Shown: positions 1 through 43,793 of the stretch, piece after piece
Layout of the letters: the number at the start of each line of letters is the position of its first letter
Numbering within the stretch: position 1 is the stretch's first letter
Assembly: GCA_945865815.1 (NCBI GenBank)
Contig: CAMBFR010000019.1
Location: 1 to 43,793, forward strand
Length of the DNA: 43,793 bases
Direction of reading: 5' to 3'
Source: Candidatus Sulfopaludibacter sp. SbA3
GTDB taxonomy: Bacteria > Acidobacteriota > Terriglobia > 20CM-2-55-15
Position numbers and translations under genes: made by a program
The notes under the pieces: generated by a model
Database searches by the model: none
Seen by the model: only the letters and a program-made list of their open reading frames with translations
Told to the model about the DNA's origin: nothing

Positions 1-17
1 CCCCCCCCCCCCCCCCC
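1..17. repeat. 17-base poly-C run at window edge
   Basis: The first 17 bases are all C. This is the longest homopolymer I noticed in the window and it sits exactly at the edge, so it may be a contig-end or assembly artefact rather than biology. A short T run (about 30-37) and a TATACT hexamer (44-49) that could serve as a -10 box follow before the first gene at 68, but no matching -35 box is visible. Confidence 0.6.
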
Positions 18-67
18 GGAATACCCCGATTTTTTTCTCCGGATATACTGTAGATGGCGTTCAAACC

Positions 68-706
68 ATGATCACCGCTACATTCTTCACATTCTATTTT
101 CTTCAGACGATCGCGCAGGAGCCGGCAGTCCCCCTGTTGTTGATTGCCGCGCCACCGGCCGCACAGACACAGACGGTGGGTACCGGCGTCGTGATCCTCG
201 ATGGCGCCATCAGCCGTGAGGGACGGCTCGTGGATGTCCGGGTCCTGCAGGGGACGTCGGACTTCATCGAACCGTCGCTGCGTGCTGTCCGGCAGTGGGA
301 GTTCGGACCTCCTGAAGCTGTTGAAACGTTCAGCCTGCAGGAGCGGATCAGCATCACTTTCCTTTATCGTGAGCGCGCCATTCTGGCCGAGCCCCCACAC
401 GATTTCAATATTGGAACTGTTTCCGCCGCCGGTGACCATCCTCCGCTGCCCACCACTGTTGTCGATCCGGGCTATCCGGCCAATTCGATAGGCCGCGGCT
501 CGGTCATCGTGCAAGGGCGGATCCGCATGGACGGAAGCGTGGAGCGCGTCACCGTGGTGCGCCCGGAGCCTTCGCTGACGGAGGCAACCGCGGCTGCGGT
601 CGAGCGTTGGAAGTTCGCGCCGGCATTGCGGGCAGGTATGCCGGCCTCGGGTTCTGCAATCGCAGTTGTGGTTTTTCAGCAGCCGGTGCTTTCCATTATT
701 CGATGA
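68..706 (+). CDS. TonB C-terminal-domain protein (double domain)
   Basis: This 212-residue exported or periplasmic protein has two successive regions resembling the TonB C-terminal fold, at about residues 37-100 and 140-208. Each shows the pattern 'G.V.(L/Q).G.I...G.(L/V)..V.V..G/P....SL..A...A(V)..W.F.P'. The second half, ending in RWKFAPALRAG and a hydrophobic beta strand, is the clearer match. The N-terminus is a short hydrophobic stretch (about residues 3-16) that could be a signal sequence or anchor. The proline-rich periplasm-spanning linker of a classical TonB is missing, so this is probably an accessory TonB-like protein rather than the main energy transducer. No good Shine-Dalgarno sequence precedes the ATG. 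Its stop codon overlaps the next gene's start (ATGA, 703-706), which implies translational coupling. Assignment to the TonB_C family is by pattern; the partner is unknown. Confidence 0.7.
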   Translation: MITATFFTFYFLQTIAQEPAVPLLLIAAPPAAQTQTVGTGVVILDGAISREGRLVDVRVLQGTSDFIEPSLRAVRQWEFGPPEAVETFSLQERISITFLYRERAILAEPPHDFNIGTVSAAGDHPPLPTTVVDPGYPANSIGRGSVIVQGRIRMDGSVERVTVVRPEPSLTEATAAAVERWKFAPALRAGMPASGSAIAVVVFQQPVLSIIR

Positions 707-1416
707 AGATTGTCACCTACAACATTCATAAAGCTCGCGGAATGGATGGCCGCGTCAGTATCAAGCGCATCGCCGACGTGCTGGGCGAGGTGGACGCCGA
801 TATCATTGCGCTTCAGGAAGTCTTCTCGAAATCCACGGGAAAGGAAGGACAGGCCGAGACGCTGGCGTCCATTCTGGATATGAACATCGCGTTCGGATGC
901 ACGCGTCATCAACGCGGACAGCCGTACGGAAACGCGATCCTCACGCGGTGGCCGATCCTGGAATGGCGCGACATGGAATTGTCATGGATGCATCGCGAAC
1001 GAAGAGGCTGTATTCGCGCCGATGTCAAAACGCCACGCGGCACCCTGCACATCTACAACATTCACATGGGAACCAGCTACTGGGAGAGACGACATCAGGT
1101 ACGAAGCTTTATGGCGTCCAAACAAATCCACGAACAACTGGAAGGCCCGCGAGTGCTGGTGGGCGACTTCAACGAATGGATACGCGGACTGACCACGCGG
1201 ATACTATCGGAGAAATTTGAAAGCCTGAACCTCCAGCTTCACGTCAAGAAACGGCGGAGCTATCCGGGCCTCCTGCCCATGCTGCACCTCGACCATATCT
1301 ACTTCGAACGGCCGCTTCATATTGAAAAAGCCGAACTGGTACGCACCCGCCTGTCTGCGATCGCTTCCGACCACCTGCCCCTCGCGGCCCGATTTGTCTG
1401 GCCAAACGATCAATAA
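703..1416 (+). CDS. endonuclease/exonuclease/phosphatase family protein
   Basis: A 237-residue protein of the EEP (DNase I-like) superfamily, whose members hydrolyse phosphodiester or phosphomonoester bonds with a divalent metal. The family motifs occur in order: N7 in TYNIHKARG, catalytic E39 in IALQE, N119/H121 in YNIHMG, D155 and N157 in VGDFNEW, D198 in LDHIY, and the D223-H224 pair in SDHLP. There is no signal peptide, so it is probably cytoplasmic. An open frame continues upstream to 607, but the ATG at 703 is preferred: it begins right at the conserved KIVTYNIH strand and overlaps the preceding stop codon as ATGA. The substrate cannot be read from sequence; nucleic acid, phospholipid and inositol phosphate are all used by relatives. 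The 3' end overlaps the convergent glutathione peroxidase gene by 7 bases. Confidence 0.85.
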   Translation: MKIVTYNIHKARGMDGRVSIKRIADVLGEVDADIIALQEVFSKSTGKEGQAETLASILDMNIAFGCTRHQRGQPYGNAILTRWPILEWRDMELSWMHRERRGCIRADVKTPRGTLHIYNIHMGTSYWERRHQVRSFMASKQIHEQLEGPRVLVGDFNEWIRGLTTRILSEKFESLNLQLHVKKRRSYPGLLPMLHLDHIYFERPLHIEKAELVRTRLSAIASDHLPLAARFVWPNDQ

Positions 1417-1955
1417 CTCCGGGCCAGCGCATCCTCGACGGCTTTCACCATTTCACCCGACAGGGGCTCAACCGGGGACTTGAAACGGCCAATGACCTTG
1501 CCGTCACGGCCTACAAGAAACTTTTCGAAATTCCATTCGACTTCGCCTCGGAACCTGGGATCGGTTGCCGATGTGAGGTACTTGTAGAGCGGATGCTGTG
1601 CGCGCCCAACCACAGTGATTTTCGAAAACATGTCGAACTTCACACCGTAGTTCTGCTGGCAAAACTGCGCGATCTGGGCGTTGCTGCCCGGCTCCTGCGC
1701 CCCGAAATCATTGGATGGGAAGCCCAGGATACGCAGTCCCTTCGCGGCATACCTGTCGTGAAGTGCCTGCAGCCCCGCGTATTGCGGCGTATATCCACAC
1801 TGGCTCGCCACGTTCACCATCAGGACGACTTTCCCCTGATATCCCGAGAGTTGGGCAGTTTTTCCGTCAATGGCGGTCATGTTGAAATCGAGCGCTGCCG
1901 GAACACCCGAACCACCCTGAGCCATCGCGAGCATTAAGAGAAACAGTTGAGTCAT
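1410..1955 (-). CDS. glutathione peroxidase family protein (thiol peroxidase)
   Basis: A 181-residue protein with the glutathione peroxidase fold, expected to reduce hydroperoxides. The peroxidatic cysteine is C53 in NVASQCGYT and the WNFEKF signature gives W141 and N142. A second cysteine, C99 in IAQFCQ, lies where thioredoxin-dependent family members carry the resolving cysteine, so thioredoxin is a more likely reductant than glutathione. The usual FPCNQFG motif reads FPSNDFG here, which replaces the catalytic-tetrad glutamine with D83 and the neighbouring cysteine with S81. The first 13 or so residues are hydrophobic and could act as a short, uncharged export signal, so the location is uncertain. 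The ATG at 1955 has an AAAGGA ribosome-binding site about 8 bases upstream. The gene stands alone and overlaps the convergent upstream neighbour by 7 bases. Confidence 0.9.
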   Translation of the reverse strand: MTQLFLLMLAMAQGGSGVPAALDFNMTAIDGKTAQLSGYQGKVVLMVNVASQCGYTPQYAGLQALHDRYAAKGLRILGFPSNDFGAQEPGSNAQIAQFCQQNYGVKFDMFSKITVVGRAQHPLYKYLTSATDPRFRGEVEWNFEKFLVGRDGKVIGRFKSPVEPLSGEMVKAVEDALARSY

Positions 1956-2047
1956 AGCGGGATCCTTTCGTTAGCCGGACGATTATAACGTCACCACCCA
2001 AATCCCACTCTTTCTTCGTCCAGGTCTTTTGGGGGATAGTATTCGTT

Positions 2048-2617
2048 ATGAGCCTAAGAGAGCGGTTGTATCGTTTTCGCTCGTTCTGGGTCTTCCCTCT
2101 CGCCGCAATGGGGTTGATCTATGTTGCGTTCCGCGGCGATCCCGGAAGCCTGAAGAATTTTTTATGGCTTTTCCCCATGGGACTGGCAGCCTGGACCCTG
2201 ATCGAATACGGGCTGCATCGATTCGTGTTTCACATCACCTGCCGCAGTCCGCGGCTGAGCGAAATACTGAACGCCTCGCATATCGAGCATCACCGGGCTC
2301 CGCGCAATCCCGACAGGCTCTTTGTTCATCTGAATTACAGCCTGGTTATTTCGACTTTGCTCTTCGGCGGGCTCTACGCTGCGTTTGGAAGAATGGACTT
2401 TTCCGCGGGCATGCTTTGCGGCATCTGGGCTGGATTTCTATATTACGAGGCCGTGCACTACCGGTCTCATCTGACATCCGCAGCCACCGGACTCATCGGC
2501 CGGCAGCGGCGCGCTCACTTCTACCACCACTTTACGAACAACGCCCGGTGTTTCGGCGTCACAACGCCGCTCTGGGATTTTGTCTTCAGAACACAGTTGC
2601 CGCGGGCAGGCCGATAA
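2048..2617 (+). CDS. fatty acid hydroxylase / sterol desaturase family membrane protein
   Basis: A 189-residue integral membrane di-iron enzyme of the fatty acid hydroxylase superfamily. The histidine clusters expected to bind iron are present: HRFVFH (H57, H62), HIEHH (H78, H81, H82), H137 in EAVHYRSH, and HFYHH (H157, H160, H161). Hydrophobic segments near residues 13-28, 38-53, 97-113 and 118-134 would form the membrane part. The family hydroxylates or desaturates lipid chains such as fatty acids, ceramides or carotenoids; the actual substrate is unknown. A GGGGGA ribosome-binding site lies about 11 bases before the ATG at 2048. The gene is single and its stop is only three bases from the stop of the convergent gene, so there is no room for a separate terminator. 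Confidence 0.88.
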   Translation: MSLRERLYRFRSFWVFPLAAMGLIYVAFRGDPGSLKNFLWLFPMGLAAWTLIEYGLHRFVFHITCRSPRLSEILNASHIEHHRAPRNPDRLFVHLNYSLVISTLLFGGLYAAFGRMDFSAGMLCGIWAGFLYYEAVHYRSHLTSAATGLIGRQRRAHFYHHFTNNARCFGVTTPLWDFVFRTQLPRAGR

Positions 2618-2620
2618 TTC

Positions 2621-3061
2621 TTACTTTTTCGACGGATTGGCCATCGCCTTGATTCCCTCATACGCCCCGGGCGCGTTATGGTTGAGCCAGTCGATGTATT
2701 TCTGGCAGGCGATCTCGAGGTTGCGGTAGATCAACGGATTCTTTCGAACCTTCCGCATTTCTTCGACCAGCGGGCGGATCTTTTCAAAGACGAACAGCAT
2801 TTCGCCGTTGGTCTCGAAGAATAGTTCCGGATTGACGATTCCGCGGACAAGAAACGTTGCGGCCATGTCCCAATAGGTGGTGACCTGGCGGTAATAGGCG
2901 TTGTGCTCGCTGCCTGGGGGATATTTGTCCATCAACTCTGCGGGCGAGCTTGCAGAAAAGTGTCCCGTGAACCAGGTTCGCGCGGCCCGAAGCCGTTCTT
3001 CACGGCGCATGTCATAGAGTTTGAGAATAAGTTCCGCGTCCTGATATGTTGCCTGTGACAT
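2621..3061 (-). CDS. hypothetical soluble helical protein
   Basis: A 146-residue protein I do not recognise. It looks alpha-helical and soluble, with no signal peptide or membrane segment. Notable features are an N-terminal helix rich in Arg and Glu (LYDMRREERLRAAR), a tryptophan- and tyrosine-rich middle (residues about 24-70), and a second charged helix (EKIRPLVEEMRKVRKN). A GTG at 3073 would add four residues, but the ATG at 3061 is chosen because an AAGGTGG ribosome-binding site lies 8 bases upstream. The gene begins 28 bases after the adenylate cyclase stop on the same strand, so the two are probably co-transcribed and may be functionally linked. It resembles small uncharacterised proteins with a DUF4760-like look, but I cannot confirm that. 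Confidence 0.75.
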   Translation of the reverse strand: MSQATYQDAELILKLYDMRREERLRAARTWFTGHFSASSPAELMDKYPPGSEHNAYYRQVTTYWDMAATFLVRGIVNPELFFETNGEMLFVFEKIRPLVEEMRKVRKNPLIYRNLEIACQKYIDWLNHNAPGAYEGIKAMANPSKK

Positions 3062-3089
3062 TCGATTTTCCACCTTACTTATGTATGAA

Positions 3090-4802
3090 TTATTCCGCCG
3101 GGCGGCGTGAGGCCTTGAAAGCGGCCTCTTTGGCTTCCTTGAGTTGTTCCTTCAGTTCGATGATCTGCTTGTTCGCCTTTCGAAATTCGACTTCCCGTTC
3201 CTCGGCCGAATCCTGATGCTTGCGTTCCATGCGCGACCTCAGGCGGTTGGCCTCTTCGATCTTGAGATCGAATTGCGCCTGCAGTTCCGCCGACACCTGC
3301 CGGCGAACGGCTGCCTGCGCATCGGGCAATGCCTGTTCAAGCTGCTGGACGCGGGCCGACAGGCGCTCATTCTGCTCGGCCAGTTGCGCGTTCAGGGATT
3401 CGACTTCCTGTTTCAGCCTGCCGCGCTCCTGGTTCGCTTCGATCAGCTTGGGCTCGTATTGCGCGCGCAATTCCTGGTAGACCTCGCTGCGCAAGGTGTC
3501 CTTGCTGTTCTGAAGCTCACGCTCCAGCTTTTGAAGCTTCATGTTGAGCTGGTCGCGCTCGGTCTCCCATTGAATCTTCGAATCTTCGAAATCCTTTTCC
3601 AATTGCCCCGCGGATTTCGGGCCAGGGCCAGAGGAACCCGGCGGAAGCTTTCCCAGCTTTTCGAGGACTGCGCGGCGCGCCGCCTCTTTCTTGTCCTCCG
3701 CCGCGGCGGGTCCCTTCTTGAATCGTTCAAGCTCGGCGGTAAGGCGCCTGCGTTCGCCCTCCCACTGGAGCTGCCACTCCTCTTTGGCCTCGGCTACTTT
3801 GGCTTCCACCTGCTCGCGCAGGGCCGTTGCCATTCTGGCGGGATTGTTTGAACGCTCCATGGCTTCAACCACAGTGCCCTGCATGCTGTTGATCTGTGTC
3901 TTGAGCGTCTCCCGGTCGGCAGCCCACTTCTCATTGGCTGCGACCAGATCCTGCTCCACCTGGCGCCGGGCGCTGATCGCTTCTTCAAGCTGGAACCGCA
4001 ACTCGGATTGCAGATCTTCGGAAACCCGCTGACGTGCGCCTTCGCGGGCCTGCTCGACGGACTCTTCGAGTTGCTCGATTTCCGCCGTCAGATTGCGGCG
4101 CTCCGCCCGCCACTGCTCGCGGGAGTTCTCCATGTCCTCTTCAAGCTTCTCGAACTGGCGCTTGGCGTCCTTCAGCTTCTTGTCGAACTGGGCCTGCAAT
4201 TCTTCGATGAGCTGCTCGGTGGCGGATTCGGACCATGCCAGCGCATACAACTCGATGGGCTCGTCCTTGCCTTTCATTTCGGCGCGGCCCATGTGCGCGC
4301 ACTGCAGGCCCGCAGCCTTGGCCGCATCGACCAGAACGTCGGTAATCAGAATCTGATCCGGCTCACACACGTGCTGGGTGCGGGCAGCCGCATTGACGAC
4401 GTCGCCGAAAACGTCATTGTCCTTTTCGAGGCCAAGGCCCGTGTGAATGCCGATACGAATATGGATCTGCTCGCCTTCGGCCCTTCCCTTCCGGTCCTCC
4501 GCGAGCGCCTTCTGCATTCCGACCGCGGCCTGCACCGAGCCGATTTGATTGGAAAACGACGCCATGATCGCGTCGCCGATCGTCTTCACGACACGTCCGC
4601 CGGCTTTTTCGATTACGGGAAACAGGATGCCGTTATGCCGGTTGATCAGGGCCATGCCCGCGATATCGCCGTGCTTTTCGAAATACGCGGTCGAGCCCTT
4701 GATGTCTGTGAACATGATGGTCACCTTAGAGCGCATCTTCTCGAGCTCTTGTTCGGTGAGCGCCTTGGCGTCCAGCAGTTCCTGAATTTTGTTTTTATCC
4801 AT
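3090..4802 (-). CDS. class III adenylate cyclase with long C-terminal coiled coil
   Basis: A 570-residue soluble protein that should make cAMP from ATP. After a short N-terminal helix, the class III cyclase homology domain spans about residues 25-190. Numbered from the ATG at 4802, the metal-binding aspartates are D33 (FTDIKGST) and D77 (TIGDAIM), the adenine-selecting pair is K73 and D130, and the transition-state residues are N137 and R141 (VVNAAAR). All catalytic positions are present. From about residue 195 to the end the protein is almost entirely charged heptad coiled coil, broken near 365-395 by a Gly/Pro/Ser-rich hinge, with recurring QWexER..L units. There is no receiver, GAF, HAMP or membrane domain, so regulation probably comes through oligomerisation or partner binding by the coiled coil. 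A TTG one codon upstream is an alternative start. A small hypothetical gene follows in the same direction. Confidence 0.93.
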   Translation of the reverse strand: MDKNKIQELLDAKALTEQELEKMRSKVTIMFTDIKGSTAYFEKHGDIAGMALINRHNGILFPVIEKAGGRVVKTIGDAIMASFSNQIGSVQAAVGMQKALAEDRKGRAEGEQIHIRIGIHTGLGLEKDNDVFGDVVNAAARTQHVCEPDQILITDVLVDAAKAAGLQCAHMGRAEMKGKDEPIELYALAWSESATEQLIEELQAQFDKKLKDAKRQFEKLEEDMENSREQWRAERRNLTAEIEQLEESVEQAREGARQRVSEDLQSELRFQLEEAISARRQVEQDLVAANEKWAADRETLKTQINSMQGTVVEAMERSNNPARMATALREQVEAKVAEAKEEWQLQWEGERRRLTAELERFKKGPAAAEDKKEAARRAVLEKLGKLPPGSSGPGPKSAGQLEKDFEDSKIQWETERDQLNMKLQKLERELQNSKDTLRSEVYQELRAQYEPKLIEANQERGRLKQEVESLNAQLAEQNERLSARVQQLEQALPDAQAAVRRQVSAELQAQFDLKIEEANRLRSRMERKHQDSAEEREVEFRKANKQIIELKEQLKEAKEAAFKASRRPAE

Positions 4803-4854
4803 CAAAACGGCTTGATCATCCTGATAACGAGGAAATTAGCGAAAACCCGGTGGA

Positions 4855-7380
4855 TTATAACCCAAGAAAGAGAATTAACGGTTGGCCAGTTTTGTCGAAA
4901 AAGTACACGGTACCGGACGACGGCTGCCCGGCGCGGGGACTGAACAGCACAAATTGCATCGAGAACCCCCCGCCATCCGCGAGATGAGGGAAGATCAGCT
5001 CGGAACTCGCGGCCGTCAGCGACTCGTCAAAAGCGTGCATTTCGGTAAACAGAAATTCGCCTCGCTCGTTGGCGCGGGTCCTCAGAACAGTGGAAGCAAT
5101 GGCTGAATCCGAGGTGATACGCAGAAGCCCCCGGAATGGGACCGGGAGGGATTGAAAACCGGGGATGTTATTGAGAAACAGGGCCATTTGGCCGTTCGAC
5201 GGGAGAGACACGGAGGCGCTCAAGCCGGTCGCCGAGCCATCCAGGCCTGTCAGGTCGAGTCTTACATTCACATCCGCAGCAGCCGGATTCGCAAACGCAA
5301 CCGCCGGCTGAAGGGCGCTCGAAGTCTCGACGAAGGCTCTAAACGAATTGCCGCCCGCGAGGCCCAAAATCCCGGCTTCGGCAACAACGATGGAGCCGTT
5401 CCGCAACGTTACTATAGCGAAGGCCGAAGGCGCCCTTCCCTGGGGCAGCACGCGAACAGAACCACTTCGGAGGGCGCCGGTCCCGCCCGGACTGCCAACC
5501 GACCACGCGCCGCGCCCCCGCACCTCATACGGGAAGCTGCCGGCCGGTTCTCCGGATTTTGCCAAAAACTGGACGGTTCCGGCCATCAGGCCATCCGACG
5601 GGTTTACCAGGATGACTCGCGTCGTCCAGCCGGCTCCCTCGGCAAAGTGCGGAACTGTCGCCGGACCGGGGGCGCCCGCTCCCATCTCGACAATCGGCAC
5701 AGTCGACATCAGAAACTCGCCGCGTGAGTTGGTGATCCCGCGAATAGCCGTTGCGGAAACCGGAAACGACGCGGTGAAGCTGAACGTGCCGTTGATGGCC
5801 CCAGGCCCATTGAATGGAGCGCCATTCAGGAACGCGGAAACCTGCCCCCGTGCGGCAATTGCCGTGGTCCCATGCCCGAGATCATTTCCATTTCCGTCGG
5901 TAAAAAAGAATGAAAGGGTCACCGCTCCGTCGCTGGGGTTCGCAATCGCAACACCGGTGTTGATCGAAGGCCCGGCCTCGGCATAGAAGCGGCCTCCCGA
6001 AATCAGCGGCGATGCCGGAATAGATGCCTCGGAAACCACAACGCCATTCCGGGTGAGCCGCGCAATCGCAACGCCGGAGGGCAGCGGGTCGCCCCCATTT
6101 GCCTGGATACGGGCATAACCGGTGAGAAGTGACGGCGAACGGCCGCTCGTGGAAATGCTGAATGCGCCGCGATCCGCGGTCGAAAAGCTCATGGCCGTGG
6201 AAGATGTTCCCCCATCGGGATTCGTGATGCGCTGCACAGATCCCCCGATGGCCACGACATATAACTCTCCGGCCTCATCTTCCCCAAACGACGAAATGTT
6301 CAAGCTGGTATCGAGCAATACCGTCTGCACGCCCTCCCTCAGCATGAGGATCTCGCCAGAGCAATAATCACCGTAAATGTAGGCCCCGGGAGGCAGACTC
6401 TGCTGAGATCCACGATAGACGTAGCCTCCGGTAATGGAACATCGGCCGGCCGCGCCCGTGTTGTTGTACTCGGCAATCGGGGCTATGAAGCGGGAATCGG
6501 CGCAGGATCCCGGGCCAAGATTGGTGCATCGAGTTCCTTCCAGCAGCCGCCATCCGTAGTTCCCGCCGAGCGAGACGATATCGATTTCCTCACGCGCGCC
6601 CTGGCCGACATCAGCGGCGTAGAGCTGGCCGGTCGCGCGATCGAACGAAAAGCGCCAAGGGTTGCGCAGACCTGTGGCAAATATCTCGTCCCGTCCGGGA
6701 GAGCCGAAGAAAGGATTGGTTGAAGGCGAGGAATAGGGCGCCGACGCGCTCTGCGGCCTGTCCACATCAATTCGAAGAATCTTGCCAAGCAGGTCCTCGA
6801 TATTCTGGGCGCGATTTCCGGGGTCGTTGCCGGAGCCCCCATCACCCATCCCGATGTACAGAAAACTGTCGGGTCCAAACTCGATCATGCCGCCATTGTG
6901 ATTCTCGAATGGCTGAAGGATCGTCAGATGGACGGTCTCAGCCTGCTCGGCGATGTTGGGGTCCGCGGACACGCGATATTCCGCAACTACCGTGGCCCCG
7001 TCCGGACGGCGGGTATAGTTCACGAAAAAACGGCGGTTTGTCCGGAATTGCGGATGAAATGCGAGTCCGAGCAGGCCACGCTCGCCACCGGCAAGAACGC
7101 GCCCGGCGATATCGAGAAACACCGTGGCGGCGCCTGCCCCAGGCTGAAGCACCCGTATGCGGCCAGGCTGTTCGATGATGAATCGCCGATCCGTTCCGTC
7201 ACGCGCACTGGTCAGGTAAACGGGCTGAACAAGGCCTGAAAGGAGAGGCTGCAGCTCAATCCGGGGCGTTTGGGCGCTGAGATGAAGTGGCGCCGCCAGA
7301 ACCAACAACGTGAGAGCCAACCCAATAAACCTGTGGGCGCGGGGCTTCAGCCGGGCGCTTTGAAGATCAAGGGGAGGCAT
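4855..7380 (-). CDS. PQQ-type glucose/sorbosone dehydrogenase with C-terminal tandem module
   Basis: An 841-residue secreted protein. A signal peptide (about 1-36, ending LSAQ) leads into a six-bladed soluble quinoprotein dehydrogenase domain at about 40-390. That domain has [12 protein letters not shown], the catalytic-base motif NHNGG (H161), the GDGGSG loop and [13 protein letters not shown], as in aldose sugar dehydrogenases that oxidise sugars using PQQ and calcium. Residues 421-841 are a two-repeat module also found in the SBBP and NHL proteins of this window. The ATG at 7380 is chosen. An ATG at 7404 would add eight residues encoded inside the long palindrome that abuts the gene. Neither start has a clear ribosome-binding site, perhaps because the palindrome lies there. 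The gene follows the DUF885 lipoprotein by about 140 bases and precedes the cyclase by 52. The reaction is inferred from the family; the true substrate is unknown. Confidence 0.88.
4858..6120 (-). other. tandem surface module, copy in sugar dehydrogenase
   Basis: This stretch codes for residues 421-841 of the sugar dehydrogenase. It contains two related repeats of about 200 residues each. The first runs from GYARIQ through [41 protein letters not shown] and [12 protein letters not shown]. The second runs from GSVRVLP through [34 protein letters not shown] and [10 protein letters not shown]. The same order of motifs appears at 9265-10602 and 35668-36985. I know of no named domain matching it. 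It is predicted to be all-beta and extracellular. Confidence 0.85.
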
Positions 7381-7381
7381 C

Positions 7382-7504
7382 TTGAAATTGGACGAATCCT
7401 GCATCTCAAATCCCGAAATCCCGAAATATCAGATTGGACCGGCGCCAGTCCAATTCAAGATTTCGGATTTCGGGATTTGAGATGCAGGATTCGTCCAATT
7501 TCAA
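7382..7504. repeat. long palindromic intergenic element (about 47-bp arms)
   Basis: The arms 7382-7430 and 7459-7504 are inverted copies, with the innermost ends differing by a few bases. Each arm contains the direct repeat AATCCCGAAATCCCGAAAT or its complement, and the centre holds a smaller palindrome (ATTGGAC...GTCCAAT). It lies between the DUF885 gene (stop at 7524) and the sugar dehydrogenase start (7380), and it would form a very stable hairpin in the transcript. No T-run follows, so it is not a textbook terminator. It resembles a REP or MITE-like element. Confidence 0.85.
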
Positions 7505-7523
7505 AATCTTCTCTTGCCTGCTG

Positions 7524-9257
7524 TTACAGCGTTTGGCCATCATCGTCAGGCAACAACAGTCTCCGCACCATCCTGATCGGAATGCTGCCCTGCCTGACGA
7601 ATTCATCGTGAAACGCCTGGAGACTGTATGCCGCGCCCTTCGTCTTTTGATAGTCCGCTCGAAGCTTGTAGATCTGGAGTTTGCCCAGCGTGTAGTAAAG
7701 GTATGTCGGGTTGTAGGCGCCGCGGCGGGCTTCGGAATAGGCGTTGGCCGGTTCCTGAAAGGCTTTTTCTTCGAAGAACTTCGCCCCCTGCTCGACTGTC
7801 CAGCCTTCGGTGTGCAACTTGATTCCGACAATGTACCGCGCGTCTCTTAACAATGCCTCGTTGAGCTGCGCGAACCGTATTCTCGGATCGCCGTCCCCGA
7901 ATCCTTCCTCGACCATCATCTGCTCGGCGTAGTGGGCCCAACCTTCGGAATTGCTGCCGACGCCGATCAGCTTGCGCGTCTTGGTCGGAAACTGCTTTGC
8001 ATAAAGAAACTGGATGTAGTGTCCCGGATAGGCCTCATGCACGGTGATCACTTTCATCACCGGCGGATTGAAAAGCCGCAAATGTTCTTCCTTTTGCCTG
8101 GCGGGCCAGTCATTCTCCGGCGGACTCACGTAGTAGAACGCCTCAGTGGCCCGTGTTTCGTAGGCGCCCGGCGTGTCCATAAAGGCAAACCCGTAGGATC
8201 TCAGGTAGGGTGGCGCCTCGACGATGTTCGGCCGGACTTCGGAAGGAATCGTCACGATCTTCCTGTCGCGGATGAACTGGACGATCGACTCCACGGTCTG
8301 CCGGGCGTCCGGAATAAGGCTTTGCGCCGTCGGGTGATCGTCCGAGATCGATTTCATCAACTCCGCGGGCGTCTTCGATGGATCCATCGCGCGGGCAGCC
8401 TCCACAAAAGCGCGGTAGTCTTTTTCGAGATTCGCCTCGCCGATGGCGAGCAGCCGGTCGAGCGGCGTATCCACCATTTCCTCGTAGAGAAGCTTCTTCG
8501 AGAAGTTCTCCGCACCGATCGCGTACACGCCTTTTGAATTCGGCAACAGCGTCGTTTCCAGCCACTTCGCCGCCTCCTCAAGCGACCTTACCGCCGCGGC
8601 ATTCGCGGCCTGGAACTCCCCTAAAAGCGTCGTGTCCCGGCCCGCCGCCTCCTTTGCCCATATCGCAACTGTTTCATTAAAAAATCCAATGGAACCATTT
8701 GAAATTGCAATGGATAGATCCGTCAATTCGCGCGGTGGATTCTGTACATTTGCCCGCATCGCGTCGAGAAGTGCAGGTACTCCCTTCAGCCGGGAAACGA
8801 CCAGGCGAAGGCGCTCGCCGGCAGGCGCGAAACCGCGCTTGATCAGCACGTCGACGGCGGAGCCGGGGAGCCCGGCATACTGCATCGGATTCCTCTTCCA
8901 CGTCTGGAGCGTTTCCAGTTCGAGGAGTTCATTACGGATCTGGCCATCGAGGATTTCGGCGTCGATGGCGTCGTCGGTAGTCAGGTTCCCCTGCCGGCGT
9001 AACTCCTCTATCCGGACCTGAAGCGCCGTTAAAATCTGGATGCGTTTGCCATGCGCCTGGGCCGAATAGTCTTCGATTTTCGAGTCGTATTCGTGGAATC
9101 CGGCGGCGGTGGCGTAGCTTGGCGACCACTCGAACAAAGCCGTGAAATAGTCATCGACAAAAGACGCCATGGCGGCTCCCTGGGATTGAGAATCGGGCTG
9201 GGAAGCGGAACACGCGGCAAGGGCGAAAATAAGGGCAAAGGGCAGGGCTTTTCGCAT
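7524..9257 (-). CDS. DUF885 family lipoprotein, putative zinc peptidase
   Basis: A 577-residue DUF885 protein. The N-terminus is a lipoprotein signal peptide with lipobox LAAC (C16), so it is probably anchored in the outer membrane or the periplasmic face. The family's zinc-peptidase-like signature is present: HEAYPGH at 407-413, followed some 30 residues later by EGWAHYAEQM, which supplies the glutamate ligand. The order and length match full-size DUF885 proteins (about 550-620 residues), so the gene looks intact. Bacterial relatives are poorly characterised; a role in peptide or dipeptide-ester hydrolysis is inferred. The open frame extends to 9296, but the ATG at 9257 is chosen because the signal peptide begins there. 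It starts four bases after the stop of the SBBP lipoprotein gene, which suggests co-transcription and coupled translation. Confidence 0.9.
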   Translation of the reverse strand: MRKALPFALIFALAACSASQPDSQSQGAAMASFVDDYFTALFEWSPSYATAAGFHEYDSKIEDYSAQAHGKRIQILTALQVRIEELRRQGNLTTDDAIDAEILDGQIRNELLELETLQTWKRNPMQYAGLPGSAVDVLIKRGFAPAGERLRLVVSRLKGVPALLDAMRANVQNPPRELTDLSIAISNGSIGFFNETVAIWAKEAAGRDTTLLGEFQAANAAAVRSLEEAAKWLETTLLPNSKGVYAIGAENFSKKLLYEEMVDTPLDRLLAIGEANLEKDYRAFVEAARAMDPSKTPAELMKSISDDHPTAQSLIPDARQTVESIVQFIRDRKIVTIPSEVRPNIVEAPPYLRSYGFAFMDTPGAYETRATEAFYYVSPPENDWPARQKEEHLRLFNPPVMKVITVHEAYPGHYIQFLYAKQFPTKTRKLIGVGSNSEGWAHYAEQMMVEEGFGDGDPRIRFAQLNEALLRDARYIVGIKLHTEGWTVEQGAKFFEEKAFQEPANAYSEARRGAYNPTYLYYTLGKLQIYKLRADYQKTKGAAYSLQAFHDEFVRQGSIPIRMVRRLLLPDDDGQTL

Positions 9258-9261
9258 TGCC

Positions 9262-12200
9262 CTACCGCACACCCAGACTCGCGGCCCTCCCGGCATCCGT
9301 CAGGAAGCGCAGCGTTCCGGAGTACGCCTGGTCTGTAGAACCGTTGAACAGGATGAACTGCGTCGTAAAGCCGCCGCCATCGGCGAAATGGGGAAAGAAC
9401 TGTTCGCTGGAACCGGGAGCCTGGCTTTCGCTGATGGGTTGAGTCGTGGTCATCAGAAATTCATTGCGCTCGTTCCACCGGCCGCGGAGGCCCACGACGG
9501 AGATGCCTGCTGAGGAAGCGGTCGAGATCCTCAGCACTCCCTGAAACGGGCTGGCCAGGGTTGCGAATCCCGGGATATCGGTCAGGAACATCGAGACCTG
9601 GCCATTACCGGGAATCACTTTGGCCCCCGTCAGGCCGGTCGACGTGCCAGTCAGCGTGTGCAGTTCAAAGTTTACGGTGGCCGGCGCCGTCGACGCGTTC
9701 GCGATCGCGATTCCGGTTTGCGCCGATCCAACCTGGCCCGCAGTGAAACCAGCAGTGGCCTCGGCATAAAGTCTAAACGCCAATCCGCTTCGCAGCGAGG
9801 GCACGCCCGCCTCGGAAACCGTTATTCCACTTTGCTTGTACGTAAATATGATCACGCCGTCCGGCCTGCGCTGGGTGGCAGTTGGCACGAGGCGCACCGA
9901 ACCGGACTGCAGTGTTCCGGTACCGGCGGTCCGCAGTCTCTTTGCGCTTCGCGACGGAATGCTGTAGTTGAAGGTGGTCCCCGACACTCCGTCGACAGTC
10001 CTCGTCAAGACCTGGCCGGGCGTGGTATCGGTTCCCTTATCGTAAAACTGAATCGACCCGGTCAGGGTCGTGTCCCCCGGATTCACAAGTACAAACTGCG
10101 TTGTGAACCCATCTCCGTCGGCAAAATGCGGAAACAGGATGGAATCCGTACTGGGAGCTGCCAGAAGATCCGTGACGGGCAGGGTCGTCATCAGGAATTC
10201 CGATCTCTCATTGGTAAACCCGCGGAGCGCGACAACGGCGACCGGTACATTCGATGTAAAGCTGAAGCTTCCCTGAACGGCGCTGCCGCCATTGAACGGC
10301 GGTCCGCTGAGAAACTTCGCAATCTGAGCGTTCGCCCCGATGGGGGTAGTGCTGACGGCGGTGCTCACGCCGTTGGCATCCGTAAAGTAAAAGGTGATGG
10401 TGGCCGTCTGGCTGTTGGGATTCGCGATGGCCAGGCCCGTATCGGCGCCTCCGCCAACCTCCGCATAAATCCGGCCCGAAGTCAGAAGCGTTGATGCGGG
10501 AACCGCGGCCTCACTGACAAGCGTATTGTTCTGGCGAAGGCTGAAGATCGCAAGCCCCGAGGGAGTGGCCGTGCCGGCGCCGGGCAGAATTCGGGCGTAA
10601 CCGGCGCCGATCGCCGTCGAGGCGCCGAGACTCGAAAGCACAGAGCCTCCGCGGCTGACCAGAGTGTAGGGCGATGTGCTCGTCTCGGTGACCTTCGCCA
10701 CAAATGCGTCCTGCAGGCCCGGCCGGACCGCCGTAAAGGGCGCGGCGGTTGGGAAATTGCTGGAACCGGTCTGGCCGGCGATATACGCGTTACCGCTCGA
10801 GTCTATGGAGATTCCGTTGCCAAAATCGTTGCCGTTTCCGCCAAGAAACGACGAGTACACGACCGCCACCGTTGAATCGATCTTGGCGTAGAACGCGTCC
10901 GTCGTGAGGTCTGAGCCTCCGCCAAACGTGGTTTGAAGGGCATTCACGGCCGGGAAATTTGTCGAACTGGTATTGCCGGCAAGGTATGCGTTACCCGACG
11001 AATCGACGGCAATCGAATTGCCGGCTTCATCGCGATAGCCGCCAAGATATGTGGAAAACGCTAGCGTGCCGGCGGCATCCCACTTTGCCACAAATGCATC
11101 GGAACCGCCGGCGCTGGCCGCATAAATCGTGTTGGGGTTCGCGCTTTCGATTGCGATCGCGTTAATGCGAGCCGCATACAAGCTCGTTCCCGTCCATGCC
11201 GTTCCGGTGCTGCTTTTAAAAATGCGGCTGACGTTCGACTCCCCGATCGCCGCGTACATCGTGCCCGACACCGGGTCGGCCACCAGTGAAGTTACGAGGA
11301 TTCCAAAGGTCGAGCTGGTCAGGCCGCCGTTGGCGGAAAACCAGAATGAGCCTCCGTTCGTGCTTCGGAATATACCGACCGAGTTCGTCGCGGCATAAAC
11401 CGTATTCGGATTTCTTGGGTCGAGAACCAGCACGTTGACGTTCGGATCAAAGAGTCCCGTGCTGAAGGAAGCCCACGACGTCCCGCCATTGGTGGTCTTG
11501 TAAATACCGGCGGCCGTGCCGGCATAAATCGTCGCCGGACTTGTCGGATGGATCGCTATGGTACGGACGCTCAGGCTTGAAAGACCGTTGTTGATCGCCG
11601 TCCACGAGCCGCCGCCGTTGGTACTTCTGGAAATCCCGGCGCCATCGACAGCGGCGTAGACGGTCTCCGGCGTGAGCGGGTCGACCGCCAGCGCGGTAAT
11701 GAAACCGGTGGCTTGCCCTGTCACAGACCAGTTGGCGCCGCCGTCGGTAGACTTGTATACGCCCGTCGCCCGCGTTCCCACGTACAACGTAGCCGGCGCT
11801 GCCGGGTGTACAGCCAGCGCGTGAATGCGCGGATCGCTGATACCGGTCGAGGCAGCGCTCCAGTTCAATCCTCCATCGGTGCTCTTGAACAAACCTCCGG
11901 CAAGTTCATCGTCCGCTCCGGCATAAATCGTTGCCGGCGTGGTCGCAGCAACTGCAATTGCGTAAAGCGAGGTGCGCGTCATGCCGGCGTTGCCTGCGCT
12001 CCAGTTCCCTCCCGCGTCGGAGCTTTTGAACGACGGTCCGCCGCCGAAAGTACGCTGAGCCGCTCCGGTGGTCGTCGTGAAGTTGATGGAGGAGGTCTGG
12101 CCGGTCACGTAAGCCTGGCCTGTGGAATCGACGGCTATGGCATGACCCGCCTCATCTCTTGCGCCGCGGACAAACTGGGAATAGAGGGCTGCCGTACCTG

Positions 12201-13644
12201 CCGAGTTGAGCTTCGTCACGAAGACATCGGTGCCTGTCGTGGCTGAGGCCGGTGTGCTGCCGGTGATAAAGGCGCTGCCGGCGGAATCGACCGCAATTCC
12301 GCGAACCTCCGTTGCCCCACCGTCCACGCCGAAATAGGTCGAGTAGACAACCGACCCGGTCGGGCTGAATTTCGTAACGAACCCGCCGAGCACGCTGTTT
12401 GTCGAAAATGCGCCCGCTGTCGTCGTGAAATTGGTGGAAAGGGTTTTGCCCGCGACGTAAGCGTTACCGGTTGTGTCTATCGCGACGCCTCTCGCCTCGT
12501 CGTCACCGTTGCCGCCGAGGTATGTCGAGTACACGAGCGCCGATCCGGTGGAGTTCAATTTTGAAACAAAGGCGTCGGTGCAGGTTCCACCGGCCGATGT
12601 ATTGCACGTTGTCCGCAAGGCGCCGGTAGTTGTCGGCAGGTTCGAAGACTCGGTCATGCCGGCGATGACGACGTTACCTGACGAGTCCAGGGCAATGGCG
12701 CGCGCATCGTCGTCGCTGCTTCCTCCAAAATACGTCGAATAGACCAGCGCCGTACCGGCCGCGTTCAACTTCGTCACGAATGCGTCGCTGAATCCCAATT
12801 CCGGATCGGGCGTGCTGGCAGTGGCCTGATAAGGAGCCGCCGTCCTGAAATCGGTGGAGGTTGTGGAACCTGTCAGATAAACGTTTCCGGCGGCGTCCGT
12901 GGCGACACCCCGGCCCACTTCGTCGCCATCGGTTCCGCCGAGAAACGACGAATAGGTCAGGATCGGATCGATAACCAGGGTCTCCGCCGGGTCATATGCC
13001 CCGACATCGAACGTGACTTCATTATCCTCATCGATTCGATATCCGCCCTGAATCTCACGTCTCTGCCCGCCGTCATATTGGTAGAGAACCGGCTTCTGCT
13101 GAATGAGCTCGGAGCCATGCGAGCGCAGAACCAGATTCCCTCCGCCATCCAGGCTCAAATCGTCAGCGCCGTCAAAACCGAGAACAATGGATTTTGGATC
13201 TCCGCCGGGATGCACGACGAAGTCGTATTCGAGCTGCGACTGATTCCCGTAGTAGACGAGATCGACATTGTCATATACGCCCTGATATTTCACGCGCCCG
13301 TATGTGGGAACATCGGTAAGCCATCGGCTCGGCTCGGAACCCCGCAAATAGTGGACTTTGCCGGTCAGCCCCTGCTCTCCTTCGATATGCGGATCGAGAT
13401 TCGCATTCAGAAGCCGCGTACGAATGGAAATTGCCTTCTCTTCGTTACGCAAGGCGATTTCGTTGCCGCTTGCCGTGAGAAGAAGGCTGTATCCCGGCCC
13501 ACGCGCAACGAATCTCGCGTCTGCGTGAGCCTGCCCCCGGTTTTCCTCAAATGTAAGGGGAAGTTTTCCAAAATCGGGTTGAGGCGATGTGCAACCCGTC
13601 AAAACCAGAAGAACGCCGGCTACGGCAATTTTGAGGCTATTCAT
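9262..13644 (-). CDS. SBBP-repeat / Asp-box propeller lipoprotein with C-terminal tandem module
   Basis: A 1460-residue surface lipoprotein with lipobox LTGC (C18). Domains in order: residues about 22-230 are the conserved N-terminal region of SBBP proteins (FEENRGQ, probably DUF7948). Five SBBP repeats follow at about 231-535, each with 'STY.GG..DDEA.(G)IA.DS.GN.Y(V)AG.T'. Then come seven Asp-box-like motifs (STDGG.NW) at about 536-845, two further SBBP repeats at about 848-990, and the two-repeat module at 1015-1460. The Asp-box block sits exactly in the linker of the fifth SBBP repeat. The ATG at 13644 is chosen over the longer frame to 13683 because the signal peptide begins there; no ribosome-binding site is evident. 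A heptad-repeat hairpin lies just upstream. Binding or scaffolding at the cell surface is likely, and no enzyme motif is seen. Confidence 0.87.
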   Translation of the reverse strand: MNSLKIAVAGVLLVLTGCTSPQPDFGKLPLTFEENRGQAHADARFVARGPGYSLLLTASGNEIALRNEEKAISIRTRLLNANLDPHIEGEQGLTGKVHYLRGSEPSRWLTDVPTYGRVKYQGVYDNVDLVYYGNQSQLEYDFVVHPGGDPKSIVLGFDGADDLSLDGGGNLVLRSHGSELIQQKPVLYQYDGGQRREIQGGYRIDEDNEVTFDVGAYDPAETLVIDPILTYSSFLGGTDGDEVGRGVATDAAGNVYLTGSTTSTDFRTAAPYQATASTPDPELGFSDAFVTKLNAAGTALVYSTYFGGSSDDDARAIALDSSGNVVIAGMTESSNLPTTTGALRTTCNTSAGGTCTDAFVSKLNSTGSALVYSTYLGGNGDDEARGVAIDTTGNAYVAGKTLSTNFTTTAGAFSTNSVLGGFVTKFSPTGSVVYSTYFGVDGGATEVRGIAVDSAGSAFITGSTPASATTGTDVFVTKLNSAGTAALYSQFVRGARDEAGHAIAVDSTGQAYVTGQTSSINFTTTTGAAQRTFGGGPSFKSSDAGGNWSAGNAGMTRTSLYAIAVAATTPATIYAGADDELAGGLFKSTDGGLNWSAASTGISDPRIHALAVHPAAPATLYVGTRATGVYKSTDGGANWSVTGQATGFITALAVDPLTPETVYAAVDGAGISRSTNGGGSWTAINNGLSSLSVRTIAIHPTSPATIYAGTAAGIYKTTNGGTSWASFSTGLFDPNVNVLVLDPRNPNTVYAATNSVGIFRSTNGGSFWFSANGGLTSSTFGILVTSLVADPVSGTMYAAIGESNVSRIFKSSTGTAWTGTSLYAARINAIAIESANPNTIYAASAGGSDAFVAKWDAAGTLAFSTYLGGYRDEAGNSIAVDSSGNAYLAGNTSSTNFPAVNALQTTFGGGSDLTTDAFYAKIDSTVAVVYSSFLGGNGNDFGNGISIDSSGNAYIAGQTGSSNFPTAAPFTAVRPGLQDAFVAKVTETSTSPYTLVSRGGSVLSSLGASTAIGAGYARILPGAGTATPSGLAIFSLRQNNTLVSEAAVPASTLLTSGRIYAEVGGGADTGLAIANPNSQTATITFYFTDANGVSTAVSTTPIGANAQIAKFLSGPPFNGGSAVQGSFSFTSNVPVAVVALRGFTNERSEFLMTTLPVTDLLAAPSTDSILFPHFADGDGFTTQFVLVNPGDTTLTGSIQFYDKGTDTTPGQVLTRTVDGVSGTTFNYSIPSRSAKRLRTAGTGTLQSGSVRLVPTATQRRPDGVIIFTYKQSGITVSEAGVPSLRSGLAFRLYAEATAGFTAGQVGSAQTGIAIANASTAPATVNFELHTLTGTSTGLTGAKVIPGNGQVSMFLTDIPGFATLASPFQGVLRISTASSAGISVVGLRGRWNERNEFLMTTTQPISESQAPGSSEQFFPHFADGGGFTTQFILFNGSTDQAYSGTLRFLTDAGRAASLGVR
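9265..10602 (-). other. tandem surface module, copy in SBBP protein
   Basis: Residues 1015-1460 of the SBBP lipoprotein. Repeat 1 runs [87 protein letters not shown]. Repeat 2 runs SGSVRLVP, ITVSEAGVP, FRLYAEA, TGIAIANAS, NGQVSMFL, FQGVLRISTASS, WNERNEFLMTTT, FPHFADGGGFTTQF. It is closest to the copy in the NHL protein. It forms the extreme C-terminus, ending SLGVR. Confidence 0.85.
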
Positions 13645-13661
13645 AAAGGGGGTGTCCCAAA

Positions 13662-13760
13662 ATGAGAATTGAGAATTGAACAATGAACCATGAACAATTC
13701 TTAATGTTCATTGTTCATTGTTCATTGTTCATTGTTCATTGTTCATTGTTCAATTCTCAT
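13662..13760. repeat. palindromic element with six TTCATTG heptads
   Basis: The outer arms read ATGAGAATTGAGAATTGAAC from 13662 and, on the right, TTCAATTCTCAT ending at 13760. Between them, six perfect tandem copies of TTCATTG fill 13707-13748, matched on the left by CAATGAAC/ATGAACAATT units. The element fills the gap between the DUF1501 stop (13761) and the SBBP gene start. It shares its terminal sequence and heptad unit with the hairpin at 21219-21294, so both belong to one repeat family. Confidence 0.88.
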
Positions 13761-15116
13761 CTACCGGAAGAGTTCCACAATCGGTTCTCCGATGTAATTC
13801 CCGGTTATGGGTACGTACTCGAAACCACGTCCCAGCGGGTCGTCAGTACGCACGGTCTTGTAATTGATTCCCAGGGCCGAATAGATCGTCGCGGCGATAT
13901 CCTCTGAAAATACCGGCCTGCCCTGCGACCAGCCCGGATCCTCCACATACGCGCCGTCGGGAGTCGTCTTCCCCAGCGCCCGGCCGCCCCGTATTCCACC
14001 GCCGGCCACAAGCGCCGAGTGGACAAAGTAGTGATCGCGTCCCTGCCCGCCCGTAATGTTGCCGATGGTGCGGCCGAACTCGCCTTTCACAACAATGAGT
14101 GTTTCGTCCAGCTTGCTTCGGCCGTTCGAACCCGGCGTGATCGACAGGTCATAGAGAAGATATGCGAGCCCGATGTCCAATTGCCGGGCAGGTCCGAAGA
14201 TCCCGCCGGTGGGAGCGGCGTAGATATTCGTATGGTTATCCCAGCCGCCCAGATTGATCTGGATATACTTCGTGCCCAGATCCGAATTGATGATGTTCCG
14301 GGCCGTAATGCATGCGTTTCCGAACGCTGTATTGCCGTACCGGTCGCGATCCGCGGTAGTGAATCTGAATACTTCAGTTACAGCGGTGTCGTACATCATG
14401 CGGCGCGCGGAGGCATAAAAGTCCGCCATCTCTTCCAATTTCGTGCCGTACGGCGAGCCGGTGGCCCGCAGGGCCGCGTCGGCTGACAACAGCGTGTTAT
14501 AGCGGGTCGTGAAGGTGTTCTGCCCGTCGCTATTGGACAGATTCGCAAGTCCGCCGGGATTTGGAGTCACGTCGAACGGCGCATACTTTCCGGCAAAATA
14601 ACCCGCGCCGGCAAGCGAACTGCCGCCGTTCAGCGCGATGAAACCCGGCAGTTTCTGATCCGCCCGCCGTGTCTTCTCAGCCTCAAGCGCTATAACGGAT
14701 CCGATGTTGGGTGCGATCTTGCCGGTCGCGCTCGCCGGATTGCGTGCAATCTGTGTCCACGACTGGAGCAGCGAATGAACAAGCGCCGTCGCCTGACAAC
14801 TTCGGATCAACGAAAAGCGGTTGAGCGCCAGCTGCCCGGAAAGAGTCGGCAGCAGCCCATTGGGCCAGTCGATTCCGTTGATCGTCGAGGGCGTGAAGCT
14901 GGCCGGCGTCCAGGAGCCGACGCGCAGGTCGAACGTATCGATCTGGCTGGGCGCGCCGGGCAACATCACGAAAATGGCGTACTTCGCTGTGTTAAGGATC
15001 GTGGCTGGAGGGGTTGTGGTCGTCTGCGGAAACAATTCCATCGGAGACACCATGCATCCGGCAACCCCGGTCGCAGCTACTTTGAAGAACACACGTCGAT
15101 CGATGATTGATTGCAT
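13761..15116 (-). CDS. DUF1501 family protein with Tat signal
   Basis: A 451-residue DUF1501 protein. The N-terminus has a twin-arginine motif (DRRVFFK) followed by a short hydrophobic stretch and a lipobox-like VAGC (C21), so it is probably exported folded by the Tat system and may be lipidated. Family landmarks are an early conserved IFVMLPGAPSQIDTFD strand, INLGGWDNHTN, and the KGEFGRTIGN...GGQGRDHY block resembling sulfatase/alkaline-phosphatase-fold metal sites. DUF1501 genes commonly sit beside DUF1549/DUF1553 genes in Planctomycetota and Acidobacteriota; their shared function is not established. The ATG at 15116 is chosen because the signal peptide starts there. It lies five bases after the stop of the DUF1549 gene, so the pair is surely one transcript. 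Length is normal for the family. Confidence 0.9.
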   Translation of the reverse strand: MQSIIDRRVFFKVAATGVAGCMVSPMELFPQTTTTPPATILNTAKYAIFVMLPGAPSQIDTFDLRVGSWTPASFTPSTINGIDWPNGLLPTLSGQLALNRFSLIRSCQATALVHSLLQSWTQIARNPASATGKIAPNIGSVIALEAEKTRRADQKLPGFIALNGGSSLAGAGYFAGKYAPFDVTPNPGGLANLSNSDGQNTFTTRYNTLLSADAALRATGSPYGTKLEEMADFYASARRMMYDTAVTEVFRFTTADRDRYGNTAFGNACITARNIINSDLGTKYIQINLGGWDNHTNIYAAPTGGIFGPARQLDIGLAYLLYDLSITPGSNGRSKLDETLIVVKGEFGRTIGNITGGQGRDHYFVHSALVAGGGIRGGRALGKTTPDGAYVEDPGWSQGRPVFSEDIAATIYSALGINYKTVRTDDPLGRGFEYVPITGNYIGEPIVELFR

Positions 15117-15121
15117 ATTTT

Positions 15122-17101
15122 TCAGTAGTTGAAGATGAAATCCAGTTTGTTCAGCAGCACCCACTGCAGGTGCTGGGCCGCCGCCGTGTTACCGGACTGC
15201 TGAAAGCTCGGAGCAAACATTGCCAGTTCTTCCGCCGTGGCCTGTCTGGACAGCGTTGAAAGGAAGAGTTGGCGGATGATCGTCTGAGCATCCGATGTCT
15301 GCGCGAGCAACGTGGCGACCCGCGATCCCTGGTTCGACTGGTGAATCCGGCTCATGACGAAATTGTTATTCATCATGGTGAGCGCCTGCGCGAGCGTTCC
15401 ATCCGAACGCCGAAGATTGAGATCGCGATCCCCGCGGCCAAAGGCGTTCAGGAAACCTGCGCTGCCGCCGTTGCTCCGGGGTTCGCGCGGCTCGGGAAGC
15501 TGCATCGCCCACTGAACCGGGGGCAAAAATTCGAACTGGTAAGCCGGAGTCGGCATAATCCCCGTCGCCTTGACAACCGCGTCGTGGATCTCTTCCGCAT
15601 CGAGACGCCGCACGTACCGGCGCGCGTAATAAGGAACGTAGCTCACGTTCCACGTTCCCGGATAAACGGCCGAGAGCTGGTACGCGTTCGATTTCGCAAT
15701 AAGCCCCATCAGCGCGCGCAGATCATACCGATTGGTCTGGAACCACCTCGCCAGCGCATCCAGCAGTTGGGGATTCGTCGGCTGAAGCGTCCAACCCGCC
15801 GGTGGAGGACTGGCGGCGTCGAGGCGCGCGATATCGAAACTGTTCGAGGGCGACACAAATGCCTCGACCATGAACTTTTCCCAGATGTAGTTCACGATGG
15901 CCCGGGAGAACTGCAGGTCTCCCGTTATCTGGCGGGCTACGGCCTGACGCCGGCTTTCACCCGTCCCGATAGCCGTGCTGGCGCTGGTCGGAAATGGGTA
16001 CCTGGGAGTTACTCTCGTAACTCCGTTCACAGGCTGGCGCGGCGAACGGTTGCCGGTCGTCGTATTCAGCGTGTATTCCCCGGTTGCCGCGTCGCTCACG
16101 ATGTATTTCGAGCTGTTTGGATTTACGGATACGACCTGACGTTGATTCCGGAATCGCGCGAAGTAGGCGGAAAGCCCCCACATGTTTTGCCGGGTTTGCG
16201 TCGCTCCCCAGAGGTTCACTTCATCCAGATGGCGTGGTCCGTCGTGACACAAAAGGCAATCCACGGCATTCATTCCCAGGAACATGCCGGCGGAGTTCAC
16301 GGCATGCCCGTCGTAGATATCCTGTGCGGGGCCCATCGCCACATTGTTTCCCACAGGCCAGTTGACGGCGCCATTCACAAAGCTATCGCCCGTGGCGGCA
16401 ATGAGTTCCCGCGCGAACTGGTCGTATGGCTTATTTGTGCTGAGCGCATCCTTTATAAACAGGTAGAAGGCGTCGCGGCCCTGCGTAAAGCGAGTGATGG
16501 CCGCGGAAGTCGTATTCACTTTCAGCAGGTCGCCGAAAAACATCGTCCACTTGTCGATGAACTCGGGTGTTCCGATCAGTGAATCCACCAGCGCATCACG
16601 CTTGGAAGGACTCGTATTCGCGGCAAAGGATTCAACATCCGCTGCCGAAGGAATCCTGCCGGTAAGGTCCAGCATGACCCGGCGCATGTACTCTTCGTCG
16701 GATGCCAGTGGCGCGGAACGGATGCCCGCCGTGGCCATGCGGTTAAAGATGTGGTCATCAATGAAGTTCTTGCGCGGAACGGTCGCGGCATCGAGAGACG
16801 GACCCGGAGCCAGCAATGCAGACATGTACATTGCGAACTTCCCGGTGCTGTCCGACCGCATCGTGTGCCGCAGCTCCGTGGACAACTCATACTCTTCCGG
16901 ATTTCGCAGGTACGTGCAGTTGTCGGCGGTGACCTCGGCGGTGATCTGGATGACCGGTTCCTGCGCGGCTTCCGGCAATAGTTCCTCTGGCCCCACAAGC
17001 CCCGCGGCCACCGGATCCTGCTGGGCGGCCGTCACGAACAGCCCGGACGCCGACAAGAGGACGGCGGCCAGCGCTCCTGCGCGCCACGATTTCCTGATCA
17101 T
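15122..17101 (-). CDS. DUF1549/DUF1553 exported protein, copy 1, with CxxCH
   Basis: A 659-residue exported protein with a Sec-type signal peptide (about 1-27, ending VTAAQQ). DUF1549 lies in the first half, with RRVMLDLTGRIPSAADVESF followed by the region around KWTMFFGDL. DUF1553 lies in the second half and includes RQLFLSTLSRQATAEE near the C-terminus. A CLLCH motif (C282, C285, H286; bases 16244-16258) fits a covalent c-type haem site, which agrees with the cytochrome-like domains often attached to this family, but a single motif is not proof. The ATG at 17101 is chosen because a strong AAGGAGG ribosome-binding site lies 8-9 bases upstream. It is a close tandem paralogue of the next gene upstream, and DUF1501 follows after five bases. 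The family is thought to act at the cell surface; its reaction is unknown. Confidence 0.9.
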   Translation of the reverse strand: MIRKSWRAGALAAVLLSASGLFVTAAQQDPVAAGLVGPEELLPEAAQEPVIQITAEVTADNCTYLRNPEEYELSTELRHTMRSDSTGKFAMYMSALLAPGPSLDAATVPRKNFIDDHIFNRMATAGIRSAPLASDEEYMRRVMLDLTGRIPSAADVESFAANTSPSKRDALVDSLIGTPEFIDKWTMFFGDLLKVNTTSAAITRFTQGRDAFYLFIKDALSTNKPYDQFARELIAATGDSFVNGAVNWPVGNNVAMGPAQDIYDGHAVNSAGMFLGMNAVDCLLCHDGPRHLDEVNLWGATQTRQNMWGLSAYFARFRNQRQVVSVNPNSSKYIVSDAATGEYTLNTTTGNRSPRQPVNGVTRVTPRYPFPTSASTAIGTGESRRQAVARQITGDLQFSRAIVNYIWEKFMVEAFVSPSNSFDIARLDAASPPPAGWTLQPTNPQLLDALARWFQTNRYDLRALMGLIAKSNAYQLSAVYPGTWNVSYVPYYARRYVRRLDAEEIHDAVVKATGIMPTPAYQFEFLPPVQWAMQLPEPREPRSNGGSAGFLNAFGRGDRDLNLRRSDGTLAQALTMMNNNFVMSRIHQSNQGSRVATLLAQTSDAQTIIRQLFLSTLSRQATAEELAMFAPSFQQSGNTAAAQHLQWVLLNKLDFIFNY

Positions 17102-17128
17102 TACTGTGAACCTCCTTGTTGCCATGGT

Positions 17129-17157
17129 GTTATACACCAATGACAACAGGAGACCAA
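17129..17157 (-). promoter_or_regulatory. putative sigma-70-type promoter of DUF1549 copy 1
   Basis: Read on the minus strand: TTGGTC (17152-17157), a 17-base spacer, then TATAAC (17129-17134). The 17 bases TTATACACCAATGACAA (plus strand, 17130-17146) recur identically upstream of the second copy at 19183-19199, which supports a shared regulatory region. This is prediction from consensus only. Confidence 0.45.
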
Positions 17158-17183
17158 TTTGGTTTAGCGCTCTGAAACATAGG

Positions 17184-19148
17184 TCAATAGTTAAAGAGGA
17201 AATCCAGCCTGTTCAGCAGTACCCACTGCAGGTTTTCGGCCGCTACCCGGGCGCTGGACTGTTGGAACGCCGGACTGAGCGATGACAACTCCGCCGCAGT
17301 TGGCCGCCGCGAGAGTGTCGACAGGTAGAGTTGCGTGATGATCGTCGTGGCGTCCGAAGTTTGCGCCAGCAGCGTGGCGACACGCGAGCCCTGGTTGGCC
17401 TGATGGATGCGGCTCATCACAAACGGGTCGTTCATCAGCGCGAGCGCCTGGCTAAGAGTTCCGTCCGAGCGCCGCAGATTCAGGTCGCGATCGCCCCGGC
17501 CAAACGCGTTCAGAAAGGTTGCAACTGCTCCGCTTCTGCGGGGTTCGCGCGTATCGGGCAATTGCATCGCCCACTGGACGGAAGGCAGGGCATCCAGAGT
17601 GTAGGCCGGACTCGGCATGACGCCGGTAGCCTTCACGATCGCATCGTGAACCTCTTCGGCATCCATGCGGCGCACGAACCGCCGGGCGTAATAAGGCACG
17701 TAGCTTATGTTCCACGTACCTGGATAAGTCGCCGAAAGCTGATACGCATTCGATTTCGCAATAAGCCCCATCAGCGCTCGCAGGTCATACCGATTGCTCT
17801 GGAACCACTTCGCCAGGGCATCCAGCAGTTGGGGATTCGCCGGCTGCAGCGCCCAACCCGCCGGCGGAGGATTATTCGCGTCCAAACGGGCAAGATCGAA
17901 ACTGTTCGAGGGTGAAACAAGGGCCTCGACCATGAACTTTTCCCACACGTAGTTCACGGCTGCCCGCGCGAACTGCAGGTCGCCGGTAATCTGGCGGGCG
18001 ATTCCCTGCCGGTAGGTCTCGCCCGTGTTTATGCCGGTTCCCGTGGCAGTGCTGAACGGATTCTTCGGCGTAATGCGCGACACCCCGCTTACAGGCTGGC
18101 GTGGAGAACGATTTCCGGTGGTCGTGTTGAGCTGGTAGTCGCCGGTCGTAAGATCGGAAAGAATGTACTTGGCGAGAAACGGCATTGGAACGAGGACCTG
18201 CCGCTGCATTCGCGTCCGCGCAAAATATGCGGAGAGTCCCCACATGTTCTGCCGGGTCTGGGTAGCGCCCCAAAGATTGATCTCGTCGAGATGCCGGGGA
18301 CCGTCGTGGCACAGCAGGCAATCCACGGCGTTTATCCCCATGAACATGCCGGCCAGGTTTACCGACTGTCCGTCGTAAGTGTCCTGCGCGGGGCCCATCT
18401 GTATCTGGTTTCCCACAGGCCAGTTGGCTGCGCCGTTAACGAAGTTATCGCCCGTTGCCGAAATCAGCTCCCGCGCAATCTGGTCGTATGGTTTATTCGT
18501 GGAAATCGCATCCTTTACGAACGTGTAAAACGCGTCGCGGCCTTCAATGAACCGATTCACGTTCGTCGCCCCCGAATTCACCTTGAAAAGGTCGCCGAAA
18601 AACATTGTCCACTTGTCGACAAATTCCGGCGTTCCGATCAGTGAATCGACCAGTGCGTCACGCTTGGAAGCGCTCGTGTTTGCGAGAAACGATTCCACGT
18701 CGGTCTGTGACGGAATCCGGCCCGTCAGGTCGAGCGTCACGCGCCTCAGGTATTCTTCGTCGGATGCAAGCGGAGCCGAAGCAATTCCATCCGTGGCCAT
18801 TCGGCCGAAGATGTGGTCATCGATGAAGTTCTTTCTTTGAACGGTCGCGGCATCGAGAGTCCGCCCCTGATCCTCCGTCACCGAAAAGTACATGGCGACT
18901 TTACCGGTGATGTCGGACCGCATCATGTGCAGCAGCTCCGGGGACAGGTCAAACTCGTCCGGATTCCGCAGATACGTGCAATTATCGCCGGTAATCCCGA
19001 GGGGGACTTCCTGCAACTCCTCCGGGGCGGCGAATCCTGTGGCGATGGGGTCCTGCCGCGCCGCCGCAAGAAACAGTCCGGAAGCCGATACCAGGAGCGC
19101 CGCGACAATTCCGGCACTCCACCATTTGCTCCTCTTGCTCCTCGTCAC
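17184..19148 (-). CDS. DUF1549/DUF1553 exported protein, copy 2, with CxxCH
   Basis: A 654-residue paralogue of the next gene downstream, collinear over its full length. The signal peptide ends near LFLAAARQDP, DUF1549 contains RRVTLDLTGRIPSQTDVESF, and DUF1553 ends TQLYLSTLSRRPTAAEL. The CLLCH motif is conserved (C277, C280, H281). Both copies end in a run such as LNRLDFLFNY. The start is taken as GTG at 19148, not the longer frame to 19211, because GGAGG lies 7 bases upstream and the encoded N-terminus then aligns with copy 1. Only copy 1 is followed directly by DUF1501. The two proteins probably arose by tandem duplication and may handle related partners. Function beyond surface or periplasmic location is unknown. 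Confidence 0.9.
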   Translation of the reverse strand: MTRSKRSKWWSAGIVAALLVSASGLFLAAARQDPIATGFAAPEELQEVPLGITGDNCTYLRNPDEFDLSPELLHMMRSDITGKVAMYFSVTEDQGRTLDAATVQRKNFIDDHIFGRMATDGIASAPLASDEEYLRRVTLDLTGRIPSQTDVESFLANTSASKRDALVDSLIGTPEFVDKWTMFFGDLFKVNSGATNVNRFIEGRDAFYTFVKDAISTNKPYDQIARELISATGDNFVNGAANWPVGNQIQMGPAQDTYDGQSVNLAGMFMGINAVDCLLCHDGPRHLDEINLWGATQTRQNMWGLSAYFARTRMQRQVLVPMPFLAKYILSDLTTGDYQLNTTTGNRSPRQPVSGVSRITPKNPFSTATGTGINTGETYRQGIARQITGDLQFARAAVNYVWEKFMVEALVSPSNSFDLARLDANNPPPAGWALQPANPQLLDALAKWFQSNRYDLRALMGLIAKSNAYQLSATYPGTWNISYVPYYARRFVRRMDAEEVHDAIVKATGVMPSPAYTLDALPSVQWAMQLPDTREPRRSGAVATFLNAFGRGDRDLNLRRSDGTLSQALALMNDPFVMSRIHQANQGSRVATLLAQTSDATTIITQLYLSTLSRRPTAAELSSLSPAFQQSSARVAAENLQWVLLNRLDFLFNY

Positions 19149-19181
19149 AGCGAACCTCCGTATGACATCCGAATAAAGGGT

Positions 19182-19211
19182 CTTATACACCAATGACAAG
19201 GGAAGACCCAA
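19182..19211 (-). promoter_or_regulatory. putative promoter of DUF1549 copy 2
   Basis: On the minus strand: TTGGGT (19206-19211), 18 bases, then TATAAG (19182-19187). It shares an identical 17-base core with the region upstream of copy 1 (19183-19199). It lies in the gap between the AIM24-family stop (19232) and the GTG start. Confidence 0.4.
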
Positions 19212-19231
19212 TTCGTTTAAAGGAACGGGAA

Positions 19232-20032
19232 TTATGAATTATCGCCGTCCAGCAACCCGCCAAGCCCACCAAGGATCGATCCTTCTTCGCGGCCTCCCCT
19301 GGCTACGCCAGGCACGGCGGAAATGATCCGATTCGCAAGACGGCTCAATGGCAATGACTGCAGCCACACGCGGCCCGGCCCCCGGAGTGTTGCGAAGAAC
19401 AGGCCTTCGCCGCCGAACAAAGCGGACTTGATCTTTCCGACGTATTGAATGTCGTAGTTCACGCTCGGCTGAAATGCGACGATGCATCCGGTATCCACTC
19501 GGATCAGTTCGCCGGGCGCCAGGGTCTTCTCGGTCATCATTCCCCCGGCGTGCACGAATGCATAACCGTCGCCCTGCAGGCGCTGCATGATGAATCCCTC
19601 GCCTCCGAACAGCCCCACGCCAAGCTTGCGCTGAAACGCAATCCCGATACTGACGCCTTTGGCAGCCGCGAGGAACGAATCCTTTTGCGTAATCAATTCG
19701 CCGCCGACCTCCGACAAATGCACGGCTACGATTTTCCCGGGATAAGGAGCTCCGAACGCGATGCGTTTCTTCTGGTGCCCTTTGTTCAGAAACACGGTCA
19801 TGAAAAGCGATTCACCTGTCAGCAGCCGCTTGCCGGCGCCCATCAGGGCGCCCAGAAATCCGTTCTGCTGCTGGGAGCCGTCGCCGAAAATCGTCTCCAT
19901 TTCGATGCCGTCTTCCATGTACATCATTCCGCCGGCTTCAGCCACCGTCGCCTCGCCCGGGTCCAGTTCCACTTCGACAAACTGCATATCATCGCCAAAG
20001 ATCTTGTAATCCACTTCGTGCATTGCCGGCAT
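19232..20032 (-). CDS. AIM24 / TIGR00266 family protein
   Basis: A 266-residue protein of the AIM24 (TIGR00266) family, which forms a trefoil-like beta fold. Recognisable features are the early [20 protein letters not shown] block, the [21 protein letters not shown] region and the later [23 protein letters not shown], a repeated GGEG(L/F) pattern typical of the family. There is no signal peptide. The C-terminal tail is glycine-rich ([18 protein letters not shown]). The mitochondrial homologue affects inner-membrane organisation; bacterial function is unclear. The ATG at 20032 has an AAGGAGGAG ribosome-binding site 5 bases upstream. It is divergent from the flavoprotein gene at 20125, and the 92-base gap must hold both promoters. 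Confidence 0.9.
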
Positions 20033-20124
20033 AGTCTCCTCCTTCTACTTGATGGCTGCGCCCTATCGGGATTGCATTCGCCTCCGCTCATCATTCAAAG
20101 CGCAACATCATATATGATCCGATC

Positions 20125-21210
20125 GTGACACTGGATGTGGTGATTATCGGCGGAGGCGCGGCGGGCCTCATGTGCGCCATCGAGGCTGGAAAGCGCGGCA
20201 GGAAGGTCGCAATCCTGGAACACAACGACCGCGTCGGAAAGAAGATTGCAATCTCCGGCGGCGGCCGCTGCAACCTCACGAACGTACATACCGGTCCCGA
20301 CAATTTCATCTCGGCAAATTCCCACTTCGCAAAATCGGCCCTCGCGCGCTACACACCGGACGATTTCATTCGCATGGTGAAACGTCATCGAATCGCTATC
20401 CATGAAAAGAAACTGGGACAACTCTTCTGTGATGGCTCGGCGCAGCAGATCATCAACATGCTGCTGAAGGAGTGCGCGGACGCCGGCGTGCGCATCATTG
20501 CAGACTGCCGTGTGTCGAAGGTTGGAAGGGCCTCAGGGAACGGCAAGGAAGACCAGTTCGAGGTCGTCACAAATCGGGGTAGTTTCGAATGCGCTTCGCT
20601 GGTCATTGCGACCGGCGGTCTATCGGTTGCAAAACTGGGCGCCAGCGACTTCGGATACCGAGTCGCGCGGCAGTTCGGACACCGAATCATAGAAACCCGG
20701 CCTGCCCTTGTGCCGCTGACATTGGCTGGTGACGAAGGCACAAGACTCAGCGCATTGTCAGGCGTGTCGATCGAGGCGGAGGTGAAGTGCGATCGCCGGT
20801 CGTTCCGCGAGAACATTCTCTTTACCCATCGCGGCCTGAGCGGTCCCGCCATTCTTCAGATTTCATCGTATTGGCGGGCGGGCGATCCCATTGTCATTGA
20901 CGCCGCGCCTGACGACAACATCCGCGGACTACCCCGCCGCTTTCTGCAAACGTGGCGAGAACTGTACGGCGATGATCCGGCCCTGCTGCGCGACTGGAAG
21001 CTGACGCCGAGCGGTTCAGAAGGATATGGGAAGGCCGAGGTTACGGTCGGCGGCGTGGATACGGCCGAGCTCTCATCAAGAACCATGGAGTCGAAGCGAA
21101 TTCACGGCCTGTATTTCATCGGCGAGGTCGTCGATGTAACCGGCCAGCTTGGCGGCTTCAACTTTCAATGGGCATGGGCGTCCGGCTTTGTGGCAGGCCA
21201 GGTGGTGTGA
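20125..21210 (+). CDS. HI0933/BaiN-type NAD(P)/FAD-dependent flavoprotein
   Basis: A 361-residue flavoprotein of the HI0933 (BaiN/RdsA-like) family. The FAD Rossmann motif IIGGGAAGLMCAIEAG is at about residues 7-22, followed by GKKIAISGGGRCNLTN, LFTHRGLSGPAILQIS in the middle, and the C-terminal GLYFIGEVVDVTG...GGFNFQWAWASG motif that closes the FAD site. Members usually have about 390-410 residues. The shortfall lies between IDAAPD and WKLTPSG, where about 35 residues of the helical insertion domain are absent while all FAD motifs are kept. Translation starts at GTG (20125), directly before the first strand. Substrates are mostly unknown; characterised relatives reduce steroid-like compounds, so a specific reaction should not be assumed. 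A perfect hairpin lies just downstream. Confidence 0.9.
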   Translation: MTLDVVIIGGGAAGLMCAIEAGKRGRKVAILEHNDRVGKKIAISGGGRCNLTNVHTGPDNFISANSHFAKSALARYTPDDFIRMVKRHRIAIHEKKLGQLFCDGSAQQIINMLLKECADAGVRIIADCRVSKVGRASGNGKEDQFEVVTNRGSFECASLVIATGGLSVAKLGASDFGYRVARQFGHRIIETRPALVPLTLAGDEGTRLSALSGVSIEAEVKCDRRSFRENILFTHRGLSGPAILQISSYWRAGDPIVIDAAPDDNIRGLPRRFLQTWRELYGDDPALLRDWKLTPSGSEGYGKAEVTVGGVDTAELSSRTMESKRIHGLYFIGEVVDVTGQLGGFNFQWAWASGFVAGQVV

Positions 21211-21218
21211 TCCAGCCA

Positions 21219-21294
21219 ATGAGAATTGAACAATGAACAATGACAAAGTTTTGGATGCTTTGTCATTGTTCATTGTTCAATTCTCAATTCTCAT
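21219..21294. repeat. perfect 30-bp-arm hairpin of the CAATGAA family
   Basis: The left arm (21219-21248) and right arm (starting 21258) pair perfectly around a nine-base loop. The right arm carries an extra CAATTCTCAT copy ending at 21294. The arms consist of ATGAGAATTGAACAATGAAC-type sequence, the same as the element at 13662-13760. The hairpin lies between the flavoprotein stop (21210) and the DinB gene (21317), and a T-run is absent. Confidence 0.9.
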
Positions 21295-21316
21295 CTAAAG
21301 GGTAAAATGCATCCAC

Positions 21317-21784
21317 ATGTCCAAAATACTTCGCGAACAACTGGTGTCTCTCATCCGCGGCGGCAACGCGCACGTCACCTTCGATGACGTGATTTCAAGA
21401 TTCCCTGCTTCGCTTCGAGGGAAACAATCCCCGGGCGCGCCTCATACCGCGTGGCAGTTACTCGAGCACATGCGCCTGGCCCAGTGGGACATTCTTGAAT
21501 TCAGCCGCGACGCCAAACACGTATCGCCGGACTGGCCGGCCGGATACTGGCCGCCCACCGCGGCTCCTCCGAATCGAACGGCCTGGAACCGCAGCGTTGA
21601 ATCGTTCAAGAAGGACCAGGCCGCCATGGAAAAGCTCGTCACAAATCCAAAAACGGACCTTTACAAGCGGATCCCACACGGCACAGGCCAGAACATTCTT
21701 CGCGAAGCGCTACTCGTGGCCGATCACAATTCGTATCACCTCGGCCAAATGCTGCTGTTGAGGCAGGTGCTAACGATACCTTGA
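21317..21784 (+). CDS. DinB-family protein
   Basis: A 155-residue four-helix-bundle protein of the DinB/YfiT-like superfamily. The metal-binding histidine triad is visible: H51 in QLLEHMRLAQWD, and H137 and H141 in ADHNSYHLGQML. Family members are often metal-dependent thiol or mycothiol/bacillithiol transferases, or uncharacterised hydrolases. The characteristic paired C-terminal DH...YHLGQ is the strongest feature here. It is cytoplasmic. The ATG at 21317 follows the palindromic repeat by about 20 bases with only a weak ribosome-binding site (AAAGGGT, 9 bases upstream). The gene overlaps the convergent monooxygenase gene by 15 bases. Confidence 0.88.
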   Translation: MSKILREQLVSLIRGGNAHVTFDDVISRFPASLRGKQSPGAPHTAWQLLEHMRLAQWDILEFSRDAKHVSPDWPAGYWPPTAAPPNRTAWNRSVESFKKDQAAMEKLVTNPKTDLYKRIPHGTGQNILREALLVADHNSYHLGQMLLLRQVLTIP

Positions 21785-22798
21785 GGACAGGCTGGATTCG
21801 ACTGCGGGCCCCCTGGCGCAGGCCTCGTCCAGCGCCGGGCGCACTTCCCTGGCGAATCGCTCCATTGCTTTCATCACCCTGGCGTGAGGAATTCGCCCGC
21901 CCACATTGAACCACCCGATGAAATCGGCCAGATCGGGTTCGGTGATCAACTGCAGCGCCTGGGCACGCACCTCGCCGGCACTCCCCAAAATTCCCATTTT
22001 CTTGCGAGCATAGTCCCACGACACGTCGCCCCCGATAACGCGCATGTACTGTTTCAGACTTGGCTCGAACTCGGAGCGCGCATCGGACGCGCTCGCTCCC
22101 ACGTAGAGCGGCAGAATCAGGGAAATCTCCGGGTGATCACCCCCCACCCCGGGGCGAAAGGAGTCTCGATAAGCCTCGATTTGCGACTCCAACTCGTCCG
22201 GCAACGGATGCGAGACGGTTCCGGTCATCAGCGGATAGCCGCGAGACCCCGCCCAGGCCGTTGAGTTATGACTGTTGGCGGTAATACGAATAGGAACGGG
22301 ATTTTGCAGGGGGCGCGGAGTCAGTTGCATTTCTGGGATTTGCCAGTGCTTGCCCCGATGCGCGATGTGATGCTCTCCGAGAACCTGGCGCACTACTTCG
22401 AGCCCTTCTGAAAACCGGCTGTCACTCTCGGATGTGGAAACGCCAAGCCCGGAAAACTGGATCGACCAGGATCCCCTGCCGACTCCCAATTCCAGCCTCC
22501 CTTCACTCAGCACATCCAGGGTTGCCGCATCCTCGGCAATCCGAAGGGGATGGTGCAGGGGAACCAGGACTCCGGCGGTTCCCAGGCGGAGCCGTTTCGT
22601 TTTGGCTGCAATGGCCGCAAGAAGGACGAGCGGCGCGGGCACGGCCGAAAAACTGGGATGAAAGTGCGCTTCAGCAAGCCACGCAGAGTGGAAACCGAGG
22701 TCTTCGGCAAACACGCACTGCTCGATGGTCTCTCGATACCGTTCCGAATCGGTCTGGTTGTGATGAACCGGAAGTTGAAAAAATATTCCGTAACGCAT
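21770..22798 (-). CDS. luciferase-like (LLM class) flavin-dependent oxidoreductase
   Basis: A 342-residue bacterial-luciferase-family monooxygenase expected to use reduced FMN and oxygen. The TIM-barrel landmarks are FAEDLGFHSAWLAEAHF, RLRLGTAGVLVPLHHPLRIAEDAATLD, GRLELGVGRGS and a later strand PVPIRITANSHNS. Length matches the family. There is no signal peptide. The ATG at 22798 has a GGAGG three bases away, which is close but usable. It stands alone on this strand, overlapping the DinB gene's 3' end. The substrate is unknown; alkanal, sulfonate, tetrapyrrole and nitrosated substrates all occur in the superfamily. Confidence 0.92.
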   Translation of the reverse strand: MRYGIFFQLPVHHNQTDSERYRETIEQCVFAEDLGFHSAWLAEAHFHPSFSAVPAPLVLLAAIAAKTKRLRLGTAGVLVPLHHPLRIAEDAATLDVLSEGRLELGVGRGSWSIQFSGLGVSTSESDSRFSEGLEVVRQVLGEHHIAHRGKHWQIPEMQLTPRPLQNPVPIRITANSHNSTAWAGSRGYPLMTGTVSHPLPDELESQIEAYRDSFRPGVGGDHPEISLILPLYVGASASDARSEFEPSLKQYMRVIGGDVSWDYARKKMGILGSAGEVRAQALQLITEPDLADFIGWFNVGGRIPHARVMKAMERFAREVRPALDEACARGPAVESSLSSRYR

Positions 22799-22930
22799 GG
22801 ACCTCCGTCAGAACCGGTTTCGCGCTCTCACACATCGCGAAGTTTACATGAGACAGTGCATTGGTGAACGCGAGCGCTCAAACAATGACGGGCCGGATTG
22901 CATGGTACGATTCAAACGGATAACACAGTG

Positions 22931-23998
22931 ATGCAGCCAAAAGTCCCCTCGAACTCGGCAATTGCTTCCCGAATGGAACAGGATTGGGACGCGAGGGCGC
23001 GCGAGAACGCGGAGTTTTATATCGCCACCGGCAACGAACGCTGGTCACCCGAAGACTTTTTTCGCGGCGGAAAAATCAACGTTGAGAACGACATCCTGGC
23101 CGATCCTCAACTCATCCGCGGCGACGGGGAGTTCAGCCGGATGCGAGTCCTGGAGATCGGCTGCGGCGCCGGCCGGATGACGCGCGCGATGGCGGAGGCC
23201 TTTGCGGAAGTGCACGCCGTGGATATCAGCGCGGAGATGATCGCCCTCGCCACACGCAACCTTTCGGATCTGCGAAACGTGTTCCTGCACAAGAACAACG
23301 GCGTCGATCTTTCCGGCTTGCCGAGCCGCAGCTGCGACCTCGCATTCTCGTTCATCGTGTTTCAGCACATCCCGTCCCGCAATGTGATCGAAAACTACAT
23401 TCGAGAAGTGCACCGATGCCTCAAGCCGGGGGGTATGTTCAAGTTTCAGGTTCAGGGATGCATGGCCGTGGAATCGACGCATGAGGACACATGGATGGGT
23501 GTTCCGATGTCCCTCGACGACGCCCGTGCTCTCGCCCGGCTCTGCGGATTTGAACTGCTCTGCTCATCCGGCGAAGGCACGCAGTACTTCTGGCTCTGGT
23601 TCCAGAAGCCGAAATGGCCGTGGATTCCAAAACCACTGCAGAGTGCCGCATCCCAAGCGCTGAGGCACGTGCGAAACGCTCTCAGGAAGCGAGCGAGACT
23701 GACTTTCTCCACTCGCAAGGTTCGTCCCGGCGAGACGTATATTGTGGCCGTCCCGGCCTTCCCCGGCCAGGTCATCGACATCGCGTACGAATATTCGCCC
23801 GCGCAGAAGGCGCCTCCCGTCATCGGTGTCGTCGTCGAATGGTGCCAACTGGATTCACGCGGCAAAGCCCGCATACCCGTGCCGGCCGACCATCCGGCCG
23901 GCCGCGTCCGCATCACCGGAGTCCGGTCACGAACCCACTGCGGCCCGTGGTTTCGGACAAACAAGACCATTGAAGTTGCCCCCAAATTAGCCCCATAG
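22931..23998 (+). CDS. SAM-dependent methyltransferase with C-terminal beta domain
   Basis: A 355-residue class I methyltransferase. Motif I is VLEIGCGAGRMT (about 73-84), followed by the acidic strand HAVDIS and a later SFIVFQHIPS and CLKPGGMFKF. The methyltransferase core ends near residue 225. A basic linker (about 232-258) then leads to a roughly 95-residue beta-rich domain of unknown role, starting near RKVRPGETYIV. The ATG at 22931 is chosen over a TTG at 22898 because the longer start has no extra conserved sequence; neither has a convincing ribosome-binding site. It is just upstream of the tRNA-Glu gene on the same strand. The substrate is unknown; the core resembles small-molecule rather than rRNA methylases. 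Confidence 0.85.
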   Translation: MQPKVPSNSAIASRMEQDWDARARENAEFYIATGNERWSPEDFFRGGKINVENDILADPQLIRGDGEFSRMRVLEIGCGAGRMTRAMAEAFAEVHAVDISAEMIALATRNLSDLRNVFLHKNNGVDLSGLPSRSCDLAFSFIVFQHIPSRNVIENYIREVHRCLKPGGMFKFQVQGCMAVESTHEDTWMGVPMSLDDARALARLCGFELLCSSGEGTQYFWLWFQKPKWPWIPKPLQSAASQALRHVRNALRKRARLTFSTRKVRPGETYIVAVPAFPGQVIDIAYEYSPAQKAPPVIGVVVEWCQLDSRGKARIPVPADHPAGRVRITGVRSRTHCGPWFRTNKTIEVAPKLAP

Positions 23999-24048
23999 AC
24001 CCCGGCTACGGGACTGTGTTACAAATTATGTTTGTCTTGCTGCAGTTG

Positions 24049-24123
24049 GTCCCGTTCGTCTAGCCCGGTCTAGGACACAGCCCTTTCAAGGCTGCAGCAC
24101 GGGTTCGAATCCCGTACGGGACG
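24049..24123 (+). tRNA. tRNA-Glu (anticodon TTC)
   Basis: A complete cloverleaf. The acceptor stem GTCCCGT (24049-24055) pairs with ACGGGAC (24116-24122), discriminator G. The D arm contains AGCCCGGTCTAGGA. The anticodon stem CAGCC/GGCTG flanks the loop CTTTCAA with anticodon TTC at 24085-24087. The T arm is ACGGG-TTCGAAT-CCCGT. CCA is not encoded. It sits 25 bases before ksgA. Confidence 0.96.
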
Positions 24124-24147
24124 TATTTTCAGTCTGGCGGAACTCCT

Positions 24148-24915
24148 TTGAAGAAACGCTTCGGCCAGCATTTTCTTTCCGACAAGTCCATCCTTCGCAG
24201 GATTATCGCCTTCGCAAACATTGAACCGGATCATGCGGTTGTCGAGATCGGGCCGGGCGCCGGCTCGCTTACGCGCGAGCTGGCGGCGGCAGCTCACCGT
24301 GTCATTGGAATAGAGATCGACAGGGATCTCATCCCGGCCTTGCGAAACGGCATGCCTTCGAACGTTGAAATTGTGGAAGGCGATGCGCTCGACCTGGATT
24401 TTGCGACACTCGCCGCCGAGCCCTTTCATCTGGTGGGAAATCTGCCGTACAACGTTGCAACCCCGCTGTTCAAGCGCTTCATCGCGGCGCGGCGGCACAT
24501 CCTTGATGTCACGGTCATGATCCAGAAGGAGGTTGCGCAGCGCATCGCAGCCCGGCCCGGCTCGGGCGAATACAGTCCGCTCAGCGTTCTCGTGCAGTAT
24601 TACGCCGACGTGAAGTATGGCTTCAGCGTCCCGCCGGGCGCTTTCCGCCCCCGGCCAAAGGTAGACTCTTCGGTAATCCGGCTCGAATGGCGTCCCGACG
24701 TGGCGGACGCAACGGCGTTCACCGACTTCGTGCATCGCGCATTCTCATCGCGGCGCAAGACGCTGGCGAACAATCTGCTGGCGATGTTTCCCTCGATACC
24801 GCGTGAAGCGGTCATCGAACGTCTCCACGCATGCGCCATCAAACCCGGCGCGCGGCCTGAAGAGCTTTCGATACCTGAATTTCAGCGTGTGTATAATCAG
24901 TTCGGATTGCAATGA
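24148..24915 (+). CDS. rsmA: 16S rRNA (adenine-N6,N6)-dimethyltransferase KsgA/RsmA
   Basis: A 255-residue KsgA, which dimethylates two adjacent adenines (A1518/A1519, E. coli numbering) in helix 45 during late 30S maturation. Motifs: the N-terminal KKRFGQHFL, motif I VVEIGPGAGSLT, EIDRDLIPAL for motif II, and the catalytic GNLPYNVATPLF, with SFLL-type helices at the C-terminus. The frame has no ATG or GTG before KKRFGQHF, so TTG at 24148 is taken as the start, with GGCGGA 8 bases upstream. The stop overlaps the RNase J start as ATGA (24912-24915), implying coupled translation. Length is normal for the family, and the gene is intact. Confidence 0.97.
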   Translation: MKKRFGQHFLSDKSILRRIIAFANIEPDHAVVEIGPGAGSLTRELAAAAHRVIGIEIDRDLIPALRNGMPSNVEIVEGDALDLDFATLAAEPFHLVGNLPYNVATPLFKRFIAARRHILDVTVMIQKEVAQRIAARPGSGEYSPLSVLVQYYADVKYGFSVPPGAFRPRPKVDSSVIRLEWRPDVADATAFTDFVHRAFSSRRKTLANNLLAMFPSIPREAVIERLHACAIKPGARPEELSIPEFQRVYNQFGLQ

Positions 24916-26579
24916 ACACGGATCAGACACTCGAAGTTATTCCTCTGGGCGGGCTCGGCGAATTCGGAATGCACATCATGGCTTTCCGGTCTCGCGGAGA
25001 CATCATTGTCGTGGACGCAGGCGTGATGTTTCCCGATGCGGAAATGCTCGGCGTCGATATCATTGTCCCGGACATCACGTACCTGCTCGAAAACAAGGAC
25101 CAGGTCCGGGCGATTTTTCTGACGCACGGACACGAAGATCATATTGGAGCCCTGCCCTTCATCCTGCCGTACCTGAATGTTCCCATCTACGGCAGCAGTT
25201 TCACGATGGGCCTCGTCAAGAACAAGCTCCAGCAACATGGGCTTCTTGAGGATGCCGATCTCCACACGATCAAGGCAAAGGACCGGATCTCGGTGGGTTG
25301 CTTCACCGTGGAGTTCTTCCAGGTCACCCATTCGATAGTCGATGCGTTCGGACTGGCGATCCAGACGCCTGCCGGAACTGTAATCCACACGGGCGATTTC
25401 AAGATCGATCCCGCGCCTATTGATGGCGCGACGTTTGACCTGCACACTCTTGCGGGATACGGCGCGGAGGGTGTTCTGGCGCTCTTCTCGGACAGCACGA
25501 ATGCCGAGCACTCGGGACACACCGGTTCCGAACGCTCGGTTTACGATCGCTTCGATACTATCTTTCGCAGTTCGAAGGGCCGGGTGATTCTCTCTTGTTT
25601 TGCGTCGTCGATACCGCGCCTGCAGCTCGTCATTGACCAGGCCAAGCTGCACGATCGCGTCGTGAGCTTCCTGGGACGCCGCATGTCGGACAATGTGGAA
25701 ACCGCTGAACAACTTGGCTTCCTCAAGGTTCCGCCGGGACTGATCGTTCGATCGAAAGAGATCAAGAACTATCAGCGGAATAAAGTGTGCGTCGTCGCCG
25801 GCGGATGCCAGGGCGAGCCGATGTCCGCCCTTTCCAGGCTTGCGCTCGACAATCACAAGGATTTCAAGATCGACGAAGGCGATACGGTCATCCTCTCCGC
25901 TCGCGTCATACCGGGCAACGACCAGGCCGTCTCCCGCCTGATGGATCATTTTTACCGGCGCCGCGCGGACCTTTATTATCCAGACGGAAGCTATCCGCCG
26001 CTCCACGTGAGCGGCCATGGCTCGGAGGAGGAACTGAAGCTGGTCATCACGCTGGCAAAGCCGAAATATTTCATTCCCATTCATGGCATGTACCGGATGC
26101 TGCATCGTCATGCGAGGCTGGCTGAAAAAACAGGAGCAGTTCAGGAGAAGATCATCATTGCCGAATCGGGCGACGTCATCCGCTTCGATTCAACCGGCGC
26201 GCGGATCACCGGAAAGGTCCCGGTCGGCAAGGTGCTCATTGACCAGGGCAGCCTCGAAGAGGTGGGCGAAATCGTGATCCGTGACCGGCGTCACATTTCA
26301 GAAGATGGCATCGTTGTGCCGATCATCACCATCAACAAGCAGACCGGCATGATGGAAACCGCGCCGGAGATTGTTTTGCGCGGCGTCGCGTTCTCCGAGG
26401 AAGAGCGCCTGATTGCCGAGAGCAAGCAACTGGTTATCGACACCCTGAACGCATCATCGGTGGAAGAGCGCGGAGACTATACCGTCATGAAGGAGAAGAT
26501 CCGCAAAGATCTCAAGAAGTACTTCTCCAGGCAGACGGCGAAGCGGCCCTTCATCCTCCCCGTTATCCTGGAAATCTGA
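24912..26579 (+). CDS. rnj: ribonuclease J
   Basis: A 555-residue ribonuclease J, a metallo-beta-lactamase/beta-CASP RNase that degrades and matures RNA by 5'-3' exonuclease and endonuclease activity. The zinc site is THGHEDHIGALPF (H72, H74, D76, H77), followed by HTGDFKID and ALFSDSTNAEHSG. The beta-CASP motifs follow, including HVSGHGSEEEL and FIPIHGMYRM. The N-terminal LGGLGEFGMH strand is typical of RNase J. The C-terminal domain runs to the end with no truncation. It overlaps ksgA by four bases, and uppP follows 20 bases later, so the four genes ksgA-rnj-uppP-ftsK likely form one operon. Confidence 0.96.
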   Translation: MNTDQTLEVIPLGGLGEFGMHIMAFRSRGDIIVVDAGVMFPDAEMLGVDIIVPDITYLLENKDQVRAIFLTHGHEDHIGALPFILPYLNVPIYGSSFTMGLVKNKLQQHGLLEDADLHTIKAKDRISVGCFTVEFFQVTHSIVDAFGLAIQTPAGTVIHTGDFKIDPAPIDGATFDLHTLAGYGAEGVLALFSDSTNAEHSGHTGSERSVYDRFDTIFRSSKGRVILSCFASSIPRLQLVIDQAKLHDRVVSFLGRRMSDNVETAEQLGFLKVPPGLIVRSKEIKNYQRNKVCVVAGGCQGEPMSALSRLALDNHKDFKIDEGDTVILSARVIPGNDQAVSRLMDHFYRRRADLYYPDGSYPPLHVSGHGSEEELKLVITLAKPKYFIPIHGMYRMLHRHARLAEKTGAVQEKIIIAESGDVIRFDSTGARITGKVPVGKVLIDQGSLEEVGEIVIRDRRHISEDGIVVPIITINKQTGMMETAPEIVLRGVAFSEEERLIAESKQLVIDTLNASSVEERGDYTVMKEKIRKDLKKYFSRQTAKRPFILPVILEI

Positions 26580-26599
26580 TTGCCTGCACCTGGACACTG

Positions 26600-27418
26600 A
26601 TGGACATCATCCAAGCCATCGTTTACGGCGCAGTACAGGGTTTTACGGAATTCCTTCCCATCTCCAGCACGGCGCACCTGATTCTGCTGCCGTGGTTCAT
26701 GGGATGGAACGATCCGGGCCTTGCATTCGACGTCGCGCTGCACCTGGGCACTCTTGTCGCGCTGCTGGTCTACTTCCGGTCGGACTGGATCGCATTAACG
26801 CGGTCGTCTTTCGATCTGCTCCGCGGCCGGACGAGGACGAGCGATCCCAATGCCCGGATGGTTTTGTTCATCGTGGTTGCCACGATCCCCGGAGCGCTCG
26901 CCGGCCTGTTTTTCGAGGACATCATCGAGGGCGCGCTTCGAAGCCCCGCGGTCATCTCTTTTACTCTTATCGCGCTGGCACTGGTCCTCGTTGCCGCTGA
27001 AAGGAAAGGCAGCAGGCAGAAATCGCTCGACGGCATTTCCTGGCTTGATGCCATCACGGTCGGGATTGCCCAGGCCGTGGCGCTGATTCCCGGCGTATCG
27101 CGGTCCGGCGTGACGATCACCGCCGGGTTGTTTCGCGGGATGAAGCGCGAGGCAGCTGCGCGCTTCTCCTTCCTGCTATCAACGCCCATCATCGCCGGCG
27201 CCGTCGCGAAGCAGCTTCTCGATATCGCAAGCCTGGGCCTGACGCCGGACCAGACGGTTCCCCTCCTGGCAGGCATCGTTTCCGCCGGAATCGTGGGTTA
27301 CGCGTCGATCGCATTCCTTCTTCGGTACCTGCAAACACGCAACACTTTTGTCTTCGTGTACTACCGAATCGCTCTCGGCCTTGTGGTGTACCTCGCATTC
27401 TGGTCGGGAATCCGCTAG
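26600..27418 (+). CDS. uppP: undecaprenyl-diphosphatase UppP
   Basis: A 272-residue polytopic membrane enzyme that dephosphorylates undecaprenyl diphosphate, recycling the lipid carrier for peptidoglycan and other surface polymers. The family motifs are QGFTEFLPISSTAHLI (E17, then S22, S23, H26) and PGVSRSG, which carries the catalytic arginine. Eight or so hydrophobic segments fill the rest, as expected. No Shine-Dalgarno stands out before the ATG at 26600, which fits translation following RNase J. Loss or gain of UppP alters bacitracin sensitivity in other bacteria (hence the older name bacA). ftsK begins 15 bases downstream. Confidence 0.96.
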   Translation: MDIIQAIVYGAVQGFTEFLPISSTAHLILLPWFMGWNDPGLAFDVALHLGTLVALLVYFRSDWIALTRSSFDLLRGRTRTSDPNARMVLFIVVATIPGALAGLFFEDIIEGALRSPAVISFTLIALALVLVAAERKGSRQKSLDGISWLDAITVGIAQAVALIPGVSRSGVTITAGLFRGMKREAAARFSFLLSTPIIAGAVAKQLLDIASLGLTPDQTVPLLAGIVSAGIVGYASIAFLLRYLQTRNTFVFVYYRIALGLVVYLAFWSGIR

Positions 27419-27432
27419 AATGCCTCCCGAAT

Positions 27433-29721
27433 ATGGGCGGACGCAGTTGGACGGCATACGTCGTTCCGACAGAACATCGAAGATTGAACGAATTCGTCGG
27501 TCTGCTGCTTCTGACGATTGCGATTCTATTGGGATTGAGCCTTGTTTCCTTCAATCCCGACGACCCGTCATTCAACATCAGCAAAAGCCCCCAATTTGAT
27601 CCCACACCGTCGAATTTCATCGGGCCTGCAGGCTCCTACATCGCCGACGCGTCTTTCCAGTTTCTTGGCTTTTCGAGCTATCTGATCCCGATCTTCCTCG
27701 GAGTTTACGCGTTCTACTGGCTGGCATCCTGGCCTGTAACGACCTTCTGGACTCGTTTGTCGGGAATGATCCTGTTGATGCTGACGCTTTCGGCGGCATT
27801 TTCCATTGCGCCTTCACTGCCGCTCATTGGCGGACAGATCCCGTATGGGGGCCTGCTCGGACGCCTGCTGGCCGACGCTCTCAAGGCAACGCTGAATCCC
27901 GCCGGCGCCGCGGTCATCCTGATAGCAGCTTTCTTTGTCTCCCTGTTTCTGTCGACCACCTTTTCCTTTGCCTGGGCCCTGGGCGTCCTGAAAGCGCGAT
28001 TCCAGTTTGTCTCCGGATGGGTGGAGCGCTGGGAGGAATACCAGGCCAACCGCGCCCGCGAAAATGCGCGGCGGAAGTCCGAAGAGAGAAAGGCGCCAAA
28101 GAAGCAGACGCTTGTAACGACGCCGGTACGAGAGCAGACCATCGAGGAGATCAAGAAGCCCAAGGCCGCGCCGGCAAGCGTAACGCCGATAGCCGTACTG
28201 CCCCGGGAAGCCGTGCCCGCCTCGGCGAAGCCGCGCTCGGCCGGCGCCGCAAAGCAGGCTACGGCAACCGAGTTTCCATCAACCGCGCTGCTGAATCCGC
28301 CGGCCGCAAGCATCAAGGTCAATGAAGATGAACTGCGAAATCGCGCGCGGTTGATCGAAGAGAAAGCCCGCGAATTCGAAGTCGAGGGCGTTGTGCAGCA
28401 GATTCATCCGGGACCGGTCGTCACCACGTTTGAATTCAAGCCGGAGCCCGGCGTGAAATACTCGCGCATAACGGCGCTTGGCGACGACCTTTGCCTGGCT
28501 CTGGAGGCCGAATCCGTGCGCATCGACCGCATTCCCGGTAAATCCACTGTCGGCATGGAAGTTCCCAATGACCAGCGCGCCACAATCATGCTGCGCGAAC
28601 TTCTCGAATCCCCGGAGTATTCTCAAAGCCCTGCGCGCCTGGCGCTTGCGCTCGGCAAAGACATTACGGGAAAGATTGTCACGTCGGATCTGCAAAGAAT
28701 GCCGCATCTGCTGGCTGCCGGATCGACCGGAACCGGAAAGAGCGTCTCCATCAACGCGATGATTCTGTCGCTGCTCTTTCGAGCCAGGCCCGACCAGATG
28801 AAGATGATCCTCATCGATCCAAAGCGGCTCGAGCTCGGCCTTTATCAGGACATTCCACACCTGCTTGTACCCGTCGTCACCGAACCCAAAATCGCGCAGA
28901 ATGCCCTGCGCTGGGCCGTGATGGAAATGGAAGGCCGCTATAAGAAGCTTGCCAAACGAGGCGTCCGGAACCTGGAGGCCTACAACGACCAGGTGAAGCA
29001 ACTCCCGATCCCCGGCCTGAAAGCGGCAGGGCCGGACGACAATGAAGAAGAAGATCGCGAACCGCTGCCGTACATTGTCATCGTCATCGATGAACTCGCG
29101 GACCTTATGATGACCGCGGCTCGCGAAGTCGAGGAATCCATTACGCGGCTGGCGCAGATGGCGCGCGCGGTTGGAATCCACCTGATTCTCGCGACGCAGC
29201 GGCCCTCGGTGGATGTCATTACCGGACTGATCAAGGCCAACTTCCCTGCCCGCATTTCGTTCCGCGTCGCCTCAAAGGTGGACTCGCGGACGATTCTCGA
29301 TTCCAACGGCGCCGAGCAGCTTCTGGGCCGCGGCGACATGCTGTTCCTGCCTCCCGGATCGTCACGCCTCATCCGTGTCCATGGACCGCTGATCACTGAA
29401 GAAGAAGTCATACGCGTGGTCGAGTTTCTGAAGCAACAGGGCAAGCCGTCCTATAACGAAAAAATACTCGAGTCACCCGAAGAGCGCGACGAACTGGGCG
29501 AGTTTAATGGCCAGGTCGACGACCTGTACGACGACGCGGTGCGGATTGTCATGGAAATGGGCAAGGCTTCAACTTCGGCCCTGCAGCGCCGCTTGCGGAT
29601 CGGCTACGGCCGCGCCGCCAGCCTCCTGGACGCCATGGAACGCGACGGCGTCGTCGGACCTCCCGAAGGAAGCAAACCCCGCACGGTGTTGATCAATAAA
29701 GAAGACTATTTCAGCGAGTAA
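27433..29721 (+). CDS. ftsK: DNA translocase FtsK/SpoIIIE
   Basis: A 762-residue FtsK. Four membrane segments occupy about residues 20-40, 72-98, 108-128 and 150-183, placing the protein at the division septum. A charged linker (about 195-290) follows. The motor starts with the alpha domain, then Walker A GSTGTGKS (about 431-438) and Walker B IVIVIDELADL (about 547-557). The C-terminal gamma winged helix (about 690-755) has VMEMGKASTSALQRRLRIGY, the usual DNA-orienting element. This drives DNA translocation through the septum so the terminus is segregated and dimers are resolved. It is a full-length short-linker type. A long hairpin lies after the stop codon. Confidence 0.97.
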   Translation: MGGRSWTAYVVPTEHRRLNEFVGLLLLTIAILLGLSLVSFNPDDPSFNISKSPQFDPTPSNFIGPAGSYIADASFQFLGFSSYLIPIFLGVYAFYWLASWPVTTFWTRLSGMILLMLTLSAAFSIAPSLPLIGGQIPYGGLLGRLLADALKATLNPAGAAVILIAAFFVSLFLSTTFSFAWALGVLKARFQFVSGWVERWEEYQANRARENARRKSEERKAPKKQTLVTTPVREQTIEEIKKPKAAPASVTPIAVLPREAVPASAKPRSAGAAKQATATEFPSTALLNPPAASIKVNEDELRNRARLIEEKAREFEVEGVVQQIHPGPVVTTFEFKPEPGVKYSRITALGDDLCLALEAESVRIDRIPGKSTVGMEVPNDQRATIMLRELLESPEYSQSPARLALALGKDITGKIVTSDLQRMPHLLAAGSTGTGKSVSINAMILSLLFRARPDQMKMILIDPKRLELGLYQDIPHLLVPVVTEPKIAQNALRWAVMEMEGRYKKLAKRGVRNLEAYNDQVKQLPIPGLKAAGPDDNEEEDREPLPYIVIVIDELADLMMTAAREVEESITRLAQMARAVGIHLILATQRPSVDVITGLIKANFPARISFRVASKVDSRTILDSNGAEQLLGRGDMLFLPPGSSRLIRVHGPLITEEEVIRVVEFLKQQGKPSYNEKILESPEERDELGEFNGQVDDLYDDAVRIVMEMGKASTSALQRRLRIGYGRAASLLDAMERDGVVGPPEGSKPRTVLINKEDYFSE

Positions 29722-29746
29722 CAAGCCTGTAGTAACAGCCCCTGAA

Positions 29747-29800
29747 AACGCGAACGCCGCGAATGGGATAAATGTCATCCCCATTCGCGGCGTTCGCGTT
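29747..29800. terminator. hairpin between convergent ftsK and TonB receptor
   Basis: The left arm (29747-29767) AACGCGAACGCCGCGAATGGG pairs over about 20 bases with 29781-29800 around a short loop. It stands in the 98-base gap between the ftsK stop and the convergent receptor stop. The hairpin works for both strands but lacks a clear T-tract, so it may be a terminator-like or REP-like element. A one-base bulge occurs near the loop. Confidence 0.6.
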
Positions 29801-29819
29801 GTTATCGACCCAGGCTCTT

Positions 29820-32800
29820 TTAGAACACGTACTTCAGTGCCAACTGCATGATGCGCTCCTGAGCAGCGGAGAAGCCCAGAGGAGCTCCCTCAATTACAGG
29901 CAGGCTCTTGCCGAAGGTCTGGCTGGTAATAGTTGTCGCCGGATTGGGTGGATTGAAGTGGTTCGGCGCATTGAAGGCTTCCGCCCGGAACTCCAGCGTC
30001 TGGCCTTCACGGATCCGGAACTTCCTGGTCAGGCCCATATCGATTCGGATGTTGCCCGGCCCAAGGATATTCCTGCCGCCCATGTTCCCGTAGGTTCCGC
30101 TGGCCGGCCGTACGAACGCGGCAGGATTGAACCACTGATCGGTTGTCTTTGTCGCGGCGTAGGGCGAAGGTAGTACCTGATTGGGTCTTCGATCGTCTGT
30201 ACCGGATAACGCTGTATCGGCGCCGGACGCAATGGTCAGGTACGCGCCCGACGTGACTCGGACGATTCCCGAAATCTGCCAGCCGCTCAGCAGGTACCGT
30301 GTTGCGGTGTTCTCAAACTGCGGCAAGTCGTACACCGTCGACATATTGAAGTTATGCCGGCGATCCAATTCGGAGTTCCCGCGGTTCGCCCGCCGGCGGT
30401 CCTGGGTCTGTCCGCCACTGTTTTGAATGACATCCTGGTAACCGTCATCAATGGCATGCGACCAGGTGTAATTTCCCTGGACCGTGATGCCGTTCGAGCG
30501 CCGGCGCTGGATCTGAAGCACCATGGCGTTGTAGTTACGCGTGGCGCTATCGTCACCATAAATGATGTTGCCGTAGAACTGACCGACTGCCGCGTTCGCC
30601 AGACTCAACTCGCGGCGCGCATTCGTGTTGCCAGTTGTCGAGCAGGCTGCGCCCGGGTTCACGGTGTATGGAACTCTCACGCCGTTCAGGAAGCAGTTGC
30701 GATTTGCATCGCCGACGCCCGAAACGAAGATTGCCGGATTCTCTTCCCAGCGGTACATCATGTGAATGATGTTGTTGCCGATATAATTCGCGGCGAGCAG
30801 CCAGTTCGCTCCGAATTGCCTCTGGATGCTCAAATTCCACTGATTCATGTACGGCTTTTTCATCTCCCATGGAAAGACCGCGTAACGTCCGCCGAATGGG
30901 AACGAAGCGTTTTTATCCAGGGCAATCGGAAACGGGTTTCCGCCAGGATGAGTTGCCCACGGATCGTCAAAATTCGGACTGTTCACGACGATGGAGGCTC
31001 CCTTGGGCGATGCATCGCGGCGGCCGCCATACTGGTGCAGGTGCGGCGAGTCGAAAAAGATTCCGTACGCTGCGCGAACCGTCATCATGCCATTGCCTTG
31101 CGGATCCCACGCCAATCCCAGGCGCGGCGCCAGGCGAGGAAACATGTCGGTTCTGGCAAACGCATTCGTGTCTGGAATTCCGCCTTCTCCCTGGAAGTAA
31201 ATTCCTGCGGGAGCATTCGGGAAGATCCCGCTCTTAAGACCCTGGTCGAACCGCTCCCTGCTGAAGAATGCACCCTTCCCGGCGCTGTCGTACGGACCCA
31301 GAGAGGGTTCCCACCGGACGCCGGCGTTGACGGTCAGGTTGTTGCTGGCCTTCCACGTGTCCTGCAGATAGATCCCCAGATAATTCTGCCGGTAGTACTG
31401 GTTCGTGATTCGGCTCTGGGTGAATGTGTTGGCTCTTCCCAGCATCAGATCCGCCAGCGAGTTTCCGAGAACCGCGCCGTTGAAGCTGAACTGACCCACG
31501 GCCTGTGTCGCCGAGGTGTAGTTCATCATGTTATGGATGTGCTGCACTCCGAACCCGAGCTGGTGATTGCCCCGGATCAAACTGACATCGTCGGCCAACT
31601 GATAAACCGTCGAGTTTGTGAAGCCTTGCGAACTCATGTTCGCCTCGAACTGCCCGTCCACAACAAGCCGTACCTGCTTTGCGATGCCTTCCGGGTAGAA
31701 CGGCATCTTGACTCCGAGATCCTGGAAGTTGAACAGGGGGATCTTCAAAGCTTTGTCGTTGACGGTCCGGAGGATCGTTCCGCGGAAGGAACTCACCATG
31801 TTGGGACTGATCGAATAAGTGTCGCCAAGGACAAACGACTTCGCGTGCCGATAGTAGTCCGGCTCGCTGGCCGAAATCGAATTCTGGCCATCGTAGTCGG
31901 ATGGCTGGTCCAGGTAGCCCACTTCATAACGCCCGAACAACGAATGCTTCTCGGACTGTTGCCAGTCCATCCTGCCGACAATCAAATGCTCGTCCAGGTT
32001 TCTCTTTCGACCGAAACTCGTTTTCCCGCAGGGGTCCGTCGTCTGGGGCAGGTACTTGGCCGCCAGAACCATGGCCGCCGGCGAGTACTGGGCGGGACTG
32101 ATGCGGTTATTGACGAACGGAGCTCGCAACGTAATTGCGCCCGCGCCCTGGCACTGTGCGGATGCGAAGGTCGTCCAGTCGCCGGACAGCATTTGCGCCG
32201 TGGGAACGTAGGCGATGAGGGCTGAGGGTACGGACCGTTCGAGCGTTACCTGGTATCCGCCGAAGAAAAAGAGCTTATTGTTGACGACCGGTCCGCCGAC
32301 GACGCCGCCAAACTGGTTCTTCTTCAGCCCGTTCTTCCGCGACGCAAACGGGTTTTGAGCGTTGAAGATTTTATTGCGTACGAATTCAAAAAGGCTTCCA
32401 TGTATGTCGTTGGTGCCTGACTTCGTGATCACATTTACGGCGCCGGCCGAGTGGAAACCGTACTGCGCGGGTACAGCGCTGGTCTCGACCTTGAACTCCT
32501 GGATGGCGTCGGGGAATGGCAGCGGAAGAGACTGGTTCCCGTACGGATCGTTGTGAACGCCTCCGTCCAACATGAAATTCAGACCGTCGTTCGATCCGCC
32601 ACCGACGGAAATGATGTCCGTGGGATAGTTGCGCGGCGAGTTTTGCGCGCCGCCACCGACGGCAGCGCCGGAAAGAATGATCAACTCCGTTAATTGCCGT
32701 CCGCCGAGCGGCAGTTCGGTCACGCGAAGGTTATCGATTGTCTGACCGACTCCCGTGCTCCGCGTTTCGACCAACGCCGCGTCCGCCTGCACTTCCACTG

Positions 32801-33146
32801 TTTCGGAAAGAGCTCCGACCTCGAGGGCGACGTTTAACGTCGGATTGGCGCCGACTGTTAATACGATTCCGGTTTGCGCAAACGTACGAAATCCCGGCAA
32901 TGCCGCTTCCAGCCGGTAGGGACCCACAGGCAGGTTGGTGAGCGTGTAGGAACCGGTTTCATTGGACACGGTGTTGCGGGTGAGGCCCGTGCCGGTTTGC
33001 GTCACAGTAACCTCGACGCCAGGCAATACCGCGCCGCTGGCGTCGCTTACCGTCCCGTTTATTTGAGCCGTCGACTGCGCCCATGCGGCGCTACATGACA
33101 CGACGGCGAAGATCAATCCCACAAGTACTCTGATTCCCAGCATCAT
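29820..33146 (-). CDS. TonB-dependent receptor, Oar-like (receptor 1)
   Basis: A 1108-residue outer-membrane receptor. A signal peptide (to about residue 24, AWAQ) precedes a carboxypeptidase-regulatory-like domain (about 28-110: INGTVSDASGAVLPGVEVTV...SYTLTNLPVGPYRLEAALPGF). The plug domain follows (ETVEVQADAALVETRSTG..., then LPLGGRQLTELI), and a large beta-barrel ends in the aromatic C-terminus LALKYVF used for membrane insertion. These Oar-like receptors take up or secrete large molecules using TonB energy; the ligand is unknown. The ATG at 33146 has an AAGGAG ribosome-binding site 9 bases upstream; a second ATG follows immediately. It is a close relative of the receptor at 39555-42791. 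It is co-oriented with the NHL gene, which lies 269 bases upstream. Confidence 0.95.
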   Translation of the reverse strand: MMLGIRVLVGLIFAVVSCSAAWAQSTAQINGTVSDASGAVLPGVEVTVTQTGTGLTRNTVSNETGSYTLTNLPVGPYRLEAALPGFRTFAQTGIVLTVGANPTLNVALEVGALSETVEVQADAALVETRSTGVGQTIDNLRVTELPLGGRQLTELIILSGAAVGGGAQNSPRNYPTDIISVGGGSNDGLNFMLDGGVHNDPYGNQSLPLPFPDAIQEFKVETSAVPAQYGFHSAGAVNVITKSGTNDIHGSLFEFVRNKIFNAQNPFASRKNGLKKNQFGGVVGGPVVNNKLFFFGGYQVTLERSVPSALIAYVPTAQMLSGDWTTFASAQCQGAGAITLRAPFVNNRISPAQYSPAAMVLAAKYLPQTTDPCGKTSFGRKRNLDEHLIVGRMDWQQSEKHSLFGRYEVGYLDQPSDYDGQNSISASEPDYYRHAKSFVLGDTYSISPNMVSSFRGTILRTVNDKALKIPLFNFQDLGVKMPFYPEGIAKQVRLVVDGQFEANMSSQGFTNSTVYQLADDVSLIRGNHQLGFGVQHIHNMMNYTSATQAVGQFSFNGAVLGNSLADLMLGRANTFTQSRITNQYYRQNYLGIYLQDTWKASNNLTVNAGVRWEPSLGPYDSAGKGAFFSRERFDQGLKSGIFPNAPAGIYFQGEGGIPDTNAFARTDMFPRLAPRLGLAWDPQGNGMMTVRAAYGIFFDSPHLHQYGGRRDASPKGASIVVNSPNFDDPWATHPGGNPFPIALDKNASFPFGGRYAVFPWEMKKPYMNQWNLSIQRQFGANWLLAANYIGNNIIHMMYRWEENPAIFVSGVGDANRNCFLNGVRVPYTVNPGAACSTTGNTNARRELSLANAAVGQFYGNIIYGDDSATRNYNAMVLQIQRRRSNGITVQGNYTWSHAIDDGYQDVIQNSGGQTQDRRRANRGNSELDRRHNFNMSTVYDLPQFENTATRYLLSGWQISGIVRVTSGAYLTIASGADTALSGTDDRRPNQVLPSPYAATKTTDQWFNPAAFVRPASGTYGNMGGRNILGPGNIRIDMGLTRKFRIREGQTLEFRAEAFNAPNHFNPPNPATTITSQTFGKSLPVIEGAPLGFSAAQERIMQLALKYVF

Positions 33147-33189
33147 AGATATCCTCTCCTTATTTACGAACCGTTACGGCTCGCGATCT

Positions 33190-33224
33190 GCGAAGAGGAA
33201 TTTCTCGTCTGGATTCCTCTTCGC
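33190..33224 (-). promoter_or_regulatory. 5'-leader hairpin of TonB receptor 1
   Basis: A perfect 12-bp inverted repeat, GCGAAGAGGAAT (33190-33201) and ATTCCTCTTCGC (33213-33224), with an 11-base loop. It lies 44 bases before the receptor start, in the likely 5' leader. It could be a cis-regulatory RNA structure or a protein operator, but nothing identifies a ligand or protein. A second inverted repeat, TTGTCA...TGACAA, lies farther upstream near 33341-33360. Confidence 0.5.
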
Positions 33225-33415
33225 GCCTCAAAAGATAACGAGCCAATAAAGCCTCACAAACCGTTGACCGGATAAATCTGTACCACCGGAATAATTGCAG
33301 GGATAACTTTCGGAGGAATCGGACCACACGGCGGGGCTTATTGTCAACGAACGATGACAAATTGATGTGTCCATCTCTTCAATAAGGGTGGGAATAGAGA
33401 CGTGCAGGTCCTCAG

Positions 33416-36400
33416 CTACTCCGCACGGCAGGTGACAACACGCTCTACCCTGGACTCGCTGTAGTTGCGCTCTCTGTAAGTCACCCTAACGGTCACCCGC
33501 TCGGTTTCATTGTTCACATAGAGGCTCCTCCAGACGATCTGCCGGCTCCAGGTAGCTGACGAAGGGTCGTTAGGACCACGGCCAAAGCCGCCGTACTCCG
33601 ACAGAGGCCACGACGACGTGTAGGGAGAACTGCTAAAGACATGTACGTACTGAGTGTCTAACGCTGCTATGAAATTTGTGTACACGGGCCCAGAGACGGT
33701 ACCCGAAGCTGTCACCGTGAACTCCCATGTGCTGTTCGACCCAGCCAGATTCACGGAGACCAACCTGCCGGTACAGGTTGCGGATTGGATGGTAGCTTCC
33801 AGCGGCGGCGCCACGTTCAGCGTTACCGAGACTGTCATGTCTTTGGTCATCGTCAACCGGCAGTTGCCCGTTTGACCCGCGCAGTCACCGCCCCAGCTCG
33901 TGAAACCATCGTTACCAAGAAGAACCACTGATAATTCGACTGGGGTCCCTTCGTCGAAGGTCGCATCACAGGTCGAGGGGCAAGTGATGGCGGCGGGGTT
34001 CGAACGGATGTAACTGTTGGAAGCGCCTCCAGTCTTGCTGGCTCTGAGCGTGAACCGTCTTTTTGCGGTAAACGTCGCGGTCACCGATTTATCCGCATCC
34101 ACTGCAACCATGCAGACGCCGGTGCCGGTACAGGGACCGGACCATCCGTCGAACACCGATCCGGTCGCTGCCACTGCGGTGAGGGTGACTTGGCTGTCTT
34201 TCGTAAAGGCAAGGAAGCAAGTGCTTCCGCAATTGATTCCGGCCGGAGTTGATGTAACCGTGCCCGTACCGGTCCCTGCTCTCGTAACAGTCAGGACTTT
34301 CTGACCACCCGACGGGTCAGAATTGCCGGTGGAAATGAGTTTGGAATTGCTGCTCACTTCGGGATTGCCACATACAGCCCATACTCGTGCCGCGCCCGAG
34401 CCAGCGCCGATTCGGACAATGCCCACATTGGGGTTAGCAATGATGACAACTTCGCTGCCAACGGGATTGGAGAACAAATACCTGCAGACCGCCGCGCGCA
34501 CCACGCTTCCAGTCGCGTCCAGAGGGACCGCCGTAAATCTTATTTCCGTACCGGCTTTCAGAAATCCGGTCAGGCCCGGACCAATCAGTCGTACCGAAAC
34601 GACAGGGTTGGCAGCCGGCGGCGGGTTTGGTTGTGGCGGCTCCAGAGGTATGTCGATGGTTGTGCCGCCCGGTGGCACTGTGACCTTTACCGGTTTTGGG
34701 TCGAACTTTGGACACGGCGCCGATGCTTTATAGTCTCCGGGCGGCACCATCAATGTTGCCTTGCTGTTTTGAATATCTGCGGTATATGCAAGATCCAGTT
34801 TGCCGACCCGTATCAGCTCCAGAGAGCTTGTCGGGCAAGGGTTTGGATCCGCCGGCTCAATAAAGTTTGCTCCGAAAGGCACGGCCTCTGCGATGTCGAT
34901 GCCCCGGGGTTTGCAGTTGTAAAGCTTCAACGTTTCAACGCCGCGGACTTTAAAAGTGGTCACGGATACGGGCTGACCTAAATTGGCACACCCCCAGATT
35001 GTGCCCAGATCGGTTCCAAGGGATGAGACGTCTATCAGAAGCTCTACAGCTTTTTGAGGTGCCGTTCCGCTTGTTGCCCACAGCATGAAGGCCTTAACGG
35101 GAAGCCCTTCGGCAGTGTCAATGAGGAGTTCTGTTAATGCCTCGGTTGTACTCACTTCGCGCGTTTCAGGTGTTCCAAGCTTATCGGTAAATTTTCCGAG
35201 AGGGACGCCGCTGCTATTCAATCTCTTCGCAACCAATACAGCGAAGTCCTTTGCGTTCATGACAGTATCAATTTTGTCGATAACACCCTGTCCAGGTATC
35301 GGATAGGTTTTGGTCTCGATGACCTTATCGGTCATCTTATTCAACCCGATCTCAATAGGTCCCGTAGCCGTTTCAGCCCTGGAGCTGATACCGTCCGATG
35401 CAACCGAGTTGCTCAACGGCGAGGCAGGCCGTGCCTCGAGAATCACAAATCGTGGTGGATACGCGTTGGCGGGATCAATGGCGAGAAGCATCCCGTGCCC
35501 ACTCTTCTTGTCGATTACCAGACCGACTGAAAGTAGATGCATTGGTGTTCCCGTGGGCTGATCCACGAAACGAAACGTCATATTCGTTCCATTCACATTC
35601 AGTGTGACGATGCCGTCTGCGTCTGTAATCCCCGCGGCGCTCAGACGGTCAGACTGGGTTTCAACGCTGATTCCAAGTCCGTTTCCGGACGGAGCCATGA
35701 AACGCAGGCTTCCGGACGACGTTGCCGTACCGCTTCCGGCATAAAGTACAAACTCACTGGTAAAGCCACCAGCATCGGCAAGGTGCGGGAAAACGAGCTC
35801 CGCCGCCGATGCGGGCACGCTTTCGTCTGTGGGCGCCGTAGTGGCGATCAAAAACTCCTGGCGCTCGTTATAGCGTGCCCGTAATCCAACAATGGAAATG
35901 CCGTCCGGTGAAGCTGTAGACACTCGCAGTATTCCCTGGAAAAGAGGCGGCACAAGCTCCAAGCCTGAAATTTGATTCAGAAACAACGCCGTTTGGCCGT
36001 TCGCATCAAGCGTAGTGGACCCCGACAATCCCGTTGCAACACCGTCGAGTGTCAGCAGTTCGAAATTGACTGTGGCGCGGCTTGCTGAAAAATTTGCGAT
36101 CGCCAGGCCGGTTTGTGTCGAACCCGCCTGAAAGCTATCGAAGTTGCCGCCCGTTTCGGCATAAACACGAAATGCTCTCGACGCCGGTACCGGCAGAACG
36201 CCAGCCTCCGTTACCGTGATGCCGCCCGTACGCAATGCGAACACAGCAACTCCTGCGGGAGTTATTGTCCCAGCGGCGGGGATTACCCTGACAAAACTCG
36301 CCTGGATGGCGCCGGCGGTTCCCGCAGAGACAAGACGGCGCGAGCTGCGCGCGGGTATCGAATAATCGTATATGCCCGGCTCCCGGGCGACACTAATGCC

Positions 36401-38455
36401 GCCTGCAGCAGACGCTATGTTGATTGCGCCGTAGAACTGAACGGAACCGGTGATGGTGGTGTCGGCCGGGTTCACAAGAATGAATTGGGTCGCCCAGCCC
36501 GCACCGTCGGCATAGTGTGGAAATACCAGCGTCTGTGTGCTGGTTGAATCCAGATCCGCCACGGGAACGGTCGTCATCAAAAACTCGCCGCGTTCATTGG
36601 TCAGTCCGCGAAGGCTGATCGCAGCAATCGGAACGGAAGACGAGAAGGTGAATGTGCCCCGAGTTCCAGCAGAGCCGTTGAAAGGGTGCTGATCCAGAAA
36701 TTTTGCGATCTGCCCATTCGGGGCGATCGTGAATGTCCTCTGGACGGAGTTCGTTCCGTTGAGATCGGTAAAGTAATAAGAAATGGTGGCCGGTTCCGCG
36801 TTGGGATTGGCGATGGCGATGCCCGTATTGACGGCGCCGGCGATTTCCGCATAGATGCGGCCATTTCGCAGGCGAGTCGTGGCCGGGACCGCGGCCTCGC
36901 TCACAAGGATTCCGTTTTGGCGCAAGCTAAAAATCTCGAATCCTGCCGGAGAACTCCCGGACGAAATCTGCAGCGTGGCGTAGCCTGTAACTATGGTTCC
37001 ACTGTTTCCTCCTCTCGTGCCAATGCTGGAACCTCCTCCACTCGAGAATCCGAAAGACGTTGTCGTAGGCGTCTGGCTCGGCCCTCCCGCATTGATGGTG
37101 AGTTCGACAACGACGGAGTCTCTCAGGCCAGCACCATCAAGAATTTCGACCGTGAATCTGTAAGCGCCCGCTTGCGTCGGTCTTCCGCTCAGCACTCCCG
37201 TTGCAGGATTCAAACTGAGACCCGGCGGCAGGAATCCTGCCGCTACAGTCCAGGCAAAAGGCGATGTTCCGTCCGAAGCCGTGAAAGTCTGGCTATAGGT
37301 TTCGCCGACCAGTCCGGGTAGCGGCGACAAAGACGAGTTAATCAGAGGAGGCGTCGCAGGCAGCGTGATTCTCCGGACCCGGTCGTTTCCGACGTCCGCA
37401 ACATACAGCTTGCCGGCAGCGTCAAACGCAAGAACGCCTGGCGTAGTAAGCCGTGCTGATGCTGGCGGTCCGCCGTCGCCGCCATAACCTTGCGTGCCGG
37501 TCCCGGCGACTGTGGTGATGATTCCGGCGGGCGTGACCTTACGGATACGGTGATTGTTCTTATCCGAAAAATACAGGTTGCCTTTAGCATCCACTGCTAC
37601 CCCGGAGGGCGAGCGCAATTGCGCGGATGTTGCCTGGCCGCCGTCACCGCCGTATCCGGTCGAGCCATCGCCTGCAACTGTGGTGATGATGCCCGCGGGT
37701 GTGATTTTGCGAATCCGCTCATTTGTCGAGTCCGCAATATAAACGTTGCCGGCCGAATCCACGGTTACCGCTGTCGGCGAGTTAAGCTGGGCTGAGGTCG
37801 CGAATCCGCCGTCGCCACTGTACCTGGCAGTTCCCGTTCCGGCGATTGTGCTGATAATCCCGAACCCGGTGGCGGCGGCAGTGATCTTGCGGATCCGGTG
37901 ATTGCCGGAATCGGTAATATACAAGTTACCTGCGGCATCCAGCGCAACTGCGTTTGGATTCGTGAACTGACCGTAGACCGCGAACCCGCCGTCACAACAA
38001 TAGCCAGCAGTCTCCCTGCCGGCGATTGTTGTGATAATGCCGCCCGGCGCGACCTTCCGAACCCGGTTATTGCCGGAATCGGCAATAAACAAGTTACCCG
38101 CGGCGTCTACGGCGATACCAGCGGGGTTATACAGCCGCGCGGAGGTAGCGGTCCCACCCTCGCCGCTGAATCCGGGAGAGGCGGTCCCCGCAATGGTGGT
38201 GATAATTCCGGCCGGCGTGACCTTCCGAACAGCATGGTTGAAAGATACAGCGATGTATAGGTTGCCTGCTGCATCAACGGCCAGGCCGAATGGCGTGTAG
38301 ATCTTAGCGTCAATTGCCGGTCCGCCATCGCCGCCGTAACCCGCTATGCCCGAACCGGCGACGGTGGTGATCAGTCCGGCCTGCTGGGCGTTCGCGATAG
38401 GCGCTGCCAGAAACAGGACAAGGACACATATAGGGAGCAACCGCATTGGCATCAT
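33416..38455 (-). CDS. giant NHL-repeat secreted protein with tandem module
   Basis: A 1679-residue exported protein. After a signal peptide (to about residue 23, ANAQ), six NHL repeats (about 25-365, each with [20 protein letters not shown] and [20 protein letters not shown]) can form a complete six-bladed propeller. An Ig-like putative-Ig domain (about 370-455; [21 protein letters not shown]) and the two-repeat module (491-930) follow. An unrecognised region (about 930-1385) comes next, then two bacterial repeat domains (about 1386-1465 and 1466-1543) with paired cysteines and [14 protein letters not shown] motifs. The C-terminal 130 residues (about 1550-1679) are rich in Ser, Tyr and Arg and match nothing I know. 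The protein is probably a surface adhesin or binding protein. The start at 38455 is the first of ATGATG. The intergenic leader toward 38590 also serves the divergent gene. Confidence 0.87.
35668..36985 (-). other. tandem surface module, copy in NHL protein
   Basis: Residues 491-930 of the NHL protein. Repeat 1 runs [85 protein letters not shown]. Repeat 2 runs [83 protein letters not shown]. Unlike the other two copies it is internal, with further domains behind it. Confidence 0.85.
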
Positions 38456-38539
38456 GGAAATCGTCCCCGTGCCTTCCGATCAGGGCGTTCTCGCTGTGCG
38501 AGGCCAGTGTAGTGCACAAATAGACTCACGGGATAGATA

Positions 38540-38568
38540 TTGACACCTTGGATCGCCGACTAAATAAT
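38540..38568 (+). promoter_or_regulatory. strong sigma-70-type promoter
   Basis: TTGACA (38540-38545), a 17-base spacer, and AATAAT (38563-38568), which differ from consensus at one position. It lies 22 bases before the start of the 38591 gene, with a GGGAGG ribosome-binding site at 38579-38584. The first CACCTTGG block lies just after the -35, and the exact repeat GACACCTTGG recurs at 38571-38580. Confidence 0.65.
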
Positions 38569-38590
38569 CCGACACCTTGGGAGGTTCAAA

Positions 38591-39361
38591 ATGAGAAGCC
38601 GTGTTCTGATTGTGTGTGGACTTTTGATGATGGCGGCTGCGCCGGTCAGGGCACAGGCCCCGAAGGATCCTCCCGCAGACGGCGCATGGTGGTATCGCGG
38701 AACGGCCCAGCCCGCGGCGCCCGACGGCCACACGGACTTGACCGGTGTCTGGTTCAGCGGCGGCAGCGGCGATCTTTCGAAGATTGCCATCGAAGGCCAG
38801 GAGATGATTCTTACGCCTTTCGGAGAAGAGCGATATAAGACTGTCGACCACGCGAAGGACCCGAATACCAGGTGCCTGCCTCCGGGCCCGGCAAGAATGA
38901 TCATGATGGCTCATCCAACAATGCTGGTTCAGCGCCCGGACCTGGTCGTATTCCTTTCGGAGTCTCAGAACATTTTTCGACTCATTTATACGGATGGACG
39001 CGGCCATCCCGCCGACCTAAAGGATTTTCCGGAGTGGATGGGACATTCGGTCGGCCACTGGGAAGGAAAAGACACACTGGTTGTGGACACTGTTGCGATC
39101 GATGACCGAACCTGGCTGGATACCTCGGGGCACGAGCACAGTGACAGGCTGCACATGACAGAACGATTTAAACTGGCCGATCCAAACACCCTCGAGCACG
39201 TGGTCGCTTACGACGATCCCGTCTTTTTCGTGAAGCCCTTCACCACGCGCCGTCTTTTTAGGCGGCAGATCGGCGATCGCATCTTTTCGCATTCCTGCCT
39301 GGAGAACGAAAAGGACATCGACAACCTCGTACCCACGCTCGGCGACGACGGCCGCGAGTAA
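38591..39361 (+). CDS. secreted hypothetical protein (GHSVGHWEG family)
   Basis: A 256-residue exported protein. The signal peptide covers about residues 1-22 (ending VRAQA). The body has a conserved-looking PEWMGHSVGHWEGKDTLVVDTVAIDDRTWLD stretch near residue 150, then GHEHSDRLHMTERFKLAD, patterns I associate with uncharacterised proteins frequent in Acidobacteriota. No enzyme motif is certain; the histidine-rich segments could bind metal. The start is well supported by the GGGAGG ribosome-binding site six bases before the ATG and by the promoter at 38540. It is divergent from the NHL gene and about 190 bases upstream of receptor 2. Confidence 0.8.
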   Translation: MRSRVLIVCGLLMMAAAPVRAQAPKDPPADGAWWYRGTAQPAAPDGHTDLTGVWFSGGSGDLSKIAIEGQEMILTPFGEERYKTVDHAKDPNTRCLPPGPARMIMMAHPTMLVQRPDLVVFLSESQNIFRLIYTDGRGHPADLKDFPEWMGHSVGHWEGKDTLVVDTVAIDDRTWLDTSGHEHSDRLHMTERFKLADPNTLEHVVAYDDPVFFVKPFTTRRLFRRQIGDRIFSHSCLENEKDIDNLVPTLGDDGRE

Positions 39362-39450
39362 CGAGGAGAAACACCATCACGAAAGGGCCAGGAAGGAAAC
39401 AGCCGCTGAAGCCCCGCTCAAGAACAAGCCCGCAACTTCATTGCAAACTG

Positions 39451-39479
39451 TTGACACCGGTCCGATCGCCTGCAATAGT
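39451..39479 (+). promoter_or_regulatory. putative sigma-70 promoter of TonB receptor 2
   Basis: A perfect -35 TTGACA (39451-39456), a 17-base spacer, and AATAGT (39474-39479; four of six consensus bases). It lies 75 bases upstream of the receptor start. The gap between 39362 and 39554 has no other coding content. Confidence 0.5.
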
Positions 39480-39554
39480 CCTCTCAATTAAGTTGGCACA
39501 ACATTCTGGGTTGAATTTTTCTCCCGCCGATCTTTCGACGGGAATGGAGGGAAC

Positions 39555-42500
39555 ATGGTGGGAAAGCACATCAGACGGGTCGTCCTGATGATATTTGCAT
39601 TGTTGCTCCTGGCGCCGCGGGGCGGACAGGCGCAATCGACTGCTCAGATCAGCGGATCGGTCAGAGATCAGAGCGGCGCGATTTTGCCCGGAGTTGATTT
39701 GACCGTAACGCAGACAGAGACGGGTATCACGCGCGCCGCTTTGACGAACGAAACGGGCGGTTATGTCATACCGAGCCTTCCTGTCGGTCCCTATCGGCTG
39801 GAAGCGGCCCTTCCTGGGTTTCGGACGTATGTGCAGACCGGGATCGTCCTGCAGGTCGGAGCCAACCCGGTGATCAACATTTCCCTCGAAGTGGGACAGA
39901 TTTCCGAAACGATTGAAGTGCAGGCGGATGCCGCCCTCGTCGAAACTCGTAATACGGGAATCAGCCAGGTCATCGACAACGTTCGCGTTCTCGAACTGCC
40001 TTTGAATGGTCGGCAGGTAACCGAATTGGTCCTGTTGTCCGGCGTGGCGACCACGTCGGAGCAGGGCACGCTAAACCCGGGAAGCCGGAATTATCCGACG
40101 ATCATCATCCAGGTCGCCGGCGGAATGCAGACCGGACTGACATATCGGCTGGATGGCGCCAACCACAATGACGCCTATAACAATTTGAACCTCCCGCTGC
40201 CCTTCCCCGATGCATTGCAGGAATTCAAGGTGGAGACAAGCGGCTTGGCAGCTCAGTACGGCTTTCACTCCTCGGGCGCCGTGAACGCGGTAACAAAATC
40301 GGGCACGAATGAGTTTCATGGATCCATCTTTGAATTTCTGCGTAACGGATCGCTCAACGCCCGCAACGCATTCGATGTGAGGAACGACGGACTGAAGCGG
40401 AATCAGTTTGGAGGTACCGTCGGCGGCCCGATCATCCGGAATAAGCTATTTTTCTTTGCGGGTGAACAGGGTACGACGGAACGGGCCAGGCCTTCGGCGA
40501 GGCGCGCCTTCATTCCAACGCCGGCAATGCTGGCGGGCGATTTCACAACGATCGCTTCCGCTTCTTGCAACAACGGCAGGGCAATCGCCCTGCGGGCTCC
40601 GTTTGTGGGCAACCGCATCGATCCCGCACTCTTCTCGAAGGTGGCGTTGAATCTGGCAAACCATAAACTTATGCCGAGGACAAGCGATCCCTGTGGCGAA
40701 GTACGGTTTGGCGGCAGCCTCCAGTACAACGAATGGTTCACGACCGGCAGAGTGGACTACCAGATGAACGAGAAGCACTCGATCTTCGGCCGTTATCTGG
40801 AAGCCCGCCGCGACCAGCCCGCGGACTATGATGGCGTGAACGCTCTGACGAGCAGTAACGGGCAACTGGTCCATCACGTAAAATCGTTTGCCCTGGGCCA
40901 CACCTATTTGATCAGCCCGAAGGCCGTAAGTTCCTTCCGTGGTTCAGTCAACCGTACGTGGATTCCGAAGTTCGCTCCGCAAACCTTCGATCTTACCTCC
41001 CTGGGCGCCAAGGGCGTGTACGAGGGCATTCCGAATATGACCGTCATGACAGTCGCATCCGGATTCAGCCTCCTTGGCACCAACACGAACGCGGGTTACG
41101 AAAACACCACATCGTTCCATTTGGGCGACGATCTCAGCATCGAGATGGGAAGGCACCAATTGGGCCTGGGCGGAAGCTGGATACACCAGATGCTGAACGG
41201 CAAGGTGGGTTCATCTGTGTTTCCGGCTACTACCTTCGACGGCCACTTCACCGGAATGGGCCTGTCCGACTTCATGCTGGGTAAAGCATCGGCTTTCGTT
41301 CAGGGCAGCCCGATTCTGGCGAATGTCCGTCAGAACTCCATGGCTCTGTACCTACAGGACACCTGGAAGGCTACTTCCCGCCTGACGGTAAGCCCGGGCA
41401 TACGGTGGGAACCGCACACGGCGCCGTATCATTTGGGCCGGCCGATGCATTTCGAACAGGAGTGGTTCGACAAGGGCATCAAGAGCACCGTCTTCAAGAA
41501 CGCGCCGGCAGGACTTCAGTACACCGGGGATTCCCTGTCTCTCGGCAACAAATATACCCGCGACCATTGGATGAAGTTTGCGCCGCGGCTGGGACTTGCA
41601 TGGGATGTCCTCGGCGATGGACGCACGACCATTCGGACGGCGTACGGGTTGTTTTACGATCTGCCTCCGACGTTCCACTGGTTTGGAAACGGCGCGCCCT
41701 GGAGCAATCAAATCACACGGAACGATCCGCCGGGCGGCCTGGATGACCCATGGCTGGGCTATCCGGGAGGCAATCCATTCCCCACGGTAATCAATGCGGA
41801 CGTCGTGTTTCCGGAGCAGGTCTTCTACATTAACTTCGACCAGGACTTCAAGCCGGCGTATGTCCATCAGTGGAACCTGAGCGTGCAGCGGCAGCTGGGA
41901 ACCGACTGGATGGTGGCGGCCAACTACATCGGTAACAGCTCGATTCACGGGCAGAGCGCGACGGAAGGCAATCCGGCGATCTACATTCCCGGCGCTTCAA
42001 CGACTGGAAATACGAATCAGCGGCGCTCCCTTTTTCTGCGAAATCCGTCGGAGGGGCGGTTCTTCGCGAATATGACGTATTTGAGCGACGAAAGCACATC
42101 CAACTACAACGGCATGTTGCTTTCCGTTCAACGGCGGCGAAGTAACGGCATAACCGTTCAGGGCAACTACACGTGGTCGCATTGTATCGGTGATTTCTTT
42201 GTTGCGGGTGGCGGTCAAACCGGCTCGGGCGTTTATCCCGGCCGCCGGCGGGATGAACGCGGCGGTTGTCCCGGAGACACGCGGCACAGCTTCAATATGT
42301 CAACCGTCTACGAAACCCCTCGGTTCTCCGGACCTGCGTTGCGCGCGATTGCAAGCGGCTGGCAGGTTTCGGCCATCGTTCGCATTGAATCGGGAGGTTA
42401 CCTCGACGTGCAATCGGGGTTCAATACGGCATTGAGGAGCGGCAGCGGCACCAACCGCGCACACCAGATTCTGGCCGACCCGTTCCTTCCAAACAAGAGC

Positions 42501-42791
42501 GTGAACGGATGGCTCAACCCCGCCGCCTTTGCCCGTCCGGCGAACGGAGAATGGGGGAATGCCTCCAGGAACATTCAGGGACCCGGGGTGATTACAATCA
42601 ACATGGGGCTCACCAGATCGTTCCGGATCACGGAGGGTCAGACGATCCAGTTCCGCGCCGAAGCGTTCAATATGCCGAATCACTTGAATCCGAGTAGTCC
42701 GGTTGTGCTTTTGAACAATCCGAACTTCGGGAAAATTATTTCGGCGAGGGATCCACGCATCATGCAGATCGCTTTGAAGTACCTGTTCTAA
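39555..42791 (+). CDS. TonB-dependent receptor, Oar-like (receptor 2)
   Basis: A 1078-residue outer-membrane receptor paralogous to receptor 1 along its whole length. The signal peptide ends GGQAQ (about residue 27). Next is the carboxypeptidase-regulatory-like domain (about 30-113) with SGSVRDQSGAILPGVDLTV and SLPVGPYRLEAALPGF, the plug with LPLNGRQVTELVLLSG, and a large beta-barrel ending IALKYLF. The barrel regions differ most from receptor 1, which suggests different ligands. The ATG at 39555 has GGAGGG about 7 bases upstream. The gene is preceded by a small secreted protein gene and followed by a REP-like palindrome. Ligand and partner TonB are unknown; the TonB-C-domain gene at 68-706 is one local candidate. 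Confidence 0.95.
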   Translation: MVGKHIRRVVLMIFALLLLAPRGGQAQSTAQISGSVRDQSGAILPGVDLTVTQTETGITRAALTNETGGYVIPSLPVGPYRLEAALPGFRTYVQTGIVLQVGANPVINISLEVGQISETIEVQADAALVETRNTGISQVIDNVRVLELPLNGRQVTELVLLSGVATTSEQGTLNPGSRNYPTIIIQVAGGMQTGLTYRLDGANHNDAYNNLNLPLPFPDALQEFKVETSGLAAQYGFHSSGAVNAVTKSGTNEFHGSIFEFLRNGSLNARNAFDVRNDGLKRNQFGGTVGGPIIRNKLFFFAGEQGTTERARPSARRAFIPTPAMLAGDFTTIASASCNNGRAIALRAPFVGNRIDPALFSKVALNLANHKLMPRTSDPCGEVRFGGSLQYNEWFTTGRVDYQMNEKHSIFGRYLEARRDQPADYDGVNALTSSNGQLVHHVKSFALGHTYLISPKAVSSFRGSVNRTWIPKFAPQTFDLTSLGAKGVYEGIPNMTVMTVASGFSLLGTNTNAGYENTTSFHLGDDLSIEMGRHQLGLGGSWIHQMLNGKVGSSVFPATTFDGHFTGMGLSDFMLGKASAFVQGSPILANVRQNSMALYLQDTWKATSRLTVSPGIRWEPHTAPYHLGRPMHFEQEWFDKGIKSTVFKNAPAGLQYTGDSLSLGNKYTRDHWMKFAPRLGLAWDVLGDGRTTIRTAYGLFYDLPPTFHWFGNGAPWSNQITRNDPPGGLDDPWLGYPGGNPFPTVINADVVFPEQVFYINFDQDFKPAYVHQWNLSVQRQLGTDWMVAANYIGNSSIHGQSATEGNPAIYIPGASTTGNTNQRRSLFLRNPSEGRFFANMTYLSDESTSNYNGMLLSVQRRRSNGITVQGNYTWSHCIGDFFVAGGGQTGSGVYPGRRRDERGGCPGDTRHSFNMSTVYETPRFSGPALRAIASGWQVSAIVRIESGGYLDVQSGFNTALRSGSGTNRAHQILADPFLPNKSVNGWLNPAAFARPANGEWGNASRNIQGPGVITINMGLTRSFRITEGQTIQFRAEAFNMPNHLNPSSPVVLLNNPNFGKIISARDPRIMQIALKYLF

Positions 42792-42797
42792 CTACCG

Positions 42798-42845
42798 GGG
42801 GACAGTAAGCGATTTCCGAGGCGTAGGAAGTGGCTCACTGTCCCC
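42798..42845. repeat. REP-like imperfect palindrome after TonB receptor 2
   Basis: The perfect outer arms GGGGACAGT (42798-42806) and ACTGTCCCC (42837-42845) extend inward with mismatches to an imperfect 20-base stem around an eight-base loop. The GGGGACAGT...ACTGTCCCC ends resemble REP elements mobilised by REP-associated tyrosine transposases (RAYT) in other bacteria. It sits between convergent genes (receptor stop 42791, metallo-hydrolase stop 42870). No transposase gene is in the window. Confidence 0.75.
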
Positions 42846-42869
42846 TCATTACGATGCCGTCCTCACAGG

Positions 42870-43694
42870 TTACCGCCGCATTTGGCTGAGCCGTGCCTCA
42901 TGGTCCGTCAACCGTTCCTTCATGAATGCCAGGAAGTCCGCCGGCGCGATATAAGGATTCGGGTCGCCCGCCTTGCGCGCCCGGACCAAGGCGCCCTTTT
43001 CCACCACGGAGGCGGCCCACGGGTGGCTCGTGAAGTATGCGCTGACGCCCGTCAGAGTGGACGAAAGCCGCTTCACCGACGCAATCATCTGCTCGAAAGC
43101 CTGCGGTTGATTGCTGGTCACGTTATGGCCGCCGAACAGGAACGCCTTGTACTGCCGGCCCCCGTCGAATACGGGGAACTCCATGGATGCGATGCCGGGC
43201 GTGTGTCCGGGCGTGACATAAAACTTGATAGTGGTGTCTCCGAGCGTCAGGGTCTGGCCTTCGGTAATGACCATGTCGCGCTTCGGCGCCGCGGCGCTGT
43301 CGCGCCCGCCTTCCATCAACTTCCAGTCCGCTTCCGTAAGCGCGACGCGCGCGCCCGACAGATCCTTCACGGCCTTTGCTCCGCCGAAATGGTCCTGATG
43401 CCCATGAGTGACGATCAGGTATTTGATGTCTTTCGGATTCAGTCCGGCTTTCGGCATGGCCTCCAGCGAGATGTTTGTCCACTGATCGTGCAGCGCGTCG
43501 ATCATGATGAGGCCCGCGCTGGTCTTCAGGACATACGCGCTGACGTAGGTGTTCCCGACGTAATAGAAGTTGTCAAACATTTTGATGGGTGGAACCGCCT
43601 GCGCCTCGCCGGCGCTGACACCAGCCGGGCGCTGACCGGACTGGCCAAACGCAATTTGAGTGAGAAGGAAAACCATCGCAATGACGCGCTTCAT
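42870..43694 (-). CDS. subclass B3-like metallo-beta-lactamase-fold hydrolase
   Basis: A 274-residue exported protein. The signal peptide ends near IAFGQ (residue 18). The metallo-beta-lactamase fold has an HGHQDH motif (H97, H99, D101, H102), the third zinc-1 ligand H164 in TPGHTPG and a zinc-2 histidine at H224 (TSHPW). This ligand set and the early motif FDNFYYVGNTYVSAYVLKTS resemble subclass B3 enzymes. Many such proteins in environmental bacteria are not antibiotic-resistance enzymes, and the substrate is unknown, so lactamase activity is not claimed. The ATG at 43694 has AAGGAGG six bases upstream. It is convergent with receptor 2. Confidence 0.9.
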   Translation of the reverse strand: MKRVIAMVFLLTQIAFGQSGQRPAGVSAGEAQAVPPIKMFDNFYYVGNTYVSAYVLKTSAGLIMIDALHDQWTNISLEAMPKAGLNPKDIKYLIVTHGHQDHFGGAKAVKDLSGARVALTEADWKLMEGGRDSAAAPKRDMVITEGQTLTLGDTTIKFYVTPGHTPGIASMEFPVFDGGRQYKAFLFGGHNVTSNQPQAFEQMIASVKRLSSTLTGVSAYFTSHPWAASVVEKGALVRARKAGDPNPYIAPADFLAFMKERLTDHEARLSQMRR

Positions 43695-43742
43695 GGAAGC
43701 CTCCTTGGGGGTTGGGACATTATACCTGTGGGCAAAAACACT

Positions 43743-43792
43743 CCCCTCCTGGATTAGGAGGGGTGCCGTTCGCGCGTTTTCCAGCGAACGGC
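43743..43792. repeat. double-hairpin repeat at right edge
   Basis: Two adjacent perfect hairpins: CCCCTCCT/AGGAGGGG (43743-43750 with 43756-43763; five-base loop) and GCCGTTCGC/GCGAACGGC (43765-43773 with 43784-43792; ten-base loop). It is upstream of the metallo-hydrolase gene and runs to the last base, so it probably continues outside the window. It resembles a common class of intergenic repeats starting CTCCCCTCCT. No gene lies here. Confidence 0.7.
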
Positions 43793-43793
43793 G

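Follow-up and report, generated by a model that had tools for sequence, protein, structure and literature searches.

In the 43,793 nucleotides from Candidatus Sulfopaludibacter sp. SbA3 analysed here (the window), one gene encodes a protein in which a seven-bladed SBBP propeller very probably holds, in a loop of its fifth unit, a complete and separately closed seven-bladed Asp-box propeller, as judged chiefly from a predicted structure. Propellers are thought to grow by amplification of blades inside a single ring. That one propeller might lie within a loop of another had been proposed from the reading of the DNA, and the predicted model supports that interpretation.

The open frame (9262-13683, minus strand) covers about 1460 residues, with the ATG at 13644 as the likeliest start, and the features of the protein (P0001) are collected in Table 1. 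An LTGC motif, judged by eye in the translation, lies behind a hydrophobic N-terminal stretch and is taken by us to be a putative lipobox; the product is predicted from its sequence to be an exported lipoprotein. Pfam finds SBBP (PF06739) at 171 bits against a cut-off of 20.5 over seven stretches, and our own Asp-box profile places seven units, all within residues 541-848. In the translation the fifth SBBP unit runs to ...AAQRTFGGG, the Asp-box block follows and the protein then continues with AGGSDAFVAKWDAAGT. The original prediction had the fifth repeat running to FGGG and the pattern resuming at GGSDAFVAKWD, and this agrees with the profile, which stops at position 51 and picks up again, with SDAFVAKWD, at 43-64 of 65. 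The insert, some 310 residues long with its seven Asp-box units, was likewise recovered, at approximately 11107-12036 where 11110-12052 had been given; the motif written as STDGG.NW does occur seven times, the first copy reading SSDAGGNW and the seventh being degenerate (SSTGTAW). The count of seven SBBP repeats also holds, with the proposed division into five plus two refined to four whole, one interrupted and two whole units. The C-terminal region (9304-10668), in which no Pfam family scored above cut-off, contains two diverged copies (38.7% identity, E 1e-33) of a so far unnamed module, roughly 210 residues in length.

Table 1. Features of the nested-propeller gene in the window, with the basis of each assignment.
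Feature	Position	Strand	Basis or remark
Nested-propeller lipoprotein CDS (predicted)	9262..13644	-	ATG at 13644; alternative TTG start at 13683 possible
Putative signal peptide with presumed lipobox LTGC	13591..13644	-	by eye
DUF7948 (PF25778)	12961..13551	-	Pfam, 205.5 bits, cut-off 27
SBBP unit 1	12748..12960	-	own SBBP profile, residues 231-301
SBBP unit 2	12538..12747	-	own SBBP profile, residues 302-371
SBBP unit 3	12352..12537	-	own SBBP profile, residues 372-433
SBBP unit 4	12190..12351	-	own SBBP profile, residues 434-487
SBBP unit 5, first three strands	12037..12186	-	residues 489-538, profile positions 2-51 of 65; model
Inserted Asp-box propeller (predicted)	11107..12036	-	seven profile units; model; 3b7f superposes on model 313-613
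Asp-box units 1-4	12030-11911, 11892-11761, 11760-11635, 11634-11509	-	Asp-box profile
Asp-box units 5-7	11505-11374, 11373-11245, 11223-11107	-	Asp-box profile
SBBP unit 5, fourth strand (SDAFVAKWDAAGT)	11065..11103	-	own SBBP profile resumes at residues 841-862, profile positions 43-64; model strand E627-633
SBBP unit 6	10864..11064	-	own SBBP profile, residues 863-927
SBBP unit 7	10672..10863	-	own SBBP profile, residues 930-992
C-terminal region, two diverged module copies	9304..10668	-	sequence comparison

Elsewhere in the window, a 1679-residue protein (33416-38455) combines propeller repeats of the NHL/teneurin type with a putative Ig domain and a Flg_new_2 domain, and its gene is flanked by genes for two outer-membrane barrel proteins (29820-33146 and 39555-42791). 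Two adjacent genes at 15122-19211 each encode DUF1549 and DUF1553 (PSCyt2, PSD1), and a DUF1501 gene (13761-15164) adjoins this pair.

The AlphaFold2 model of residues 225-999 (pLDDT 90.9, pTM 0.86) contains a host ring of 28 strands, seven times four, in which unit 5 contributes E264-270, E276-283 and E289-295 ahead of the insert and E627-633 (DAFVAKW) behind it, the insert thus breaking SBBP blade 5 between its third and fourth strands. The CylK propeller 7fh6 superposes on model positions 7..767 (Z 47.1, 385 aligned residues, 2.0 A, chain 249..654, 25% identity) and the designed seven-bladed propeller 7big on 6..766 (279 of 286 residues, 1.7 A); since each of these single rings superposes across the insert, blades from both sides of it would share one ring, and the seven SBBP blades of the host are predicted to close into a single ring. 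On the inserted part, 313..613, the Asp-box propeller 3b7f can be superposed (Z 32.1, 295 aligned residues, 2.5 A, 22% identity), and a Foldseek search with the model returned CylK entries in the top five rows, followed by GH74 enzymes. Structure prediction and superposition therefore gave the two separate propellers that had been anticipated, with the inserted one emerging from a host loop, and a single continuous structure was not seen in the model. The alignment behind it comprised 38 rows, namely the window region, five proteins with inserts in blade 5 (L058, L059, L060, L062 and L068), 24 uninterrupted SBBP propellers that were gapped across nearly the whole insert, and eight lone inserts from other proteins; as the uninterrupted and insert-only rows favour a two-ring answer, a second model matters.

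This second model was made for L064 (129-4616). Both L064 and L066 (411-4682), which come from two Pyrinomonadaceae bins, have one Asp-box block in blade 2 and another in blade 6. Within each protein the pair of blocks is 33 and 35% identical, and the equivalent blocks of L064 and L066 share 62 and 63%. The model (1101 residues; pLDDT 79.7, pTM 0.68) is of moderate confidence; of 16 uninterrupted rows its alignment took just the contiguous middle parts, none of which bridges an insert. CylK and the model superpose over 339-358 residues at 1.9-2.4 A, across the first insert, the model range ending at 1033 in four of the five rows, and 3b7f superposes on 116..415; confidence is lower for the seventh host blade, and the second insert has no listed match of its own. 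Two other alignments for L064 were dropped, one because it aligned uninterrupted homologues with the second insert and the other because it placed parts of them inside the first.

The original prediction regarded the architecture as unusual, which it is, but it is not unique, as it recurs in Acidobacteriota and in two proteins of Verrucomicrobiota. At least 27 proteins carrying at least 29 Asp-box inserts in SBBP propellers were identified, a biased sample since the relatives came from searches seeded with the nested protein. Inserts were found in blade 2 (L064, L066, L107, L204), blade 3 (L063, L065, L200, L202, L203, L205, L206), blade 4 (L067, L199), blade 5 (the window protein, its orthologues L058-L061 and L055, and also L062, L068 and L201) and blade 6 (L064, L066, L069, L081, L198, L207, L208). 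The point of entry is the same loop throughout: the host profile ends at position 39-54 of 65 in all 27 inserts measured (25 proteins, without L055 and L061), and the first Asp-box unit follows after 1-11 residues in 25 of the 27, with an overlap of six residues in one and a gap of 46 in L208. Inserts often start at an Asp-box unit's F-K-S-x-D-G-G and stop behind its Y-A-G-T. With the insert removed, seven full blades remained in 20 of 24 nested hosts tested, and four (L107, L067, L081, L069) have a short or split SBBP unit. Asp-box units are weak or missing in the inserts of L069, L081, L206, L207 and L208, and the fragments L014, L019, L054 and L061 show the insert and the downstream part only. 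In L069, from Verrucomicrobiota (ORF at 3721), about 141 residues inside the insert (902-1043) are without assignment, and a third level of nesting is possible there. The ORF at 5134 on the minus strand of L206 encodes 4207 residues; a nested propeller lies near the beginning, and some 3000 residues match neither the SBBP nor the Asp-box repeat.

Closer to the window protein, a family search of 11 genomes, from which 19 regions were taken, showed the interrupted fifth blade in five other genomes (L051-L055), L055 being cut at a contig end and L054, the same gene as L061, being spread over two open frames; L058 (G007) is a same-genus relative from a Candidatus Sulfopaludibacter bin. Homologues with an uninterrupted fifth repeat, which had been expected, do exist: by the first profile seven uninterrupted SBBP units are present in six family proteins (L039-L043 and L047), among them L043, a paralogue within the window's own genome, and by a second profile L039 has one unit in two pieces and L044 is also complete. 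Among the best 80 loci of 518 relatives in a scan of the species-genome collection, at least 61 ORFs have seven uninterrupted units. A left-junction profile built from 12 junctions gave at least 12 junction-spanning matches in at least nine of 297 Acidobacteriota genomes, a lower bound with at most 13 candidates scored per genome. Of the nine, the window's genome and the L162 genome had themselves fed the profile. In Verrucomicrobiota two of 288 genomes matched at threshold, one of them, the centre genome and itself a contributor to the profile, with a match spanning the junction, and the second (G527) with a match to the Asp-box part alone.

One alternative explanation is that the Asp-box propeller is a separate domain standing in line between two SBBP propellers, the apparent resumption of the pattern being coincidental. 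Proteins with several propellers in line do exist, as in L086, where seven SBBP units have FG-GAP repeats further on. Against this, the SBBP units of the window protein reach seven only when those before and behind the insert are added together, unit 5 has its last strand behind the insert, and the host residues flanking the insert superpose on a single CylK ring; moreover, an Asp-box block between complete SBBP propellers, named beforehand as an outcome that would count against nesting, was the order in none of the 27 distinct proteins from the seeded searches (57 ORFs with at least two SBBP and at least three Asp-box units). We consider this arrangement most improbable. A hybrid or enlarged single propeller with mixed SBBP and Asp-box blades is also very unlikely, even though Quistgaard and Thirup report Asp-boxes between other propeller repeats as "putative hybrid propellers" (PMC2716378), since both blocks have the unit numbers of closed rings (seven and seven) and each superposes on a single ring of its own; SBBP does not occur in the main text of that paper, so that the SBBP case falls outside its treatment there.

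Such a junction could also be an artefact of assembly or reading frame in a single metagenome bin, and most of the sequences do come from metagenome bins, with L061/L054 lying in two frames. The junction is, however, the same in five other family genomes and in unrelated records, and the GC3 of the insert (0.708) is practically that of SBBP units 1-4 (0.705), a match that also gives no compositional sign of recent acquisition; we therefore find an artefact scarcely credible. The preferred reading remains that of a closed Asp-box ring nested in a closed SBBP ring.

The guest is not always of the Asp-box type. In a Gracilibacillus isolate (L105:3727-7359, on a contig of 62.8 kb) seven FG-GAP_3 stretches lie inside blade 7 of a protein with seven SBBP units, entering between profile positions 35 and 37, in the same general loop but slightly earlier than most Asp-box inserts. 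In searches with the FG-GAP junction of L105, no second nested FG-GAP ring was present among the matches of 299 Bacillota genomes, nor was one nested in an SBBP ring in the nine regions read among the matches listed for 297 Acidobacteriota genomes, and L105 thus stands as a single case in the regions searched.

How the insert came to occupy five different blades can be explained in two ways, as it must have been inserted several times or have moved between blades. In a tree of 29 rows (27 inserts and two free Asp-box propellers), in which 15 of 26 inner branches are open, the blade label changes 12 times, against a least possible number of 5 and a shuffled mean of 18.0; the label is clustered, and the position of the insert is thus partly inherited. 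This would fit one ancient insertion in one SBBP lineage, followed by a change of blade through gain, loss or exchange of blades within the host gene. Host trees of 65 rows (24 nested and 41 plain, without L055, L061 and L208), which have weak backbones, require 12 label changes for the whole host and 14 for DUF7948 alone. These numbers give no evidence of repeated insertion, since a single clade of nested hosts is not rejected: in AU tests the tree constrained to that clade beat the free quick tree by 42.6 log-units for the whole host (p 0.945) and by 30.2 without two long rows (p 0.875), and was 11.3 worse for DUF7948 alone (p 0.329).

Blade similarity points the other way. Over 110 pairs, blades of the same number scored a mean of 118.4 compared with 115.3 under numbering relative to the insert, and the best register was absolute in 26, insert-relative in 7 and another in 77, a weak signal given that, among 820 plain pairs, register 0 came out best in no more than 301. 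Gain or loss of whole blades at the ends would favour an insert-relative match, so that the better fit of absolute numbering disfavours rotation of the ring. Interrupted blades are, in addition, no more alike to each other (106.2) than to blades of the same number (111.3), and the low identity of the paired inserts within L064 and L066 also speaks against a single origin. A single ancient insertion is accordingly a possibility to which we give roughly one chance in three, and we lean towards a module that was inserted repeatedly, or passed from loop to loop, in preference to ring rotation.

Several known proteins resemble the window protein in part. The insert resembles 3b7f from Ralstonia eutropha (Asp-box 'type 1') in being a ring of Asp-box blades, although 3b7f stands alone whereas the window's ring sits in a blade of another propeller. 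The GH74 xyloglucanases ('type 3'), which are sequence matches of the insert, also have two rings per chain, but both are Asp-box rings and in succession, whereas those of the window protein belong to different families and are nested. In the Vibrio cholerae sialidase ('type 2') blades are interrupted by an inserted domain and still form one ring, as in the host, except that there another domain interrupts the Asp-box ring while here the Asp-box ring is the insert. DDB1, with its WD40-like BPA, BPB and BPC, is a precedent for an arrangement of propellers other than plain succession; unlike the window protein it is eukaryotic and WD40-like throughout, and is not known to show recurrent insertion in different blades. 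In DDB1, BPA and BPC form a double propeller (PMC3938054). Among solved structures, the relative that came closest to the SBBP host ring is the propeller of CylK (7fh6, 7ron), which shares with it seven blades, the superposition at 2.0 A and long internal top-face loops, described as unusually long in CylK (PMC8916777). In contrast to the window protein, CylK has no propeller in a loop, its N-terminus is a calcium-binding domain where Pfam assigns DUF7948, and it has an alkylating active site with catalytic Arg105 and Tyr473.

The insert itself fits an Asp-box propeller in its repeated motif (approximately S-x-D/N-x-G-x-x-W), its seven profile units and the superposition of 3b7f, while Pfam BNR (PF02012) scores 10.1, below the cut-off of 27. 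There is also a Sortilin-Vps10 (PF15902) match inside the block (49.3 bits, cut-off 33), the best stretch of which covers 107 of 446 positions; sortilin is a ten-bladed ring (PMC2716378), and because the insert has seven units by profile and model it was not classed as a Vps10 domain. Asp-box rings have been described as single, interrupted and tandem, and Asp-box repeats have been proposed to form hybrid rings together with those of the kelch, PQQ and Reg_prop types (Quistgaard and Thirup, 2009; PMC2716378). In a paper on blade amplification (PMC9218822) none of the terms looked for occurs, and the literature searched, which lay mostly outside subscription journals, yielded no description of propeller-in-propeller nesting of this kind.

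We place the insertion site in the long loop that joins strands three and four of unit 5, by analogy loop b-c of the usual propeller lettering. In sequence and model alike, blades from either side of the insert complete the host ring, and the insert consists of a whole number of Asp-box units, seven, with short linkers. A ring of whole repeats would bring its two ends together, such that it could be spliced into an exposed loop while the host ring stays closed. The SBBP b-c loop may therefore act as a socket, as the ends of a closed ring adjoin and the host ring need not open; it appears equivalent to the long internal top-face loops of CylK. For the inserted ring the most likely role would be that of an accessory binding head, offering a second interaction face for carbohydrate or protein, a more tentative suggestion made by analogy with the usual function of Asp-box propellers, whose top face is the functional one (PMC2716378).

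The presence of the same plug in other blades, or of two at once, suggests a reusable socket in the SBBP family. That the b-c loop is a general socket, into which Asp-box and at least once FG-GAP rings have been plugged separately in blades 2-7, sometimes two to a host, to give combinatorial nested multi-ring exported proteins, is a wider proposal on which we regard the odds as even. Nesting, if true, would mean that a protein with mixed propeller repeats does not necessarily form a hybrid ring, and could account for some mixed-repeat annotations. It would also suggest a natural insertion site for protein engineering, and the recurrent nesting of closed rings in a fixed loop of varying blades would constitute a second, modular route to propeller proteins.
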